Part shown: positions 1-64,000 of the stretch, in pieces
Numbering within the stretch: position 1 is the stretch's first letter
How the letters are laid out: each line of letters begins with the position of its first letter
Assembly (NCBI RefSeq): GCF_900109225.1
Contig: NZ_FNZK01000002.1
Coordinates: forward strand, 124,001-188,000
Source of the DNA: Propionispira arboris
GTDB taxonomy: Bacteria > Bacillota > Negativicutes > Selenomonadales > Selenomonadaceae
Length of the DNA stretch: 64,000 nt
Direction: 5' to 3'
Notes under the pieces: model-generated
Told to the model about the DNA's origin: nothing
The model's input: only the letters and a program-made list of their open reading frames with translations
The model's database searches: none
Position numbers and translations under genes: made by a program

Positions 1-92
1 ATATGTGGGATGGGCGCATTGCTAAATCTTCTATTCCAGTAAGCGCAATTGAAAATATAAAGCAATCTAATCCAATCATGCATAGGAGCTAA
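1..92 (+). CDS. C-terminal end of a gene cut by the window edge, possibly the ABC ATPase partner of the next permease
   Basis: The third reading frame is open from the window edge to a TAA at 90-92, giving a tail of about 29 residues that begins MWDGRIAKSS. The DGRI motif is typical of the last strand of ABC ATP-binding subunits of the LolD/MacB type. Only one base separates this stop from the ATG of the FtsX-like permease, so the two are almost surely co-transcribed and translationally coupled. The ATPase assignment is an inference from this short tail and from the neighbour. Confidence 0.5.
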   Translation, partial: MWDGRIAKSSIPVSAIENIKQSNPIMHRS

Positions 93-93
93 A

Positions 94-1227
94 ATGATAA
101 AACCACTTTCTGTTTGGAAATACTACAAAAATAATCAAAGGAAAGTTGTAGCGGTTTTCTTGGTAACTTTTCTTTGTGTTTTTTTACAATCCGTTTTGCT
201 GGCTTTTGCAACAGCTATGATTAATTTTCAAAAAGCAACAACGCTCGGACTTGTATCATCGCTGGGCATAATTGCTACTGAACAACTGTCTCCGGAAAAT
301 CGACAATGGTTAAGGCAATCCCTTGAGCAAGGGCAAGATGTTTCTCAAGTTATACCATCTGCGATCAGAATTACATCACTGTATGGTCTCAATAATGCTT
401 ATATCCTTTTTTTACATTCAAAAGATACGGAAGCTGTAATGAACTGTTTAAATCTTTCACTAATTGATGGACAGCTTCCTACCCCCGGATCCAATGATGT
501 CGCTTTGCACTGGAAAATTGCCGCCAATAAGGGGTTGAAAATCGGCGATCATTTTGGTAGAAAAACATCCAAAACTGAATTATTAATTGGGGATTGCCGT
601 TTAGTAGGTCTTTTGGAAGGAAGTGCAGCTATCGGTATTGCTGATTTTGATTGCCCTGAACAGAAACTAACTGAATCGGAACTCGTAAACGTGATTATTC
701 CTAAAAAGGGGCAGTTTCTTCAAGTTAAAAACTATATAGCACAACTTATCCAAGAAAATGACGATTTATGGTTCTATAATAGCGATGCAGAAGAATCTTT
801 TTATCGCAATGAAACGAATAGTATTGTTATGATTTTAAACATTATTTATTTAGTAATCACAGGCATTGTAATCATTTGCGTAAGTTTTTTGTTTTATATT
901 TATTTTTATCAAAGGCGTTCTGAATTCGCCTTATTGGAAGCGTTAGGACATTCCCGGCAAACTATTATCGGCAAGGCGTTTTTAGAAATTGCAGGCATCA
1001 ATTTGCTAGGATTTATTGCTGGAATACTCATCGCAGCAGTCTGCGAAGGGGCTTTGAATCATTTTATTTTATTTGATCGCGGTCTGTCCTTGGCGTTATG
1101 GGATAGCAGCTATGCGTTTAAACTATTATCCACGCCATTGGTTATTACTTTCACTAGTTTGTTACCAGTCTGGCGTCTGCTAAAAAAAGTTGATCCACTG
1201 TCTATTATCGAAGGGGACATTGAATAA
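94..1227 (+). CDS. FtsX/MacB-type ABC transporter permease
   Basis: A 377-residue membrane protein. One membrane segment lies near residues 18-42, a periplasmic-side soluble region of about 200 residues follows, and three more hydrophobic segments lie in the C-terminal third (around 245-275, 295-320 and 345-365). This is the FtsX-like layout of LolCE/MacB-type exporters, which move lipoproteins, peptides or drugs outward using a separate ATPase. The segment FYQRRSEFALLEALGHSR matches the cytoplasmic coupling motif of FtsX permeases. AGGAGCTAAA precedes the ATG, and the upstream gene ends one base earlier. The substrate cannot be read from the sequence. No downstream partner gene follows. Confidence 0.8.
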   Translation: MIKPLSVWKYYKNNQRKVVAVFLVTFLCVFLQSVLLAFATAMINFQKATTLGLVSSLGIIATEQLSPENRQWLRQSLEQGQDVSQVIPSAIRITSLYGLNNAYILFLHSKDTEAVMNCLNLSLIDGQLPTPGSNDVALHWKIAANKGLKIGDHFGRKTSKTELLIGDCRLVGLLEGSAAIGIADFDCPEQKLTESELVNVIIPKKGQFLQVKNYIAQLIQENDDLWFYNSDAEESFYRNETNSIVMILNIIYLVITGIVIICVSFLFYIYFYQRRSEFALLEALGHSRQTIIGKAFLEIAGINLLGFIAGILIAAVCEGALNHFILFDRGLSLALWDSSYAFKLLSTPLVITFTSLLPVWRLLKKVDPLSIIEGDIE

Positions 1228-1260
1228 AAACCTTATTGTGAGTTCATAAATTATCGATTC

Positions 1261-1344
1261 TTGTCATATGACATATGTCATTTTACTTATTACTCAAAAC
1301 ATGATTTGAGTGAATGGTAAAATGACATTTTTTAATTTATTATT
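1261..1344. repeat. Hairpin repeat, copy A (upstream of the sensor kinase)
   Basis: About 84 bp that recur at 2801-2884 with roughly six differences. It opens with TGTCATATGACATATGTCA, which holds two overlapping perfect 12-bp palindromes, like a double operator. It continues as a hairpin whose outer stem is CATTTTAC/GTAAAATG and inner stem is CTCAAA/TTTGAG, ending in a T-run. Differences between copies preserve pairing: GTAAAATG becomes GTGAAATG, which keeps a G-U pair. The copy could act as terminator, operator or both. Confidence 0.75.
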
Positions 1345-1459
1345 CATTATTGCATCATATTCATTCAACTTGTATCTATATTTTATGCATGGTAAAATTA
1401 TAATGGATATACCATGCTAGCGGTGCTTAAGTACTATCATTATAGGAAATTCATGCCTT

Positions 1460-1482
1460 CTAGCAATTTTGCTAGTTTTTTT
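1460..1482 (+). terminator. Rho-independent terminator in front of the sensor kinase
   Basis: CTAGCAA, a short TT loop and TTGCTAG form a 7-bp stem followed by seven T residues. No gene ends nearby: the permease stops at 1227 and repeat copy A lies between. It therefore terminates either read-through from the permease or a short unannotated transcript (a TATAAT lies at about 1399). The rest of 1228-1558 shows only this terminator and the repeat. Confidence 0.6.
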
Positions 1483-1558
1483 ATATAAAAACTAGTTATG
1501 TGGTGCTTGTAGTAATAAAATATTAAATGATGTTAAATCGTCGTTATGAGGCAGGAAA

Positions 1559-2791
1559 ATGAGCTCTTCGGATAGTAATTTGACTATGGATGAAAAAACT
1601 GAAAATACGATTACCCGATTAATATATTTAATATTATTAATTGGGATAGTTTTGGTTGTTATACAAAACCAAGAGCAAAGATGGCTGCTTTTTTCTATTT
1701 CTACTTTGATGGCTATATCAATAACGGTTCGTAGAGCCATAATTTATGATTCATTCCGGTATTTGTATATCGGAAAAATCAATATTATCTTTGATATGAT
1801 ATTGATTATTATAATTAATTATTTTGATCAAAGTTTTCTTTCCTATATATTTTTTCTGGTACTAATTATTGATGCTTCCTTATCCTATTCATCTGGTTTC
1901 ACTGCTAAAATAACGCTACTGGGATATATTATACAGGGAGTTGAAAGATACTTTCAACTCCCTGACTTTAATGTTTTCGTTTTACAAATGTTAGCTGATT
2001 TTGTGACTTTTATTGGCATATATCTTTTGATGACCTTTATTCGTTACCAAATCCAACAGAAAGAACAGTTACGCCAAGTGATGGTTCAATTGAAAATTCA
2101 AGCAAAAGAATTGGAGAAAGCTTATCAAAAACTTAAAGAAACCTCTATGGATTTGGAGGATATTACCGTCTTGAGGGAACGAAACCGAATTTCTCGAGAA
2201 ATTCATGATACAGTTGGGCATACATTGACCACTGTATTAGTAGAACTAGAGGCTGGAGGACGTTTAATTGCGATTGATCCAGTATCGGCGACAACCAAAG
2301 TTAATTTAGCTAAAGGTCAAATTCGTAAGGGACTGAAAGACATTCGTAATTCTGTTGAATTGATTAACTCTGGTAAGGACATGTTAGAGTTAACTTCTGC
2401 GATTAAATTATTAATTAACGAAACAATATTACATGGCAATGTACATATACATTACCGCATTGACAAATTACCTCAACTTACCCTTGATGCGGAAAGAGCA
2501 ATCTATCGTGCTCTGCAAGAAGGCATTACGAATGGAATTCGTCATGGGAAAAGTACCACTTTTGTATTTAACCTGAAATGTACAAAGAAATCAATTGAGT
2601 TCATTCTCCAGGATAATGGTATTGGTACTAAAAAGATCATTCCTGGTTTTGGATTGACAACCATGGAGGAACGAATTAAAAGTCTGGGTGGAATTTTTAA
2701 TATTTATGCAAAACCAGAGGAAGGTTGTCTCATTCGTATTTCAATTCCATTGGAGGAGGAATTGAATAAGAGATTTATTGTGGCTCCCTGA
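1559..2791 (+). CDS. Sensor histidine kinase, DesK/NarL type (HisKA_3), orphan
   Basis: A 410-residue kinase. The first 160 residues hold about five or six hydrophobic membrane segments with almost no extracytoplasmic domain, as in DesK-like membrane sensors. A coiled-coil linker follows (residues 165-200). The HisKA_3 dimerisation box ERNRISREIHDTVGHTL carries the predicted phospho-accepting histidine at about 216. The HATPase domain follows with an N-box (EGITNGIRHG, about 325) and G-boxes (DNGIGTKK and GFGLTTMEER). AGGCAGGA precedes the ATG. Kinases of this family normally pair with a LuxR-type response regulator in the same operon. None lies on either side, so its partner must be elsewhere. 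The same hairpin repeat flanks the gene on both sides. Confidence 0.88.
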   Translation: MSSSDSNLTMDEKTENTITRLIYLILLIGIVLVVIQNQEQRWLLFSISTLMAISITVRRAIIYDSFRYLYIGKINIIFDMILIIIINYFDQSFLSYIFFLVLIIDASLSYSSGFTAKITLLGYIIQGVERYFQLPDFNVFVLQMLADFVTFIGIYLLMTFIRYQIQQKEQLRQVMVQLKIQAKELEKAYQKLKETSMDLEDITVLRERNRISREIHDTVGHTLTTVLVELEAGGRLIAIDPVSATTKVNLAKGQIRKGLKDIRNSVELINSGKDMLELTSAIKLLINETILHGNVHIHYRIDKLPQLTLDAERAIYRALQEGITNGIRHGKSTTFVFNLKCTKKSIEFILQDNGIGTKKIIPGFGLTTMEERIKSLGGIFNIYAKPEEGCLIRISIPLEEELNKRFIVAP

Positions 2792-2800
2792 ATTATATTT

Positions 2801-2884
2801 TTGTCATATGACATATGTCATTTTACTTATTACTCAAAACATGACTTGAGTGAATGGTGAAATGGCTTTTTTTTATTTATTATT
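2801..2884. repeat. Hairpin repeat, copy B (downstream of the sensor kinase)
   Basis: Second copy of the repeat at 1261-1344, starting about 10 bp after the kinase stop codon. The double palindrome TGTCATATGACATATGTCA is identical. The following hairpin has compensated changes and ends in an eight-T run, so here it can serve as the kinase terminator. The remaining bases up to 3081 hold a weak long-range stem (TCGCTT/AAGCGA, about 3014-3061) ahead of the next gene and nothing else recognised. Confidence 0.75.
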
Positions 2885-3081
2885 AATAGTGTCTTGGGGC
2901 AGTTAACCATAAAAAACAATTTAAGTGCAGCACTTTATTTATCGTAAGCGTCAACAGGCAATGAGTGGAATGAAATAAATTATATATAATAGTCGTTTAT
3001 AAGAGTAAAAAAATCGCTTCAGGAAAAATGGGTTAAATTCATTTTGAGTCTTGAATTAAGCGAAAGAAAAGGATATTGAGG

Positions 3082-4041
3082 ATGAGAAGAAAGGATACGG
3101 ATGTACTATTTTATACAAATTCTTTTACAAAACATTATATTCGTTTTATTTGTACAATAGTTACATCCAAAGGTCAATGGGGAAATGGAATAAGACAATA
3201 TTGGCGTAAGTTTCTGTTTGTTGTTTGCAGTTGTGTTAATTACCAAACTATGGTTAACTTTATAGAATTTTTGACCGCACCTCAAAATAAACAAATACAT
3301 ATTATGGTTATGAATCAAACATTCATTCTTGAGCAAGTTACGCGGGCATGGTTATATTATAGGGCATCAACAGAAGATAGAGTGAAGGCATCCATAGCAC
3401 ACTTTACATTTTTTCAAAGGAAGTTGACTCCAGCGGCTTTTGAACATATTTACAATAAAAATGGCATTACCATATGGGAACAGCAATTTAAAGATAACCT
3501 CCTTACAATAAAATTAGATTATGGAAGATTTTATCGTAAAGAAGGGTTAATGGCGATTTCTCTCAACTTAGGTACATTGAGGGTTTACTCTATATCTTTT
3601 TGGATGGATTTTGACTCAAACAAACAGTTAGCATTGTGGATTGGTAGTATACAAGGATCGAAAGGTGAATTAGATGTTATTCGTTCTTTAACAAAATGTT
3701 TTTATGGTTATCGTCCCAAAAATCTAATGATTCATGCTGTACAATCTCTGACACGTGCGTTGCAGATAAAAAATATTTTTGCTGTATCCAATTATGGTTC
3801 CTATGTCAATACCCGTATTCGTAAGAATAGAAAACTAAAAACCTCTCTAGATAAATTTTGGATGGAAATAGGTGGAATGGTTAGCACGGATGCCCGTTTT
3901 TTTAAACTCCCGATTATAGAACATAGAAAGCAAAACGAAGAAATCCCTGCGCATAAACGTAATTTATATCGAAAACGTTTTGCTCTGTTAGATAACGTTG
4001 ATGAAACAATTAAAGATGTAATGAATAAAATTTGCCACTAG
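3082..4041 (+). CDS. VirK/YbjX family protein (DUF535)
   Basis: About 319 residues of the VirK/YbjX (DUF535) family. Family hallmarks in the C-terminal half are SLTKCFYGYRPKNLMIHAVQ, then SNYGSYVNTRIRKNRK, and a closing segment with PAHKRNLYRKRFALLD. Members are soluble or peripheral proteins linked in enterobacteria to envelope stress and peptide resistance; the biochemical activity is not established. The ATG at 3082 is preferred over an in-frame TTG at 3076 because AAGGA lies about 8 bases before it. The gene lies 100 bp upstream of a lipid A acyltransferase, which supports an envelope role. Confidence 0.75.
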   Translation: MRRKDTDVLFYTNSFTKHYIRFICTIVTSKGQWGNGIRQYWRKFLFVVCSCVNYQTMVNFIEFLTAPQNKQIHIMVMNQTFILEQVTRAWLYYRASTEDRVKASIAHFTFFQRKLTPAAFEHIYNKNGITIWEQQFKDNLLTIKLDYGRFYRKEGLMAISLNLGTLRVYSISFWMDFDSNKQLALWIGSIQGSKGELDVIRSLTKCFYGYRPKNLMIHAVQSLTRALQIKNIFAVSNYGSYVNTRIRKNRKLKTSLDKFWMEIGGMVSTDARFFKLPIIEHRKQNEEIPAHKRNLYRKRFALLDNVDETIKDVMNKICH

Positions 4042-4143
4042 AAAGTAATAGCTCATTGTGATCTAGTTAAATATTTAGGTATCCTTGAAGCCCGCAGTAG
4101 TATGTTGAGAGAGGAGAATGAAATTTATATAAGGAGGAACCGC

Positions 4144-5016
4144 ATGCATTTTTTTGCGATGAGTATAAGTCGATGGTTCTTATTGCTTCCTAAAAATAGC
4201 CAGATGTTAATAACAAAACTTGTAGGTTTAGCTGTTTGGCTAGCAGTATCGGGCAGCAGAAAAAACATGATGATTAAAAATATCCGTAAAACTTTACACG
4301 TAACAGAATGTGAAGCTTATAAAATTGGAAAAGCAAGTATTACAAGATTTGGTGGTATATTGACAGATTTATTGAAGTATCCACGTTTCTCAAAAAAAAA
4401 TATCAAAAATTTTGTCGACTTTCAAGGGTTGGAAAATTTAGAAAAGGCTCTTTCTTACGGTAGAGGCGTTGTTATGGTTACAGGGCACTTAGGTAACTGG
4501 GAACTTCTTGGAGCAGCATTAGCTTATCAAGGGTTTCCGATGGTTGCTGTGACAAGACGCCAGAGAAACCGCAGTTTTGATAGTTTTATTAATGTGTTTC
4601 GTCATATACCAGATGGAGGCACTGTTTTATATAAAGATAACTTACGAGCTGTCATTCGCGCATTAAGAAAAAATAAAATACCTTTAATTTTTATTGATGT
4701 CGACGGGCATGATACGGGTATTTTTGTTGAATTTTTTAATCAATGGGCTTCTACTCCACCTGGTGCAGCGGTTCTGGCCAGAATGTGTGGTTGCCCAATA
4801 GTACCTGCATTTATCAGTCAAGTTCCAAATGGAAAACATCACATTATAATAGAGGCACCTGTTTGGATAGATAAGTCCATTGACAAAAAAATGGCTATAT
4901 ATGACACAATACAGAGATTGTCTTCTATACTAGAAAAACATATTTGTTGCTCGCCAAGTGAATGGTTTTGGCTCCAGGACCGTTGGCGCACTAAACCTGC
5001 TAATAAAAATCAATAG
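4144..5016 (+). CDS. Lipid A biosynthesis acyltransferase (LpxL/HtrB family)
   Basis: About 290 residues of the LpxL/HtrB/MsbB lysophospholipid acyltransferase family, which adds secondary acyl chains to lipid A precursors at the inner membrane. A hydrophobic N-terminal segment includes KLVGLAVWLAVSG. The catalytic H(X4)E motif is HLGNWE (H115, E120). A second conserved block is FIDVDGHDTGIFVEFF, followed by STPPGAAVLARMCGCPIVP. The start at 4144 is chosen because AAGGAGGA sits six bases upstream; an in-frame ATG at 4102 lacks such a site. The gene is strong evidence for an LPS-containing outer membrane. With the VirK/YbjX gene it forms a probable envelope-modification pair. Confidence 0.85.
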   Translation: MHFFAMSISRWFLLLPKNSQMLITKLVGLAVWLAVSGSRKNMMIKNIRKTLHVTECEAYKIGKASITRFGGILTDLLKYPRFSKKNIKNFVDFQGLENLEKALSYGRGVVMVTGHLGNWELLGAALAYQGFPMVAVTRRQRNRSFDSFINVFRHIPDGGTVLYKDNLRAVIRALRKNKIPLIFIDVDGHDTGIFVEFFNQWASTPPGAAVLARMCGCPIVPAFISQVPNGKHHIIIEAPVWIDKSIDKKMAIYDTIQRLSSILEKHICCSPSEWFWLQDRWRTKPANKNQ

Positions 5017-5044
5017 ATCTTTAAGGCTTGTTCCAGATAATATT

Positions 5045-5404
5045 TTAGATCCTTTTTAGCTTTTCTATAGTTCTTTCATTTATAACATTGCCTGTATTTA
5101 AAGTGGTCTTCGATTCTATAAGCATTACATGAACTTCTTTCTCAGCAATTGGCATATGTTCAATTCCTCTAGGTATTATAATGCATTCTCCTTCATGGAT
5201 TTGTACATCTTTTTCTCTGAATTTAATGATTAATACACCTTTCACTACATAAAACATTTCATCCTCATTTTCATGAGTATGCCATATAAAATCGCCTTTT
5301 AGTTTGGCTAATTTCAAGTAGGATTCGTTAACTTCACCAATGATTTTTGGATTCCAATATTCATTAAAAAGGCTAAGCTTTTCTTCAATATTAATTTTTT
5401 CCAA
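5045..5404 (-). CDS. Small cupin-domain protein
   Basis: About 119 residues forming one cupin_2 barrel. Metal-binding motif 1 is seen as HTHENEDEMFYVVKG and motif 2 as GECIIIPRGIEHMP. Such small cupins bind a metal or a small ligand; the substrate is unknown. The frame is open further upstream to a TTG at 5419, but GGAGG at 5413-5417 sits 8 bases before a second TTG at 5404. That start gives the family-like N-terminus MEKINIEEKLSLF, so it is preferred. The gene is convergent with the acyltransferase and divergent from the HTH remnant. Confidence 0.75.
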   Translation of the reverse strand: MEKINIEEKLSLFNEYWNPKIIGEVNESYLKLAKLKGDFIWHTHENEDEMFYVVKGVLIIKFREKDVQIHEGECIIIPRGIEHMPIAEKEVHVMLIESKTTLNTGNVINERTIEKLKRI

Positions 5405-5604
5405 TTCAAATACCTCCAATTTTTAAATGTGATGTGACGAGACTAGAAAATTCTTTTTAATATCACTAAAAGAGAAAATACATAGTATAATATATAGTAT
5501 AAATTATTATAGTTTATTTTCGTTGTCAATTACAGTCTATTTGCTATATACATTATGTTAATGCAAACGAAAGAAAAAATTATTATTATGGATGGGATAT
5601 TACG

Positions 5605-5730
5605 ATGAATTATAATCGTCTTGGGAAAATAGTTTTGAATTATCGGAAAAAAGGAATGACAATTTGTGAGTTTTCAGATTTTGCAGGAATAAGTACATTT
5701 CTCATAAGCCAGATTGAGAGGGGGCAGTAA
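5605..5730 (+). pseudogene. Truncated XRE-type helix-turn-helix fragment
   Basis: A 41-codon frame with a plausible HTH_3 (XRE) start: RLGKIVLNYRKKGMTICEF, then the turn and SQIERGQ, the usual end of the recognition helix. Full XRE regulators continue with two more helices and often a cupin sensor, all absent here. The stop TAA ends one base before the ATG of the GNAT gene, and GAGGGGG near its 3' end serves as that gene's ribosome binding site. It is best read as a remnant left by a deletion; a tiny functional leader is possible but less likely. Confidence 0.5.
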
Positions 5731-5731
5731 A

Positions 5732-6307
5732 ATGGAAAAAAATATAATCAGACTGGTACAAGAAGCAGATACCGAAGAAATTTTGAACATATATGAACCT
5801 TATGTAAAAGAAACAGCGATAACTTTTGAATGTGAAACTCCTTCGATTGATGAATTCAGAAATCGTATTAAGGAAATATCAGAGGACTATCCTTATATAG
5901 TTTACTTGTCAAACGGAAAAATTGTTGGATATGCATATGCACATAAACAAATGGAACGAGCAGCATACCAGTGGAATGCTGAGCTGTCGGTTTATATTGA
6001 TAAATCTCACCTGCGTCGTGGAATTGGCAAAACACTTTACAGTGTCCTTATCGAAATATTGAAGTTACAAAATGTCAGAAATATTTATGGCGGAGTTACA
6101 TTTCCGAATGAAAACAGTGAAAGATTGCATCAATATTTCGGGTTTAACAAATTAGGCGTATATCATAATACGGGATACAAATGTGAAGAATGGCATGATG
6201 TTATGTGGTTTGAAAAGACGATTGGAGATTATAATCTCGAACCTGGGTCGTTCGTGTCAATTAAAGAAATTGACACGAACATAATTACGAAAATTTTACG
6301 GTTATAA
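5732..6307 (+). CDS. GNAT acetyltransferase, phosphinothricin N-acetyltransferase-like
   Basis: About 191 residues with a single GNAT fold similar to Pat/Bar/YwnH enzymes that acetylate phosphinothricin or methionine sulfoximine with acetyl-CoA. Family features are IRLVQEADTEEILNIYEPYV at the N-terminus, EFRNRI, WNAELSVYIDKSHLRRGIG with the acetyl-CoA loop R-R-G-I-G, FPNENSERLHQYFGF, and GYKCEEWHDVMWFEK. The ATG at 5732 follows GAGGGGG by 8 bases. An upstream in-frame TTG at 5714 would overlap the HTH remnant and is rejected. The last 20 codons contain a perfect inverted repeat. Confidence 0.8.
   Translation: MEKNIIRLVQEADTEEILNIYEPYVKETAITFECETPSIDEFRNRIKEISEDYPYIVYLSNGKIVGYAYAHKQMERAAYQWNAELSVYIDKSHLRRGIGKTLYSVLIEILKLQNVRNIYGGVTFPNENSERLHQYFGFNKLGVYHNTGYKCEEWHDVMWFEKTIGDYNLEPGSFVSIKEIDTNIITKILRL
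6250..6280. repeat. Perfect 13-bp inverted repeat inside the GNAT 3' end
   Basis: GTTCGTGTCAATT and AATTGACACGAAC pair perfectly around the 5-base loop AAAGA. The hairpin lies in the last codons of the GNAT gene and is not followed by a T-run. It could slow mRNA decay or be an operator; no function can be shown from sequence. Confidence 0.7.
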
Positions 6308-6342
6308 TAACATGTTTCAATATATTTAACTGCCAAAATAAA

Positions 6343-6361
6343 CCACCGGCTTAGCCGGCGG
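6343..6361. repeat. GC-rich hairpin in the GNAT-MFS intergenic region
   Basis: CCACCGGC, TTA, GCCGGCGG form a short GC-rich stem in otherwise AT-rich DNA, 36 bp past the GNAT stop. It may be the GNAT terminator, although no T-run follows. Similar hairpins occur at the ends of IS200/IS605 elements, but no transposase trace is visible here. Confidence 0.4.
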
Positions 6362-6572
6362 AATCGACGGTTTTAATCAGACATTAGTTTTTACATAGGA
6401 TAATGGTTTGCAATTTTGAATGAAGTGGGAGTAATGTCCGTAAGGTGTATCGTTGGTACTGGCATCCGTCTTTTTATTAGAAAGAACAAAATATATATTC
6501 TGCTTTTATATAGATTTGATTGTAAATTGTGATATACTGAATGACAGTTGTATAGAATCGTATTATATTTTT

Positions 6573-6610
6573 GCTGTAACGCATTTTTTTACGTTACGGC
6601 TTTTATTTTT
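6573..6610 (+). terminator. Leader hairpin with T-run ahead of the drug pump (candidate attenuator)
   Basis: GCTGTAACG and CGTTACGGC form a 9-bp stem (one G-U pair) followed by TTTTATTTTT. It ends 16 bases before the Shine-Dalgarno of the MFS gene at 6639, so it lies within that gene's leader rather than after a gene. A tiny frame ATG ACA GTT GTA TAG (6540-6554) precedes the stem. The layout resembles drug-responsive attenuation of efflux genes. This is inference. Confidence 0.5.
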
Positions 6611-6638
6611 AGGTGATATTAATTTTAAGGGGATTTTT

Positions 6639-8111
6639 ATGAGTAAACGAGGAATTTTTATAGTAACAATGGGACTCTTATTATCAAATGCTATGGCAGG
6701 TTTGGATGGAACAATAATCAATACAGCTTTGCCATCAATTATAAGTGATTTACATGGTATTCAATATATCGGTTGGATTATAGCTGCTTTTTTGTTAGGA
6801 ATGGCAGTGGCAACTCCTCTTTGGAGTAAACTTGGTGAACGAATTGGGAATAAAAAAGCCTATCAGATAGCCACCTTATTATTTGTTCTTGGGTCAATAT
6901 TTCAAGCATTGTCCAATGACATTACTTTTTTTGTAATTGCAAGGGCCGTTATGGGAATCGGTGCAGGTGGAATGAATGCGCTACCGTTTATTATTTATGC
7001 AGATTTATACACAAACTTAAGAAAACGAAGTGAAGTCATCGGGTATGCTACGGCAAGCTTTAGTGCAGCGTCAATCATTGGTCCATTGCTAGGAGGCTGG
7101 ATCGTAGATTCTTTTAGCTGGCACTGGGTATTTTATATTAATATTCCTATCGCATTGTTTTCAATTTTGAGTATTCAAATTTTTTTCAAGGAACCCGTAC
7201 GCATTGCTACAGGTAAAAAAATAGATTCTTTAGGCGCTTTTTTGATGATATCCGCGTTGGTTTCACTTTTAACTGGAATTCAAATGATTGGGACAGGTTC
7301 ACCTGTGCTTGTTGTTGCATTGATGCTTACTGGTCTGCTTTTGTTGGTCGTGTTATTAAAAGTTGAAAAGGAAGCTGCAGATCCTATAATTCCTAACAGA
7401 CTTTTTAAAAATGTTCCATTAGTAATTGATTTTTTGATGTTTGCTCTTCTATGGGGGGCATTTATTGCTTTGAACATCTATATACCAATGTGGGCACAAG
7501 GGCTATTAGGACTTAGCGCTTTAATAGGAGGAGTAACTCAAATCCCCGGCGCTATTACAAATTTTATAGGTTCTGTGATTGGGGCCAGAATACAAGGGCA
7601 GTTAGGTAAATACCGTATGGTTACTTTTGGAACCTTAGCTTTTTTAATTTCTTTTTTTTGCATGGTATTCGCTGGGGTTGATATACCATTTTGGTTTCTA
7701 TTGATAGTTGGTGCATTTGAAGGTCTTGGATTAGGTTTATGTTTTAATATTTTGCAAATTAGTGTGCAGCAAGATGCTGAAAAAAGAGATATTCCTATTG
7801 CAACGTCATTTGCATTTTTATTACGGATTTTAAGTCAAACGTTTATGTCTGCTATCTATGGCGTGGTTTTGAATCATGCCTTGATGAAAGGCGTTGCAGA
7901 ATCTAATGGAGAAATTTCTATTGCTATGTTGAATAAGTTGAGCAACTCGCAGAATATGACAGAATTGCCTGCAGCTTTGTTACCTGAAATGAGACAAATT
8001 ATGTATGGCGGGTTGCATCATATTATGTTGATTGCACTGATTTTATTGATCATAGCCTTCATCTTTAATCTTGGAATGCAATCTAAAATGAAGCAAAGGA
8101 GAACAATTTAA
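6639..8111 (+). CDS. MFS multidrug transporter, DHA2 (14-TM) family
   Basis: About 490 residues with roughly 14 hydrophobic segments, as in EmrB/QacA-type proton-coupled drug exporters. Motifs include GLDGTIINTALPSI in the first helix (motif D1), WIIAAFLLGMAVATPLWSKL with a GERIGNKKAYQ loop (motif A), and GGWIVDSFSWHWVFYINIP (motif C region). AAGGGG precedes the ATG at 6639. The frame is open further upstream to 6453, but that part has no ribosome binding site and contains the leader hairpin. The substrate is unknown; neighbouring genes do not help. Confidence 0.88.
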   Translation: MSKRGIFIVTMGLLLSNAMAGLDGTIINTALPSIISDLHGIQYIGWIIAAFLLGMAVATPLWSKLGERIGNKKAYQIATLLFVLGSIFQALSNDITFFVIARAVMGIGAGGMNALPFIIYADLYTNLRKRSEVIGYATASFSAASIIGPLLGGWIVDSFSWHWVFYINIPIALFSILSIQIFFKEPVRIATGKKIDSLGAFLMISALVSLLTGIQMIGTGSPVLVVALMLTGLLLLVVLLKVEKEAADPIIPNRLFKNVPLVIDFLMFALLWGAFIALNIYIPMWAQGLLGLSALIGGVTQIPGAITNFIGSVIGARIQGQLGKYRMVTFGTLAFLISFFCMVFAGVDIPFWFLLIVGAFEGLGLGLCFNILQISVQQDAEKRDIPIATSFAFLLRILSQTFMSAIYGVVLNHALMKGVAESNGEISIAMLNKLSNSQNMTELPAALLPEMRQIMYGGLHHIMLIALILLIIAFIFNLGMQSKMKQRRTI

Positions 8112-8227
8112 TGACTTTATACATCGCGTATTTTTTATGCGAGTAAAAAATAGTGGATAACATGGACAGCTTGAAACAGAATCTTTTGAGCTAAAGTAAA
8201 ATTAAAATTTTATAGTAAATATATTTC

Positions 8228-8258
8228 TTGACCTGAAGTGTACTCCGTAGAGTAGGAT
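8228..8258 (+). promoter_or_regulatory. MerR-type promoter with 19-bp spacer ahead of an AKR stump
   Basis: TTGACC (8228-8233) and TAGGAT (8253-8258) are separated by 19 bp, the unusually long spacing that MerR-family activators twist into shape. The spacer holds a partial dyad with AAGTGTACTC at its centre. Such promoters commonly drive aldo/keto reductases, and the first codons of such a gene follow at 8284. Confidence 0.5.
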
Positions 8259-8283
8259 AAAGTATTAGAAAAATCTTATTTTG

Positions 8284-8533
8284 ATGGAGAGTTGGGCAGT
8301 ATCATCTATAGGTCTTGGCTGTACGGGATTGAATGAACAAACCACGCCCATTGCTGTTCATTGCTGGTCAAGAAGCTCATTCATTAGAATTCAGCGAAGA
8401 TGCTTATGCAAAAGCAGCTGAACCGAAAGAATTATACATTATTCCGAATGCAGGGCATGCGGATTTATATGATCGTACGGATCTCATTCCTTTTGATAAA
8501 CTCATAAACTTTTTCAGTAAATACTTGAAATAA
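8284..8533 (+). pseudogene. Hybrid remnant: aldo/keto reductase start joined to alpha/beta-hydrolase end
   Basis: From the ATG at 8284 one frame reads ESWAVSSIGLGCTGLNE, the typical first strand of aldo/keto reductases. It then changes frame into a 66-codon ORF (8333-8533) that matches only the C-terminal end of a dienelactone-hydrolase-like enzyme: PLLFIAGQEAHSLEF, then IIPNAGHADLYD with the catalytic histidine region, and FFSKYLK. Neither domain is complete, and the nucleophile of the hydrolase is missing. Two neighbouring genes were probably fused by a deletion that removed everything between them. Confidence 0.6.
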
Positions 8534-8657
8534 AAATAGTTTGAAGGTATTGGAGTACCTTGTTCTTTTTGTGACACTATAACTTAATCGTCATTCTTCT
8601 GTATTGTAAATATGGTAGAGTGACGATTTTTTATGTAGAAAATCTTTGTGCCCTCAG

Positions 8658-8698
8658 AAGACCTTCTATCATTTTGTGGTAGGAGGTCTTTTGTGTTT
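8658..8698 (+). terminator. Terminator between the hydrolase remnant and argR
   Basis: AAGACCTTCTATCA and TGGTAGGAGGTCTT form a 14-bp stem with two G-U pairs, followed by TTGTGTTT. On the plus strand it ends the remnant's transcript; it may also work for argR arriving from the other side. Confidence 0.55.
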
Positions 8699-8701
8699 AA
8701 A

Positions 8702-9175
8702 TTAAAAAATTTTAAGTGTTTGATTTTTTTGTAAATTTTGTAATTTTTCGATAATAGTTGTTGTGCTTTGATTTGTTTTAACAATAATGAAAATGGTGTT
8801 GTTGCCAGCTAGTGTGCCAATAATTTCAGGCCATTCGACATAGTCAATCAAACAAGCAACCGCTTCTGCTGCACCGGGAATTGTGTGGATGACGATGATG
8901 TTTTCGCTAAAGTTTATAGATAAAATGGAATCTTGAAATATACGCAATCTTCCTTTGACATAAGCATTATGGTCTGGATCTGGTTTGCTTACATACCGAT
9001 ACCGTCCATCGCCGAGAGGGATTTTCATAATCATCAAACGGTTGATATCACGAGAAATAGTAGCCTGGGTTACATCGAATCCTTCTTGATGCAGCGCATC
9101 TAACAGTTCATCTTGCGTATTGATTTCTTGCGTGGCAATAATTTGTTTGATTTTTTCAAGCCGTACATTTTTCAT
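8702..9175 (-). CDS. argR: Arginine repressor ArgR/AhrC
   Basis: 157 residues, the usual ArgR length. The N-terminal winged helix (residues 1-70) has the recognition segment QEGFDVTQATISRDINRL. The C-terminal oligomerisation and arginine-binding domain (80-150) has HTIPGAAEAVACLIDYVEW, then EIIGTLAGNNTIFIIV with the characteristic GT-AG-ND/NTIF core. As an arginine-bound hexamer this family represses biosynthesis and activates arginine catabolism. It is divergent from the arc operon, with ARG-box-like sites between them. The start codon sits just downstream of an AGAAAGAGCGTG site on the minus strand. Confidence 0.93.
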   Translation of the reverse strand: MKNVRLEKIKQIIATQEINTQDELLDALHQEGFDVTQATISRDINRLMIMKIPLGDGRYRYVSKPDPDHNAYVKGRLRIFQDSILSINFSENIIVIHTIPGAAEAVACLIDYVEWPEIIGTLAGNNTIFIIVKTNQSTTTIIEKLQNLQKNQTLKIF

Positions 9176-9270
9176 AAAATCACGCTCTTTCTGTTCTGCA
9201 AAAGTTGATATAAATTAAACGGAATTTCTTCTAATCATATATCCAATATTATATATTCGTCAATAAAATT

Positions 9271-9290
9271 ATATACCATATAAGGTATAT
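9271..9290. promoter_or_regulatory. Palindrome in the argR promoter region
   Basis: ATATACC and GGTATAT flank 6 bp, a perfect 7-bp dyad just upstream of a TTGACG (minus strand, 9263-9258) that could be the argR -35 element. The binding protein is not identifiable. Confidence 0.4.
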
Positions 9291-9307
9291 AATACTATAG
9301 TAGTTTA

Positions 9308-9412
9308 TCTGAATATTAAAAATAAATAAAATGAATATTTAGAAATTATATTTTAGATAAATACTAATAATGAATATAACTATTGATTTTAAAGTGAATA
9401 TTATGCATTGAT
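9308..9412. promoter_or_regulatory. Cluster of ARG-box-like operators
   Basis: At least four TGAATA-containing sites resemble the Firmicute ARG box: CTGAATATTAAAAATAAA (about 9308), AATGAATATTTAGAAATT (about 9330), AATGAATATAACTATTGA (about 9368) and AGTGAATATTATGCATTG (about 9393). They lie between divergent argR and arcA, 60-160 bp upstream of the arcA promoter. That position suits activation of arc genes and autoregulation of argR by ArgR. Site-by-site scoring was not possible. Confidence 0.6.
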
Positions 9413-9468
9413 ACATTGATTTTTATTCTTTTGTATTATTTTACTGCTAAAAAATATTGATTTTTTAT

Positions 9469-9497
9469 TTGACAAAACCCTTTGTGTTTACTATACT
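9469..9497 (+). promoter_or_regulatory. Near-consensus sigma-A promoter of the arc operon
   Basis: TTGACA (9469-9474), a 17-bp spacer and TATACT (9492-9497). Transcription would start near 9504, giving arcA a leader of about 245 nt. Confidence 0.8.
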
Positions 9498-9504
9498 TCA
9501 ATTG

Positions 9505-9748
9505 TAGTCACTACCTTGGTGGTTACCTATTATGGCGAACCATTAATAGCAAAGTGGCAGGAGTAAAAATTTTTATGAAAGGGAGTGTTTTTGGTGGTTT
9601 AAATAAACATTATCGATTTTTATTAGAGATCCTAAGTTGTTTGGGACGATAGCTTGCCACTGGTTCATAGTTTAGCGTTTCTTTTTTGGCTGGCTGTAAA
9701 GAAAATTCAAAATGTTCCAAACTGCTAGGCATTAGAGGAGGGCAAACT
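9505..9748 (+). promoter_or_regulatory. Long structured 5' leader of arcA with a possible leader peptide
   Basis: The leader is much longer than needed for a ribosome binding site. It holds small stems near its start (ACTACC/GGTGGT and GGTT/AACC). A long-range complement also exists: GAACCA and AGTGGCA around 9538-9559 can pair with TGCCACTGGTTC at about 9655-9666. A 25-codon frame (9575-9652) starts with ATG after AGGAG and ends Cys-Leu-Gly-Arg-stop, just before the second pairing arm. The layout suggests attenuation or a ligand-binding RNA, but it fits no riboswitch class that I recognise. Confidence 0.4.
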
Positions 9749-11035
9749 ATGGAAACTGCACTTTTGAAAAAAACTTTAAATGAATCACCAGCAGCATATG
9801 CAGTACATAACGTATTGAATGTTACATCTGAAATCGGGCAATTAAAGACGGTTTTGCTGCATAGACCGGGTCAGGAAATTGAAAATTTAACACCGGAACT
9901 TTTAGAAAGACTATTGTTTGACGATATTCCTTATCTAAAAGTGGCACGTGAAGAACATGATTATTTTGCAAATGTTTTAAGAGAAAATGGAGTAAAGGTC
10001 CTTTATCTTGAAACACTTGCGGCAGAAGCTATTAAAGACCAAGGCGTAAAGACACAATTTATTAGTCAGTTTATTGATGAGGCTTCAGTTGAGAGTGAAA
10101 GTTTAAAGGAAGCATTGACAGAATATTTTAACAGTTTCTCCAATCAAGATTTAATTAATAAGATGATGGCGGGCATTCGGCGTGAAGAGTTGAGAGATTT
10201 TCATCGCATATCGCTTTATGATCAAGTTAATAATTTATATCCGTTTATTTGTGATCCAATGCCAAACTTGTATTTTACGCGGGATCCATTCGCTACAGTT
10301 GGAAATGGTATTACGATGAATCATATGCGAACACAAACAAGGAATCGTGAAACTATTTTTGCCAAATATATCTTTAAAAATCATTTGCAATTCAAAGATG
10401 CTCAAATTCCATTTTGGTTTGACCGTGAGGAAGATACTTCATTGGAAGGCGGCGATGTCTTAGTTTTAAGTGATACGACGCTGGCAATTGGAATTTCGCA
10501 GCGAACGGATGCGGCTTCGGTAGAGAAGGTTTGCCGAAGATTGTTTCAAAATAATTCTAAGTTTGAAACAGTACTTGCTTTCCATATTCCATCGTCTAGA
10601 GCTTTTATGCATTTGGATACAGTGTTTACAATGGTCGATTACGATAAATTTACCATACACTCTGAAATTGAAGGACCGTTAACCGTTTATGAAATGACAA
10701 AACATAATGGTAAAAATGGACTAAAAATTAAGATAGAAAAACAAGATATGAAATTAGAAGATATTCTTAAAAAACATTTAGGCAGAGATATTGCTCTTAT
10801 TCGCTGTGGAAATGGCGATAAAATTGCTGGAGCAAGAGAACAGTGGAATGATGGGGCCAATACACTTGCAATTGCCCCTGGTGAAGTGGTTGTTTATTCG
10901 AGAAATCATGTTACGAATAAAGTACTTTCCGAAGAATATGGTGTCAAACTTCACATTATTCCTTCATCTGAATTATCCAGAGGCAGAGGCGGTCCAAGAT
11001 GCATGAGTATGCCGCTTTATCGTGAAAATTTGTAA
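9749..11035 (+). CDS. arcA: Arginine deiminase
   Basis: About 428 residues. Converts arginine to citrulline and ammonia, the first step of the ADI pathway. Family landmarks are [14 protein letters not shown] at the N-terminus, [13 protein letters not shown], the EGGDVLVL motif, the catalytic histidine in [10 protein letters not shown], and the nucleophilic cysteine near the end ([12 protein letters not shown], about C418). ATG 9749 follows GAGGAGGG by 7 bases; the upstream TTG at 9686 has no such support. There is an N-terminal extension of about 20 residues compared with shorter homologues. First gene of arcABDC, driven by the promoter at 9469. Confidence 0.95.
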
Positions 11036-11063
11036 ATTATTTTAATAAAAGGAGATCCTAAAA

Positions 11064-12065
11064 ATGGGCTTTAATTTAAGAAATCGCAGCTTTTTAACAT
11101 TAATGGACTTTACACCAAAAGAAATTCAATACATGCTTGATTTGGCAAGAGACTTAAAGAGAGCAAAATATGCGGGAATAGAACAACAAAAGTTACAGGG
11201 TAAAAAAATTGTTATTCTCTTTGAAAAAGATTCAACGCGTACGAGATGTTCTTTTGAAGTAGGGGCTTATGATCAAGGTGCATTACTTACGTACCTGGGT
11301 CCGACTGGCAGCCAAATTGGCAAAAAAGAATCCATTGCAGATACAGCTCGTGTTTTAGGACGTATGTATGATGGTATTGAATATCGAGGCTTTGATCAAT
11401 CCATTGTTGAAGATCTAGCTAAATATTCAGGTGTACCAGTATGGAATGGTTTAACTGATGCGGATCATCCAACACAGGTTTTGGCAGATTTCTTAACGGC
11501 TCAGGAACATTTAAATAAACCATATGAAAAAATGGTATTTGCTTTTCTTGGAGATGGCAGAAATAATGTTGCGAATGCGCTGATGATTGGTTCCGCTAAA
11601 ATGGGATTGGATTTCCGTATTGTTGCACCGAAAGAATTATGGCCAGATGAAGCTTTGCTTACAAAATGCAATGAAGTAGCTGCCGAAACAGGCGCTAAAA
11701 TTACAGTGACTTCTGATATTGCTGCCGGTGTTAAAAATGCAGATGTTTTATATACGGATGTTTGGGTCTCCATGGGGGAACCTGATGAGGTATGGGGCGC
11801 GAGAATTAAGCTTCTTGAACCATATAGAATTACAGCACAAATGATTAAAATGACAAAAAATGACAAAGTTATATTTGAACATTGTTTGCCAGCTTTCCAT
11901 AATACAAAAACAAAAGTTGGTAAACAGATTTTTGAAAAATTCGGCTTAACTGAAATGGAAGTCACGGATGAAGTATTTGAAGGTAAACATTCGGTTGTGT
12001 TTGATGAAGCGGAAAATAGAATGCATACGATTAAGGCAATTATGGTTGCTACATTAGGAGCATAA
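11064..12065 (+). CDS. arcB: Ornithine carbamoyltransferase, catabolic
   Basis: 333 residues. In this operon it splits citrulline with phosphate into ornithine and carbamoyl phosphate. The carbamoyl-phosphate motif STRTR occurs in [23 protein letters not shown] lies in [15 protein letters not shown], and the ornithine-binding HCLP motif in [17 protein letters not shown] precedes the ATG, 28 bp after arcA. The arc context marks the catabolic form rather than ArgF, and no other arginine-biosynthetic gene is nearby. Confidence 0.94.
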
Positions 12066-12085
12066 GATTCCGTTCTTTATTTAAA

Positions 12086-12116
12086 ACTCAGTCATGCAAC
12101 TACGACATGACTGAGT
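12086..12116. other. Hairpin between arcB and arcD
   Basis: ACTCAGTCATG and CATGACTGAGT form a perfect 11-bp stem with a 9-base loop. No T-run follows, so it more likely stabilises or processes the arcAB message than terminates it. The 265-bp arcB-arcD gap holds nothing else recognised apart from a weak TTATGAATTGCATCA resembling half an ARG box. Confidence 0.55.
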
Positions 12117-12351
12117 AAATCATATATGAATCTCACAGTGGTATTCGTTAGGCTAAGAGTAATTTATGATCCATTATGAATTGCATCAACAGTTTTTTAG
12201 AGACATTCCGTTGATTTTGTTGTTTATTATGGTAGATAAATTCATAAGATAAATGAAACAGTAGAGCTGTTTTCACTTTAGCAATTAATTTCTTGTGAGG
12301 TTCATCTCATCATAAATATAACAAAATAAAATGATAAGGGAGATGCTCTCT

Positions 12352-13773
12352 TTGGCAAAAGATAATAAATTAGGTATATTCGCGTTAGGTGCAATGGTTG
12401 TAGGTTCAATGATCGGTGGCGGTGCGTTTGCGCTGCCAGCGGATATGGCAAAAGGTGCCGATGCAGGTGCAATTCTGATAGGTTGGTTAATTACAGGTAT
12501 TGGAATGATTGCGTTAGCACTTGTGTATCAGACGCTTTCATTAAGAAAACCTGAATTGAGCGGTGGGATTTATAGTTATGCCAAAGCAGGATTTGGTGAT
12601 TATATAGGTTTTATTTCAGCATGGGGTTATTGGTTTAGTGGACTGCTTGGTAACGTATCCTACGCAGTTATGTTATTTGGTGCTCTCGGTTATTTCTTTC
12701 CGATTTTTGGTTCAGGAAATAATATCGTTTCGATTATTTGTGCATCCGCTCTTATTTGGGGCTTGCAGATTTTAATTTTGCGAGGGGTTAAAGAAGCAGC
12801 ATTTATTAATGTGCTTACAACCATTGCGAAATTAGTACCGATTTTTCTATTTATTATTGTTTGCATTGTATTTTTTAAAGTCGACACGTTTTCTTTTGAT
12901 ATTTGGGGTGCAGCGACTCCGACTTTGGGCGGTGTTGTTGATCAGGTCAAAAGTACAATGCTTGTTACCTTATGGGTGTTCATTGGTATAGAAGGTGCCG
13001 TTGTTTTTTCGGGACGGGCGCGGAATAAACAAGATGTTGGCAAAGCAACGGTCATCGGTTTGATTGGAACGTTATTGATATATGTTTTAATCTCAGTTCT
13101 TTCATTGGGGGTTATGACACAAGGAGAACTCTCACAGCAGGCGACACCATCGATGGCATATGTCCTTGAAGCTCTTGTTGGTGAAGTGGGCGCGGCTATC
13201 ATTAATGCAGGTCTTGTAGTTTCTCTATTTGGGGCACTTTTAGGCTGGTCCCTATTATCAGCCGAAGTACCGTTTGTTGCTGCTAAAGACGGCGTGTTTC
13301 CTAAAATGTTTGCTAAAGAAAATAAAAATGGAGCCCCAATTGTTTCTTTAACGATCACGAATATTTTAGTGCAGATCTCACTACTCTTAACTTTGTTTGC
13401 CAGCAGCACGTATCAGGCCCTATATTCTATTGCTAGTTCAGCTATTTTGGTACCTTATTTATTGAGTGCTTTATATGGTCTTAAACTGGCAATCACGAAA
13501 GAGACATATGATGTGAATCCTCAAGGACATACAAAAGATTTGTTTTTAGGTACATTATCTACTATTTATGCAACTTGGCTGGTATATGCGGCAGGATTAC
13601 AATATCTTTTACTCATTACGATCCTTTACGCAGTAGGGGTTATTGTTTTTGTAAAAGCAAAAAAAGAAAAAGAACAGAAAATTTTCAAGGAATATGAAGC
13701 GGTACTGGCACTGTTGTTTGTGATTTTTGGTGTTGTTGCACTAGGATTAATGTCTACTGGTTCATTGGGGTAA
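12352..13773 (+). CDS. arcD: Arginine/ornithine antiporter (APC superfamily)
   Basis: About 473 residues with around 12 membrane helices. It exchanges external arginine for ornithine. The first helix has [21 protein letters not shown], the glycine-rich substrate-binding motif of basic amino acid antiporters in the ArcD/YdgI group. The TTG at 12352 is chosen because AAGGGAG lies 9 bases upstream and gives the family start [13 protein letters not shown]; an ATG at 12331 precedes that site. It lies between arcB and arcC in one operon. Confidence 0.9.
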
Positions 13774-13829
13774 TAGAAAAAATGTTTATATTCAGGAAAT
13801 TAATATACCGAAAAAGGAGGCAGATAATT

Positions 13830-14768
13830 ATGCGAGCAATTATAGCACTGGGGGGAAATGCTTTGCAAGCGAAAGGATTTCCGGCTACAGCAGAATGTCA
13901 ATTACAAACTATCAAAGATACAGCAATTTATTTAGCTAATATGATTGAAAGTGATGTCCAGATTGTTATTGTACATGGGAATGGTCCACAAGTAGGTCGA
14001 CTGGTTGTGCAAAATGAATGTGCAAAAAATTTAACGCCGGCTATGCCATTCGATGTTTGCGGTGCAATGAGTCAAGGCATGATAGGATATCATATTCAAC
14101 AAGCATTAGGTGAAGAATTGCATAAGCGCCATATTGATAAATCGGTCATTACGCTTATTACACAAACTATTGTTGATAAAAATGATAAAGGCTTTCAAAA
14201 TCCGACCAAACCAATCGGTCCATATTATAATGAAACGGAAGCGAATACCTTACGGGAAGAAAAAGGGTATTCGATGATGGAAGATTCTGGACGTGGCTAT
14301 CGGCGCGTAGTGGCTTCGCCAAATCCTTTGAAAATTGTTGAAATTGATACAATTAAAAAATTGGTGAATGATGGTGCAATCGTAATTTCTACTGGTGGGG
14401 GTGGAATTCCTGTTATTGAGTTAGCAGATGAAACTTTAGAAGGTGTGACGGCAGTTATTGATAAAGACTTGGCTTCAGCGAAGCTGGCTGACGAGCTGCA
14501 AGCCGATCAACTTGTTATATTAACAGCTGTTGATAACGTTGCCATTAATTTTGGTAAATCAAATCAAAAAAACTTGGATAGTTTGACAGTAAAAGAAGCA
14601 CAACAATATATGGAAGAAGGCCAGTTTGGAACAGGCAGTATGCTTCCCAAAATACAGGCAGCAATCAATTTTGTCACAGCTAATCCTGGGAAAAAAGCAG
14701 TAGTTGCATCATTGAAAAATGCAAAAGATGCATTACGTGGCTGCTCTGGTACGGTTATTGTAGCTTGA
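13830..14768 (+). CDS. arcC: Carbamate kinase
   Basis: About 312 residues, the usual length. Transfers phosphate from carbamoyl phosphate to ADP, so the arc pathway yields ATP. Landmarks are IALGGNAL at the start, VHGNGPQVGRL, and GQ-rich DVCGAMSQGMIGYHIQQ. Later blocks are STGGGGIPVIE, DKDLASAKLADEL and GTGSMLPKIQAA. ATG 13830 is preceded by AAAAAGGAGG; the frame upstream to 13782 is rejected. Last gene of the operon, followed by a strong terminator. Confidence 0.95.
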   Translation: MRAIIALGGNALQAKGFPATAECQLQTIKDTAIYLANMIESDVQIVIVHGNGPQVGRLVVQNECAKNLTPAMPFDVCGAMSQGMIGYHIQQALGEELHKRHIDKSVITLITQTIVDKNDKGFQNPTKPIGPYYNETEANTLREEKGYSMMEDSGRGYRRVVASPNPLKIVEIDTIKKLVNDGAIVISTGGGGIPVIELADETLEGVTAVIDKDLASAKLADELQADQLVILTAVDNVAINFGKSNQKNLDSLTVKEAQQYMEEGQFGTGSMLPKIQAAINFVTANPGKKAVVASLKNAKDALRGCSGTVIVA

Positions 14769-14828
14769 ATAAAAAGTCAAATTTTGAATGACTATGCTGT
14801 TTAAAACCAAATATATATTATATAATGA

Positions 14829-14869
14829 AGTAACTCGGTATTTTATCTGATACTGAGTTACTTTTTTTT
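14829..14869 (+). terminator. Terminator of the arc operon
   Basis: AGTAACTCGGTAT and ATACTGAGTTACT pair over 13 bp with one G-U pair, followed by a run of eight T residues. Confidence 0.9.
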
Positions 14870-15067
14870 GTGCACCGACATGCGTGGAAATCAGTTGTTT
14901 ACACGTAATTCACGTTAGCTTGTCTCATGAATTCGGATGTTTCTAGATTTTTTTATTTAGACATTATTTTTGATTATGATCATCTTTTACAATTACTAAT
15001 ATTTATACATTATGGTGCAAGCTTTGCTTATTTCTAAACTAGAAATAAAATAATAAGAAAATAGGAA

Positions 15068-15116
15068 CCAGCCCGATTAAATCGTTTTTTCAAAGAAAAT
15101 GATTTAATCGGGCTGG
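15068..15116. other. Long perfect hairpin in the arcC-trmB gap
   Basis: CCAGCCCGATTAAATC and GATTTAATCGGGCTGG form a perfect 16-bp stem that extends inward as T/A pairs. On the plus strand no T-run follows. On the minus strand the next bases are TTCCTATTTTCTTATT, so it could terminate a minus-strand transcript, yet no minus-strand gene exists here. The 759-bp gap holds this hairpin, two palindromes and the trmB operator. Confidence 0.6.
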
Positions 15117-15227
15117 CCTCTGTATGTTTTAAGTATATGTAAGACTATTTCGTTTTTTAATATATGTAATATTTATACGCTTTTAATTGCATTTTTTTTC
15201 AGAAAATCATATAATTATATAATATAT

Positions 15228-15256
15228 AACACGCGTGTTGATTATCCCTCGATAAT
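15228..15256. promoter_or_regulatory. Pair of adjacent palindromes
   Basis: AACACGCGTGTT (15228-15239) is a perfect 12-bp palindrome and ATTATC-CCTC-GATAAT (15241-15256) follows directly. Their GC content and symmetry stand out in very AT-rich DNA. They may be binding sites for regulators of an unseen transcript or distal sites for trmB. Confidence 0.4.
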
Positions 15257-15425
15257 GACACACTAGGTACTATTTCTATAAAGTCGTAAATTTACGGATT
15301 ACGAAAGCAAGAACATTCACATAATTACGTAGTATATGCAATCTTTTTGTTAAGAATCTACAGCTATAATGAATGTATTCTTTTGAAGCAGCTATAAATA
15401 CTTTGATGGTAAAATATAGTTACTC

Positions 15426-15500
15426 AACAAGCGTGAATATATAAGTTATATTTTGATATTGTATTTATAAAATCAAAATATAACGGTTAATGAGCTTGTT
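15426..15500. promoter_or_regulatory. Nested inverted repeats, probable trmB operator
   Basis: GTTATATTTTGAT (15445-15457) and ATCAAAATATAAC (15472-15484) are a perfect 13-bp dyad. It is nested within AACAAGC (15426-15432) and GCTTGTT (15494-15500). The structure ends 27 bp before the trmB start codon, a suitable place for autoregulation. Confidence 0.55.
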
Positions 15501-15527
15501 AATTTTAATACAGAGAGAAGTTTTAGG

Positions 15528-16337
15528 ATGAATGATAAACAAATCAATGTGGTTAACGAATTAATGAAAGTCGGTCTTACAAAGTATGAGGCTACGGTAT
15601 ATGTGACATTGTTAGAAAATCCAAGCATTACTGCATATGAAATTAGTAAAAGATCTAATGTTCCACAGTCGAAAATTTACTCTACAGTAAAGGCGCTTAT
15701 GGGCAAAAATTTCATTAATTTAATTGATCAAATGTCACCCAAAAAGTATGTTGCTATTCCGTTAGAGGATCTTTTGGAAAATTATAAAAAAGAAACAGAT
15801 TCGCGCATTAAATATATCAAAGAAAATGCAAAAAACATGAATACGGGTAGAGAGTATGATTATTTTTTACATTTTTATGGTACGGATAAGATTTTTGCTA
15901 AACTTCGGGAAATGATTCAAAATGCTGAAAAAAGTATCTATTTAGATATTTGGGCAGAAGATTATGAACTGCTTTATAGTGATTTGGCAGCCGCTGTGAA
16001 ACGTGGCGTTACTATTGTTTGTGTTGCTTATGGTCCGGTGCATAAAGAATTGGGAAAAATGTATTACCATGAGATGCCAGGAATGGAAGAAGATGCCTTG
16101 AAAAATGGGCGCTGGCTATCGCTTGTTGTAGACTATTCGCAGTGCTTGTTTGCTATTTTAAAGAGTTTGGATAGTTGTGGAGTCTGGACACAGAACAAGG
16201 CATTTATGCTTGTTACAGAATGTTTTATTACACATGATATTTTAATTGCAGAAATTTACGGAAAGTTTAGACCCATGTTAAATGAAGCTTTTGGGCCTAA
16301 TCTTGAAAAAATAAGAGAAAACCTGCATATTGGATGA
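15528..16337 (+). CDS. TrmB family transcriptional regulator
   Basis: 269 residues. The N-terminal TrmB winged helix (about 1-75) reads LMKVGLTKYEATVYVTLLEN, then ITAYEISKRSNVPQSKIYST. A coiled linker follows, then a C-terminal PLD-like effector domain with DIWAEDYELLYSDLAAAVKRGV. TrmB proteins in bacteria usually respond to sugars and control transporters. This one stands alone: the next gene is 560 bp away and no sugar operon adjoins it, so its target is unclear. GAGAGAAG precedes the ATG. Confidence 0.85.
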   Translation: MNDKQINVVNELMKVGLTKYEATVYVTLLENPSITAYEISKRSNVPQSKIYSTVKALMGKNFINLIDQMSPKKYVAIPLEDLLENYKKETDSRIKYIKENAKNMNTGREYDYFLHFYGTDKIFAKLREMIQNAEKSIYLDIWAEDYELLYSDLAAAVKRGVTIVCVAYGPVHKELGKMYYHEMPGMEEDALKNGRWLSLVVDYSQCLFAILKSLDSCGVWTQNKAFMLVTECFITHDILIAEIYGKFRPMLNEAFGPNLEKIRENLHIG

Positions 16338-16560
16338 TGTTTGTATTATATTTATAATTTTTTGAATGGGAAGGGGATTTCTGGAGTAACTATTTAGATG
16401 GTCGAAGACGATTTAGTGGATTGGATTGATCTTTAACCCGGAAATCGACAAATTTGCAGTAGTTATTAATGGCTATTATAAAAGTTGAGAATAGAAAGTG
16501 ATAAAAATGCAAAGACAGGTATTGTAGTTTGAAAATTATTACAACAGGTAGTGCGAAAGA

Positions 16561-16616
16561 ATTGTGTAAACCTCCAGTGTTAGCTAAAATAAAACTAATA
16601 TTGGAGGCATTTTATT
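16561..16616. repeat. IS-end-like hairpin repeat, copy 1
   Basis: The sequence from TTGTGTAAACCTCCAGTG to GGAGGCATTTTA recurs, degraded, at 52031-52080. CCTCCAGTGTTAG (16571-16583) pairs with CTAATATTGGAGG (16595-16607) over 13 bp with two G-U pairs. It resembles the end of an insertion sequence with a hairpin guarding a transposase start, but no transposase frame follows. The assignment to an IS family (IS256-like) is tentative. Confidence 0.5.
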
Positions 16617-16730
16617 TTGGTGATAGAGTCAAAAATATTACAAAGGATCACGAACAAAAATTTACGTGATTTTTCCGTACGGTTTTTTTATGGGGGCTAA
16701 ATAGTTTTCATACTGTTAGAGAGGAACTTT

Positions 16731-16771
16731 AATGCCGTCCTGACTGAATTGTGTCAAGGAACGGCATTTTT
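16731..16771 (+). terminator. Strong terminator upstream of the SDR gene
   Basis: AATGCCGT-CCTGAC pairs with GTCAAGG-AACGGCATT, followed by TTTTT. It lies 124 bp before the SDR start, separating it from whatever transcript crosses the IS-like remnant. The rest of 16338-16894 shows no gene. Confidence 0.75.
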
Positions 16772-16894
16772 GATCTGATTTTTAAGCGCTATTTAATTTT
16801 TTACTTTGATTTTAACACAGGAGTTTAGAGGCACCAATAGAATAAAAAGGGTAAGGTGTCAAATTACACTATAAAAAAAGGGAGTGAAACTATA

Positions 16895-17683
16895 ATGGAT
16901 TTAGGATTGAGAGACAAACCGGTTTTAGTCATGGGTTCAAGTGCTGGTTTAGGTAAGGCGGCTGCCTTGGAATTTTGTAAAGAAGGTGCAAAGGTTATGT
17001 TGTTTAGTACCAGTGAAGAAAAACTAAAAGCTGCTCAACTAGACATAAAAAAAGTAACCGGTTGCGAGCCAGCTTATACTGTAGGTGATATAACGGTTGC
17101 AGCGGATATTCAAAGAGTAGTTAAAAATACAGTTGAACAATTTGGACCTATTTATGCACTCGTGAATAACGCGGGCGGGCCACCTGCTGGTACGTTTGAC
17201 AATTTTACAGATGACATGTGGCAGAAGGCGTATGAGTTGAATCTCTTATCGTATATTCGTACAATCCGTGAAGTCTTGCCGATTATGCGTAAAGCAGGGC
17301 GTGGACGCATAATCAATTATACGTCCTCATCGGTAAAGCAAGTTTTGGATAATTTAATTCTTTCGAATACCTTTCGTATGGGCGTTTTGGGGCTTACGAA
17401 AACTTTATCACAAGAGCTTGGCGGTGAAAATATTTTGATTAATGTTATGGGACCAGGAAGAATTAAAACGGAACGGATTGAAAAGCTTGATACGATTCAG
17501 GCGCAAAAATCAAATATTACACTGGAAGAAGTTTATAATAAATCTATTAAAACGATTCCATTGAGACGCTACGGTCAGCCGGAAGAATATGCAAAAATGA
17601 CAGTATTCCTGTGCTCAGCGGCAAATACTTACATTACAGGTCAAACAGTTCTCGTGGATGGCGGATTAACCAAAACATATTGA
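16895..17683 (+). CDS. Short-chain dehydrogenase/reductase family protein with atypical active site
   Basis: About 262 residues with a Rossmann fold. The cofactor loop is present as GSSAGLGKAAALEF, NNAGGP follows, and the end GQTVLVDGGL is typical of FabG-like SDRs. The active site is unusual: after TSSSV the normal Y-x3-K is replaced by LSNTFRMGVLGLTKTL, without the Tyr or Lys. A divergent SDR subgroup with LSN...R in this place exists, so this is a lineage feature rather than an error. Catalysis of a normal ketone reduction is doubtful. ATG 16895 follows AAGGGAGTGA. The repair gene follows closely and is probably co-transcribed. Confidence 0.8.
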   Translation: MDLGLRDKPVLVMGSSAGLGKAAALEFCKEGAKVMLFSTSEEKLKAAQLDIKKVTGCEPAYTVGDITVAADIQRVVKNTVEQFGPIYALVNNAGGPPAGTFDNFTDDMWQKAYELNLLSYIRTIREVLPIMRKAGRGRIINYTSSSVKQVLDNLILSNTFRMGVLGLTKTLSQELGGENILINVMGPGRIKTERIEKLDTIQAQKSNITLEEVYNKSIKTIPLRRYGQPEEYAKMTVFLCSAANTYITGQTVLVDGGLTKTY

Positions 17684-17718
17684 TCTGGAATATAAAAAAT
17701 AGGGCAAATTGGAAGGAA

Positions 17719-18831
17719 GTGATTAAATCGGCAGAATTATTGAAAAATGTGTATAATCAAAAATTTTTGCTGGAATTTGGGAGTAAGATTCAATCGGTTT
17801 ATGGTAATTTTGATACTAGAAAATTTATTGCCTCTGTGATGGACGAAAGATGGAATGATCTTCCACTAAAAACTCGAATGCGACGAATTTCTCAAACTAT
17901 GGGGGCTTATTTACCTAGTCGATATGAAACTGCGCTGGATATTTTGTTTACAATTAACGATACCTGCACAGGTCTTCCCTATTTAATTTTCCCAGACTTT
18001 GTAAAAATATATGGTCAGGCAGAAAAACACTGGACACTTTCAATGAAAGCACTCGAGAACTTTACTCTGCAATCATCATCGGAATTTGCTATACGACCCT
18101 TTATTTTAGCTGATCCGGAACGGGCAATGCAACAAATGACTATATGGGCGCAGCATCCAAATGAGCATGTGCGGCGGTTGGCCAGTGAAGGTTGCCGCCC
18201 GCGGCTTCCTTGGGGAGAAGCTCTAACTATATTTAAAAAAAACCCGCAACCAGTGTTAGCTGTTTTAGAACTTTTAAAGGCAGATCCTGCGCTTTATGTA
18301 CGAAAAAGCGTAGCAAATAACCTCAATGATATTGTCAAAGATAATCCTGAAATTGTACTCGAAACTGTAAGGCGTTGGCGGGGGAAAAATACCGATACGG
18401 ACTGGATTATACGGCAGGGTTGTCGTACATTAATCAAACAAGCCAATGTCGAGGCTATGGAATTATTTGGTTACACAAAGTTAACAAATGAAATTGGATT
18501 TATCACAGATGCTTCCTTGTCGGTAGCAACATCTGTAATAGCATTAGGTGAAAGCTGCGAACTGCAATATAGTCTAAAAATAAGGGCAGGAGAGGCGGTG
18601 CATATTCGTCTTTGTTATGGGGTTGATTTCGTTAAGGCACGGGGGAAAACATCACGCAAAATATTCTTCTTGTTTGATAAAACACTACTTGGCGGTACGC
18701 ATATTACCGGAAAACGGAAACATAATTGGTCTGATCTGACGACGCGGCGACATTATTCGGGGGAGCATCGAATTGTGCTTTTAGTGAATGGGCAAGAAGT
18801 TGCTCATTCTGTAATTAAACTTGTAATGTGA
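17719..18831 (+). CDS. DNA alkylation repair protein, AlkD/HEAT-repeat type
   Basis: About 370 residues of the HEAT-like DNA alkylation repair family (COG4335). Helical repeats run through residues 60-260, for example HPNEHVRRLASEGCRPRLPW and DPALYVRKSVANNLNDI. A C-terminal beta-rich domain of about 100 residues follows, containing TRRHYSGEHRIVLLVNGQE. AlkD-type proteins excise 3-methyl- and 7-methylpurines. The start is uncertain. The frame overlaps the SDR end, and GGAAGGA (17711-17717) sits so close to the GTG at 17719 that an ATT at 17722 is a realistic alternative. Confidence 0.75.
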   Translation: MIKSAELLKNVYNQKFLLEFGSKIQSVYGNFDTRKFIASVMDERWNDLPLKTRMRRISQTMGAYLPSRYETALDILFTINDTCTGLPYLIFPDFVKIYGQAEKHWTLSMKALENFTLQSSSEFAIRPFILADPERAMQQMTIWAQHPNEHVRRLASEGCRPRLPWGEALTIFKKNPQPVLAVLELLKADPALYVRKSVANNLNDIVKDNPEIVLETVRRWRGKNTDTDWIIRQGCRTLIKQANVEAMELFGYTKLTNEIGFITDASLSVATSVIALGESCELQYSLKIRAGEAVHIRLCYGVDFVKARGKTSRKIFFLFDKTLLGGTHITGKRKHNWSDLTTRRHYSGEHRIVLLVNGQEVAHSVIKLVM

Positions 18832-18853
18832 CAAACTAAAATTAAAAAAAGTG

Positions 18854-18905
18854 TTGACGTTCTGATAAAGAATTGTTAACATGTTAGTTAGCGATAACTA
18901 ACATG
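18854..18905 (+). promoter_or_regulatory. Promoter and 26-bp operator of the TetR gene
   Basis: TTGACG (18854-18859), 17-bp spacer, TAACAT (18877-18882). The -10 overlaps a perfect 11-bp inverted repeat, CATGTTAGTTA-GCGA-TAACTAACATG (18880-18905), 19 bp before the TetR start. This is a textbook layout for TetR autorepression, probably covering the adjacent pump gene. Confidence 0.85.
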
Positions 18906-18924
18906 ACTGGGGGTTACTATACAA

Positions 18925-19515
18925 ATGGAAAACGTGTCCACCAGAGAAAAAATTCTTGCCGCTGCAACGGCATTGATTGCAGATAAAGGTTTCAAAGAAA
19001 CAACAACCCGGGATATTGCAACGGCAAGCAGTGTGAGCGAGATGTCTGTTTTTCGGCACTTTGGTTCTAAAAAAGCGATTCTTCTGGCGATTATCCAGCA
19101 TTATTCTTTTGAATATCCCATCGAAAATGGTCTCAAAGAGCAGCTGACCTGGGAATTGGACCATGATATACTATTGCTCGCAAAAATGCAGTATGAATTC
19201 AATCTGAAAAATGAAAAAGCAATTTTAATTCGTTTCAAGGAAAGTCGCAAGCTCGTTGAGTATGGAATTGACGTAAAGGAAAATCCGACTCGGCTTAAGA
19301 ATTTTTTAATAGAGTATTTTGACGAGATGTATCGACGCGGCAAAATCATCAAAGAGGATAACGAAAAACTCGCTATTCATTTCATGAGCTTCAATTTTGG
19401 ACTGTTTTGCAATAAAATGATGGACGTTTATGGACCAATTACTTTGGTGTCGAAGGAAGAAGAAATTTACTTTGGCGCCCAGTGTTTTGCACGTGGGATC
19501 GCGCTATTGTCTTGA
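18925..19515 (+). CDS. TetR family transcriptional regulator
   Basis: 196 residues. The N-terminal TetR helix-turn-helix reads REKILAAATALIADKGFKE, then TTTRDIATASSVSEMSVFRH. The C-terminal ligand domain is divergent and gives no ligand clue. CTGGGGGT precedes the ATG. It is located 60 bp upstream of a Bcr/CflA pump and downstream of a clear operator, so it most likely represses itself and the pump until a toxic compound binds. Confidence 0.9.
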   Translation: MENVSTREKILAAATALIADKGFKETTTRDIATASSVSEMSVFRHFGSKKAILLAIIQHYSFEYPIENGLKEQLTWELDHDILLLAKMQYEFNLKNEKAILIRFKESRKLVEYGIDVKENPTRLKNFLIEYFDEMYRRGKIIKEDNEKLAIHFMSFNFGLFCNKMMDVYGPITLVSKEEEIYFGAQCFARGIALLS

Positions 19516-19575
19516 TCTTTGTGTGCAGTCAATGTTGGTTATTGTTAAATCATATTTTAGGGGGATATCATTTTT

Positions 19576-20781
19576 ATGACAGTTAAAGATAGAAAAAGTC
19601 AACTGGTATTGACGGTTTTCTTAGGGATTTTGGCAGCACTTGCGCCGCTTTCAATAGATATGTATCTACCAAGCCTGCCGCTTATGCCGGAAGAATTCGG
19701 AGTTACTACATCCGTTATCCAGCTTACACTTACGATGACCATGGCTGGTATGGCGATTGGACAGATTTTTGCTGGTCCCATAAGTGACATGAAGGGACGC
19801 CGGATGCCTTTGGTTATCGGCATGCTTATATTTGCCATTTCGACGCTGGTTTGCATATTTGCAACGTCTATTTATGTTTTTCTTATATTTCGTTTTATAC
19901 AGGGATTGGCTGGGGCGGTGGGCATTGTTATCGCTCGTGCGATTGCCCGAGATGTGTGCGAGGGACCGCAGCTCACAAAGCTCTTTTCCATGCTTATGCT
20001 GGTGAATGGTCTGGCACCAATTCTCGCACCAGTTATCGGTGGGGAAATTCTTATTTTTACCTCATGGCGGGGCATTTTTGTATTGCTCATGCTCATTGGT
20101 CTTATGCTGACTATGGCAGCACTGCTTTTCAAAGAGAGTCTGCGTCCTGAAAACCGTATTAGTGGATGGGGCTCGACTTTCAAAAGCTTCCGTGCATTGA
20201 TCACAAATAAATATTTTCTTGGTCACTGTCTTATGCAATGCTTTTCTTTTGCGGCATTTTTTTCTTATATATCTGGGTCTTCTTTTATATTCCAAAATAT
20301 TTATGGTGTTTCTGCCCAAGAATATAGTTTGATTTTTGGCGGCATTGGGATTGCAATTGCAATAACGGGTGTAATTCCGATGCGTTTGGCGGGGCGTGTC
20401 GCGGACGAAAACCTTTTGCGCTGGTCGCTTGTACAGTCTTTTGTAGGTAGTTTGCTGATTTTTACGGCTTGTTGGTTTAATGCACCGCTGGCATTACTCA
20501 TATTGTCGTTGCTTGTCGTGATTCCGATGATTGCTATCATGGGGGCTACGAGCTTTTCACTTGCGATGCGTGCTCATGGTAAAAATGCAGGCAGCGCCTC
20601 AGCGCTTATCGGCTTTTTTTCGATGATTTCAGGAAGCATAATGGCTCCGCTTGTCGGCATTGCGGGTAGTGCGAACCCCATGCCGATGGCTGTTATCATG
20701 CTAATCGGTGAGGCTGGAGCACTTCTGTTTTTTTATGTGATGATTATGCCGTCGCATAAAAAAGTGCCTGTGACCGAATGA
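19576..20781 (+). CDS. Bcr/CflA family drug-resistance MFS transporter
   Basis: 401 residues with 12 predicted membrane helices. Typical Bcr/CflA signatures are PLSIDMYLPSLPLMPEEF in helix 1, QIFAGPISDMKGRRMPL (motif A) and RFIQGLAGAVGIVIARAIAR. The segment GLAPILAPVIGGEIL is motif C. The family exports chloramphenicol, bicyclomycin and related compounds using the proton gradient. AGGGGGA precedes the ATG. Paired with the TetR gene just upstream and closed by its own terminator. Confidence 0.9.
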   Translation: MTVKDRKSQLVLTVFLGILAALAPLSIDMYLPSLPLMPEEFGVTTSVIQLTLTMTMAGMAIGQIFAGPISDMKGRRMPLVIGMLIFAISTLVCIFATSIYVFLIFRFIQGLAGAVGIVIARAIARDVCEGPQLTKLFSMLMLVNGLAPILAPVIGGEILIFTSWRGIFVLLMLIGLMLTMAALLFKESLRPENRISGWGSTFKSFRALITNKYFLGHCLMQCFSFAAFFSYISGSSFIFQNIYGVSAQEYSLIFGGIGIAIAITGVIPMRLAGRVADENLLRWSLVQSFVGSLLIFTACWFNAPLALLILSLLVVIPMIAIMGATSFSLAMRAHGKNAGSASALIGFFSMISGSIMAPLVGIAGSANPMPMAVIMLIGEAGALLFFYVMIMPSHKKVPVTE

Positions 20782-20805
20782 AATAGCAAGGAATCTTATA
20801 AATTG

Positions 20806-20843
20806 AAAGACAAGGCGTTCTAGCGTGAAGCCTTGTCTTTTTT
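20806..20843 (+). terminator. Terminator of the TetR-Bcr unit
   Basis: AAAGACAAGGC and GCCTTGTCTTT pair over 11 bp around a 13-base loop and run into TTTTTT. Confidence 0.85.
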
Positions 20844-20936
20844 GTGTGTAAAAAAAATGTAAAATTTTTGAACCAAAATGAATTTGCGCTCGTAATTATT
20901 AGTGAGAAAGTAAATTTTTTTAGAAAAGGTGATTTT

Positions 20937-22079
20937 TTGAAACGTATATGTTTATTACTAATGAGTTTATTGTTTGCTTTTAGCAGTAATACTGTTGGAG
21001 CGGCACAATGGGCTGGGCTGGAATTACCGGCAGTGACAGGAAACTACAGGGTTGGTACAGTAGAAGTCCCGATGATTGATTTGCAGCGCGCGGGGGTCTA
21101 TGCGGACGGCAGCTCGTCTCGGCATCGGGAAATAATGACACAGATATGGTATCCGGCAGACATTGGAACGACTGGTCCAAAAAGTATATATTTGGATGAA
21201 GCTACGATGGAATATATGTTAAAAGACAATACGATTCCTGGTCTTGACAAAAACAGTCGCTTTAAGGTCAAGACACATGCAGTGTATAATGCGCCCATAG
21301 CTGGTGGTCGGCGGCAGTTTCCAGTACTGATTTTTTCACAAGGGTTTGGGACAAGTTACTTTCTGTACCAAAGCATTTTAGAAGATCTTGCTTCCCATGG
21401 TTATATTGTCGTGGGAGTTAATTCTCCAAATGTTGCAAGCATAACTAAATTTCCCCACGAGCCGAGCCGTATATTGCCAACGTTTGCTAACGATGATGAT
21501 GAAAGTGCCTATTTAACAAAGCATTTTTCGGAAATTACAGCGGATTTGCGCTTTGTCGCTCGACAAATGTCGACGGTGAATGACGATTTTCGCTTGCCTC
21601 TGGCAAAGCGAGTCGATGTAAATCGGATTGGTTGTTTTGGTCATTCTTATGGTGGCGCAGCAGCTATTCAAGCTGCTAGTGAAGACTCTGAGATCAAAGC
21701 TGGGGCTAATCTTGATGGGTCATTTTGGGGTGAGGCTTTTAAGCGACCAACGGTTAAACCAATGATGCTTCTTGCCAATGAGGAAAGCTATGAAGGTGAT
21801 TCAACCATGCAAACCTTTGAAGCAAATATGGGAAAAGAAAGCTGCGGTATTAAGGTAAGAGGCTTGACGGCTTTGTCACATCTAGGGTTTTCAGATTCAA
21901 AGCTGCTTATGGCATCATTAATGGGGGATGAAGAGGGGACGGTAGCGGCTGAGCGGATTATCCAGCTTACACGTGCTAGTGTTCGGACTTTCTTTGATAT
22001 CAAGTTTAATAATGCGGTACCAAACGAGCTGCAGGAGTTTAAGAAAACGTTCCCCGAAGCAGTTGTTTATGAGCCTTGA
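20937..22079 (+). CDS. Secreted alpha/beta-hydrolase, PAF-acetylhydrolase-like
   Basis: About 380 residues. A signal peptide (KRICLLLMSLLFAFSSNTVGA) is followed by an alpha/beta-hydrolase fold of the platelet-activating-factor acetylhydrolase II/dienelactone hydrolase group. The nucleophile elbow is GHSYGG (about S237), preceded by QMSTVNDDF and QIWYPAD near the N-terminus. TTG 20937 is chosen because AAAGGTGA precedes it and the signal peptide then begins correctly; the frame upstream to 20844 overlaps the terminator region. Probably an exported esterase or lipase of unknown substrate. Confidence 0.75.
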   Translation: MKRICLLLMSLLFAFSSNTVGAAQWAGLELPAVTGNYRVGTVEVPMIDLQRAGVYADGSSSRHREIMTQIWYPADIGTTGPKSIYLDEATMEYMLKDNTIPGLDKNSRFKVKTHAVYNAPIAGGRRQFPVLIFSQGFGTSYFLYQSILEDLASHGYIVVGVNSPNVASITKFPHEPSRILPTFANDDDESAYLTKHFSEITADLRFVARQMSTVNDDFRLPLAKRVDVNRIGCFGHSYGGAAAIQAASEDSEIKAGANLDGSFWGEAFKRPTVKPMMLLANEESYEGDSTMQTFEANMGKESCGIKVRGLTALSHLGFSDSKLLMASLMGDEEGTVAAERIIQLTRASVRTFFDIKFNNAVPNELQEFKKTFPEAVVYEP

Positions 22080-22158
22080 TAATGTTGACAATAAGATTAC
22101 ATTTGATCCTGTTGCACAAATTTTAGTCGAAGTTTGGATTCCGGTAGAAAAAGAATAA
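22069..22158 (+). pseudogene. Short tail possibly from a GyrI-like effector domain
   Basis: A 29-codon frame overlaps the end of the hydrolase and ends ILVEVWIPVEKE. The E-[VIL]-W-[IV]-P-[IV] ending is typical of GyrI-like/AraC effector-binding domains. Nothing upstream in frame supports a longer domain. It is read as a remnant with low certainty. Confidence 0.25.
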
Positions 22159-22203
22159 GTGGTTTTGTTATAAATATTCATAAGGAGTCATATGCCCCTT
22201 GAA

Positions 22204-22248
22204 AAGGGCGGCGATAATGTATAAAACGTTTAAGCCGCCTCTTTTTTT
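22204..22248 (+). terminator. Terminator after the hydrolase
   Basis: AGGGCGGC and GCCGCCT form a GC-rich stem with a 20-base loop, followed by CTTTTTTT. The stretch to 22465 shows no gene. Confidence 0.8.
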
Positions 22249-22465
22249 GCGTTATGAAAGATTGTAATCTTTAGCAAGAAACATTTAAATATTTAGCAGT
22301 GTAATTTTGTTGATTGGTAATATCAGTATGAAGGACTATTTCATATAGAATTGTTAAATTAGATGAATATGCAATATATCATACAGCTTTTGTGTGAATA
22401 AACAGGTTTTTGTACTTTTATGGTGAATAATTAATAGTTAAAGCAAGAGCAAACTGTAAGTATAT

Positions 22466-22833
22466 ATGGAGGCAGTTTTAATTTCAGATGGAAATGGTTT
22501 TGCTGTAGTTGCTGACGAAGTCCGCAAATTATCACAAAATACCCAAGATAGTTTAAATCAAACCAATAGTTCGATTCAGACTTTGTTTCAGAGTGTAGAT
22601 GAAATATCGACGAAGATTAAAACAAGTAATGATTTCACCTATAAATTTCAAGATGAAATGGATCAATTTAATACGATTTAACACATGTAGGTAAGGATAT
22701 TATTGATGCTGTCGACATTATAGCTGCATCGATTGAACGTATTGCTGAAACGGATTCGGCTAATAAAACAACCCAAGGTGAACTAACAAAAGTTTCAAAT
22801 TTGGTTAGTTTTATGGAACGTGATGAAAAATAA
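22466..22833 (+). pseudogene. Frameshifted 3' remnant of a methyl-accepting chemotaxis protein
   Basis: The first 71 codons match the chemoreceptor signalling tip and descending helix: GNGFAVVADEVRKLSQNTQD. After the stop at 22679-22681, a different frame continues the helix (HVGKDIIDAVDIIAASIERI to SNLVSFMERDEK) and stops at 22833. The ligand domain, membrane segments, HAMP and half of the signalling domain are missing. The gene is therefore truncated at its 5' end and frameshifted. Confidence 0.8.
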
Positions 22834-22922
22834 GATAAATAGGATTTAGAAAATTAACTGGCATTTTACAAGAATTTAAAATTGTTATAGTAAGCATAAA
22901 ACAGTAATGGAGTTAAAATATT

Positions 22923-23531
22923 ATGGAAAACATGTTTTTTATCAAAGGAGTCATACTTGGATTTTCTATCGCAGCACCTGTCGGTCCTATCGGAGTACTT
23001 TGCATTCGACGCACCTTGTCAAATGGTTTATTAAATGGATTTATTTCAGGACTTGGTACGGCAACCGCCGATGCCTTATATGGTTGTATCGCCGCTTTTG
23101 GTTTAACCGTTATATCCACTTTTTTAATAAATAGTCAATTTTATTTACATTTAACAGGAGGACTATTTTTACTTTATCTCGGATATAAAACTTTTCAATC
23201 CGTTCCAGCCGAAATTGCGGCAAAAGCAAATGGAAAGGGGCTTTTTGGGTCGTATACGTCGGCGTTTTTTCTAACATTGACCAATCCTCTGACGATCATG
23301 TCATTTGCTGCTGTTTTTGCTGGACTGGGAATAGGAACGGCTGGTGGAGAATTTGCATCTGGTTTACTTGTTTTAGGTGTCTTTATCGGCTCTATGCTTT
23401 GGTGGTTATTCTTGAGCGGAACGGTTAATTTACTTCGTACACGGTTTGACAAAAAAAGACTGCACTGGGTTAATCAGATTTCCGGAGTTGTGATAACTGC
23501 CTTTGGAATTTTAAGTCTGTCAACTCTTTAG
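22923..23531 (+). CDS. LysE/RhtB family amino acid exporter
   Basis: 202 residues with about six hydrophobic segments, the standard LysE size. The family signature GFSIAAPVGPIGVLCIRRTL is in helix 1, followed by GLGTATADALYGCIAAFGL. NPLTIMSFAAVFAGLG lies in the middle. Members export amino acids or derivatives such as homoserine lactones. GGAG precedes the ATG. It lies 28 bp from the MarR promoter palindrome but is transcribed as its own unit. Confidence 0.88.
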   Translation: MENMFFIKGVILGFSIAAPVGPIGVLCIRRTLSNGLLNGFISGLGTATADALYGCIAAFGLTVISTFLINSQFYLHLTGGLFLLYLGYKTFQSVPAEIAAKANGKGLFGSYTSAFFLTLTNPLTIMSFAAVFAGLGIGTAGGEFASGLLVLGVFIGSMLWWLFLSGTVNLLRTRFDKKRLHWVNQISGVVITAFGILSLSTL

Positions 23532-23545
23532 ATTAAAATTCATTA

Positions 23546-23601
23546 TTGACAAAGCTTATCTCCACAGCTATTATATGTATATACATATAATAGCTGTGGA
23601 G
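23546..23601 (+). promoter_or_regulatory. marR promoter inside a perfect 42-bp palindrome
   Basis: TTGACA (23546-23551), 17-bp spacer and TATTAT (23569-23574). A perfect palindrome of 42 bp runs from 23560 to 23601: left arm CTCCACAGCTATTATATGTAT, right arm its exact reverse complement. The right arm contains the GGAG of the ribosome binding site, so protein binding would block transcription, and an RNA hairpin would hide the ribosome site. Its core TATATGTATATACATATA recurs in the next promoter at 24053. Confidence 0.85.
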
Positions 23602-23610
23602 GTATTTATA

Positions 23611-24039
23611 ATGTTAAAGTTACCAGATATGCAATCTTGTATTTGTGGAAATTTAAGAAAAACGACACGTGTGATCACTCAGTTTTATGATCAGCACTTA
23701 CAATCAACTGGTCTACGCACCACACAATGTGCATTGCTTCGTAGTATTTCATTGCATAAAAACATTGCGGTTGGTGAACTGGCTGCTATACTGCTGATGG
23801 ACCAAAGTACGGTTACGAGAAATATTGAAATATTGAATAAGCATGGATACATTCAGATTGTGCCTGAACAGCAGGACGCTCGAAAAAAATTAATTTCAAT
23901 TACAACAGATGGTGAACACAAGCTTGAAGCAGCTATACCCTTATGGGAAGAGGCACAAAGAAAAATCGAACAAGTACTGGGAAAGCAATTTAATGGCTTT
24001 TTAGAAACACTAGACTCTATTAATAAACTTGGCAAATAA
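23611..24039 (+). CDS. MarR family transcriptional regulator
   Basis: About 142 residues. The winged helix is clear: LAAILLMDQSTVTRNIEIL, then GYIQIVPEQQDARKKLISIT, the wing with the D-x-R signature. Cysteines near the N-terminus (MQSCICGNLRK) could sense oxidants or electrophiles, as in OhrR-like members. ATG 23611 follows GGAGGTATTTATA. The same operator core lies in its own promoter and in that of the next gene, so it probably represses itself and the reductase-PfpI pair. Confidence 0.88.
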   Translation: MLKLPDMQSCICGNLRKTTRVITQFYDQHLQSTGLRTTQCALLRSISLHKNIAVGELAAILLMDQSTVTRNIEILNKHGYIQIVPEQQDARKKLISITTDGEHKLEAAIPLWEEAQRKIEQVLGKQFNGFLETLDSINKLGK

Positions 24040-24044
24040 AAATT

Positions 24045-24073
24045 TTGACAATATATATGTATATACATATATT
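24045..24073 (+). promoter_or_regulatory. Promoter and MarR operator of the reductase-PfpI pair
   Basis: TTGACA (24045-24050), 17-bp spacer, TATATT (24068-24073). A 20-bp perfect palindrome (24053-24072) fills the spacer and contains the same TATATGTATATACATATA core as the marR promoter. Confidence 0.8.
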
Positions 24074-24142
24074 TAAATAGTCTATGAACATGAAATAAAA
24101 CGGCAAAAATAATTGAGTATGTAAAATGGAGGTTCAAGACGG

Positions 24143-24796
24143 ATGAGACTAACATTATTTAACGGAAGTCCAAGGAAAAATTGGAATACTGAAATTCTCT
24201 TGCAACATGTAATGAAAGGTGCAGCAGCAAATGGCGCAGAAACGGAACTCATCCATCTTTATGATTTAAATTATAAAGGTTGTAGAAGCTGTTACGCCTG
24301 TAAACGAGTGGGCGGAAAAAGCTATGGCCATTGTGCGATTCAGGATGATTTAACTGAGATCTTTAAAAAAGTAGAAGAATCGGATGCCCTAATTTTTGGT
24401 TCGCCTATTTATTATGGAAATGTTACCGGTGAGATGCGGTCTTTTTGGGAAAGATTGTTGTTTCCATACTCCGTATTTGATATGGAACGGTCATCTCTGT
24501 TTAAAAAGAAAATACGAACAGGAATCATTTATACCATGGCAGCAAATGAGATTCAGATGAAGACAATGGGGTATGAACAAAATCTTCATCTCATGGAACT
24601 GTTTATCAAGAAAATTTTTGGGGAAACAGAATCACTATTTGCTATTGATACCTGCCATTTTGAGGACTATACGCAATATGTTTCAACTTTTTTTGATGCA
24701 GAGGCAAAGCAAAAATGGCGGCAGGAAGAATTCCCCCAGGATTGTCAGAAGGCTTGGGAAATGGGAGCAAGAATTGTTCAGCCAATTTATATTTAA
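24143..24796 (+). CDS. Flavodoxin-fold NAD(P)H-dependent reductase (FMN reductase family)
   Basis: 217 residues. The FMN phosphate loop is FNGSPRKNWNTEIL. A CRSCYACK motif follows, as in iron-sulfur-flavoprotein-like reductases, then FGSPIYYGNVTGEMRSFWER, the flavin-edge loop. Such enzymes reduce quinones, nitro compounds or flavins. AATGGAGG precedes the ATG. A paralogue of about 60% visible similarity lies at 33260. It is controlled by the palindromic MarR operator and followed 15 bp later by PfpI. Confidence 0.85.
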   Translation: MRLTLFNGSPRKNWNTEILLQHVMKGAAANGAETELIHLYDLNYKGCRSCYACKRVGGKSYGHCAIQDDLTEIFKKVEESDALIFGSPIYYGNVTGEMRSFWERLLFPYSVFDMERSSLFKKKIRTGIIYTMAANEIQMKTMGYEQNLHLMELFIKKIFGETESLFAIDTCHFEDYTQYVSTFFDAEAKQKWRQEEFPQDCQKAWEMGARIVQPIYI

Positions 24797-24811
24797 TGGA
24801 GCGTGGTAATT

Positions 24812-25444
24812 ATGGGGAAAATATTATGTTTTATTTACGAAGAAATGGTTGATTTTGAAATGACATTAGCGTGTCATCTGCTTAACCGAGAGATTGTTTG
24901 TATTGCTTATGAAAAGCAAGTGATAAAAAGCAAATCTGGAATATGGTATTATCCTATGGCTACAGTAAAAGATGCACTGGATTTTACCGATGTGGAGGCT
25001 TTAATTATACCAGGGGGATTTAATGATGAGCAGCGACCAGAATTAACGGAACTCATTCAAAATTTAAATAACAAAAGCATCTTATTAGCTGCAATTTGTG
25101 CTGGTACGCAGTATTTAGCGAGGGCTGGAGTTTTACAAGGGAGAATGTATACAACTGTATTAACCAAAGAAAAGCTTAGAAAGGTTTTTCCAATGGCATT
25201 AGATGACCCATTTCCGCGGGAAAGCTATATTAATAAAAATGTGGTAAAAGATCAAAATATCGTTACGGCTTTGGGAAATGCATTTGTGGATTTTGCAGTA
25301 GAAATACTTGACTATTTTAAACTTTTTAAAGAAGAAAAGGAAAAGCAGGATATGAGTAATCATTATAAGTGCCTAATTAGTTTTTCTCCATCAGTAAATG
25401 CTCTTAAGGATAATTCCTCAGATATTGCAAAATTAGAATCATGA
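24812..25444 (+). CDS. DJ-1/PfpI family protein with an altered C-terminus
   Basis: About 210 residues. The fold is recognised from EALIIPGGFNDEQ and the nucleophile elbow AAICAGTQYLARAGVL, where the cysteine of AICAG is the conserved catalytic or redox residue. The family includes glyoxalase/chaperone and stress proteins. ATG 24812 is preferred over the GTG at 24803. The last 27 or so residues (CLISFSPSVNALKD...) are encoded by the antisense of the convergent reductase gene. The original stop seems lost and the tail is junk. MarR-controlled with the upstream reductase. Confidence 0.8.
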   Translation: MGKILCFIYEEMVDFEMTLACHLLNREIVCIAYEKQVIKSKSGIWYYPMATVKDALDFTDVEALIIPGGFNDEQRPELTELIQNLNNKSILLAAICAGTQYLARAGVLQGRMYTTVLTKEKLRKVFPMALDDPFPRESYINKNVVKDQNIVTALGNAFVDFAVEILDYFKLFKEEKEKQDMSNHYKCLISFSPSVNALKDNSSDIAKLES

Positions 25445-25926
25445 GTTCCACAGCAATGAATACTATCCGTTAAATCCCAACCATAAAGTGCAAATACATT
25501 ATTAATAAAATTAATATCATCTGCACCTATTTTAGGATCTGCACCCCCTTGAGCAAATATCGTTATTATCTTTTTACCTGGATGTCTTGGTACAAAATCT
25601 CCAAGCCCTCCAATCATTGGAAATGTACGGTCTAACCAAACTTTTGCTTGACCTGTAATTTGGTGATAATAGATTGGAGAACCAAATATAATAGCATCTG
25701 CTTCATTAATAGCCTCATACATTGGTTGTAGATAATCTTGAATAGCACAGCCATCATGTGTACGGCAATAATAGCATCCTTGACAACCACGAATTCCAGA
25801 ATCATTCAAATCAAATTCAATAATTTCGGCACTTTTTGATTTGGCTCCGTTGGTCACTTGGTCTAATAGTTTTGCAGTATACCCATTTTTTCGTGGACTA
25901 CCATTAAAAATAACAACCTTTGACAT
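25363..25926 (-). CDS. Flavodoxin-fold NAD(P)H-dependent reductase
   Basis: 187 residues. FMN loop FNGSPRKNGYTAKLL, the cysteine motif CQGCYYCRTHDGC, and the flavin-edge loop FGSPIYYHQITGQAKVWLDR. Likely a quinone or nitro reductase. AAGGGAGCG precedes its ATG on the minus strand. Its 3' end overlaps the PfpI gene by 82 bp tail-to-tail. It is divergent from an HxlR regulator that probably controls it through the site at 26003. Confidence 0.85.
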   Translation of the reverse strand: MSKVVIFNGSPRKNGYTAKLLDQVTNGAKSKSAEIIEFDLNDSGIRGCQGCYYCRTHDGCAIQDYLQPMYEAINEADAIIFGSPIYYHQITGQAKVWLDRTFPMIGGLGDFVPRHPGKKIITIFAQGGADPKIGADDINFINNVFALYGWDLTDSIHCCGTHDSNFAISEELSLRAFTDGEKLIRHL

Positions 25927-26002
25927 TTAATATCGCTCCCTTTTAGTAGTTTTATTTTAGATGTTGCTTGCATTGATTATAATATGAATGTTGTTATAAT
26001 TG

Positions 26003-26014
26003 AAGTACGCACTT
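26003..26014. promoter_or_regulatory. HxlR-type operator
   Basis: AAGT-ACGC-ACTT, a dyad like YodB/HypR boxes, between the divergent reductase and HxlR genes. The same AAGT-N4-ACTT dyad lies at 33177-33188 in front of the other HxlR gene, with matching flanks on the HxlR side. Confidence 0.7.
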
Positions 26015-26049
26015 TATGGTTAGATACTCAATAAAAGGAGAGTGATTTT

Positions 26050-26388
26050 ATGAAAGATGGACCTATTGATCCTTTGGTATGTCCCATGTCATATACAGTA
26101 TCTATTGTCAGTGGTAAATGGCAATGGGTAATATTATGGTTATTATATAACGAAAAAGTACAAAGATATGGAGAACTAAAGAAAAGGCTGGCAACTATTT
26201 CTCATAAAATGTTAAGCCAACAATTAGATTCACTTGAATTTGAGCAATTAATCCATCGTGAAGAATATCCGCAAATACCTCCTAAAGTGGAATATTCTTT
26301 AACTGAGAAAGGTGAAACATTAATCCCTATATTGAAGCTTATGGCTATGTGGGGAGTACAGCACGGTTCACAAGCATATATTGAGTAA
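26050..26388 (+). CDS. HxlR family transcriptional regulator (redox-sensor type)
   Basis: 112 residues, one winged helix-turn-helix. Typical motifs are SIVSGKWQWVILWLL, RYGELKKRLATISHKMLSQQ and VEYSLTEKGETLIPIL. A single N-terminal cysteine (DPLVCPMSYT, C11) is placed like the sensing cysteine of YodB/HypR, which react with quinones and disulfide stress. AAAAGGAGAGTG precedes the ATG. Divergent from a flavodoxin-fold reductase, the usual target for this type. Confidence 0.9.
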   Translation: MKDGPIDPLVCPMSYTVSIVSGKWQWVILWLLYNEKVQRYGELKKRLATISHKMLSQQLDSLEFEQLIHREEYPQIPPKVEYSLTEKGETLIPILKLMAMWGVQHGSQAYIE

Positions 26389-26392
26389 ATAT

Positions 26393-26442
26393 CGATAACC
26401 ATCAAGTGACAAAAAACAATAGTTGTCATTTGGTGATTATCG
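26393..26442. terminator. Long hairpin after the HxlR gene
   Basis: CGATAACCATCAAGTGACAA and TTGTCATTTGGTGATTATCG pair over 20 bp with one mismatch and two G-U pairs. No strong T-run follows. It may be a terminator, or an operator for the TetR gene starting 36 bp later. Confidence 0.5.
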
Positions 26443-26477
26443 TGTTATTATAGGTTTAAGGAGATGAAATATACTTT

Positions 26478-27065
26478 ATGGGCGATTTTTCAGGAATACT
26501 AACGAAAGAGCAGATACTTGTAACAACGGAAGAAGCGCTCAGACGTTTCGGGGTGGCAAAAACCTCTGTGATAGATGTTGCCCGTATATTGAATGTAAGT
26601 CATGGAACGATTTATCGACACTTCAAAAGCAAGAATGAGCTTCTTGAAGGCGTTACTGAAAAATGGCTTGACGAAAAAATCATTAAGCCGTTAACAGCTG
26701 TTTGTAAGGACACTTCAATGGAAGGACCTCAACATTTACAAACATATCTTCGGACACTCATTGAATTAAAACACCACTATGCTCGTGAAGATGAAGAGAT
26801 GTTTAAAATGTATGCAAAAGTAACCGATGAAGCTGCTGATTTAATTTATAAACACGTTAATCATATTACAGATCAAATGGGTGAAATCATTACCCGTAGT
26901 CGCATAAAATCGGAGGAACCTTCTCGCTTAGCACGAACTATTTTCTATGCTACGATACGATTCCATCACCCAGCTCATGCCTATGAATGGAAAAGTCCAA
27001 CGATTTATAAGGAGTTTTTAGATGTGTGGACTTTACTGGAAAAAGGGTTTATATCTGAAAAGTGA
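26478..27065 (+). CDS. TetR family transcriptional regulator
   Basis: 195 residues. The N-terminal helix-turn-helix reads TTEEALRRFGVAKTSVIDVA, then ARILNVSHGTIYRHFKSKNE. The C-terminal region is of the TetR_C group seen in regulators of SDR or oxidoreductase genes. AAGGAGATG precedes the ATG. The next intact gene is an SDR oxidoreductase 70 bp downstream, probably its target. Confidence 0.88.
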   Translation: MGDFSGILTKEQILVTTEEALRRFGVAKTSVIDVARILNVSHGTIYRHFKSKNELLEGVTEKWLDEKIIKPLTAVCKDTSMEGPQHLQTYLRTLIELKHHYAREDEEMFKMYAKVTDEAADLIYKHVNHITDQMGEIITRSRIKSEEPSRLARTIFYATIRFHHPAHAYEWKSPTIYKEFLDVWTLLEKGFISEK

Positions 27066-27080
27066 AATACGGGGAAGCGG

Positions 27081-27116
27081 ATGAATTTAATAACTTTAGT
27101 AACAGGTGCAAAAAAT
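27081..27116 (+). pseudogene. Twelve-codon stump of a second SDR gene
   Basis: An ATG at 27081 begins MNLITLVTGAKNK, the classic first beta strand and start of the glycine loop of SDRs (ITLVTGANKGIG type). The frame then runs out of homology into the leader of the intact SDR at 27136. It looks like a gene start left after deletion. Confidence 0.45.
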
Positions 27117-27135
27117 AAAGTAGAAGGAAGGTTGA

Positions 27136-27882
27136 ATGAAAATGAAAATTTTAGAAGGAAAAGTAGCAATCATAACTGGGTCTTCGAGAGGCATTGGACG
27201 TGTTGTTGCTGAACAACTGGCTGATCTAGGTGCTAACGTGGTGATTAATTATTCCAGCAATCGCCAAAAGGCAGATGATGTGGTGGAAGGCATTCTTAAA
27301 AAAGGAGGCAAAGCGGTAGCACTTCATGCTGATCTAAGTAAGTTAAATGATGTTAAAGAATTGTTTACAAAAACAATTGATGAGTTCGGTAAAGTGGATA
27401 TTCTGATTAATAATGCCGGGCTGATGATAACCAAACCTCTTTCGGATGTAACGGAAGACGATTTTGACAAACAATTTGCCGTAAACGTGAAAGGTACTTT
27501 CTTTGCATGTCAGCAAGCATTGAAACACATGGAAAACAACGGAAGAATCGTGAACTTCTCGACGTCTGTAGCCGGGCAAATGTTTCCGACGTACAGTGTA
27601 TATGCTGGCACAAAAGGTGCAGTTGAACAATTCACGCGTCAACTTGCAAAAGAATTCGGCTCCAAACAAATTACAATTAATGCAGTGGCGCCTGGACCTG
27701 TAAACACTGAGCTTTTTAAGTTGGGAAAAACAGAGCAGCAAATCGACGCTATGAAAAAGATGAATGCTTTTGGCCGGATTGGTGAACCAGAAGATATTGC
27801 AAATGTCATTGAATTTCTAGTAAGCGATCAATCACAATGGGTAACGGGTCAAACCCTGCGTGTAAATGGTGGATTTATTTAA
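27136..27882 (+). CDS. Short-chain dehydrogenase/reductase
   Basis: 248 residues, a classical SDR. The cofactor loop is TGSSRGIGRVVAEQL, NNAG occurs in DILINNAGLM, and the catalytic Ser-Tyr-Lys appears as STSVAGQMFPTYSVYAGTKG. The C-terminal GQTLRVNGGFI is typical. The basic-residue pattern YSSNRQ after beta-2 suggests NADPH. GGAAGG precedes the ATG. Probably regulated by the TetR upstream and co-transcribed with the following cupin. Confidence 0.9.
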   Translation: MKMKILEGKVAIITGSSRGIGRVVAEQLADLGANVVINYSSNRQKADDVVEGILKKGGKAVALHADLSKLNDVKELFTKTIDEFGKVDILINNAGLMITKPLSDVTEDDFDKQFAVNVKGTFFACQQALKHMENNGRIVNFSTSVAGQMFPTYSVYAGTKGAVEQFTRQLAKEFGSKQITINAVAPGPVNTELFKLGKTEQQIDAMKKMNAFGRIGEPEDIANVIEFLVSDQSQWVTGQTLRVNGGFI

Positions 27883-27944
27883 ACAAGTTACTCGTAAAAA
27901 GCCTTCATTCTATGCACTTTTATTGATTATAGGAGGCGCTGCTA

Positions 27945-28295
27945 GTGAAAGATTTTCCAGAATTTATGAAAAATGAGAAGAATCATATTGATAGCAATCA
28001 ACAAAATACAAAAGATATTGATGGATACTTTTTTACAGGTGCTGATGGTAGTCAGATGGCTTTTTGGACATGTTATTCTGATAGAATCTCTAAAGAACAT
28101 AAGCATCCATTCGATGAATATATGGTATGTATTTCTGGGAAATATATTGTTACCATGAATGGGCAAAAAATCATTTTGAATCCCGGTGATGAACTTTTTA
28201 TTCCCAAAGGAACGGCACAAGGTGGGAGTTGTATTGCAGGGACAAGGACAATCCATGTTTTTGGTGGAAAGAGAATTATTAAAGAAGTAAAATAA
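27945..28295 (+). CDS. Small cupin-domain protein
   Basis: 116 residues with one cupin barrel. Motif 1 is seen as HKHPFDEYMVCISGKYIVTM and motif 2 as NPGDELFIPKGTAQGG. The start is GTG 27945, with AGGAGG 8 bases upstream. The substrate is unknown. It lies 62 bp after the SDR and before a terminator. Confidence 0.78.
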   Translation: MKDFPEFMKNEKNHIDSNQQNTKDIDGYFFTGADGSQMAFWTCYSDRISKEHKHPFDEYMVCISGKYIVTMNGQKIILNPGDELFIPKGTAQGGSCIAGTRTIHVFGGKRIIKEVK

Positions 28296-28316
28296 TTTCA
28301 AGAAACATATATATTT

Positions 28317-28345
28317 AACAGTCATCCGATTTGGGTGACTGTTTA
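28317..28345 (+). terminator. Terminator after the TetR-SDR-cupin group
   Basis: AACAGTCATCC and GGGTGACTGTT form a stem with a 4-base loop (one G-U pair), followed by TATTTAT. Confidence 0.65.
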
Positions 28346-28550
28346 TTTATGTGGTTCGTGTTATAGGGAAAGAGCATACAGAACTGACGGCGTGCTTTTT
28401 GTATAAAGATAAAATATAATATATAGGTAAAAATATAGTATTTGGTATTTGATAAAACGCAGTTAGGTTTAAATACAGTAGTCTGTTCACCAAGAAAAAT
28501 TAAGTGGTAGGGGACTGATTATCAATGGATGGAAAGAACAAAAATCATTT

Positions 28551-28790
28551 ATGATATATGGTTTGTTTGGTTTAACGATGGTTGAAATTGGCAAATATTT
28601 ATCTGTTACAGTAAGTAGAGCTGTTGTAGGTATTGATACGTTAGTGCTTATTCTATGCATTATAAAAGATTAGAAAATTTTAAAAAAACTTGGATTGTGC
28701 GGATACTTTTGTATATTAGCGGGCCTGATTTTTGGATTGATAGGGTTAATCTTTTTTGTTGTCATTTTGGATATTCCGTTAACATTGGGT
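28551..28790 (+). pseudogene. Degenerate small membrane-protein sequences
   Basis: Two short hydrophobic frames lie in series: a 40-codon frame from 28551 (MIYGLFGLTMVEIGKYLSV, then GIDTLVLILCIIKD) and a following one with ILAGLIFGLIGLIFFVVIL up to about 28790. They are in different frames and neither has a good ribosome site. They look like pieces of one decayed membrane protein. The whole stretch 28346-28998 otherwise holds no supportable gene. Confidence 0.35.
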
Positions 28791-28998
28791 TAGGTAGAAG
28801 AAGATAGAATAAAATCATTTGATGAATAGTTTTTGTATTTATGTTATGAATATATCGTGTTACAATTATATCCAAGAATGGTACGTGATTATGATGAAAG
28901 AAAACATTGTTATGATGACTATGTGGGTTGAGTTCTGGTTTGTTACTCTAACTTTTTATAATACGTTTTAGAATTAAATCAAGGGGAGTTAATAATAA

Positions 28999-29853
28999 AT
29001 GAAATATTTTCACGTAGATGTGTTTTCAGAAAAATCTTTAAGTGGTAATGGCTTAACGGTTGTGTTTCCTGATAAGAAAATTGACCATCAAACATTATTA
29101 TCTATTACACAAGAATGTAAACAGTTTGAGACCATTTTTATATATCCATCCGTTGAAGAACAGTATCCAGTCAGAATTTTCACGGTAGAGGAAGAATTGA
29201 ATTTTGCTGGTCACCCTATATTAGGCGCAGGTGCCGTTATACATAAAAATTTTTATGCCAATAAAAATTCTGTGAATATTGATATTACAGCAGCTGGCAG
29301 GGTGATTCATTTAACATCAGAAAGACGTGATGATGCTTTTCAGGTTGTCATGGATCAGGGCGAGCCACAATTTATCAAGACAGTTTCATATGAAAAATAT
29401 CAAGTGATAGCAGCTGTTTTGAATCTTGATATTCAAGATTTCCACGAAGAATATCCTATAGAGATCGTATCTACAGGTTTGCCATATATGCTAATTCCCC
29501 TGAAAAAAAACTTAGGAAAAGCTAAAATCGTTATCCCGAATTTTGACGAAGTACTTGCTCAATTTGGTGCAAAATTTGTATATCTATTTGATCCTAAATC
29601 ACTGGAATGCAGAACTTGGGATAATGAGGGCAATGTGGAGGATGTTGCTACAGGAAGCGCAGCAGGACCATTATGTGCATATCTAGTTAAAAATGGATTC
29701 AAACAATCAGGTGAAGTGATTAATATTTATCAAGGAAAATATGTTAACAGACCGAGTAGGATTCAAGGCTGGGTATCAGAGGGAAAAATAGGCAAAAAAG
29801 TATTTATACGCGGTGAAGTAGCATTTTTTGGAGTGGGAGAACTATTCATATAG
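28999..29853 (+). CDS. PhzF family isomerase/epimerase-like protein
   Basis: 284 residues of the PhzF/YddE group, which has a diaminopimelate-epimerase fold. Signatures are the start YFHVDVFSEKSLSGNGLTVV, FAGHPILGAGAV with the conserved H-P, and NVEDVATGSAAGPLCAYLV. The substrate is unknown outside phenazine producers, and no phenazine genes are present. AAGGGGAG precedes the ATG. Transcribed alone, ending in a 19-bp perfect hairpin. Confidence 0.87.
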   Translation: MKYFHVDVFSEKSLSGNGLTVVFPDKKIDHQTLLSITQECKQFETIFIYPSVEEQYPVRIFTVEEELNFAGHPILGAGAVIHKNFYANKNSVNIDITAAGRVIHLTSERRDDAFQVVMDQGEPQFIKTVSYEKYQVIAAVLNLDIQDFHEEYPIEIVSTGLPYMLIPLKKNLGKAKIVIPNFDEVLAQFGAKFVYLFDPKSLECRTWDNEGNVEDVATGSAAGPLCAYLVKNGFKQSGEVINIYQGKYVNRPSRIQGWVSEGKIGKKVFIRGEVAFFGVGELFI

Positions 29854-29890
29854 CCATAATACATTCAGGCAATGTTCTGTTGTTTGGCAA

Positions 29891-29941
29891 AATCTAAAAG
29901 GGACTGATCTAATTTGCAATTCGATCAGTCCCTTTTAGATT
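29891..29941. terminator. Bidirectional terminator after phzF-like gene
   Basis: AATCTAAAAGGGACTGATC and its exact reverse complement form a perfect 19-bp stem with a 13-base loop. The stem itself carries the A- and T-tracts needed in both directions. Confidence 0.75.
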
Positions 29942-30056
29942 CAACTTGTACACATTGACTTTTAGGAGCGATAATACCAGTAGTATGGTTATAATTATGA
30001 TAAAATAGACGTTCATAAATTTATTAGAACATATCATATAAATTATGGAGGAAAAC

Positions 30057-30881
30057 ATGAGTAATTTATTTTTTCATATTCATTACTGCAAGTGCAGACA
30101 ATTTAATAAACCAGAAAAACCGTTACCTAAAATCATTAGAAAAATTCAACATCATGAAATTATTTTTTTTACTCGAGGAAAAGGTGTTCTGAAAATTGGG
30201 CAAAAAAGATATCTGGTTAAAGAAGGTATGCTATTCTATATTTGCCCTGATGTACTACATTCTCTCGATTTGGATACGGAAGAGTCTATAGGCTTTTTTT
30301 CAGTACATTTTAGCTATACGCACGTAAGTTTTGATGACAGCACTTGGATTATTAGCGGTGAAGGGAAAATGCTTTCATTGAATCAAGGACAAGAATTAAA
30401 AGATTACTATCAAATTGAAGATATATTTAAAAAATTAGTTTGCACTTGGAATGCAAAACAACCAGGTTATGAGTTTATTACGAAGACGTTTCTTCAGCAA
30501 TTATTAATTGCAATTTACCAAAAGGTGACAAAGCAAAGCAAAAATTACTCAATCACCTTAAAGGTAGAAAAAATTATCCAATATATGCATCAAAATATAA
30601 ATAATAGAGTGACTTTGACTGAATTATCAGAGTTGATAAAGCTGTCACCTACGTATCTATCAAAGGTATTCAAAGAAACTACGGAATATTCCGTTATTGA
30701 GTTTTTTAATAAGATGAAAATTGATAAAGCCAAAGAACTTATTATTGAAGGTAATAAAAAGGTCAGAGAAGTAGCGCAAATACTTGGTTTTACGGATGAA
30801 TTTTATTTTAGCAGGATATTTAAAAAATTTGAAGGAATAAGCCCTTCCGAATATTATAGCAAAAATGTCCATGAAGTTTAA
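30057..30881 (+). CDS. AraC family transcriptional regulator
   Basis: About 274 residues. The N-terminal cupin-like sensor contains FFTRGKGVLKIGQKRYLVKE. The C-terminal double helix-turn-helix contains TLTELSELIKLSPTYLSKVF and VREVAQILGFTDEFYFSRIF, ending FKKFEGISPSEYY. ATG 30057 is used because GGAGGAAAAC directly precedes it; an ATG at 30045 overlaps that site. It lies 103 bp upstream of an MFS-isochorismatase pair, which it probably controls. Confidence 0.88.
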   Translation: MSNLFFHIHYCKCRQFNKPEKPLPKIIRKIQHHEIIFFTRGKGVLKIGQKRYLVKEGMLFYICPDVLHSLDLDTEESIGFFSVHFSYTHVSFDDSTWIISGEGKMLSLNQGQELKDYYQIEDIFKKLVCTWNAKQPGYEFITKTFLQQLLIAIYQKVTKQSKNYSITLKVEKIIQYMHQNINNRVTLTELSELIKLSPTYLSKVFKETTEYSVIEFFNKMKIDKAKELIIEGNKKVREVAQILGFTDEFYFSRIFKKFEGISPSEYYSKNVHEV

Positions 30882-30983
30882 TATAATGCATGGTATAAAG
30901 CTAATCTGAAGGTTATTATGAGGATAGTATCGTTCATGTTTTTATACGATAATGAATAAACAGCAGAAAAAAGGAGGACATGC

Positions 30984-32189
30984 ATGCCGATTTGGAAAAG
31001 CAATTTAATTGTCTGTTGGTTTGGAACATTTGTTGCAGCGATAGGAATGAGTCAAATAGTTCCTATTATGCCTCTTTATATAAACCAACTAGGCATTCAA
31101 AATACATCTACAATTGAGCAGCTATCAGGAATTGCTTTTGGGATTACATTCATTGCATCAGCAATTTTTTCACCAATATGGGGCTATGCGGCGGACAAGT
31201 TTGGCAGAAAACCCATGCTGCTACGGGCAAGCTTTGGAATGGCTATTGTAATTGGCAGTATGGGATTCGCACAAAATGTATATCAATTGATTGGGTTAAG
31301 ATTACTTCAAGGTGTTATAACTGGGTATAGTACAGCTTGTCTCACACTTATAGCAACTCAAACAGAAAAGGAACATGTAGGATGGGCTATGGGGGTATTT
31401 TCAACAGCTACAGTTACAGGTTCGCTGCTTGGACCATTACTTGGTGGATATTTAGATGAAATATTAGGTCTGAAATTTGCATTTTTTCTAACGGGAGGAC
31501 TGATGTTTGTTGCGTTTTTTGCAACTTTGTTATTTGTTAAAGAGGAATTTGTATCAGGGAAGAAAAAAGCTTTAAGCATGAAAGAAGTGTGGAAACAATT
31601 ACCGGATTCAGGTCTTATTATAAGTATGTTTGTAACTTCCTTTGTATTTCAACTTGCCTACTATACAATTGAACCGATTATCACTGTATATGTAATGGAC
31701 ATATCAAACAATGCAGCTCATATTGCACTTATTTCGGGTATCGCATTTTCAGCTTCTGGACTTGCCAATATAATAGCGGCTCCCATACTTGGAAAATTAT
31801 CAGATAAGATTGGACCTCACAAAGTAATATTTACAGCACTTATTGTGGCAGGGCTTTTATTTATACCGCAGGCCTTCGTAACAAACCCATGGCAGTTAAT
31901 CGGATTGCGGTTTTTACTTGGTTTTGCGACAGCGGGCCTTGCTCCATCCATTAGTACGCTGCTCAAAAAGATAACACCGGATGCTCTGACCGGCAGAATA
32001 TTTGGCTTTAATATAGCTGCATTTTACCTGGGTATATTTTTTGGCTCTGTGTTTGGCGGACAAATAGCAGCCCATCTGGGTATCCGATATGTGTTTTTTA
32101 TTACAAGTAGTTTACTTCTTTTAAATGCAATCTGGGTTTATTGTAAAGTGTATAAAAAAATAAATATCTTACAAAATCAAAGTAAATAA
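30984..32189 (+). CDS. MFS transporter, DHA1-type multidrug exporter
   Basis: 401 residues and 12 predicted helices. Motif A is seen as [14 protein letters not shown] in the 2-3 loop and again as [14 protein letters not shown] in the second half. The segment [17 protein letters not shown] is motif C. The protein resembles MdtG/YfkF-type exporters. AAAGGAGGACATGC precedes the ATG. Forms an operon with the isochorismatase-like gene 13 bp downstream, suggesting export and breakdown of one compound. Confidence 0.88.
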
Positions 32190-32202
32190 GGGGACAATAA
32201 AA

Positions 32203-32793
32203 ATGAAAAATTTAAAATTAACAGAAACTGAATTAATGAAAACAGAAAAAACAGCTCTTGTAGTTATAGACTTGCAAAAGGGAATTGTAAATAGGGAACT
32301 TTTACCTTATACTGGTGTGCAAGTTGTTGAGAATGCAAGCCGACTAGTTCATGCATTTACAGAGAAGGGAGCTTTTGTAGTTCTTGTAAGGGTTTCCTTT
32401 GTAGATGGAAAAGATATGGTTAAGCCAAGGATAGATTCGAAAATGAATCAGGGACAATATCCAGAAGGCTGGGACAACCTTGTGCCTGAACTGAAAAATA
32501 GTAAAAACGTTCATGTTATTACAAAAAGACAATGGGGCGCGTTTTATGGTACGGACCTTGATTTACAGTTACGGCGCCGTGGAATTGATACGATTGTATT
32601 ATGCGGTATTTCTACTGGAATTGGCGTGGATACCACAGCAAGAGAAGCTTTTCAACATGGTTATAATCAAGTTTTTGTAGAAGATGCGATGACAGCTTCT
32701 ATAAAAGAAGAACATGATTACGTTTGCAAATATATTTTTCCAAGAATCGGTCAAATTCGCACAAGTAAAGACGTAATTTTATCATTAAGATAA
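32203..32793 (+). CDS. Isochorismatase-family hydrolase lacking the usual cysteine
   Basis: 196 residues, a cysteine-hydrolase fold. The acid motif is [15 protein letters not shown] and the lysine motif [14 protein letters not shown]. The nucleophile site normally reads G-V-x-T-x-x-C-V; here it is [18 protein letters not shown], with glycine in the cysteine position. E. coli YecD has a similar substitution, so this is a known subgroup of unclear activity. GGGGAC precedes the ATG. Co-transcribed with the MFS pump. Confidence 0.8.
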
Positions 32794-32810
32794 ACAGTTG
32801 ATGACGTTTA

Positions 32811-33143
32811 TTACACTTCACCGGGCTTATTTTTTTCTCCCCAACTTGACATAAGCTGCAGTATGGGAATGAGTGTTTCACCTTTTTCTGTTAAGGAATA
32901 TTCAACTTTAGGCGGAACTTGATGATATTCGTTTCGATAGATCAAATTTTCGGCTTCTAGTTCTTTAAGCTGCTGGCTTAACATCTTATGTGTAATTAAC
33001 GGTATTGTTCGTTTCAACTCGCCGTAGCGTTGTACTCCATTTTCAAATAATTTATAAAGTATAAGCCATTTCCATTTACCTCCGACAACGGACAATGTAT
33101 ATGTAATAGAACATTTACATTCATTTGGTGACCATTTTTGCAT
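32811..33143 (-). CDS. HxlR family transcriptional regulator (redox-sensor type)
   Basis: 110 residues and clearly paralogous to the HxlR at 26050. Shared blocks include GKWKWLILYKLFENGVQRYG, THKMLSQQLKELE and PKVEYSLTEKGETLIPIL. Cysteines at 9 and 11 (SPNECKCSIT) occupy the sensing region. On the minus strand AAAGGAGAG precedes the ATG. Divergent from a flavodoxin-fold reductase, with an AAGT-N4-ACTT operator between. Confidence 0.9.
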   Translation of the reverse strand: MQKWSPNECKCSITYTLSVVGGKWKWLILYKLFENGVQRYGELKRTIPLITHKMLSQQLKELEAENLIYRNEYHQVPPKVEYSLTEKGETLIPILQLMSSWGEKNKPGEV

Positions 33144-33176
33144 TATTACTCTCCTTTTTGATAGTATCTACCATAA

Positions 33177-33188
33177 AAGTGCATACTT
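33177..33188. promoter_or_regulatory. HxlR-type operator
   Basis: AAGT-GCAT-ACTT. Read from the HxlR side, the sequence from this dyad to the ribosome site (ACTTTTATGGTAGATACT, then AAAAAGGAGAG) matches the layout at 26003-26045, so the control region is duplicated along with the regulator. Confidence 0.7.
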
Positions 33189-33259
33189 TTCTTTTTGATA
33201 ATATCATATACAATTAGAAGCAAGAAAGCAATTAGATAAAAGAAAGGTGACTTTACGTT

Positions 33260-33928
33260 ATGAAAAAAGTAATAGCTATTAATGGCAGTCCAAGGAAAAA
33301 ATGGAATACGGCTACTTTATTGAATAAAGCACTCGAAGGAGCGGCTTCACAGGGAGCAGAGACAGAGCTTATCCATCTTTATGATTTAAAATATAAAGGC
33401 TGTATAAGTTGTTTTGCTTGTAAACTAAAAGATGGGAAAAGTTACGGAAAATGTGCCTGTAAAGATGATTTGACGCCAATTTTTAAAAAAATTGAACAAG
33501 CAGATGCACTCATTTTAGGATCTCCTATTTATTTAGGGGTGGCTACTGGCGAAATGAGGTCATTTTTCGAACGGTTGATTTTCCCTTATTTTGTTTATGA
33601 TGAAAACTATTCCTCGCTTTTTGATAAAAAGATACCAACTGGTTTTATTTATACGATGAATGTAACTGAGCAGCAAATGAAAGACAGCGGATATAATTCT
33701 AATCTACAAATAACGGAGTGGGCTTTGAAAAGTGTTTTTGGCGCGTCAGAATCGTTGTTTGTCACTGATACCTATCAGTTTCAAGATTATTCCAAGTATG
33801 TTGCACCGAAATTCAATGCCGAGGGAAAAGCGAGACGGCGCGAAGAAGAATTTCCCAAGGATTGTGAAAAAGCCTTTGCAATGGGGGCTAAATTTGCGGC
33901 AGGGGTGAATATAGATGGAATTAATTGA
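33260..33928 (+). CDS. Flavodoxin-fold NAD(P)H-dependent reductase
   Basis: 222 residues, close paralogue of the protein at 24143. Shared landmarks are NGSPRKKWNTATLL, ETELIHLYDLKYKGC, CISCFACK and GSPIYLGVATGEMRSFFERL. Likely a quinone or nitroaromatic reductase. AAAGGTGAC precedes the ATG. It overlaps the ferredoxin-nitroreductase start by 14 bp, so the two are translationally coupled. Controlled by the divergent HxlR gene. Confidence 0.85.
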   Translation: MKKVIAINGSPRKKWNTATLLNKALEGAASQGAETELIHLYDLKYKGCISCFACKLKDGKSYGKCACKDDLTPIFKKIEQADALILGSPIYLGVATGEMRSFFERLIFPYFVYDENYSSLFDKKIPTGFIYTMNVTEQQMKDSGYNSNLQITEWALKSVFGASESLFVTDTYQFQDYSKYVAPKFNAEGKARRREEEFPKDCEKAFAMGAKFAAGVNIDGIN

Positions 33929-34727
33929 GGTAAATCTAGAAAAATGTGTTAAATGCGGGATTTGTATAGACGCATGCCCGACTCGGGTTTTGGTTATGGG
34001 AGAAGATGGTCCGGAGTCAAGGCAGCCGCAGAACTGTAATGAGTGCGGGCATTGTGTTGCCATATGTCCACAGGAGGCAATTGACAATAAAAAAGCCCCT
34101 TTAGCGAATCAACCTGCTGTACAAGAATTTCCAGTTCTAAATGAAAAAACTGCGCAACAATTTCTTAGGTCTCGCAGATCAATACGCTGTTATAAAAATG
34201 TTGCTGTTCCAAGAGACACATTATTAAAATTAGTTGAAATTGCTCGCTTTGCACCTACTGCCAGTAATCGACAGGGTGTGTCTTATCTTATTATCGAAGA
34301 TAAGGAAATTCTTAAAAAGATTACTGAGATAACAATAGAGTGGATGGAAGCAGAAGTTTTAAAGGACGCACCATCGCATTGGAGTTTTCCTATCCACATT
34401 CGTGCTTATAGGGAAAAGGGGATGGATAATATTTTGCATGATGCACCTCATTTGATTTTAGCCATGGCATCAAATGATTTATCAAATGGAAGAGAGAACA
34501 CGATTTTTTCGCTTGCTTACCTTGAACTTTTTGCAACGTCACTTGGATTGGGTTCCTGTTGGGCTGGACTCATTGAAATGTGCGTATTTGCAAAATATGG
34601 TCCATTGCTGGAATTATTTAAAATTCCTCAAGATAAAGTGATAACAGGAGCTGTAATGCTGGGTTACCCTAAATATAGTTTTAAAAGACTGGTTGATCGT
34701 AATCCATTAGATGTGACTTGGTTGTGA
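33915..34727 (+). CDS. Nitroreductase fused to an N-terminal 2[4Fe-4S] ferredoxin
   Basis: 270 residues. Residues 1-55 hold two ferredoxin clusters, CVKCGICIDACP and CNECGHCVAICP. A flavin-dependent nitroreductase domain follows with RSRRSIRCYKNVAVPRDTLL, ARFAPTASNRQG and GLGSCWAGLIEM. Such fusions pass electrons from the clusters to FMN and reduce nitro groups or other acceptors. AGGGGTGA precedes the ATG. It overlaps the preceding reductase and probably works with it in HxlR-governed electrophile stress. Confidence 0.88.
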   Translation: MELIEVNLEKCVKCGICIDACPTRVLVMGEDGPESRQPQNCNECGHCVAICPQEAIDNKKAPLANQPAVQEFPVLNEKTAQQFLRSRRSIRCYKNVAVPRDTLLKLVEIARFAPTASNRQGVSYLIIEDKEILKKITEITIEWMEAEVLKDAPSHWSFPIHIRAYREKGMDNILHDAPHLILAMASNDLSNGRENTIFSLAYLELFATSLGLGSCWAGLIEMCVFAKYGPLLELFKIPQDKVITGAVMLGYPKYSFKRLVDRNPLDVTWL

Positions 34728-34800
34728 TTAAGATTCACATGGTGAAGCAATAAGTAAATACGATTCATGGTACGTTGTTTCTATATAAAAATAGACGTAG

Positions 34801-34834
34801 AACAGACTAGCTAATTGAGTAGTCTGTTTTTTTA
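34801..34834 (+). terminator. Terminator after the nitroreductase
   Basis: AACAGACTA and TAGTCTGTT form a 9-bp stem with a 10-base loop followed by TTTTTT. Confidence 0.85.
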
Positions 34835-34891
34835 TTGCATGGGGGTAAGAAAAATTTAGGGTAAATATGTTTAATTACAGACAAATACTAT

Positions 34892-34951
34892 AAATAGATA
34901 ACTGCTATAAGTATTGGATAGATTAATTTTACTTATAGCAGTTATCTATTT
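34892..34951. terminator. Perfect 22-bp hairpin
   Basis: AAATAGATAACTGCTATAAG (plus TA) at 34892-34913 pairs exactly with 34930-34951 around a 16-base loop. The arms include T- and A-tracts, so it could stop transcription in either direction. It is the second of three hairpins in 230 bp. Confidence 0.65.
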
Positions 34952-34987
34952 ATTTTGTTATACAAATGTATACATTGAGTATATAGT

Positions 34988-35026
34988 AAATACTTATAAA
35001 GAATGCACAATGCTATAAGTATTTTT
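34988..35026. terminator. Third hairpin in the series
   Basis: AAATACTTATA and TATAAGTATTT form an 11-bp stem followed by TT. Its arm CTTATA repeats part of the preceding hairpin (CTATAAGTA), so the two may derive from each other. Confidence 0.55.
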
Positions 35027-35165
35027 AATATAAGGTATGGTTTTCATAAAAAAGAGCCCTTTCGAACATATTGTATAAAAATTTATATGAGGGCGATTAT
35101 AAAAATGAATAAAGTAAGATATCTTACAGCATTGAATCTTTTATGAAGTAGGAGTGGTATTTTTA

Positions 35166-35270
35166 ATGGAAATAACGGTAAAAAGCAATTGGGTAGATTT
35201 TGGGGACAATATAAACGATCCTCCAAATTCATGGGACTTTTTGACAAAAAGAGGTGTGATCTGTGAATAA
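35166..35270 (+). CDS. Small ORF (34 aa) overlapping the DASS transporter start
   Basis: ATG 35166 follows AGGAGTGG by about 10 bases. The frame encodes 34 residues (EITVKSNWVDFGDNINDPPN, then SWDFLTKRGVICE) and ends at 35270, eight bases inside the transporter gene that starts at GTG 35263. No family is recognised. The good ribosome site and the stop-start overlap suggest either a leader that couples translation to the transporter or the tail of a decayed protein. Confidence 0.4.
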   Translation: MEITVKSNWVDFGDNINDPPNSWDFLTKRGVICE

Positions 35271-36663
35271 TTTAACACGTGGTTTATTGGTTTTGTTACT
35301 TGGAATTTTAATTTGGTTTTGTCCTGTGCCAAATGGATTACCACTAGAAGCCTGGCGACTTTTTGCTATATTTGTATCGGTTATTGCCGGTTTTATTTTG
35401 CAGCCGCTGCCAATTGGGGCGATTGCTTTTATTGGATTAACTTTTACGACATTTGCTAATATCTTGAAACCAGAGGAAGCCTTATCTGGTTTTAGTGGTG
35501 ACACGATTTGGTTGATTGTATCGGCTTTTTTGTTTGCGAGAGCTTTTACAAAAAGTGGTTTAGGCCGGAGAATTGCTTATTTATTAATAAAACGAATTGG
35601 TGATAGTACCTTGAAAATAGGCTATACATTAGCACTGACGGAGCTTATTATTGCTCCGGCTACACCGTCTAATACAGCTCGCGGGGGCGGCATCGTTTAT
35701 CCGATTGCCCGCAGCCTTGCAGCAGCATTTCAATCAGAACCTGGTGCTTCGGCAAATCGGGTTGGATGCTATTTAATACAAGTTGGATATCAGGCAAATA
35801 TCATTACTTCTGCTATGTTTATGACATCAATGGCAGCAAATCCATTGATTGCACTTTTGGCAGCACAGACTTTGCATATTGAACTTACTTGGGGCATGTG
35901 GGCTGCAGCGAGCAGTGTGCCGGGAATCTTGTCGCTGTTAATTATTCCTTATTTTTTATACAAGGTGTACCCGCCTGAAGTTACCCATACGCCGGAAGCG
36001 AAGATTTTGGCTGAGAAAGAATTACAGAGCATGGGCAGTATGACTTTTGCTGAAAAAGTAGTGGCGGCAGTTTTTGTGGGGGCACTTTTGCTTTGGGGTA
36101 CAGCACAATATACAGACTTAAACGCGACGGTTGTTGCTATGCTGGCGGTTTCAGTCATGCTGATGACGAAGGTTTTGGAATGGAAAGACGTACTCGAAGA
36201 AAAGGGTGCTTGGGATACATTTATCTGGATGGGCAGTTTAATTAGTTTGGCGGACTATTTATCAAAACTAGGTTTTATTCCTTGGGTGGCAAATGTTGTC
36301 AGTGCAAGTATGCCAGGGATTTCTTGGGTGCCAGTTTTCTTTTTGGTTGTGGCAATCTATATGTATGCACAGTACGGTTTTGCTAGTATGACAGCACATG
36401 TTGTTTCAATGTATGCGGCTTTGGTTTCAGTAGCCGTGTGCGCTGGTGCACCACCTTATTTAACAGCACTGGCACTTGGTTTCGCATCAAGCTTATGCGG
36501 GTCACTCACGCACTATGCTGCAGGTTCTGCACCTATTTATTTTGGTTCTGGCTATATTACGCAGAGCACCTGGTGGAAACAAGGCTTCATTGTTTCAGTG
36601 ATTAATCTCATTATTTGGCTTGGCATCGGTGGCGTTTGGTGGAAAGTTCTTGGCTTGTGGTAA
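35263..36663 (+). CDS. DASS family anion:sodium symporter (CitT/TtdT/YflS-like)
   Basis: 466 residues with about 12-14 hydrophobic segments. The family motif lies in ELIIAPATPSNTARGGGIVY, where the SNT clamp binds the dicarboxylate, and its repeat-related partner in SSLCGSLTHYAAGSAPIYFG. FIWMGSLISLADYLSKLGF is also typical. These symporters carry succinate, malate, tartrate, citrate or 2-oxoglutarate. The start is GTG 35263, after GAGGTG. No metabolic genes adjoin it, so the substrate is open. Confidence 0.88.
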   Translation: MNNLTRGLLVLLLGILIWFCPVPNGLPLEAWRLFAIFVSVIAGFILQPLPIGAIAFIGLTFTTFANILKPEEALSGFSGDTIWLIVSAFLFARAFTKSGLGRRIAYLLIKRIGDSTLKIGYTLALTELIIAPATPSNTARGGGIVYPIARSLAAAFQSEPGASANRVGCYLIQVGYQANIITSAMFMTSMAANPLIALLAAQTLHIELTWGMWAAASSVPGILSLLIIPYFLYKVYPPEVTHTPEAKILAEKELQSMGSMTFAEKVVAAVFVGALLLWGTAQYTDLNATVVAMLAVSVMLMTKVLEWKDVLEEKGAWDTFIWMGSLISLADYLSKLGFIPWVANVVSASMPGISWVPVFFLVVAIYMYAQYGFASMTAHVVSMYAALVSVAVCAGAPPYLTALALGFASSLCGSLTHYAAGSAPIYFGSGYITQSTWWKQGFIVSVINLIIWLGIGGVWWKVLGLW

Positions 36664-36863
36664 ATATTGAAAGAAGAAACAAATAAGTGATTTAGTTTAA
36701 ATTGGAATTCACTGGCTTGTAAATAGAAAGAAGGTATCTTTTTTGCATAAAGTATATACTCGTTAATTGCTCATTTACAACTTGTTATGATGTAGTTATA
36801 CTGACAATAAGAGATAAAATTTACCAATACATGTTTTTCTGTAAAAATTTTTTGGAGAAATTT

Positions 36864-37311
36864 ATGAAGACTTTATTGAAAAATTTTGAGTTGTATTTCA
36901 TGATAATTGTATTCATTGCAGGAATGGGTGCCTGCGTATCAGTCCATCAATAGGAAATACAGATGGTTTTGGTGCCCATGGTGATGGGGTTACATTTAAA
37001 GAATGTCGTGCTTTACGATGCTTGAGTGTTTAAGCATCGATAACCTTATTGATATTCCAGGAACAAGAGAAGTATTGCATCATAATCTTGCTTATAAAAG
37101 TAATCAATTGGACAAAGCGAACCTTCCCGAAGAAAATAACACAGAAAACTCTTGGAATGTAAATGAATCGGATATTTCGGCAAATGATTTTCTGAGTTTG
37201 GATATTAGTCAGTTGGCTAAGCCGAGAGAAACGAAAGGAGAATTGCCAGATATAACATTTATGAAGTTGATTAAAAATAGCAGACTTAAAGGCTTGGGCT
37301 ATTTCAAGTAA
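36864..37311 (+). pseudogene. Remnant of a secreted pectate lyase-like (PL9) protein
   Basis: An ATG at 36864 after TTGGAGAA begins a signal-peptide-like segment (LKNFELYFMIIVFIAGMGAC) and stops at 36951. A second frame has NTDGFGAHGDGVTFKECRA. A third, to 37311, has IDIPGTREVLHHNLAYKSN, NSWNVNESDISANDFLSLD and ITFMKLIKNSRLKGLGY. These blocks appear in that order in right-handed beta-helix pectate lyases (PelL/PL9 group). The middle of the protein is missing and the frames differ, so the gene is dead. The N-terminal piece might belong to something else. Confidence 0.55.
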
Positions 37312-37368
37312 ATGAAGCATATCTTTGCGGCGTTCTTTAAAATTTATGATTGGAAGTGCAATTGGACA

Positions 37369-38424
37369 ATGAAATATCAACAATTGCAGATGCTTTTTTT
37401 TAGTGGAACGGGTAATTCCTTTCGTGTGGCAGTTTGGTTAAAAGAGCTTGCTATTGAAGATGGAATGAAGGCACATATTGCACCTGTTGAGGAGATAAAA
37501 AAGTTACAAAATATTGGAAAAGGCTTAAACCTACTGATTGGCATAGTATTTCCAACCCATGCTTTTACAGCCCCCTGGCACTTGCTTCGTGCGCTTTTTC
37601 AATTACCACATGGCAATCAGGTTCCTTGTTTTGTTATTGCGACGCGAGCCGGAACAAAAATAGGACCTTTTGCTTTTCCAGGGATGGAAGGGACAGCAGC
37701 ATATTTAATTGCTTTGATTTTTGCTATAAAAGGCTATTCAGTTTGCGGTGTTCTAGGACTGGATATGCCGTCTAATTGGCTGTCACTGCATTGGGGATTA
37801 AGCCAGAAGAATGCGGAATATATTAGCAAAAGAGCGAAATATAGGATCGTGAATATTGCGGAACGGATTCTTTCAGGGAAATGTTACTTTAGCGGGTTTA
37901 TATCATTGACGCTAGGCCTGTTACTGTTACCAATAACTCTTTCTTATTTGGTATTAGGTCGTTTTTTTATAGCCAAACTTTTTTTTGCGTCTTATCGTTG
38001 CACAGGCTGTGGGGTTTGTGCTAAAAATTGTCCTATCGGAGCTATAAAGATGAGTGGAAAAGCAAAGCCCCGTCCTTAGTGGAACTTTTCTTGTGAAAGT
38101 TGTATGCGATGTATGGGGTTCTGTCAGCAACACGCTGTCGAAGTAAGTCATTCCTTTGCTGTGATCTTATATTACATAATAAGCGTGCCTGTTTTAGTTT
38201 ACCTGCCCAATTTACTTGTAGAATCGTCTGTAAAAGGGTGGGTTCAATTATTTTTTCTAGCTTGTTATGTACCATTATCCATTTTTATAGCTTATATGAT
38301 TTTTCATTATAGTGTCAAAATCCCCCTGATAAATCGTCTGTTTACCTTTACAACTTTGACTCATTTTTATCGACGATACCATGAGGCAGACACACAGTTA
38401 AGTGATTTGCAAAGAAAAGAATAG
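37369..38424 (+). pseudogene. EFR1-like flavodoxin/ferredoxin membrane protein interrupted by an in-frame UAG
   Basis: One frame runs from ATG 37369 to 38424, broken only by TAG at 38077-38079. The N-terminal flavodoxin-like domain has FFSGTGNSFRVAVWL and FPTHAFTAPWHLLRA. A membrane segment (LTLGLLLLPITLSYLVLG) follows, then a first cluster motif CTGCGVCAKNCPIGAI. After GKAKPRP comes the stop, and the frame resumes with WNFSCESCMRCMGFCQQHAV, the second cluster, and two more membrane helices. Homologues often have Tyr-Trp here, so TAG probably replaced a Tyr codon. Without read-through the product loses one cluster. No strong ribosome site precedes 37369. Confidence 0.65.
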
Positions 38425-38642
38425 ACTTTTTGCAAATTAACATTACAAAGAGCAACGGCAATTTATAAGTGATGACGAAAAAAGCACTAAAGTTGAGGTA
38501 ATCAAAGGAATTTATTTAATTTAGTACTTTTACACTAAATGATGGCTTTAAATGTTGATTTATGAGAAAATTCTTACATTGCAAAACAATACGTTTATAG
38601 TAAACTTATTGTAGACATGGATGCGAAAGGAAGCGGGATGCA

Positions 38643-39398
38643 ATGGTTGTTTCTGGGAAAATTAACACTCGTGGGAAAATTTCTACTCTTACCCCGGCAC
38701 ATCAAGATACTAAATTTATAAATACGGGGAAAACAACGAAAGGTTCTGGAGTTGCGGCAGTTTTTCGAAAGAGTACTTTAGCGGATTATAACGATAAAGA
38801 ATTAAGTCAGCTGCAAAAAAGTATGCTGAATTTGCAAGACCAAATAGGGAAAATTCAAGATAATGACGATATTGACAGTAAGACCAAAAAAGAATTATTA
38901 GAAAACCTGAACAGTCAATTGGAAGAAGTAAAGGCTGAATTGGAGAAAGCCTCAGCTGCCACCACAAGTAAAACAGATGACGACAACAATAAAAAGTCGA
39001 CTGCGAAAGACTCGAAACCGACAGAACAATCATCGCAAGATGATGTAGTATCAATGGGATCAGATTTAAAACAAGTCAAGGCAGCCAGCAGTACCTCCGT
39101 GAAGCTTAAAATGGAAGCTAAATTGGAGAAAAATGAACTTAATCGTGCTATTAATGATCCAAATGAACATTTACGACTAACAGTTTCTGACATCATTACT
39201 AAGCGTCAAGATGAGATAGATCGTAAAAATGATTCTGTGGAAACGTTAAATTCGCTTATTCAAGATGTAGAAAAAAACTCGAAAACAAAAGTTAATAATA
39301 CTAAAAAAGATCCTAAAATAGGGGGTAGTAATACGGAAATAGTTTCTGCGTCTGATAATGGGAATTCAGATGAAAACGCTAAAAAAATAGTGCTGTAG
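38643..39398 (+). CDS. Hydrophilic coiled-coil protein, FlxA-like
   Basis: 251 residues, no signal peptide or membrane segment. Residues 50-100 form a coiled coil, LSQLQKSMLNLQDQIGKIQD followed by KTKKELLENLNSQLEEVKAE, like FlxA-like proteins, whose function is poorly known. A low-complexity Ser/Lys/Asp stretch follows (100-140), then a second charged helical part and a Ser/Asn-rich tail. AAGGAAGCGGG precedes the ATG. It lies alone between terminators and just upstream of a chemoreceptor. The function is unknown. Confidence 0.6.
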   Translation: MVVSGKINTRGKISTLTPAHQDTKFINTGKTTKGSGVAAVFRKSTLADYNDKELSQLQKSMLNLQDQIGKIQDNDDIDSKTKKELLENLNSQLEEVKAELEKASAATTSKTDDDNNKKSTAKDSKPTEQSSQDDVVSMGSDLKQVKAASSTSVKLKMEAKLEKNELNRAINDPNEHLRLTVSDIITKRQDEIDRKNDSVETLNSLIQDVEKNSKTKVNNTKKDPKIGGSNTEIVSASDNGNSDENAKKIVL

Positions 39399-39430
39399 TG
39401 CGTAAAGTAACAAAGTTAAATCTATGAAAT

Positions 39431-39489
39431 AAAGAATAGCCGTTGATTTATATGCATATTATGGATGTAAATCAATGGCTATTCTTTTA
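39431..39489 (+). terminator. Terminator after the FlxA-like gene
   Basis: AAAGAATAGCCGTTGATTTA and TAAATCAATGGCTATTCTTT pair over 20 bp with a single G-U, followed by TATATA. Confidence 0.8.
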
Positions 39490-39623
39490 TATATAGACTT
39501 TGTTATTGTGAGAGGGATTCAGGTCAGTGTTGGCGAAGTGTATGTAAAGATTTTGTGTTTGAAATGATATATATTAAATGAATAGGTAGAGCTTTGCAAT
39601 ACAATATTTTGGGAGGGTATGAA

Positions 39624-41675
39624 ATGACGAATAAATCAGGGTCATTATTTTTAGCTCCAGGAATCAAAGTAATGCAGCGTTTAGAGTTTTTGCATAAAAT
39701 ACTAGTTTTGCTTGTAATTTTATTGATCCCTATTCTTTTGTTATCATATGCATTTCATGGGGAAATTCGCAAAGTAACGGATTTTGCAGCCAATGAACGG
39801 CAAGGACTAAAATATGTTTTGCCGTTATCAGAACTGTTGATAGAGGTAAGTCAGGATACAGCGGACACTTTCAATTTGAATAATAGTGTGGAACTAATTA
39901 GTCGCATCGATCAAAATGATGCAGAACTTGGCAAACAATTAAAAACAACAGATCGTTGGCTTGAACTTAAAGCGATGCTCGAACACAAAAGTGTTACAAC
40001 ACGGCAGCAAGTTATTGATAAAACTACGGATTTGATTGCGATCGTTGGTGATTCATCGGGGTTAGTCCTTGATCCAGATATTGATAGTTATTATATAATG
40101 GATACAGCTATCGTGCAATATCCAGAGTTATTAAAAAAGACCAATCAAGCAGCAACGGCAGCGATCAAAGATTTATCAAAAACAAATAAAACAATGGATG
40201 AGCAAATAGAAATACCGATGCTTGCCGGATCTATTCAATCGACAATTGAAGGTGCGGAAATAGGTGTTAACAATGCTGTCAAAGCAAACACATCCTTAAC
40301 AAGCGGGTTAGAAGCTTTTGCTGCATCGAAGCGTGCAACAATGAGTCTATTGGAAGAAGTAAATCATACATTGTTGAAAAGTAGTGAAGAAAAAGGTACG
40401 GATGTAAATCGGCAATTGATACAAAATCAGTTAAAACAAGTAAATGATCAAAGTGCAGCAGCGTATCGTTTATATTTAAATCAGCTTGATACATTGCTTT
40501 TACAGCGTATCAATACGATTACAACCCATGAAAAATCAATTTTATGGGGGATATTTTTTGTTTTTATTATTGCGTTTTATTTGTTATTGGCATTGTATTA
40601 TTCTTTAAAACAGTCTATTATGTCAATTTTCGATGGGACACACAATTTTTCACAGGGAGATTGGCGTAATTCGATTCAAATTGTATCAAATGATGAGTTT
40701 GCAGAAATTACGGATTCATTAAATAAAGTTCGTGAAGGCATACGACCGATGATTCAGAGCATTTTGAATTCAACACAGCAATTAACATCATTGGCTGGTG
40801 AACTGACGACGATATCGACACATTTAGAACATGTAGCAGATATCATGGTACAATCTGTTTCTTTGGTTGATGGGGGCGGAAAACAGCAGCTGGGGGCAGT
40901 TCATAAAAGTTTGCAGGCCATCGAAAAGATGTCGACCAATATTGAACAAATTACAAATAATACAGTCGTTGCCAAGACTTCTTCTGAACAGACGGCGAAT
41001 GCCGCTCAAAAAGGAACTGTTTCTATTGATATGGCGGTGGAACAGATGTCAAATATTGAGCGAACAGTTCTTGATTCAGCAAATATTGTAAAAACTTTAG
41101 GTGAGCATTCACAAAAAGTTGGACATATTATCGATACCATTTCGGCAATTGCCGATCAGACGAATTTATTAGCTCTGAATGCTGCCGTTGAAGCGGCTAG
41201 AGCCGGCGAGCATGGTCGAGGTTTTGCTGTTGTTGCTGAAGAAGTTCGGAAATTAGCGGAACAATCGCAAGATGCGACAAAAGAAATTTCTCAAATCATA
41301 CAAGAAATTCAACAAGAAACTTGGAAAGCAGTGGATGCTATGCAAGCAGGCACTGGCGTTGTAAAAAATGGGTCCGAGGTAGTGAACACCGCCGGAAAAT
41401 CTTTTACAGAAATAGCAGATTTGGTCTATCATGTTTCAGGAACCATTCATCAGATTGCTGATACGGTTCAAATTATATCTCAGGCAAATCAAGAAATTAT
41501 AGTGACTGTTGATGAAATAAAAGATATTAGTAATGAATCGGTTCTTCAAACTAAGAATGTTTCGGAAGCTACGGGAGAACAAACACTTTCGATGAAAGAG
41601 ATTATCGTATCAAGTCAGACTCTATCAAAAATAGCGGATGAATTGCAGGGAACGGTGAAGTTTTTCAAAATATGA
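39624..41675 (+). CDS. Methyl-accepting chemotaxis protein
   Basis: About 683 residues. The first membrane helix (about 25-45) is [20 protein letters not shown] large helical sensor of about 280 residues follows, then the second helix ([20 protein letters not shown]), HAMP, and the signalling domain with the conserved tip [20 protein letters not shown] and [23 protein letters not shown] 39624 follows GGGAGGG; the upstream TTG at 39594 is rejected. No pentapeptide for CheR binding is seen at the end. No che genes are nearby. Directly behind its stop begin duplicated gene tails. Confidence 0.92.
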
Positions 41676-41755
41676 TTATTGTTATTTGTTACACAAGAGA
41701 TGATTTCTTTAATCTCTGGAACTGCATTTCTAATTCCGGCGGAATGGTCGAGCAA
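41676..41755 (-). pseudogene. Tail remnant of a Cof-type HAD phosphatase
   Basis: About 80 bp align to the 3' end of the intact HAD gene at about 46908-46992, at roughly 75-80% identity. The shared plus-strand string ATTCCGGC-GAATGGTCG corresponds to the HSAGMGNAVPEIK segment. Only this tail is left, immediately after the chemoreceptor stop codon. Confidence 0.7.
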
Positions 41756-41818
41756 TGTTGAAACTTCAATGGTGAAACTGGAATGAGAAAAATATATTTA
41801 AAAATTTTGATGAATTGG
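41756..41818 (+). pseudogene. Tail remnant of a Vat-type acetyltransferase
   Basis: GTTGAAACTTCAATGGTGAA and onward match the 3' part of the intact acetyltransferase (about 52733-52795) at about 90% identity, in the LQWWNWNEKKIFKNLDKL segment. It adjoins the HAD tail without spacing. The rest of 41819-42035 shows no recognisable gene. Confidence 0.75.
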
Positions 41819-42035
41819 CTTTGATGAATGATATCTATTGTAGGACTACATTATCAAATTACTGTCGATGGTGCGTGGACAATCATTAAAGATTATGGTA
41901 TGATAAAAAATATGTAAAAGCCACAAAAACTGTCAATGAAGCCGGATGCTCATGTTTTCAATGAAAAAATTTGTAAATATGTGTCATCTGGTTTTTTTTG
42001 CTGAAAATTCATTTAATTCAGGAGGAAAAAAATCT

Positions 42036-43280
42036 ATGTTAGAAGAAAAGAAAAAAAAATCAGGCGATATGCTTAGTAAGCTTGGTAACTGGATCATTGT
42101 TGCCACAGTTCTAGGGGCAGTTGTTGGGCTTGTTATGGGCGAACCAGCACATATGTTTGCACCTATAGGCGATCTTTTTATGCAGCTCATCAAAATGGTC
42201 ATTATCCCCATGGTTTTTTTCTCACTTGTCAGTGGCGCAGCAGCGCTGGGGAAATCGAGCAGTGCCGGCAAAATTGGTCTTGTAACTTTTATTTATTATG
42301 GGCTGACGACTGTAGTATCCGTGGTGCTGGGAATCGTTTTTGCTGAAGTCTTCAAACCGGGTGTTGGTATCAACATGCATGCTCTTTCAAGTGCAGCTGT
42401 CGATGTTGGTAATCTTGCTGAGAAGGCTGCAATGCCAGGATTTTGGGATACAATCATTGGTTTCATTCCAGCAAATCCGTTTAGGGCTCTGGTCGACGGC
42501 AATATTTTGCAGATTATTACATTTGCATTATTTGTAGGCTTTGCACTTGCAATGATGTCAAAGGAAAAGAAAGAGTTCATGTTGAAGATTTTTGATTATT
42601 TCACGGAAATATTCATTAAAATTATGCTCGCTATCATGTATATTGCGCCAATCGGCGTATTTTGCCTTATGGCAGATGCCACTGGAACCTTTGGTTATGA
42701 TGTGCTCGTTAAAATTGTGTATCTCATCGTTCTTTATGTCATCGTACTTGCTATTGTCACCTATGTTATGGTCGGCGGTACGGTCGCGGCTTTCTCGAAA
42801 TGCACAACCTACAAAAACTTTTTCAAGAGTATGTGGAAAGTACAGATTTTTGCATTTTCGACCGCTTCATCGATGGCCACACTGCCGCTCAATATGCGGA
42901 CAACGATCGATGAATTGCATGTTTCTCGTGAAACTACATCATTTGCCCTGCCACTCGGGGCTACAATCAACATGAATGGGAATGCGGCCTACTATGCAAT
43001 GGCGGCTTGTTTTCTTGCCCAAATGTATGGCATAGACCTTTCACTGTCGCAGTACATTGCGATCGTTGTTACAGCCTCTCTTGGTGCTGTTGGACAAGCT
43101 GGTGTTCCGGGACCAACACTGCTTGTTGTTGCAGTGCTTGCTGCAGCGAATATTCCAATGGATGCTTTACCTATCCTGTTTGGCGTTGACCGTATATTTG
43201 ATATGCTGCGTACTGCAGTAAATATCACAGGCGATGCAGCCTGTGCAACAATTGTTGATCAGTTTCGCAAGGAAGGCTGA
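42036..43280 (+). CDS. Dicarboxylate/amino acid:cation symporter (DAACS, GltP/DctA type)
   Basis: About 414 residues with eight membrane helices plus re-entrant loops. The serine-rich loop reads FAFSTASSMATLPLNMRTT, followed by the NMNG motif in LGATINMNGNAAYYAMAACF and the second loop GAVGQAGVPGPTLLVVAVL. The final DRIFDMLRTAVNITGDAA helix binds the substrate carboxylates and cations. Carries glutamate/aspartate or C4-dicarboxylates. ATG 42036 follows AGGAGGAAAA; an earlier ATG at 41946 lacks support. Ends at a compact terminator. Confidence 0.92.
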   Translation: MLEEKKKKSGDMLSKLGNWIIVATVLGAVVGLVMGEPAHMFAPIGDLFMQLIKMVIIPMVFFSLVSGAAALGKSSSAGKIGLVTFIYYGLTTVVSVVLGIVFAEVFKPGVGINMHALSSAAVDVGNLAEKAAMPGFWDTIIGFIPANPFRALVDGNILQIITFALFVGFALAMMSKEKKEFMLKIFDYFTEIFIKIMLAIMYIAPIGVFCLMADATGTFGYDVLVKIVYLIVLYVIVLAIVTYVMVGGTVAAFSKCTTYKNFFKSMWKVQIFAFSTASSMATLPLNMRTTIDELHVSRETTSFALPLGATINMNGNAAYYAMAACFLAQMYGIDLSLSQYIAIVVTASLGAVGQAGVPGPTLLVVAVLAAANIPMDALPILFGVDRIFDMLRTAVNITGDAACATIVDQFRKEG

Positions 43281-43310
43281 AAATTTTAAAAATTAATAAA
43301 TTTCATATTT

Positions 43311-43337
43311 GAAGCATCCTTCGGGGTGCTTTTTTTG
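43311..43337 (+). terminator. Terminator of the DAACS gene
   Basis: AAGCATCC-TTCG-GGGTGCTT: a short stem with a stable TTCG tetraloop followed by T residues. Confidence 0.88.
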
Positions 43338-43377
43338 TCGGGAAATATGTAAGGCTGATGTGTGTATGTATGTTTAC

Positions 43378-43405
43378 TTTACATTTTCATAACACAGGCG
43401 TAACA
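43378..43405 (+). promoter_or_regulatory. Triple Pho-box-like repeats, copy 1
   Basis: TTTACA, ATAACA and GTAACA start at 43378, 43389 and 43400, exactly 11 bp apart, as in tandem TT(A/T/C)ACA boxes bound by PhoP/PhoB-type regulators. A possible -10 (TAAAAT, 43426-43431) follows 20 bp later. In the second copy (47845-47872) all three hexamers are unchanged while spacers have drifted. Confidence 0.55.
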
Positions 43406-43464
43406 ACCAGTAGCGTTCCTTTTGTTAAAATGAAAATAAAGTATGAAAATGAGGAGGAACTGCT

Positions 43465-44256
43465 CTGAAACAAATTTATTTTTCGTCAACTCTAATGTGG
43501 AATGCATCTGTTCAAGAAATATTTTCCCTGGCGCAAGCCTATGAAGTTGGTGGTATTGAGTTTTGGGCAGAGCAGGCGGAGCTTTTTCATTACAATACGC
43601 GTGATATTCGAGTTTTGGCACAAAAATATGACATGAAAGTTGTTGTTCATAGTAAAAGCTGGGATCTCAATTTTGCTTCTATAAATAAGAGTATCCAAAA
43701 TGCATCGCTGCGCTCGATAAAAAAATCAATTTATTTTGCAAAATTGATTGGTGCCACTGAAGTGACGATTCATCCACCACGCCGGACGTTGCCAATTGAA
43801 GGCGCTTTTTATATAAAGAAAACACAAACTGGATTGGAAAAACTTCTCAACTATAGTGTGAAACAGGGGGTGCACCTTTCCTTAGAAATCATGGAAAAAT
43901 TACCAAACGAAATTATTACTACTCCTGAAACATTAAAAGCAATTTTAGGTACATTGTATGAATCTTTTTTTTACACGATAGATACGGCACATTGTATCGA
44001 TAAGAAAGAGCTTTTTGCGATTTTGGCGAGTATAGCTCCTGTATCGAAAATTCATATTAGCAATAAAAAAGGTAAGCAGCTCCATACGCCTCTGGATGAT
44101 GGGGATTTTGATTTTCGGCAGATATTGCCTCACTTGAAAGAATATAATGTCCCATTTGTGATCGAAGGGTTAGAAGTGGAGGCTACCCATCAAGTGCTAA
44201 AAAACAATATTGAGTATGTACAAAATATTTTAAAAGAAGCAGTATTGCAATCATAA
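43465..44256 (+). CDS. Sugar phosphate isomerase/epimerase-like TIM barrel, CTG start
   Basis: About 263 residues of the xylose-isomerase-like TIM barrel/AP endonuclease 2 family. Signatures are the first strand IYFSSTLMWN, GGIEFWAEQAELF, VHSKSWDLNFAS, EVTIHPPRR and FYTIDTAHCIDKKE with metal ligands. KIHISNKKGKQLHTPLDDGD is also present. The first ATG (43495) would remove the first beta strand. GAGGAGG (43451-43457) lies 7 bases before an in-frame CTG at 43465, which gives the full N-terminus. The duplicate at 47932 keeps the same CTG and ribosome site. It was followed ancestrally by fbpA; only a stump remains here. Confidence 0.78.
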   Translation: MKQIYFSSTLMWNASVQEIFSLAQAYEVGGIEFWAEQAELFHYNTRDIRVLAQKYDMKVVVHSKSWDLNFASINKSIQNASLRSIKKSIYFAKLIGATEVTIHPPRRTLPIEGAFYIKKTQTGLEKLLNYSVKQGVHLSLEIMEKLPNEIITTPETLKAILGTLYESFFYTIDTAHCIDKKELFAILASIAPVSKIHISNKKGKQLHTPLDDGDFDFRQILPHLKEYNVPFVIEGLEVEATHQVLKNNIEYVQNILKEAVLQS

Positions 44257-44272
44257 AAGGAGATAAAATAGT

Positions 44273-44302
44273 ATGGATTTTTTCAAAATTGAAAAACCAT
44301 AA
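44273..44302 (+). pseudogene. Nine-codon stump of the fbpA-like gene (copy 1)
   Basis: AAAAGGAGATAAAATAG and ATGG match the start of the intact solute-binding gene at 48032. The frame reads Met-Asp-Phe-Phe-Lys-Ile-Glu-Lys-Pro-stop. From the sixth codon on, the sequence matches the region behind fbpC (51885-51900). About 3.8 kb holding fbpABC was deleted from this copy. Confidence 0.8.
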
Positions 44303-44304
44303 GA

Positions 44305-44353
44305 ACAGCCCTCTAATTTGATGTCTTTATTTCACACCAAATTAGAGGGCTGT
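44305..44353. terminator. Hairpin terminator, copy 1 (bidirectional)
   Basis: ACAGCCCTCTAATTTG and CAAATTAGAGGGCTGT form a perfect 16-bp stem around a 17-base loop between the isomerase/fbp unit and the convergent katG. A homologous hairpin stands at 51906-51950. Confidence 0.75.
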
Positions 44354-44375
44354 ATATAGTTTATGATTGTATTAA

Positions 44376-46592
<2,217 letters not shown>

Positions 46593-46616
46593 CTACGTAT
46601 AATAGTTGTTTAAATG

Positions 46617-46631
46617 GAATAATTATTATAT
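46617..46631. promoter_or_regulatory. PerR-box-like operator upstream of katG
   Basis: The palindrome ATAATTATTAT (46619-46629) matches the core of the PerR box TTATAATNATTATAA, 45-60 bp upstream of the katG start. PerR commonly controls katG-type genes in Firmicutes. Confidence 0.5.
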
Positions 46632-46790
46632 ACAATATTCTTTCTATATCTACAAAACCCTTTTTTGTCTGGAGAAAAGGATTTTTCTTGCAAATATTTT
46701 TATAAACTTATTTTTGGCAGGATGTTTATAAGGCAGTTGAAAGCTAACTGATAGGTCTTTTTATTATATTTTCTCCATTATACAAAGAAG

Positions 46791-46841
46791 TACCCTATAG
46801 AGTAGACTCTTTTTTCATTGTCTACTACTCTATAGGGTACA
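46791..46841. terminator. Terminator between the HAD gene and katG
   Basis: GTACCCTATAGAGTAGAC pairs with GTCTAC-TCTATAGGGTAC, with a 3-base bulge. It stops the minus-strand HAD transcript before the katG promoter. A T-rich stretch lies on both sides. Confidence 0.7.
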
Positions 46842-46864
46842 TTTTAGAATTTCATGGAGGTATT

Positions 46865-47731
46865 TTATATGGTCAATGCTTTTTTGATTGCGGTACTTAC
46901 ACCTGAATTATTATTATCATTTGTCAAAAAAGAGGCAATTGCTTTAATTTCCGGAACGGCATTTCCCATTCCGGCAGAATGGTCGGGGAATTCTTCAAAC
47001 ATTGTAATATCATTTAAACCATCACCAATGACCATAACCTCATCTCTTTCAATCCCCGCATCTTTTGCAATACGTTTAAGTATCGCTCCTTTTGTTGCCG
47101 TGGCATCATTGATTTCAATATTTGTTGCAAAACTTGCCGATACAGATATACCATCGATCTTTTCCATTTGTTTTCGAAAAGCAGACATTTCTTCGGCATT
47201 ATCACCAAAACTAATAAATTTGGCAATTTTAATATCACTAGCCATAAAAGCATTTATATCTTTAATATATTGCATACGACGAAAATGGGGATCGTGGAGA
47301 AGGTATCGAAAAATCTGCAGCATACTAAAATTCGCATGATAGATACGGACTCGTTTAATCATATCGCAGAACAATTGAAACATTGTACTGGAAGTATAAC
47401 AACCCTTATTTGTATAAATTTCAATGGCGAACTTTTTCGTTTGCTGCATCATAGAAAATATTTTACGAGCTTTTTCCTTTTCAATATAAACACCATCAAT
47501 GCAATCTCCGGCAGCATTGAAATATTCAGCACCATTCATTGTAATACATTCACATTCTAATCCATATTTATCAAGAAGCAGCTTCACATCATCATAAAGG
47601 CGTCCTGTGGCAATGACAAAGCGTATATTTTGTTGCTGTGCTTTTTTTATCATATGACAATTTTCTGCGGAAATTTCATGACGGCTGTTTATTAATGTTC
47701 CATCCATATCGGCTGCAATAAATTTAATCAT
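46865..47731 (-). CDS. Cof-type HAD-IIB phosphatase
   Basis: 288 residues. HAD motif I is AADMDGTLINSRHEIS (nucleophile Asp in DMDGT), motif II lies in FVIATGR, motif III is the Lys of TATKGAIL, and motif IV is VIGDGLNDITMFEEF. The IIB cap domain occupies about residues 85-200. Family members dephosphorylate sugar phosphates, flavin precursors or similar. AGGAGG precedes the ATG on the minus strand. It sits between the two halves of the duplicated isomerase/fbp block; its own tail has a decayed copy at 41676. Confidence 0.9.
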   Translation of the reverse strand: MIKFIAADMDGTLINSRHEISAENCHMIKKAQQQNIRFVIATGRLYDDVKLLLDKYGLECECITMNGAEYFNAAGDCIDGVYIEKEKARKIFSMMQQTKKFAIEIYTNKGCYTSSTMFQLFCDMIKRVRIYHANFSMLQIFRYLLHDPHFRRMQYIKDINAFMASDIKIAKFISFGDNAEEMSAFRKQMEKIDGISVSASFATNIEINDATATKGAILKRIAKDAGIERDEVMVIGDGLNDITMFEEFPDHSAGMGNAVPEIKAIASFLTNDNNNSGVSTAIKKALTI

Positions 47732-47844
47732 TATTCAAATCCTCCTGACAAAATAATAGTAAATAATATAATAAGCGTATACCAAATTGCCACAATTGTA
47801 AATTTAATCCTAAAAAAAGCTCACTGGTATGCACGTATGCTTAC

Positions 47845-47872
47845 TTTACATTTTCATAACACAGACGTAACA
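47845..47872 (+). promoter_or_regulatory. Triple Pho-box-like repeats, copy 2
   Basis: TTTACA (47845), ATAACA (47856) and GTAACA (47867) keep the 11-bp period of copy 1. The -10 candidate has changed from TAAAAT to TAGAAT. This now drives the isomerase stump and fbpABC. Confidence 0.55.
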
Positions 47873-47931
47873 ACCAGTAGCATTACTTTTGTTAGAATGA
47901 AAATAAAGTATGGAAATGAGGAGGAACTGCT

Positions 47932-48015
47932 CTGAAACAAATTTATTTTTCGTCAACTCTAATGTGGAATGCATCTGTTCAAAATATTTTAAAAGAAGTA
48001 GTATTGCAATCATAA
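47932..48015 (+). pseudogene. In-frame 27-codon stump of the isomerase gene (copy 2)
   Basis: Begins with the same GAGGAGG ribosome site and CTG as the intact gene. It reads 17 codons of its start (KQIYFSSTLMWNASVQ), then jumps in frame to the last 10 codons (NILKEVVLQS) and the same stop. The deletion of about 708 bp joined CAAGAAATATTTT and CAAAATATTTT, so it passed through short homology. The stop lies 16 bases before the fbpA ATG. The frame is intact, so a mini-protein or coupling leader may still be made. Confidence 0.8.
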
Positions 48016-48031
48016 AAGGAGATAAAATAGC

Positions 48032-49057
48032 ATGGGGTTTTTAAAAAAACGAGTTTGGGCAGGTCTGCTCACTTTCTTTACGGTAGCTGTACTTTTAACA
48101 GGCTGCAGCAGTCAGAACGCAAGTGAAACTTCGCCTGATAAACTAAGCGGTAGTATAACCGTTTATACGTCACAACCGGAAGAAGATATTCAAAAATTGA
48201 TTGAAAAGTTTAATGAGGAGCAGCCAGATATTAAGGTAAATGTTTTCAGGAGTGGGACTGAGGAAGTGGTCAGCAAAGTGTTGGCGGAAAAAGAAACTGG
48301 AAATGTACAGGCCGATGTTCTTTTGGTAGCGGATGCAGCGACTTTTGAAGAACTCAAAGGAAAAGATTTGTTGATGAGTTACCAATCACCTGAACTTAAA
48401 GGAATTAGTAAAGAATACTATGATGCTGATTATACTTATACGGGTACGAAAATTATATCGACAGGAATTATTTATAATAAAAACATAATTAAAATAGCAC
48501 CAACTTCATATAAAGACTTAACAAAAGCAGAGTTTGAAAATAATGTTATTATGCCAAGTCCGCTTTATTCCGGCGCAGCTGCTTATAATTTGAGTGTGCT
48601 TACACGTACAAATGGTATTGGATGGGAATATTATCAATTGTTAAAAGACAAGGGAGCTAAAGTTGATAAAGGTAATGGCACAGTACAAAAAGCAGTGATT
48701 GATGGTCGTGTCGGCAGTGGTATTATTGTTGACTATATGGCATTGCGAAGTAAGAAAAAAGGTGCACCCGTTGAGTTTGTTTACCCAAGTGAAGGATCTT
48801 TAACTATTACAGAACCTGTTGGAATTTTAAAAGCTACAACACATGTAGAACTTGCTAAAGCTTTTGTTGATTTTATCTTATCGGAAGCAGGACAAAAGGT
48901 AACTGCTGAAATTGGCTATACGCCGATTAAATCTGGAGTAAAGGCACCGGAAGGATTCAAATCTGTTGATGAAATCAAAAATATAACCTACGATTTAGCG
49001 ACACTTGTCAAAGCGCGGCAGGATGATAAGGAAAAATTCAGCAGAATTTTCAATTGA
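48032..49057 (+). CDS. Extracellular solute-binding lipoprotein (FbpA/AfuA-like)
   Basis: 341 residues. Signal peptide with lipobox LLTGC (Cys25), then a type-2 periplasmic binding fold: GSITVYTSQPEEDIQKLIEK, EKETGNVQADVLLVADAATF, STGIIYNKN and EPVGILKATTHVELAKAFVD. This is the Fe(3+)/AfuA/2-aminoethylphosphonate binding-protein cluster. The iron-binding tyrosine pair is not obvious to me. AfuA members bind hexose phosphates, and the ancestral neighbour is a sugar-phosphate isomerase under Pho-like boxes, so a phosphate ester is a plausible ligand. AAAGGAGAT precedes the ATG. Confidence 0.85.
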   Translation: MGFLKKRVWAGLLTFFTVAVLLTGCSSQNASETSPDKLSGSITVYTSQPEEDIQKLIEKFNEEQPDIKVNVFRSGTEEVVSKVLAEKETGNVQADVLLVADAATFEELKGKDLLMSYQSPELKGISKEYYDADYTYTGTKIISTGIIYNKNIIKIAPTSYKDLTKAEFENNVIMPSPLYSGAAAYNLSVLTRTNGIGWEYYQLLKDKGAKVDKGNGTVQKAVIDGRVGSGIIVDYMALRSKKKGAPVEFVYPSEGSLTITEPVGILKATTHVELAKAFVDFILSEAGQKVTAEIGYTPIKSGVKAPEGFKSVDEIKNITYDLATLVKARQDDKEKFSRIFN

Positions 49058-49074
49058 AATATAGGAATCACTTC

Positions 49075-49103
49075 AAGACTGTGGCCTATCCACAGTCTTT
49101 TTT
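49075..49103 (+). terminator. Intercistronic terminator between the binding protein and permease
   Basis: AAGACTGTGG-CCTAT-CCACAGTCTT followed by TTTT. Placed right after the binding-protein stop, it would make more binding protein than membrane subunits. Confidence 0.8.
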
Positions 49104-49116
49104 ATAGGAGACTATT

Positions 49117-50763
49117 ATGCGTAAAATTGTAAAAGACCATCTTACAAAATCATTCCTCTATTTTACAATATTTTTTGTGTTTCTTATGCCGCTTCTCAAA
49201 TTATTTTTCATGAGTTTTAGTGGGATGGATGGTATTGGCATAGAAAATTATGTTTTGTTACTTCAGGATAATCGGACCCCTGAGGCAATATACAATACCA
49301 TGTTTATTGCTGTTTTTTCTACAGTGTTATCCCTTCTTTTAGGGGGACTATTTGCTTTTTTTATTGCCTATACCAATATACGAAAAAAACGGTTGATTGA
49401 ACTTATGGTATTGGCTCCATTTATCATTCCGTCGTATATTATTGCTCTTTCTTGGAGTGGCTTACTAGATACTGGAGGTGTGCTCCAGATGAGTTTTACC
49501 AATTTACATATTCCAGTTCCTAATATGTATAGTATAGGTGGTATCGTTTTTGTCATGGGCCTTTGTCATATGCCGATTGTTTATTTGTCTGTTCTTAGTA
49601 CCCTGCGTAAAATTTCGAAAGATTTGGAGTGGGCAGCCAGAACGTCTGGTTATACTACGTCGCAGACGCTTATGAAAATTAATTTTCCGCTTGCAATGCC
49701 AGCATTTATGAGTGGTGGCATTTTGGCATTTCTAGCAGCAATTGATAATTTTGCGATTCCAGCTTTTTTAGGAATTTCCGCTAATATACCAGTCCTTAGC
49801 ACTTCTATTTATGAAAAAGTCATTAGCTTTGGACCAAGTTCTTTTAATATGGCTGCCGCACTGTCTGTAATATTATCCATTATTGCAATCGGTGGCATTA
49901 CATTGCAAAATCTTTTGATTAGAGGAAGTTCTAATCAAGACAGTATGCAGGAAGATTTTTCAGCACGAATTTTTTTAAGTGAGCCAAGAAGGCGAAATTT
50001 GCAGTGGGGATGCATTGTTTTTTTAGGTAGTATAGATATGGTTCCCCTGCTTCATATGTTATTGACAGCTTTTCAAAAAAACTATGGAATGCAGATTGCA
50101 ATAGACAATCTTTCTTTGTATAATTTTTCTTTTTTAGCAAATAATCATGGTGTGTATCAGGCAATCTACAACAGTGCAATATTATCAATACTTACTTGTG
50201 TTATTTGTATTATTATAGGGACAGCCTGTGCCTATGCTAAAGTACGTTACCAAAATCGTGCGGCTATGGTCTTAGAATCCGCAGCATCATTAACCTATGC
50301 GATTCCAGGCATTGTAATTGCTTTAGCCATGATTTTTCACTGGGGAAAGATTCCACATGTTTATGGATCGATCGGAATTCTTATTTTGGCGTATAGTACA
50401 AGATATTTAATTTTACAAATAAAAAATAGTACAACAGCGATTCTGGCAATTCATCCTGCCCTCGAAGAAGCCGGAAAAATATTTGGTGCCAATGAGTTGC
50501 GAATTTGGAAAACAATAGTCAGTCCTTTACTTTTACGCCCAATTTTAACAGGGGCTTTTCTGATTTTTATTTCTGCACTGACTGAATTGAGTCTTTCCTC
50601 GATGCTTGCTTCTGCTGGAACAAAAACGGTAGGACTTTTTATTTTTAATCTTCAACAAGGGGGCGACTATAATTTATCCGCCGCTTTGTCAGTACTGATT
50701 GTCCTTATTGTTTTGCTAGCTTATGGTATAGTTGAATATTTAAATCGTCAAAAAACTTGTTAA
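49117..50763 (+). CDS. ABC transporter permease, fused two-module type (FbpB/AfuB-like)
   Basis: 548 residues with two tandem permease modules, each with about six helices. The coupling loops are EWAARTSGYTTSQTLMKINF in module 1 and EEAGKIFGANELRIWKTIVS in module 2, both of the EAA type. This fused architecture is usual for FbpB/AfuB permeases of iron, phosphonate and sugar-phosphate systems. ATAGGAG precedes the ATG. It follows the binding protein across an attenuating terminator and precedes the ATPase. Confidence 0.88.
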   Translation: MRKIVKDHLTKSFLYFTIFFVFLMPLLKLFFMSFSGMDGIGIENYVLLLQDNRTPEAIYNTMFIAVFSTVLSLLLGGLFAFFIAYTNIRKKRLIELMVLAPFIIPSYIIALSWSGLLDTGGVLQMSFTNLHIPVPNMYSIGGIVFVMGLCHMPIVYLSVLSTLRKISKDLEWAARTSGYTTSQTLMKINFPLAMPAFMSGGILAFLAAIDNFAIPAFLGISANIPVLSTSIYEKVISFGPSSFNMAAALSVILSIIAIGGITLQNLLIRGSSNQDSMQEDFSARIFLSEPRRRNLQWGCIVFLGSIDMVPLLHMLLTAFQKNYGMQIAIDNLSLYNFSFLANNHGVYQAIYNSAILSILTCVICIIIGTACAYAKVRYQNRAAMVLESAASLTYAIPGIVIALAMIFHWGKIPHVYGSIGILILAYSTRYLILQIKNSTTAILAIHPALEEAGKIFGANELRIWKTIVSPLLLRPILTGAFLIFISALTELSLSSMLASAGTKTVGLFIFNLQQGGDYNLSAALSVLIVLIVLLAYGIVEYLNRQKTC

Positions 50764-50816
50764 GTATAGAAGAAACTTTATGGTTATCAATTTAATAGGA
50801 GGTAAATTTAATCATT

Positions 50817-51845
50817 ATGAGTTTAAGGATAGAACATATTACCAAAAAATTTGATGCAGCCACGGTTCTTTCAGATATTGATCTGGAAATTCGAGACGGA
50901 GAATTTATCTCTATTTTAGGTCCTTCTGGTTGTGGGAAAACGACATTATTGCGTATTATTGCTGGATTTTTAACACCGACAAGCGGCGAAATTAAGTTTA
51001 ATGACAGGTTGTATGCAAGCAACAACTATTCTGTTCCTGTTGAAAAACGCAATCTGGGGATGGTTTTTCAATCGTTTGCACTTTGGCCGCATATGACGGT
51101 GAAAGAACATCTGGCATTTCCCTTACAAAGCCAAAAAGTGCAGCAGAGTAAAGACGTAGAAAATAGGATTATTGATAAAATTCTTGCGGTAACTGGGCTG
51201 GAAAAATTAGCCAACAGCCTTCCTGGAGAATTATCCGGTGGACAGCAGCAAAGAGTTGCTCTTGCCAGGGCTATGATAAATAAGCCGAAGCTTTTGCTTA
51301 TGGATGAACCACTTAGTGCATTAGATGCGGACTTGAAACTCAGTATGCGACAAGAAATACAGAATATACATAAAATCACGGGTGCAACTATCCTTTATGT
51401 TACCCATGACCAAAGTGAAGCACTGGCTATGTCAAATCGCATTGTCGTCATGAAAGATGGGACTGTTGAACAATTTGGTACGCCAGAAGAAATCTACGGA
51501 AAGCCACAAACTCTTTTTGTAGCAGCTTTTGTTGGTAGACATAATATGATTTCAGGAAAATGGGATGGCAAGCAGTTTATTTGTAAAAACGGTACTGCTT
51601 TTCCGGCGGTGCCGCCAGCAGAGTGTTTCATAGAGAAAGGAATTTGTCCGCTTCGTCCCGAAGAACTTGAAGTCAATCGAGATAATATTGGAATTTGTGT
51701 TGAAATTGTCAGCAAACAATACAATGGGCGGGAGTTTCTCTATACTGCAGTTGATGCCGATAAAAAAACTTATCATTTCTATGCAATCGTCACAATGCTT
51801 TTTTCCGCTGGACAAAAAATACATTTAACAAAGAAATCTGTTTAA
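50817..51845 (+). CDS. ABC transporter ATP-binding protein (FbpC/AfuC-like)
   Basis: 342 residues. Walker A GPSGCGKTTLL, signature LSGGQQQRVALARAM, Walker B LLLMDEPLSALD, switch His in YVTHDQSEALAMS. A C-terminal TOBE-like domain (about 240-340) begins after GRHNMISGKW. AGGAGGTAAATTTAATC precedes the ATG by about 12 bases. Energises the permease just upstream. The C-terminal domain is slightly shorter than in many FbpC proteins. Confidence 0.9.
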   Translation: MSLRIEHITKKFDAATVLSDIDLEIRDGEFISILGPSGCGKTTLLRIIAGFLTPTSGEIKFNDRLYASNNYSVPVEKRNLGMVFQSFALWPHMTVKEHLAFPLQSQKVQQSKDVENRIIDKILAVTGLEKLANSLPGELSGGQQQRVALARAMINKPKLLLMDEPLSALDADLKLSMRQEIQNIHKITGATILYVTHDQSEALAMSNRIVVMKDGTVEQFGTPEEIYGKPQTLFVAAFVGRHNMISGKWDGKQFICKNGTAFPAVPPAECFIEKGICPLRPEELEVNRDNIGICVEIVSKQYNGREFLYTAVDADKKTYHFYAIVTMLFSAGQKIHLTKKSV

Positions 51846-51905
51846 TGTTAGCTTTGGCAATTTTAGATTCACTGCAAAGAATCAAAATTTAAAAATCATA
51901 AGAAA

Positions 51906-51950
51906 AACCCTCTAATTTAATGCATCTATTTCACAGCAAATTAGAGGGTT
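51906..51950. terminator. Hairpin terminator, copy 2
   Basis: AACCCTCTAATTT and AAATTAGAGGGTT form a 13-bp stem homologous to the hairpin at 44305-44353. G-to-A and C-to-T changes in the outer stem are compensated. Confidence 0.75.
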
Positions 51951-51973
51951 ATATATAATTTTGGATCATATCA

Positions 51974-52010
51974 GCAGGAAAGATCAAAGAACCCTGCATT
52001 CATCCAGACT
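51974..52010 (-). pseudogene. Residual katG tail (copy 2)
   Basis: AAGATCAAAG and CTGCATTCAT align with the codons of the KatG ending NADRFDLA at about 44378-44404, with a few substitutions. Beyond 52010 no katG sequence is recognisable. Its place after the homologous hairpin shows that this copy also once carried katG. Confidence 0.6.
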
Positions 52011-52030
52011 AAAAATTCATTCTGTAATAC

Positions 52031-52092
52031 TTGTGTAAGCCTCCAATGTTAGGTAAAATAAAACTAATATTTAGAGGTCTTTGCTATGACAA
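52031..52092. repeat. IS-end-like hairpin repeat, copy 2
   Basis: TTGTGTAAGCCTCCAATG, then GTAAAATAAAACTAATATT, matches 16561-16600 with few differences; the stem is partly eroded. A frame starting ATGACAAATAAAAAAATAG soon stops. The region up to 52194 has no other gene. Confidence 0.5.
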
Positions 52093-52194
52093 ATAAAAAA
52101 ATAGAGTGGACTGTATGAATCAAATGCTTTTAAAAGAATTGAATCTGAATTAACGAAACGTTGATGTTGAATTTTGCGAAAAGAGGTGAACAGG

Positions 52195-52836
52195 ATGATT
52201 GGACCGAATAAAAACATGCTATATCCTAATGAAAATATCAAGACAGTTTGTTATATTAGCAATTTGCCGAAACGGGTTAATGTTGAGATTGGAGACTATA
52301 CCTACTATAGTGATAACAAAAAGTCACCAGAGAATTTTTACGATAACATAAAACATCATTATGAATTTTTAGGCGATAAATTGATTATTGGAAAATTCTG
52401 TGCGATTGCGGAAGGCATCACCTTTATCATGAATGGTGCGAATCATCGAATGGATGGTTTTACTACCTATCCATTTTATATTTTTAGTGGTGGCTGGGAA
52501 AAGGTTACACCTCAACTTGAACAGCTGCCTTTTCGTGGCAATACGGTCATTGGTAATGATGTATGGATCGGTCAATATGTGACGATTATGCCAGGCGTGA
52601 AAGTGGGGGATGGCGCAATTATCGCAGCAAATTCAACTGTTGTAAAAGATGTGGAACCTTATTCCATCGTTGGCGGAAATCCTGCTGTACCCATCAAAAA
52701 ACGGTTTTCTGACGAGATCATTGAAATATTGTTGAAACTTCAATGGTGGAACTGGAATGAGAAAAAAATATTTAAAAATCTTGATAAATTGGTTTCGGCA
52801 CATGACATTGCTACTCTTAAAAATTTAGTTACATAA
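52195..52836 (+). CDS. Vat-type xenobiotic O-acetyltransferase
   Basis: About 213 residues of the left-handed beta-helix (hexapeptide) acetyltransferases in the VatA-D/CatB group that acetylate streptogramin A or chloramphenicol. Features are IGDYTYYSDNKKSPENFYDN, GKFCAIAEGITFIMNGANHR with the catalytic His, GNDVWIGQYVTIMPGVKVGDGAIIA and YSIVGGNPA. ATG 52195 follows AGAGGTGAACAGG. Real substrate unknown; similar enzymes are common in environmental bacteria. Its 3' end is duplicated at 41756. Confidence 0.88.
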   Translation: MIGPNKNMLYPNENIKTVCYISNLPKRVNVEIGDYTYYSDNKKSPENFYDNIKHHYEFLGDKLIIGKFCAIAEGITFIMNGANHRMDGFTTYPFYIFSGGWEKVTPQLEQLPFRGNTVIGNDVWIGQYVTIMPGVKVGDGAIIAANSTVVKDVEPYSIVGGNPAVPIKKRFSDEIIEILLKLQWWNWNEKKIFKNLDKLVSAHDIATLKNLVT

Positions 52837-52837
52837 A

Positions 52838-52883
52838 AAGAAGCTCCTATCTAAGGTGTTAACTTGAGATAGGAGCTTCTTGT
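52838..52883. terminator. Bidirectional terminator between vat-like gene and MCP
   Basis: AAGAAGCTCCTATCT and AGATAGGAGCTTCTT pair perfectly over 15 bp. It separates convergent genes. Confidence 0.8.
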
Positions 52884-52944
52884 ATTATGATTGAAGCAAT
52901 TTTAATAGAATATAAAGACAGTCACTTATTTTAACCGGGTTGAT

Positions 52945-54663
52945 TTATACTTTAAAGAATGCAATTGCATCGTGCAAGGTCCTTGCCGTAGCTGCCAATT
53001 CCTGACTGGCTGCTAATATTTCTTCGATGGAAGCGGAATGTTCTTCTGTTGCAGCTGATACAGTCTGTGTTTTTCCAGCGGCTTGTTTTCCAGCGGTTTC
53101 TATTTCTTTAACGGCTGAGGAAATTTGTTGGCTGCCGGTTCTCATTTCTTCAATGGCGGCTGTTATTTCATTGCTCTGTAATGAAACATTATTAACCAGT
53201 AGAGAAATGTCTTTGAAATTTTGTCCGGCATCTTCAACGACTTGTGCACCACGTTTTACTTCCTGGCTGCCTTGATTCATTGCTGACACGGCTTTTTCTG
53301 TTTCCGTTTGGATATCACGAATCATATTACCAATTTGGTCAGCAGCTTCTTTGGACTGTTCTGCTAGTTTACGGACTTCTTCTGCTACAACGGCGAATCC
53401 TTTTCCGTTTTCTCCGGCTCGGGCAGCTTCAATTGCTGCATTGAGTGCCAATAAATTTGTTTGTCCGGCTATGCCTGAGATTGTATCGATGATTTGACCA
53501 ATTTCGCTTGAACGTGCACCTAATTTTTCAACTGCTTGTGCTGACGATGCAACGGTCGATTCTATGCTGTTCATTTGTTGGTGAACCGACTCGGCTGATT
53601 GTGATCCGGTAGTAGCGGCCGTGACCGTTTTAGCAACGGAATCCGTGACCGTGGCAGAGCTTGCGGCAATTTGCGTTATAGAGACTGCTAACTGTTCCAC
53701 GTTCCGTGACGTTTTATCAATAACGGCGGATTGGTTTTCTGCATTTTGTGCTACTTCCTCAACGGCTGTAGCAATTTGTCCAGTGACGTTGGTGGCATCT
53801 TCAGCACCTCGTGTTAAATCCTTTGAAGAAGAGGCGACTTGTGCCGAGGCTGCGGCAATATTTTTAACCAATGATTGTAGCTGATTTGCCATAAGGTCAA
53901 ATTCTTTTGTTAGTTGACCAACCTCATCTTTATAATATACTTCATGAACCTTGCGGCTTTTAAGATCTCCCTGTGCTAATCTATGTACTTCTTCTAATAA
54001 GCCTGCCAATGGTGTGGAAATAAATCGGCTGATTATCCAGCCAAAGCCGGCGGAAAGCAAGACTGCTAAGAGTGTTATTGTCATGCTGATTCGATCGTTG
54101 TATATGGCTATTTCTTCACTTGCTTTCTCGTCTTCTTCTGCTTTTTGTTGATTATATTCGACAAGGTCATCAAGCAGTTTATTGATTGTTTCTAAATGAT
54201 TGAAAGCATTTTTGAGAAAATAAGCATGGCCGGCTTCATTGTTTCCAGCTATAGCCATATCTAAAGATTTTTGCCATTCGTTGCGATAAATTTGTGTTTC
54301 ATCTAAAAGTTGAGCAAATGTTTGCTGCTCGGTTGAATCAAGCTTTCCTTGCTGATATTGATTCAGCAGGGAAATGTATTGTTTTTTATGTGTATCAAGT
54401 GTTTGTAAAAGAGTCTGCTGTTGTGATTTGTCTTTGCTTAAAAATATGGATAGCGTTAGAGCTTCATTTCTACGACTTTCTGCTCGGCTTGCATTGAGCC
54501 ATTCAATTGGCTGCAGTCGGTTTTGATACATATTGGTCATTTTTTCTGCTAAAGTTCCAGCTGCATAATGTCCAACATAGCCAACAATAGCTAAGAAAAA
54601 AGACATGAACAAAATTAGCAATATAATTTTCCCCATGGTTTTGATATTACGTAAATGCATCAT
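52945..54663 (-). CDS. Methyl-accepting chemotaxis protein (4-helix-bundle sensor)
   Basis: 572 residues. Membrane helix 1 (about 12-35, [20 protein letters not shown]), a 4HB_MCP-type ligand domain of about 140 residues, helix 2 ([20 protein letters not shown]), HAMP, then the signalling domain with tip [20 protein letters not shown] and [30 protein letters not shown] precedes the ATG at 54663. The ligand is unknown. Unrelated in its sensor to the receptor at 39624. Confidence 0.93.
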
Positions 54664-54809
54664 AGTTTATATCTCCTTACAGGATACTTGGGTAGAATTA
54701 AAATAGTATAAATTCAATGCGACAGCAAAGAAAACTAAAAAAAATAGCACCCCAAAGTCCTATTTTTACTTACTGCTATTTATTATAATACAAACATAGT
54801 CAGTGTACA

Positions 54810-54832
54810 ATAATGATTTTGAAAATCATTAT
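54810..54832. promoter_or_regulatory. Fur-like palindrome
   Basis: ATAATGATTTT-G-AAAATCATTAT, an 11-bp perfect dyad with a one-base centre, resembling Fur/Zur boxes. It lies 147 bp upstream of the MCP gene and 270 bp from the PRD regulator gene. Confidence 0.4.
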
Positions 54833-55001
54833 CTTATTTATGATGAAAAAACTATAATATTTACGGTAATGTAGTTTCAGTGACAAGGGCTTTATGGAAT
54901 GTGGTATTATCTGAAAATTTGGTAAAGCAGGATAATATCTATCTAACGTGTATAGTGCAATAAAATTAAATTTTGCATGAATAATCTGACAAATCTTGTT
55001 C

Positions 55002-55045
55002 TTGTTGTGCACTTGTGCAGTCTATATAATGAAATCATGCACAAG
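55002..55045 (+). promoter_or_regulatory. Promoter and inverted repeat of the PTS regulator
   Basis: TTGTTG (55002-55007), 17-bp spacer, TATAAT (55025-55030). CTTGTGCA (55012-55019) and TGCACAAG (about 55038-55045) form an inverted repeat straddling the -10 element. Confidence 0.6.
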
Positions 55046-55101
55046 AGAAAAAACAGAAGGAGAGGCGATTTTCAATAGTTATCAATGAAAGAAGGCAGGA
55101 A

Positions 55102-57087
55102 TTGTTGAAGGTATTGGAAACAGCCTTTTATGATACACCGCTGACAGTAGAAAAAATTGCCGGTCTGCTCAATACATCACCGCGGACTGTGCGCTATGAT
55201 CTTGATTCATTGGAAGGGGAGTTCAAAAAGCGGAAGTGGAAGCTTTATCGCAAAGCTCATCGTGGTGTATGGATTGAGCTTGCAGCTGAATCCGAAAAGA
55301 TAGTCGGGGAGCTAACGAATGATGCGTACATATATAGCAAAGAAGAGCGCTATAATAGTATCATTGTGAATCTATTGGATGGTGAGGATAGCATATCTAT
55401 CGATTCTTTGGCAAATAAGCTAAAAGTCAGTCGAAATACACTGCTTATGGATCTTCGGGAAGTGCGGCGGATACTGCAAAACCGGAAAATTGAGTATTAC
55501 TCGAAGCGTGGTCTTGGTATTTGGGCTGAGGGAGATGAACAATCCGTGCGAGATATGCTCATTCATATCTTTGCCAAAAGGCTGCATGATTTTAAGAATT
55601 TTCCGGTACGTGAGGATACGGATGAAATCTCGGCACTATTCAAGGAGTATTCGATAAATTTGCCAGTGAAAGATATCGCGGAGTTCTTTCTTGCACTTAT
55701 GCGTAAAAATAAGATTATGGATAATGATACTTCCATGAATCGCATGATTTGTGCGTTGTTGGTACAATTCAAGCGACTTCAGCAGGCGTGCGGTATCGAG
55801 GATCGCGGTAAGGTTGAATTTGTTTCAGATGAAGGAATGGCACTGCGACAGTTGTCGCAGGAGATTGCATCTCACATGAAATCTTATCATATGGGGTTTC
55901 AAGATAGTAAGGAAATATCTTTTATTATGCGTGAGCTTTTGCATAGTAAGATCTATCTTTTTCCGACAAACAAAAAGCAAAAAATATGGAAAAAAGATGC
56001 AAACATTGCTTCGATGGATCTTGCGAAGAATTTTATTGAGTATGTGCAGATGTGGTTGGGCGATATTTATATGGATGATGATGAGCTTATCTATGGGCTG
56101 GCCCTTCATTTGCAGCCAGCGGTTGAACGTGCTAGAGCCGGTATTGAACTGACAAATCCACTTTTATCTCAGATTCGTCGGCAATATAGCGATCTCTTTG
56201 ATATTGCACTGAAGGCGGCAGAAAAGCTTAGCAGGAAGATGAATATCAAACTTTCGGATGATGAGATCGGTTATCTGACCATACATCTTGGAGCAGCGAT
56301 TGAGCGGCGGAAAATACGTCATGTAAAGAAGCTTGAGGTTCTGCTTGTCTGTGGTAATGGTATTGGTACAGCCAATCTTTTGGCAATGACATTGGGAAAC
56401 AATATGTCTTATATTCATATAAAGAAGATAATTTCGCTCTATGAGTTGGAATCATGGGATCTTTTTGATATCGACATCGTTATTAGTACAATTTCATTAA
56501 ATCTGAAAGATAAGGCAGTGCTGCGGGTGTCGCCGATTCTCACGGATGTCGAGATACCAATTATCGAAAACCAGATTCAGTACTTTTATAACAAAAAATT
56601 TGCACCGGAAAAACTGGAATCACCGGTTCAAATTCAGCGACCAGGGCTTGCTGCTGTTCTTAATTTAGATGTTATTCAACTTGATGCAGTCGCTGTTGAT
56701 TGGGAAGATGCGATACGGCAGTCTGGACGTTTGTTAGCTGCAAATGGTGCAATTGAGGAAAGATATATTGATTGTATGATTCGGTGCGTACGAGAAATTG
56801 GTCCGTATACCGTTGTTGGTCCAGGTATTGCAATGCCACATTCGCGTTGTGAAGACGGTGTGAAAAAGGTTGGTGTAAGCTTTCTACGATTGGTCTCACC
56901 AGTGTGTTTTGGCAATACAGTAAATGATCCTGTAGATCTTATTTTTGCTTTTAGCACAGTAGATGAAAAAGCACATTTAAAAATTATGGAGGATCTATGG
57001 GAAATCTTTACGGACAAAAATGCATTGGAATATTTGCGAAAATGCAAGACGAAAGAGGCTGTTATCAGCTTTATCCAGCAGCGGTAA
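55102..57087 (+). CDS. PRD-containing transcriptional regulator with EIIB- and EIIA-like domains (MtlR/LicR type)
   Basis: 661 residues from the TTG at 55102. Order: N-terminal HTH_11 (IAGLLNTSPRTVRYDLDSL), a second HTH (LANKLKVSRNTLLMDLREV), two PRD domains (about 180-400), an EIIB-like segment (LLVCGNGIGTANLLAM) and an EIIA type-2 domain (GIAMPHSRCEDG, about H580). It senses PTS phosphorylation and activates the following PTS genes. The frame is open upstream and encodes INERRQELLKVLE, a typical regulator N-terminus, behind GAAGGAGAGG (55056-55065). The true start may therefore be ATA at 55075. Confidence 0.9.
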   Translation: MLKVLETAFYDTPLTVEKIAGLLNTSPRTVRYDLDSLEGEFKKRKWKLYRKAHRGVWIELAAESEKIVGELTNDAYIYSKEERYNSIIVNLLDGEDSISIDSLANKLKVSRNTLLMDLREVRRILQNRKIEYYSKRGLGIWAEGDEQSVRDMLIHIFAKRLHDFKNFPVREDTDEISALFKEYSINLPVKDIAEFFLALMRKNKIMDNDTSMNRMICALLVQFKRLQQACGIEDRGKVEFVSDEGMALRQLSQEIASHMKSYHMGFQDSKEISFIMRELLHSKIYLFPTNKKQKIWKKDANIASMDLAKNFIEYVQMWLGDIYMDDDELIYGLALHLQPAVERARAGIELTNPLLSQIRRQYSDLFDIALKAAEKLSRKMNIKLSDDEIGYLTIHLGAAIERRKIRHVKKLEVLLVCGNGIGTANLLAMTLGNNMSYIHIKKIISLYELESWDLFDIDIVISTISLNLKDKAVLRVSPILTDVEIPIIENQIQYFYNKKFAPEKLESPVQIQRPGLAAVLNLDVIQLDAVAVDWEDAIRQSGRLLAANGAIEERYIDCMIRCVREIGPYTVVGPGIAMPHSRCEDGVKKVGVSFLRLVSPVCFGNTVNDPVDLIFAFSTVDEKAHLKIMEDLWEIFTDKNALEYLRKCKTKEAVISFIQQR

Positions 57088-57112
57088 GCTGCTCTTCAGG
57101 GGATGAGAAACA

Positions 57113-57550
57113 ATGTTGGCAAACTATATAGATGAAAGATATATTCGTACGAATGTCAGCTGTAAAAGCTGGCAGGATGCCATAAGAGCCGGAGCAAGTC
57201 TTTTATTGCAAGAGGCGTGCATTGAGCCTCGTTATATCGAGGCGATTATTCGTCATCATATGGAACTTCCATATATGGTTATTGCCCCGGGAATTATGCT
57301 GGCTCATGCGCGATCAGAGGAAGGTGCGCGGGCGGTGGGGATTAGTATAATTACGCTGGCTGAGCCGATTGTCTTTGGCAGCGAACTAAACGACCCTGTG
57401 AAGCTGGTTATTACATTGGCAACAACGGATGGGAAAAAGCATATGAAGCTTCTGTCATCGCTTATGGAGTTTTTAATGAAAGAGGAGCTGGTTAGGCGGC
57501 TTATGGCGGCAAAAGAAGTTGCTGAAGCTGTTAGTATAATCAAATCATAA
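57113..57550 (+). CDS. PTS EIIA component, ascorbate/mannitol-fructose type (UlaC-like)
   Basis: 145 residues. EIIA type-2 fold with the phospho-histidine in IMLAHARSEEGA (H65) and DPVKLVITLATTDGKKHMKL. It receives phosphate from HPr and passes it to EIIB. GGGGATGAG precedes the ATG. It resembles the EIIA domain at the end of the upstream regulator, as expected for a dedicated regulator-transporter pair. Second gene of a six-gene operon. Confidence 0.9.
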   Translation: MLANYIDERYIRTNVSCKSWQDAIRAGASLLLQEACIEPRYIEAIIRHHMELPYMVIAPGIMLAHARSEEGARAVGISIITLAEPIVFGSELNDPVKLVITLATTDGKKHMKLLSSLMEFLMKEELVRRLMAAKEVAEAVSIIKS

Positions 57551-57564
57551 AAGGAGAGAAAATT

Positions 57565-57840
57565 ATGAAAATTTTAGTATGTTGTGGTAGTGGACTGGGA
57601 AGCAGTTTCATGATTGAGATGAACATCAAGAAAGTGCTTGTTGAGCTTGGCGTTAACGCAGAGGTCAATCATAGTGATTTATCATCTGCCGCTAGTATCA
57701 AGTCGGATATTTATGTCGGTACGCGCGATATTGCATCGCAGCTTACCTCGCTTGGCGGTGTTGTTGTTTCATTAAATAATATGATTGATAAAAACGAACT
57801 TAAGGAAAAAATAGCAGAAGCGATTGAAAAAATTAAATAG
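57565..57840 (+). CDS. PTS EIIB component, ascorbate family (UlaB/SgaB-like)
   Basis: 91 residues. The phospho-cysteine loop KILVCCGSGLGSSFM lies at the N-terminus (C7 in the CGSGLGSS pattern). Phosphorylates the incoming substrate at the EIIC channel. AAAGGAGAG precedes the ATG; the next gene follows within 15 bp. Confidence 0.92.
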   Translation: MKILVCCGSGLGSSFMIEMNIKKVLVELGVNAEVNHSDLSSAASIKSDIYVGTRDIASQLTSLGGVVVSLNNMIDKNELKEKIAEAIEKIK

Positions 57841-57854
57841 GAGGTCGATTTTAC

Positions 57855-59129
57855 ATGTTGAAATTTATACTTGATATATTGAGCGTACCAGCTGTTCTGA
57901 TTGGTATTGTCTCGATGATCGGCTTGATTGCACTGAAAAAAAGCACTTCGGATATCCTAAAGGGAACAATTAAGACCATTATGGGAGTTCTTATTCTCGG
58001 TGGTGGTGCTGGTGTTGCTGTTGGAGCATTAAGCTTCTTTGGCACAATGTTTCAGCAGGGATTTGGGATTACAGGTGTTGTGCCGCATAATGAAGCCATT
58101 GTTGGTATGGCACTCAAAGAATATGGCACACAGACAGCACTCATCATGGCTTTTGGTATGGTTGTCAATGTCCTGATTGCACGTTTTACACCGCTCAAAT
58201 TCATTTTTCTTACAGGGCATCATACTCTTTATATGGCGTGCATGATCGCAGCAATCCTTGTCGTTGGAGGTGTGCAGGGGCCAACACTTATCATCATAGG
58301 TTCACTTATTCTTGGCTTTATTATGGCTCTTTTTCCAGCGATCGCGCAGCCGACGATGCGTAAAATCACGGGGACTGATGATGTTGCCTTTGGTCATTTC
58401 GGAACAATCGGCTATGTTTTCTCAGCTTGGATTGGTTCGATTGTTGGGGATAAATCACATACGACAGAAGATATCAAATTTCCCCAGGGCCTTACCTTTT
58501 TGCGTGACTCGTCAATTGCAATCGCACTTGTTATGCTTGTGCTCTTTTTGATTGTGGCAGTTGCTTCAGGTCCGGCTTTTGTAGAAGAAAAACTCAGTGG
58601 TGGTCAGAACTTCCTGGTGTTCTCGGTTATTCAGGCAATTACGTTTGCGGGTGGTGTATATATTATCCTTGCTGGTGTACGCTTGATCCTCGCTGAAATT
58701 GTTCCGGCATTCACAGGGATTGCCACTTCACTTGTACCGAATGCGAAGCCGGCAATTGACTGTCCAATTGTTTATCCGTATGCACCAAACGCTGTACTTA
58801 TCGGTTTTCTTTCCAGCTTTGCCGGTGGTATCGTTGGCATGGTGGTCCTGCTTCTTATGGAAAAATCATTTCCTGGTTTGCCAATTATTCTGCCAGGCGT
58901 TGTACCACATTTTTTCTGCGGGGCAACTGCAGGTGTATTTGGTAATGCAACAGGTGGTTTGCGTGGCTGCATATGGGGTGCATTTGCCCAAGGATTGCTT
59001 ATCACGTTCTTGCCAGTCTTGCTTATGCCTGTCCTTGGTGGTCTTGGTTTTGCTAATACGACCTTTAGTGATGCAGACTTTGGTGTTGTCGGAATAATTC
59101 TTGGCAACATTTTACAGTTTATTAAATAA
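57855..59129 (+). CDS. PTS EIIC component, ascorbate family (UlaA/SgaT-like)
   Basis: 424 residues with about 10-11 membrane segments. UlaA-family blocks are FGTMFQQGFGITGVVPHNEA, FTPLKFIFLTGHHTLYMACM, EDIKFPQGLTFLRDSSIAIA and CPIVYPYAPNAVLIGFLSSF. The family takes up L-ascorbate in E. coli, but homologues next to split transketolase genes may carry other pentoses or acids. TAGGAGG precedes the ATG. No ulaD-G homologues occur here, which argues against plain ascorbate catabolism. Confidence 0.92.
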   Translation: MLKFILDILSVPAVLIGIVSMIGLIALKKSTSDILKGTIKTIMGVLILGGGAGVAVGALSFFGTMFQQGFGITGVVPHNEAIVGMALKEYGTQTALIMAFGMVVNVLIARFTPLKFIFLTGHHTLYMACMIAAILVVGGVQGPTLIIIGSLILGFIMALFPAIAQPTMRKITGTDDVAFGHFGTIGYVFSAWIGSIVGDKSHTTEDIKFPQGLTFLRDSSIAIALVMLVLFLIVAVASGPAFVEEKLSGGQNFLVFSVIQAITFAGGVYIILAGVRLILAEIVPAFTGIATSLVPNAKPAIDCPIVYPYAPNAVLIGFLSSFAGGIVGMVVLLLMEKSFPGLPIILPGVVPHFFCGATAGVFGNATGGLRGCIWGAFAQGLLITFLPVLLMPVLGGLGFANTTFSDADFGVVGIILGNILQFIK

Positions 59130-59144
59130 ATTTTTATTTATTGT

Positions 59145-59177
59145 GACTGCTGTGTCAGGCAGCAGTCCATTTTTTTA
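59145..59177 (+). terminator. Hairpin with T-run between the PTS and transketolase genes
   Basis: GACTGCTG and CAGCAGTC form an 8-bp stem followed by CATTTTTTT. It directly precedes the ribosome site of the transketolase gene, so it probably reduces rather than abolishes downstream expression. Confidence 0.7.
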
Positions 59178-59191
59178 AGGAGGGTGCAGAT

Positions 59192-60010
59192 TTGAATACA
59201 ATAGAACTCGAAAAAATTGCGAAAAAAATTCGAATGGATACTATAAAAATGATTTACAAGGTAAAATCCGGTCATCCCGGAGGGGCACTGTCCATAGCCG
59301 ATATCTTGGCTATACTTTATTTTGATGAGATGCATGTAGATGCCAAAAATCCACAAATGCCAGATCGTGACCGCTTTGTCTTGTCAAAAGGGCATGCAGC
59401 AACTTCACTTTATGCAGCACTTGCGGCAAAGGGGTATTTTGCGCGCGAAGAACTCTGGACGCTGCGCCAATATCAATCGATTCTACAGGGGCATCCGGAT
59501 ATGAAGGTAACACCCGGACTCGATATGTCTTCCGGTTCTTTGGGACAGGGCCTTTCTATTGCCAATGGTATGGCACTTGCAGCAAAACTGCAAAAAAAAG
59601 AGTTTCGTGTCTATGCAATCCTTGGCGATGGTGAACTCGATGAAGGACAAATTTGGGAAGCAGCCATGACAGCACCGCAGTTCAGACTGGACAATATAGT
59701 TGCTATTATCGATCAAAATGGTTTTCAAATCAATGGAACGACAGATGACGTTATGAAGGTTGCATCAATTGAAGATAAGTTTCAGGCGTTTGGCTGGAAT
59801 GTGCTTTCCATTGATGGTAATGATATTTCTGCCATTAAAGATGCTTTTCAAAAAGCAAAAAACTGTAAAGACAGACCTACGGCAATTATAGCAAAAACTT
59901 TAAAGGGTAAAGGGGTTTCCTATATGGAAGACCGTTGTGAATGGCACAGTGGGGTGCCGACTGAAGAACAATATCAGCTGGCAATGCAAGAGCTGGGAGG
60001 TAATGAATAA
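59192..60010 (+). CDS. Transketolase, N-terminal subunit
   Basis: 272 residues: the thiamine-diphosphate-binding half of transketolase as a separate chain. Motifs are KVKSGHPGGALSIADILAIL, RDRFVLSKGHAATSLYAAL, and the ThDP motif LGDGELDEGQIWEA. The start is TTG 59192, after AAGGAGGG. The partner subunit starts with its ATG overlapping the stop by one base. Pairing with the PTS genes suggests that the imported sugar phosphate enters as a ketose or aldose substrate of the pentose phosphate network. Confidence 0.92.
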   Translation: MNTIELEKIAKKIRMDTIKMIYKVKSGHPGGALSIADILAILYFDEMHVDAKNPQMPDRDRFVLSKGHAATSLYAALAAKGYFAREELWTLRQYQSILQGHPDMKVTPGLDMSSGSLGQGLSIANGMALAAKLQKKEFRVYAILGDGELDEGQIWEAAMTAPQFRLDNIVAIIDQNGFQINGTTDDVMKVASIEDKFQAFGWNVLSIDGNDISAIKDAFQKAKNCKDRPTAIIAKTLKGKGVSYMEDRCEWHSGVPTEEQYQLAMQELGGNE

Positions 60011-60942
60011 TGGGAACAACAATGCGCGAAGTTTTTGGAAAAACACTGCAGTCCATGAAAGATGATCCAAGACTTGTGGTGCTGGATGCAGATCTTGGCT
60101 CAGCAACGAAGGCACTTATGTTCAAGAGTGTCTGTCCGGAACGCTATATTGATGTTGGTATTTCTGAGCAGGATATGGTAGGTATGGCAGCTGGTTTGTC
60201 AACGTGCGGTATGATACCAGTAGCATCGTCGTTTTCTGTATTTATTACGGGCCGGGCTTTTGATCAGGTACGAAATACTGTGGCTTATGGTAATCTCAAT
60301 GTAAAGCTTGTCGGCACGCATTGTGGTGTGAGTGTTGGCTATGATGGAGGTTCACATGAAGCTGTTGAGGATCTTGCAATCATGCGTGCATTGCCGAATA
60401 TGACGGTGCTCTGTTCCTCAGATGCAAGGGAAACGGAAGTGATGGTCCGTGCTGCTTATGATTATAAAGGTCCAGTTTATATGCGGATTAGCCGGATTGG
60501 CGTGCCGGATTATCACAAGCCGGATTATGTATTTAAAATCGGCAAGGGTGAAATCCTGCGTGAGGGAAAGGCTGCGGCAATCGTGGCAACTGGTATTATG
60601 GTAACGGAAGCTATTGAAGCAGCACAATTGTTGGCGATGGAAGGCATTGAAGTTACTGTTATCAATATGCCATCGATCAAACCAATCGATAAGGAGCTGC
60701 TTGTGCGAGTTGCCAAAGAAACGGGCGGCATTGTCACGGCAGAAGAACATAATGTCGTTGGTGGACTCGGCTCGGCAGTCGCAGAAGTTCTTGCACAGAA
60801 CACACCTGTGCTGATGCGCTTTGTTGGTATTCAAGATAAATTCGGTTGTTCTGGTAAACCAGAGACTCTGCTGGAGGAATATCATTTAAAGGCACAAGAT
60901 ATTGTTCGTGCCGTAAAGGAAATTGCAAAAACAGCAAAATAA
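60010..60942 (+). CDS. Transketolase, C-terminal subunit
   Basis: 310 residues: the pyrimidine-binding and C-terminal domains of transketolase. Landmarks are VLDADLGSATK, ERYIDVGISEQDMVGMAAGL with the catalytic Glu, VGTHCGVSVGYDGGSHEAVE, and the C-terminal TAEEHNVVGGLGSAVAEVL. The start overlaps the previous stop. Its last bases and downstream sequence (60934-60968) are copied at 62318. Confidence 0.93.
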   Translation: MGTTMREVFGKTLQSMKDDPRLVVLDADLGSATKALMFKSVCPERYIDVGISEQDMVGMAAGLSTCGMIPVASSFSVFITGRAFDQVRNTVAYGNLNVKLVGTHCGVSVGYDGGSHEAVEDLAIMRALPNMTVLCSSDARETEVMVRAAYDYKGPVYMRISRIGVPDYHKPDYVFKIGKGEILREGKAAAIVATGIMVTEAIEAAQLLAMEGIEVTVINMPSIKPIDKELLVRVAKETGGIVTAEEHNVVGGLGSAVAEVLAQNTPVLMRFVGIQDKFGCSGKPETLLEEYHLKAQDIVRAVKEIAKTAK

Positions 60943-60968
60943 ACATAAACTTATTTTCAAGCAATGCT
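60934..60968. repeat. 35-bp exact repeat, copy 1 (end of transketolase)
   Basis: The sequence starting GCAAAATAAACATAAACTT and ending TTTTCAAGCAATGCT, spanning the last codons and stop of the transketolase gene, occurs again without change at 62318-62352. Confidence 0.9.
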
Positions 60969-60993
60969 GCTTTTTATTGATAGTGATGACTAT

Positions 60994-61049
60994 AAAAAGG
61001 CATAGGTTCCAGTGAGAAGCGTAAAATCACAGGAACCTATGCCTTTTTT
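60994..61049 (+). terminator. Terminator of the PTS-transketolase operon
   Basis: AAAAAGGCATAGGTTCC and GGAACCTATGCCTTTTT pair over 17 bp, ending in a T-run. Confidence 0.9.
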
Positions 61050-61095
61050 CGGTTAAAAACAAGTGCAAAATTCCAATCTTATGCTACAAGAAAAA

Positions 61096-61150
61096 TAGTT
61101 GACATTTCAACCATATAATACTATAATTTTATTAGTTGAAATGTCAACTA
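61096..61150 (+). promoter_or_regulatory. Perfect-consensus promoter with paired MarR sites
   Basis: TTGACA (61099-61104), 17-bp spacer, TATAAT (61122-61127). TAGTTGACATTTCAAC (61096-61111) covers the -35 and its exact inverse GTTGAAATGTCAACTA (61135-61150) lies just past the start point. Each arm is itself a near-palindrome (TTGA...TCAA), the usual MarR half-site arrangement. Confidence 0.85.
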
Positions 61151-61179
61151 ATAAAATTTAGGTTATAGGGGGTTGTATT

Positions 61180-61641
61180 ATTAAGCTAGAGAATGAAGTA
61201 CTTCGTGAGGTTGGTATGCTCGCCCGATGCATTCAATCGATTAGTGATATTACGTATCGGGAAATTAATTTACAAAGAGGCCAGTTCATTTTTTTGACCC
61301 GCATTTGCGAGTCTCCGGGTGTCAATCTAATTGAACTTTCCAATATTCTCAAAGTAGATAAAGCAACAACAACGAAAGTCGTACAAAAGCTGATGAAAGA
61401 AGATTACGTATTGCGAGAACGATATGAATCGGATAAAAGAGGATGGCATTTATATCCATCGGCAAAAGCACAAGAGATTTATCCATATATTATTCAAGAA
61501 GAGAACCGAAATATTGAAACATGCTTTACCGGACTAAGTCTTGAAGAACAAGATACTGTATATCAATTGCTCAAACGAATGTGCAAAAATATAGATCAGC
61601 ATTGGAAAGCAGTAAAACATCACAAAGACGAGTCATTGTAA
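61180..61641 (+). CDS. MarR family regulator, probable ATT start
   Basis: About 153 residues from ATT 61180, or 141 from ATG 61216. The winged helix contains NLIELSNILKVDKATTTKVV and DYVLRERYESDKRGWHLYPS. The extra N-terminal residues KLENEVLREVGMLARCIQ are typical of this MarR subgroup, whose members begin with this helix. GGGGG (61168-61172) sits 7 bases before ATT. The frame has no ATG, GTG or TTG between the site and 61216. Almost certainly autoregulated by the paired sites upstream, with the GNAT gene behind it. Confidence 0.85.
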   Translation: MKLENEVLREVGMLARCIQSISDITYREINLQRGQFIFLTRICESPGVNLIELSNILKVDKATTTKVVQKLMKEDYVLRERYESDKRGWHLYPSAKAQEIYPYIIQEENRNIETCFTGLSLEEQDTVYQLLKRMCKNIDQHWKAVKHHKDESL

Positions 61642-61672
61642 CTATTTATTAAGGAAGGGAGAGATATAACAG

Positions 61673-62164
61673 ATGATTGAAGATATTGTTATAAAAAAAT
61701 TTACAGAAGACTATAAGGATGAAGTGATTGATTTAATTCTGGATATCCAGCAAAATGAGTTTAACATTCCAATAAATAAAGAAGATCAACCGGATTTAAG
61801 TGATATCCAGAATTTCTATCAATCGGGGCATGGAAACTTTTGGGTAGCTCTTTATAATGGTCGGGTTGTTGGAACAATTGCCTTGATAGATATCGGAAAT
61901 CATCAGGGAGCATTGAGAAAAATGTTTGTGAAACCTGCTTTTAGGGGAAGTAAGTATAATACAGCAAAATTATTATTATTGCAGGTAATTACATGGGTCA
62001 GAGAATATGACGTTCATGATATCTATCTAGGAACTACTGAACTTTTTTTAGCGGCGCACCGTTTCTATGCGAAACATAAATTTGTTCAAATAAAGAAAGA
62101 AACACTGCCAGATACTTTTCCTATTATGAAAGTTGATACAAGGTTTTATCAGCTTAAACTTTAA
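61673..62164 (+). CDS. GNAT family N-acetyltransferase
   Basis: 163 residues, one GNAT domain: DIVIKKFTEDYKDEVIDLIL, VALYNGRVVGTIALIDIGNH, GALRKMFVKPAFRGSKYNTA (acetyl-CoA loop), and LGTTELFLAAHRFYAKHKF. The substrate is unknown. GGAAGGGAGAG precedes the ATG. It lies 31 bp after the MarR gene, a common pairing (MarR-GNAT), and ends at a terminator. Confidence 0.85.
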   Translation: MIEDIVIKKFTEDYKDEVIDLILDIQQNEFNIPINKEDQPDLSDIQNFYQSGHGNFWVALYNGRVVGTIALIDIGNHQGALRKMFVKPAFRGSKYNTAKLLLLQVITWVREYDVHDIYLGTTELFLAAHRFYAKHKFVQIKKETLPDTFPIMKVDTRFYQLKL

Positions 62165-62247
62165 TAAATAAATAGATAATATGTATTTACATATTGAAAA
62201 TTGTAAAGTTAATCCATTTATCGACTTCAAAATGAGATCGTTATTTT

Positions 62248-62279
62248 ACCGCGCTGGTCTACCCAGTGCGGTTTTTTTG
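62248..62279 (+). terminator. Terminator of the MarR-GNAT operon
   Basis: ACCGCGCTGG-TCTA-CCCAGTGCGGT, a GC-rich stem followed by seven T residues. Confidence 0.88.
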
Positions 62280-62317
62280 CCTTTTGCCTTAGTGTAAAAT
62301 AGTTCTCGGTAGAAGTT

Positions 62318-62352
62318 GCAAAATAAACATAAACTTATTTTCAAGCAATGCT
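62318..62352. repeat. 35-bp exact repeat, copy 2
   Basis: Identical to the end of the transketolase gene at 60934-60968, but here preceded by unrelated sequence. The surrounding 62280-62770 has no gene apart from this fragment; it may mark the edge of a former duplication. Confidence 0.9.
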
Positions 62353-62770
62353 CTAACATATAAAAACATATGAAAACTATTTGTGGCGATGGGAGGCAGA
62401 TATAATAAAAATAATTTAAAAAAATAACAAATAAAATTTTAGATATATATCTTAATAACACTTGGCGATTAGAAAGCTAAAGGCTGCTGGAATTGTGCAT
62501 AACTGCAGCAATACAGTAATAAGTTCATAAAACTAAATTGAAAATTTGCCTGGAGATATGTTTCTGGGCGAATTTTTATGGTGGAATTTAGTGGAAAAAT
62601 GAAGCCGGTTAGAAAATAAATTATTGAAGTGATAAAGGAGATGGTATATATTGGTACTATAATACAATTCTTTTCTAAGCAATAGCAAAAATAGTAAGAA
62701 AAATTATAAAAGATTTTATTGGACAAACAGTTAAAAGCAGGCTAATAAATTTTTAGGAGGAAAATGGTTG

Positions 62771-63556
62771 ATGATAAAATTATTAGCATTAGATATGGAT
62801 GGAACTTTACTTGATGATGATAATAAAATACCAGAAAGCACGGTGGCGGCAATAAAACAAAGTGTGGAGTCTGGTATCAAAGTGATTTTGGCATCGGCTC
62901 GTCCGGTCTGCGCGATGCTCCCATATTATAAGCAGCTTTCTTTGAATTCTCTTCCAATTGTTTCTCTTTGTGGAGCGTACATACTTGATATAAAAAATAC
63001 AAAGGAACTTTTTGCGTGCAGTCTTTCTGAAGGGATGTGCCAAAAAATCTATGATCTGTTTGAAAGGCACTATATAAAAAGTTATGGAAAAAACACTTTA
63101 TATGTGAATGAAATAAAGGCGGAGACCTTGCGTTACGCTGAAAATTTTTAAGTGGATTATCATAAAATAAAAATTAATCGAGACACAAAAATTCCAGAGG
63201 AAATATACCGTATATTTATTCCTGATTTGTCAAATAATGAAATAGAGGAAAGCTTGAACTTGATCAACAGAGGAGCTGATCAAGTGGCTGGTAAGTTGGA
63301 ACAGGGTATTGAAATATTACCACCGCACGTCAACAAAGGGATGGCAGTGAAATTTCTATGCCATCAATATGGAATTACCCGCGAGCAGGTTATGGCAATT
63401 GGCAATGAAAATAGTGATATTTCTATGGTTAAATTTGCTCGAATCGGTGTTGCTGTTGCCAATGCAAATACAGATTTAAAAAATGTTGCGAACGAAATAA
63501 CGGCTGCTAATACACAGTTGGGGGTTGAGCTTATGATAAAAAAATATTGTCTATAA
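62771..63556 (+). pseudogene. Cof-type HAD phosphatase broken by an in-frame TAA
   Basis: Reading through one TAA at 63149-63151 gives a complete HAD-IIB protein of about 260 residues. Motif I is ALDMDGTLLDDDNKIP, motif II is the Ser of VILASARP, the Lys is in HVNKGMAVKFL, and motif IV is AIGNENSDISMVKF. No indel is needed, so a single nonsense mutation (ENF-stop-VDYHK) explains the split. No ribosome site precedes the second half. AGGAGG lies 11 bases before ATG 62771. Distinct from the intact paralogue at 46865. Confidence 0.75.
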
Positions 63557-63664
63557 TATTTTTTAAAAGCGAATTACTGAAACGCATTGTTTTCATTTTT
63601 TGCCTGTGCGCCGATGCAAGGATTGATGGTTTTTTATTTAATGGGTATAAGTTATAATAATTTT

Positions 63665-63720
63665 AAAGACAAAGCAGTCTGTTTATGAGAATTTACAGAT
63701 GGCTTTGTCTTTTTTTTGTA
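63665..63720 (+). terminator. Terminator after the broken HAD gene
   Basis: AAAGACAAAGC and GCTTTGTCTTT pair over 11 bp around a 26-base loop and run into TTTTT. The rest of 63557-63869 holds only this and the leader of the next gene. Confidence 0.85.
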
Positions 63721-63869
63721 GCTATATTGTTGTATCTTTAGCAGAAAAAACTTTATTTGCCTGTTTAGTGAGGCAAACAATGCATGTTTTAAATTTATTG
63801 TTTTGCTACTATAATAAGTATAGAAAATTACAATAATTGCGACAATTTATATGGAGAGGAGAATGGAAA

Positions 63870-64000
63870 ATGCTTACGGTTCGTTGCTGTAAAATAATGA
63901 ATGATTTATTGACTGCATCCTATCCAATCAGCAAGAAGGCACTAATGGAAAAATATCATGTAAGTGATCGCAGTATTAAATATGATATCAATAACTTGCG
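63870..64000 (+). CDS. N-terminus of an HTH_11/PRD-type transcriptional regulator, cut by the window edge
   Basis: ATG 63870 follows GAGGAGA by about 10 bases. The 43 visible codons form a DeoR/BglG-type helix-turn-helix, LLTASYPISKKALMEKYHVS followed by DRSIKYDINNLR. The same pattern opens the PRD regulator at 55102. It probably starts a second PTS regulator and operon outside the window. Confidence 0.65.
   Translation, partial: MLTVRCCKIMNDLLTASYPISKKALMEKYHVSDRSIKYDINNL

Follow-up and report, generated by a model that had tools for sequence, protein, structure and literature searches.

In IS10 fold-back inhibition, read-through RNA hides a start site that is left free by the element's own promoter. 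For I-TevI of phage T4, the excerpted account in PMC2988022 describes a hairpin in long RNA that hides the ribosome site, a promoter positioned to avoid this hairpin, and repression of that promoter by the protein itself. Within the MarR family, whose footprints reach ~22 bp according to an excerpt of PMC3737563, the repressor MosR forms a disulphide between two cysteines of one chain, Cys10 and Cys12, probably leaves DNA on oxidation and regulates an oxidoreductase (PMC5823404, in excerpt). Finally, template switching is described as making imperfect inverted repeats perfect (excerpt of PMC7202029) and is inferred to produce compensated changes in RNA genes (excerpt of PMC8794818). Here we describe a marR locus of Propionispira arboris, within a stretch of 64,000 nucleotides of contig NZ_FNZK01000002.1 (the window), at which a palindrome of 42 bp lies across the marR promoter and extends into the ribosome site.

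The MarR regulator and its two probable sites

The features of the locus are as follows (window coordinates; no strand is given for symmetrical sites):

23546–23551, + strand: marR promoter –35 element TTGACA, shared by the five orthologues and also by two homologues further away
23569–23574, + strand: marR promoter –10 element TATTAT, behind a 17-bp spacer, with a predicted start at ~23581; in all five orthologues
23560–23601: perfect palindrome of 42 bp (left arm 23560–23580, right arm 23581–23601)
23572–23589: putative operator core of site 1, 18 bp, TATATGTATATACATATA (family-wide core TGTATATACA)
23560–23568: outer left arm, within the –35/–10 spacer, where lineage differences are compensated pairs only
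23593–23601: outer right arm, extending into the ribosome site (GGAG, 23598–23601)
23611–24039, + strand: marR gene, 142 aa, MosR-like, with N-terminal Cys10-x-Cys12 (Pfam MarR_2, 7.3e-10)
24045–24073, + strand: promoter 2, TTGACA-17-TATATT (–35 24045–24050, –10 24068–24073; 11/12)
24053–24072: site 2, a perfect palindrome of 20 bp around an identical core, overlapping the spacer and –10 element of promoter 2
24143–24796, + strand: FMN-reductase family gene, putative target (Pfam FMN_red, 6e-22)
24812–25444, + strand: DJ-1/PfpI family gene, which would stand second in the target operon (Pfam DJ-1_PfpI, 3.3e-23)

The 42-bp palindrome is exact, and its dyad falls between 23580 and 23581; if one mismatched pair is allowed the arms grow to 24 nt each (23557–23604). 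It covers the –10 element, the predicted start and the GGAG of marR, whose ATG at 23611 is the start codon backed by the orthologues. The promoter matches 11 of 12 consensus bases and is kept as TTGACA-17-TATTAT in all five orthologues and as TTGACA-17-TAATAT in the two more distant homologues, and because its –10 element ends ~7 bases before the dyad centre, transcription of marR is predicted to start there, at the first base of the right arm. Upstream, a lysE-type gene ends at 23531, 29 bp before the palindrome and 14 bp before the –35 element, and the window scan found no terminator between that end and the –35 element. Further upstream, at 22466–22833, inspection by eye shows the remnant of a gene that we take to be of the methyl-accepting chemotaxis type, with an apparent stop at ~22680 after which similar sequence continues in another frame.

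The marR product scores above the Pfam cut-offs for both MarR_2 (39.3 bits, cut-off 27) and MarR (35.6 bits, cut-off 24.6), and passes no NCBIfam cut-off for MarR equivalogs such as BilQ or HpaR (best BilQ, 44.7 bits against 125). Its closest solved structure is PDB 4fx0/4fx4 (E 3.4e-16), which we take to be MosR of Mycobacterium tuberculosis, the entry title reading probable transcriptional repressor. Cys10 and Cys12 align with the CxC of 4fx0, and a CxC is present in all five orthologues. By analogy with MosR the protein is probably a redox-sensing repressor of the same kind that would be released from DNA by oxidation.

Protein searches gave matches in 8 of 189 genomes of the order (E ≤ 1e-20), 39 of 380 genomes of the class (E ≤ 1e-18) and 8 of 398 genomes sampled from the phylum (E ≤ 1e-17), and a tblastn search for close plasmid relatives returned 45 records, all below 60% identity. 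Five sequences with at least 85% identity over the search alignment are treated as orthologues, namely our own and those of genomes G048, G178, G299 (Sporomusa silvacetica) and G318, with G048 falling in one genus with our own genome. At least one core site is present in 54 of the 55 loci scanned (90 sites in total), usually as a pair, the first at the start of marR and the second directly behind the gene, ahead of the next one. Judged by this comparison, the layout operator–marR–operator–target is a family trait.

The second site fits this layout. As the first-pass annotation had noted, the 18-bp core is repeated exactly in the next promoter, at 24054–24071 and inside the 20-bp palindrome; site 2 does not carry the outer arms of site 1. 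Allowing up to three mismatches, the window contains the core three times, where 100 shuffles average 0.09, and with up to two mismatches the core occurs at only two places in our own 4.26-Mb assembly (three for the backwards control). A repeated mobile palindrome is ruled out by these two places. The order site 2, reductase, pfpI is found in four of the five orthologous loci (our own, G048, G299 and G318); in G178 no reductase was found after site 2, where the contig ends soon after. The proposed small regulon of marR, reductase and pfpI thus gains support from the two genome sites and the shared gene order, and the occurrence of the core near the marR start and again after marR in related genes makes it well supported, on comparative grounds, that the palindrome core is the DNA operator of this MarR protein. 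Three observations on the neighbourhood may be added. The DJ-1/PfpI gene also has an open upstream GTG start at 24803. Past pfpI, at 25363–27882, the window shares with G048 a conserved block that holds HxlR, TetR and SDR genes and another FMN-reductase gene, which lies on the opposite strand. In place of the reductase, G178 has a short HTH_38-like reading frame just under the cut-off (positions 8107–8340 of locus L068), possibly a transposase fragment.

Compensated changes in the outer arms

In each of the five orthologues the marR-site palindrome is at least 40 bp long and has its end within the ribosome site; the one mismatched pair near the centre in G048 is the sole lone change in its perfect part. 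The outer arm occurs in three types, CTCCACAGC in the window and G048, TCAATGGC in S. silvacetica and G318 and TCTACATT in G178, and each type is matched on the opposite side. Among the 24 arm pairs, 14 are invariant, five vary on one side and five are changed on both sides, compared with at most one double-changed pair in slid controls. When G-U is allowed, 98.3% of cells are paired; shuffles give 92.1% and slid versions no more than 58.3%. The cells count sequences rather than events and come from five orthologues with three arm types.

At positions 13–20 from the dyad each of the other two types differs from the window type at 6 of 16 bases, as three matched pairs. By simple arithmetic, six random changes in 16 sites would form three correct matched pairs with a chance of ~3 in 10,000. 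This arm difference is close to the divergence between arm types at fourfold sites of marR (0.32–0.41). Because all of these differences fall as matched pairs, it is symmetry rather than sequence that is kept; as far as the alignments can tell, the sequence of the outer arms is hardly conserved and their symmetry is. These compensated arms, lying outside a ~22-bp footprint, are the new point beyond the first-pass annotation.

Overlong palindromes and the proposed mechanism

Long palindromes at these loci coincide with operators. Across 269,882 bases of marR loci all 15 of the perfect palindromes listed at 20 bp or more lie on operator cores (the 15 include two near-identical copies in one genome, and identical sites were counted once), and none of the 91 non-operator palindromes of at least 12 bp in the same loci reaches 20 bp (0.4 expected). 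Second operators also carry such palindromes: S. silvacetica and the distant homologue G014 each have one of 30 bp, G318 has one of 26 bp and G292 one of 24 bp. In the three inspected (G014, S. silvacetica and G292) the ribosome site lies outside the palindrome. The G014 palindrome, CGGCAAAGAGTGTATATACACTCTTTGCCG, occupies positions 1387–1416 of locus L009, with a GGAGG ~17 bp outside it.

Among homologues with less than 80% identity, symmetry continues past the core for at least 4 bp in 9 of the 72 sites, versus 1.6 in shuffles that preserve position preference. For the marR-promoter sites of these homologues alone, contiguous paired runs exceed shuffles and the summed number of paired flank positions does not (p 0.42). 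The majority of the distant sites are without a long extension. Plain operator selection may account for some of the shorter ones, since MarR footprints are given as ~22 bp in the excerpt of PMC3737563.

In 322,786 bases of our own contig, the window included, there are five perfect palindromes of at least 20 bp, two of them the operators described here (0.55 expected). Another is a 24-bp perfect palindrome, TGAGGTACACTTAAGTGTACCTCA (positions 1870–1893 of L106), the second longest after the 42-bp one in the examined part. A 20-bp perfect palindrome, AAGTGTAGCATGCTACACTT (positions 2020–2039 of L110), stands a few bases after a TTGACA-like hexamer and is possibly the operator of another regulator.

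A possible trace of copying comes from S. silvacetica, where the left arm has a third, exact inverted copy of 14 bp that lies upstream and takes in the –35 hexamer; when the upstream stretch was shuffled 20,000 times, 24 shuffles reached 10 bp. Inverted copies of the left arm also occur in G318 (8 bp, exact) and G048 (6 bp), and none of at least 6 bp was found in the window or in G178.

The reading that we favour, and hold to be evenly poised between right and wrong, is a MosR-like autoregulatory double operator whose outer arms were made and kept symmetrical by template switching seeded at the core. By comparison with its relatives, a MarR dimer would bind the core at the dyad, which is also the predicted marR start, and block polymerase, and a second dimer would cover the spacer and –10 element of the reductase–pfpI promoter. 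Oxidation of Cys10 and Cys12 would release the repressor, as is probable for MosR. The arms beyond the ~22-bp footprint would not be read base by base by the protein; most likely they were created and kept symmetrical during replication by template switching, with the conserved core palindrome as the seed. Read-through RNA from upstream is predicted to fold and hide the marR ribosome site, as a by-product or later use, and the mRNA of marR itself, starting at the dyad, is predicted to stay open.

Copying is favoured because palindromes that contain no ribosome site are overlong at operators too, because symmetry beyond the core exceeds shuffles in the homologues of less than 80% identity, and because S. 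silvacetica carries the third copy. Against it stands the fact that all five marR-site palindromes end in the ribosome site, which is expected under selection on RNA as well. Additionally, copying is not visible at unselected seeds, as none of the 91 non-operator palindromes reaches 20 bp.

Read-through RNA and other readings of the arms

The first-pass annotation had suggested that the palindrome, if transcribed in full, also acts as an RNA hairpin that hides the ribosome site. Because marR's own RNA is predicted to start at the dyad, only read-through RNA can fold the palindrome. The conserved promoter puts the predicted 5′ end of marR's mRNA inside the right arm, at its first base (~23581), an outcome that the first-pass annotation itself had named as excluding the hairpin; this would rule it out for that transcript and leave the suggestion open to read-through RNA alone. 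Long RNA of the window folds at –37.3 kcal/mol versus a shuffle mean of –16.2, whereas RNA from 23581 folds at –5.3, no better than shuffles. The mean unpaired probability of the ribosome site in the five orthologues is 0.002, 0.005, 0.17, 0.17 and 0.21 in long RNA versus 0.51, 0.49, 0.39, 0.43 and 0.52 in RNA from the dyad.

Such values are what one would look for if the same operator had long arms kept by selection as a silencer of read-through RNA, such that only repressor-controlled transcription yields MarR, an explanation that we consider a serious possibility while judging it on balance less than probable. In its favour, every one of the five orthologues has arms that run as far as the ribosome site, which is predicted to be paired in long RNA, nearly all arm cells pair once G-U is allowed, lysE ends close ahead of the –35 element with no terminator found between, and I-TevI, as excerpted in PMC2988022, is a precedent for the combination of promoter, hairpin and autorepressor. 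However, operators whose palindrome leaves the ribosome site out are extended as well. The gene upstream of marR also varies, being lysE here, whereas G048 has an L-ribulose-5-phosphate 3-epimerase gene, G178 a flavin reductase-like gene, and S. silvacetica and G318 reading frames without family assignment; in S. silvacetica it lies ~500 bp away with a terminator-like site between. Both Sporomusa and G178 cover the ribosome site chiefly by G-U pairs or beyond one mismatch. Two homologues without long arms show a similar, weaker difference between long and dyad RNA (0.23 vs 0.63 and 0.43 vs 0.66), so that part of the hiding of the ribosome site is generic. The bias of one-sided changes towards G-U is confounded by the opposite G/T-rich ribosome site, where transitions always give G-U, and was dropped as proof of selection on RNA.

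A different reading has the whole 40–44 bp bound by protein, with the outer arms read by a pair of MarR dimers or by another symmetrical regulator. Dimers do prefer perfect symmetry, and the confinement of all 15 long palindromes in 270 kb to operator cores agrees with this, but MarR-family footprints are put at ~22 bp (PMC3737563, excerpt), 6 of 16 outer positions differ between regulators that are ~85% identical, and site 2 is without these arms, which together make this improbable. That the palindrome is an intrinsic terminator or attenuator of the upstream gene is more doubtful still: a scan makes a terminator-like call on it for the window and for G048, but no such call on the marR strand in G178, S. 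silvacetica or G318, and the tail is poor, with no conserved U-tract after the stem in the window and the four other orthologues. A DNA cruciform acting as a supercoiling sensor at the promoter, to which a long perfect palindrome with an AT-rich centre might lend itself, is very unlikely, as a similar promoter arrangement is seen in homologues whose cores are 12 bp and whose sites lack long arms.

Template-switch copying thus remains the favoured origin of the arms, with selection for a read-through-silencing hairpin as its close rival, and both can be true, the one as origin and the other as reason for keeping. A tentative combination of the two, rather unlikely in our view, would have one element with two jobs, a DNA operator for the repressor and an RNA silencer of marR in its neighbours' transcripts, with arms that drift at about the rate of fourfold sites only as matched pairs, by operator-seeded copying. 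Operators would in that case serve quite generally as nurseries for RNA hairpins. Covariation is commonly accepted as proof that an RNA stem is functional. Here it is found at a DNA operator, with overlong palindromes on sister operators in which no ribosome site takes part, and the locus therefore offers a compact natural example in which to ask whether selection on RNA or the mutation process itself produces matched changes. For a MosR-like regulator in the Negativicutes it also supplies a set of operators and targets that can be tested.

Literature searches that combined MarR, hairpin, ribosome site and autorepression gave no match, those with the core string gave, among the titles listed, none on such a regulator, those on operators or binding sites with template switching gave no listed title of this kind, and the papers listed for fold-back inhibition did not contain that term, results that do not imply absence in print. 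The fold-back inhibition of IS10 differs from the present case in that it is a matter of transposase protection and involves no operator. To MosR the likeness lies in the aligned N-terminal CxC and in an operator ahead of a neighbouring oxidoreductase gene (in four of the five orthologous loci here). The two proteins are distant in sequence, and here the target is an FMN reductase–DJ-1/PfpI pair and the regulator's own operator a palindrome of 42 bp. Like I-TevI as excerpted in PMC2988022, marR would have a transcript of its own without part of the hairpin that hides the ribosome site, and a protein that represses the promoter of that transcript; in contrast, I-TevI is a phage homing endonuclease with timed promoters, and the present case is a chromosomal marR with a perfect DNA palindrome, known from its sequence. 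Finally, perfect repeats and compensated changes of several bases would be shared with the template-switch palindromes described in the excerpts of PMC7202029 and PMC8794818, whereas here the seed would be a selected operator and the case is known from species comparison alone.

Follow-up and report, generated by a model that had tools for sequence, protein, structure and literature searches.

A split transporter locus with two predicted Pho boxes in Propionispira arboris fits tandem duplication with complementary gene loss

Tandem duplication-random loss (TDRL) is known from the gene order of animal mitochondria. The Propionispira arboris locus described here resembles it in having tandem copies from which one of each gene appears to have been lost at random, with pseudogene stumps between the survivors, whereas it differs from the mitochondrial cases in lying on a bacterial chromosome, in involving an operon with a common promoter and terminator, and in having kept both promoter copies. 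In the SNAP hypothesis (Brandis and Hughes 2020; PMC7055797) a segment is duplicated, different genes are lost from each copy and the new order is trapped, the typical selected gene being a nutrient transporter. Its authors noted that modern species had offered no direct evidence for it, and proposed looking for intermediates, e.g. pseudogenes with matching active copies, as a test (PMC7055797). The locus shares with SNAP a duplicated segment, different losses per copy, a trapped rearranged order, stumps with active partners and the inclusion of a transporter. In contrast, SNAP concerns tens of kb or more, whereas the unit here measures about 9 kb; the dosage selection and the essential genes that SNAP invokes are putative for this locus. 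The same group has reportedly also treated positive selection as a cause of irreversible gene-order rearrangement, to go by the title of Cao et al. from 2022. Alterations of operon clusters by segmental duplication and asymmetrical loss have been described as well, but their precise mechanisms could not be determined (PMC8046335). The process proposed there for the rearrangement of bacterial operons is the same, and unlike those cases the present locus has stumps and junctions that are readable.

Changes in bacterial gene order are usually traceless, and the locus constitutes a rare visible record of the steps. Here the stumps and junctions have survived and relatives with an undivided operon exist, so that the passage from a single operon to two transcription units with a common control box is directly legible. 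The arrangement agrees with a tandem duplication and complementary losses of the TDRL and SNAP kind, and we consider it very probable that a tandem duplication in a common ancestor was followed by different deletions in each copy, leaving the operon split. Within the 64,000-nucleotide stretch of DNA that was analysed (the window), the features are as follows.

41672..41755, minus strand: 3' relic of a HAD-family phosphatase gene (copy 0), 79% to 46907-46991 and 80-81% also inside P. raffinosivorans
41756..41834, plus strand: 3' relic of a Vat-type acetyltransferase gene (copy 0), joined without a gap to the HAD relic, 92% to 52730-52795
41946..43280, plus strand: SDF-family dicarboxylate/glutamate symporter (PF00375), between relic 0 and block 1
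43360..43464, plus strand: block 1 promoter with the predicted Pho box TTTACA-N5-ATAACA-N5-GTAACA
43465..44256, plus strand: intact TIM-barrel isomerase/phosphodiesterase-like gene (PF01261; weak CbiR match), probable CTG start
44257..44290, plus strand: block 1 stump of the substrate-binding protein (SBP) gene, Shine-Dalgarno sequence and start codon joined to the terminator; SBP-permease-ATPase deleted
44291..44372, no strand: bidirectional terminator hairpin of block 1, fold -27.5/-32.5 kcal/mol, z -7.4/-9.4
44376..46592, minus strand: intact katG, catalase-peroxidase, NF011635 at 1314 bits (cut-off 981)
46865..47731, minus strand: intact Cof-type HAD phosphatase, divergent from the block 2 promoter, TIGR00099 above cut-off
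47827..47931, plus strand: block 2 promoter, predicted Pho box as in block 1, 93% to block 1
47932..48015, plus strand: isomerase remnant of block 2, its first and last codons fused in frame into a 27-codon ORF, 708 bp deleted
48032..49057, plus strand: SBP, PhnS2-like, TIGR03261 at 164 bits (cut-off 392.75 not reached)
49117..50763, plus strand: fused permease, PhnU2-like, TIGR03262 at 158.5 bits (cut-off 593.25 not reached)
50817..51845, plus strand: ATPase, PhnT2-like, TIGR03265 at 325 bits (cut-off 457.7 not reached)
51882..51971, no strand: terminator hairpin of block 2, 80% to block 1, z -4.1/-4.8
51972..52003, minus strand: katG 3'-end stump, from self-alignment
52022..52082, no strand: IS256-like element end, a scar next to the missing katG copy; two further genomic sites match at 89-93%
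52195..52836, plus strand: intact Vat-family acetyltransferase, streptogramin A acetyltransferase model NF000311 at 311.8 bits (cut-off 300)

The isomerase frame (43465; remnant 47932) has no upstream ATG, and a CTG lies six bases after AGGAGG in both blocks and both species; most likely, the gene starts at the CTG at 43465. The Vat ORF opens at 52174, with the start at about 52195.

The tandem duplication with complementary gene loss was put forward by a sequence-only reading, and all the segment pairs that it described were found. Self-alignment of the window gave five homologous pairs, all gene-specific, in direct orientation and collinear, as is expected under TDRL of segments from neighbouring copies. 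They comprise promoter plus isomerase start (43360-43525 versus 47827-47990, 93%, E 7e-66), isomerase end plus SBP start (44217-44288 versus 47976-48047, 92%, E 2e-22), terminator plus katG 3' end (44283-44405 versus 51882-52003, 80%, E 5e-23), and the 3' parts of HAD (41672-41756 versus 46907-46991, 79%, E 3e-13) and Vat (41756-41821 versus 52730-52795, 92%, E 3e-20), so that the adjacent tails do match the intact HAD and Vat genes, as had been claimed. The difference counts given at the time were only approximate, since promoter plus isomerase start differs at 11 of 161 aligned positions and not at about 7 of 145. Each gene is intact in one copy only: isomerase, SBP, katG, HAD and Vat have one intact copy and one stump as the other copy's remnant, and permease and ATPase have a single intact copy and no stump. 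The symporter is single, with no second copy in the window by self-alignment.

It would have spoken against the duplication if the segments were a mobile repeat found elsewhere. A search of the whole 4.26-Mb assembly located the five segments at this locus only, with no further copies. It is therefore very hard to believe that a mobile or regulatory repeat was copied independently to these places, beside genes that had always been separate: a short IS-like repeat is present at 52022-52082, but each of the five segments belongs to particular genes, the pairs are collinear and no copies lie elsewhere in the genome, and the joined operon is present in 11 relatives.

At the junctions, the block 2 isomerase has retained 84 of 792 bp; the 708 bp (236 codons) that are gone left the frame intact, and the deletion sits at the short match TGTTCAA/TGTACAA (TGTNCAA). 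In block 1 the ribosome-binding site and start codon of the SBP gene abut the terminator, about 3.8 kb having been removed. Of the block 2 katG the last 30 bp remain, and the IS256-like end follows some 20 bp beyond. This end repeat occurs at three places in the genome (52022-52082, 16562-16602 and, in a further stretch, L081:1509-1568), at the last of which it directly precedes a transposase-like fragment that matches a decayed PF00872 transposase of the sister species. A Pfam search revealed no IS256-type transposase in this genome, the decayed copy being in the sister species. As the peptide that follows the L081 repeat gave no significant hit in Pfam but does match that decayed transposase, we infer the IS assignment, and the element may have played a role in the loss of katG. 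The HAD-Vat relic at 41672-41834 is the outcome that would be expected if one copy lost everything between HAD and Vat. Neither the katG upstream region compared with the gap before Vat nor the flanks of the relics showed homology above shuffled controls, so that the unit ends cannot be placed exactly; no direct repeats able to seed the duplication were found at these ends.

The age of the arrangement follows from a comparison with Propionispira raffinosivorans DSM 20765 (Selenomonadaceae), the nearest named genome and the sole other species of the genus in the collections searched. It has the same layout, stumps and junctions, with 96.6% identity over 16.4 kb. Relatives with a split order but without stumps would have weakened the duplication model; the sister species carries the very same stumps. 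The rearranged order has been fixed in a lineage by complementary loss, as SNAP envisages, with the same junctions in two species. An assembly artefact might be suspected in a draft genome of 40 contigs, but is practically out of the question given that this layout recurs, 96.6% identical, in a separately sequenced species. Of the 43 informative sites in the five shared segments, 42 unite the block 1 copies of the two species with each other, and likewise the block 2 copies; a single site favours the third grouping and none groups by species. The duplication and the losses are therefore older than the species split, and there is no sign of later exchange between the copies. A separate duplication in each species and a recent gene conversion were both rejected, no sites supporting them. 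Since the split is known in two species only, the duplication and the losses cannot be ordered.

The remnants drift between the species, unlike the surviving genes, all of which are open in both species with dN/dS values of 0.06-0.36; the intact isomerase is 98-99% identical in the sister species. The mini-ORF of the block 2 isomerase shows four changes between the species, all non-synonymous, and the block 1 SBP stump a 1-bp indel; the HAD relic differs by 12.5%, versus 6.5% for the intact HAD gene, and the Vat relic (41756..41834) by 7.6%. The dS values between the species are 0.02-0.07 for katG, isomerase and flanking genes and 0.13-0.31 for the block 2 HAD, SBP, permease and Vat genes (HAD 0.21, Vat 0.31). 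This contrast, together with a difference of 7-21% between the copies, which equals or exceeds the divergence of the two species, could point to a second copy that arose not by duplication but by the arrival of a diverged allele of another strain next to the native one, with complementary loss afterwards. We consider this unlikely, as a divergence of 7-21% is also expected of an old duplication, and other stretches of the window likewise differ by 5-9% between the species, which makes the block 2 value not unusual.

The undivided state was found in relatives. The isomerase gene is joined, directly upstream and on the same strand, to the SBP, permease and ATPase genes in 11 genomes from three other Negativicutes families, the ATPase gene being cut by a contig end in one of them. 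As the joined operon occurs in these other families, the split order is derived, and the joined isomerase-SBP-permease-ATPase operon is most likely ancestral. The trees of isomerase, SBP and permease agree on the clade beside which Propionispira falls; that of the ATPase gives no clear placement. None of the other 187 Selenomonadaceae genomes searched has the isomerase, which is present elsewhere in the class. A PHP-domain gene follows the operon in all four relatives examined, and no such gene was found downstream of the ATPase gene in Propionispira. A relative with a single joined block that included katG had been named as support for the duplication. The isomerase-to-ATPase part of this expectation was borne out, but the adjacency of katG was not: none of the stretches retrieved around the joined operons of the 11 relatives contained katG, HAD or Vat. 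katG of this type occurs in 16 of 381 genomes of the class and in none of the Selenomonadaceae outside the genus. For Vat, 12 of the 381 have a match at E <= 1e-60, and beyond Propionispira similar genes occur in 10 further Negativicutes genomes. Most likely, the association with katG, HAD and Vat would be particular to Propionispira. Junctions, sister species and joined-operon relatives together support the tandem duplication with complementary loss.

The pattern TTTACA-N5-ATAACA-N5-GTAACA is present on both promoters and intact in both species. With at most two mismatches it has nine matches in the genome, versus two and one in controls, and the further matches precede genes for a PstS-type binding protein, pstB-phoU, DUF47-Pit, a purple acid phosphatase and another ABC transporter. 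The "Pho-like boxes" of the sequence-only reading are accordingly upheld as credible predicted Pho boxes, both by these counts and by the phosphate genes downstream. A match before a second ABC transporter lies on the same contig outside the window, about 24 kb past Vat (contig position 200939). As both transcription units have a Pho box, their joint control by phosphate starvation was probably retained. The terminators of blocks 1 and 2 both fold far better than shuffles; known RNA elements were not found.

The genes downstream of the block 2 box had been read as fbpABC. They do form a transporter operon, but the Fbp name does not hold: the best curated family match for all three proteins is PhnS2-PhnU2-PhnT2, a putative 2-aminoethylphosphonate transporter (TIGR03261/03262/03265), although all three, unlike members of that system, fall below the curated cut-offs. 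The isomerase belongs to the PF01261 TIM barrels and matches CbiR weakly. Considering this kinship of transporter and isomerase together with the Pho control, the predicted role is likely the uptake and breakdown of a phosphorus compound.

The history that we propose would begin with a unit of about 9 kb, consisting of HAD (minus strand), Pho-box promoter, isomerase, SBP-permease-ATPase, terminator, katG (minus strand) and Vat (plus strand), which would have been duplicated in tandem in the common ancestor of P. arboris and P. raffinosivorans, most simply to three copies. Copy 0 would have collapsed to the HAD-Vat tail fusion, and copy 1 would have lost SBP-permease-ATPase as well as HAD and Vat. 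Copy 2 would have lost the isomerase body by the in-frame 708-bp deletion at the TGTNCAA match, and katG next to the IS256-like end. Every gene thereby survives once, one operon having become two transcription units, each with a Pho box. Different genes are gone from each copy; in SNAP it is the loss of essential or high-fitness genes from different copies that prevents segregation, a role for which the genes here would be candidates. As neither copy is complete, a collapse back would be impossible without gene loss.

The number of copies depends on the HAD-Vat relic, which lies left of block 1, so that one tandem duplication is insufficient for the observed order. Exactly two occurrences are seen of HAD, of Vat and of the promoter-to-katG part, as there should be if there were two copies only, the left one having collapsed to the HAD-Vat tails and the promoter-to-katG interior having been transposed to the right of the symporter. 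This is a possible course of events, short of a probable one: it requires a cut-and-paste step, but no recognisable element is present near 43350 or 46600, and tandem arrays grow readily to three copies. On balance we lean mildly towards three copies. Against the proposed history as a whole it counts that the relics of HAD and Vat each span no more than about 80 bp, and that none of the 11 relatives has the full unit including HAD, katG and Vat. For the mechanism of the first duplication, as for selection for transporter dosage under phosphate shortage, we infer rather than observe; given the Pho boxes on both promoters, phosphate shortage is a candidate for the selecting niche. Tentatively, then, a Pho-regulated transporter unit may have been amplified to three tandem copies under phosphate shortage and reduced by complementary deletions to a split, co-regulated set, a natural SNAP fossil fixed across speciation. 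The locus may in addition serve as a template for scanning other genomes for pairs of promoter plus stump.

Elsewhere in the window, a segment of about 8.6 kb (54886-63468) with a PRD/PTS regulator, an EIIC-GAT permease and split transketolase genes has no counterpart at the same position in P. raffinosivorans. A region with TGTCATATGACATATGTCATTTTAC is present in two copies that are 86% identical, one (1219-1347) after an FtsX-like permease gene and the other (2761-2887) overlapping the end of a histidine kinase gene. Finally, a perfect direct repeat of 35 bp is found at 60934-60968 and 62318-62352.
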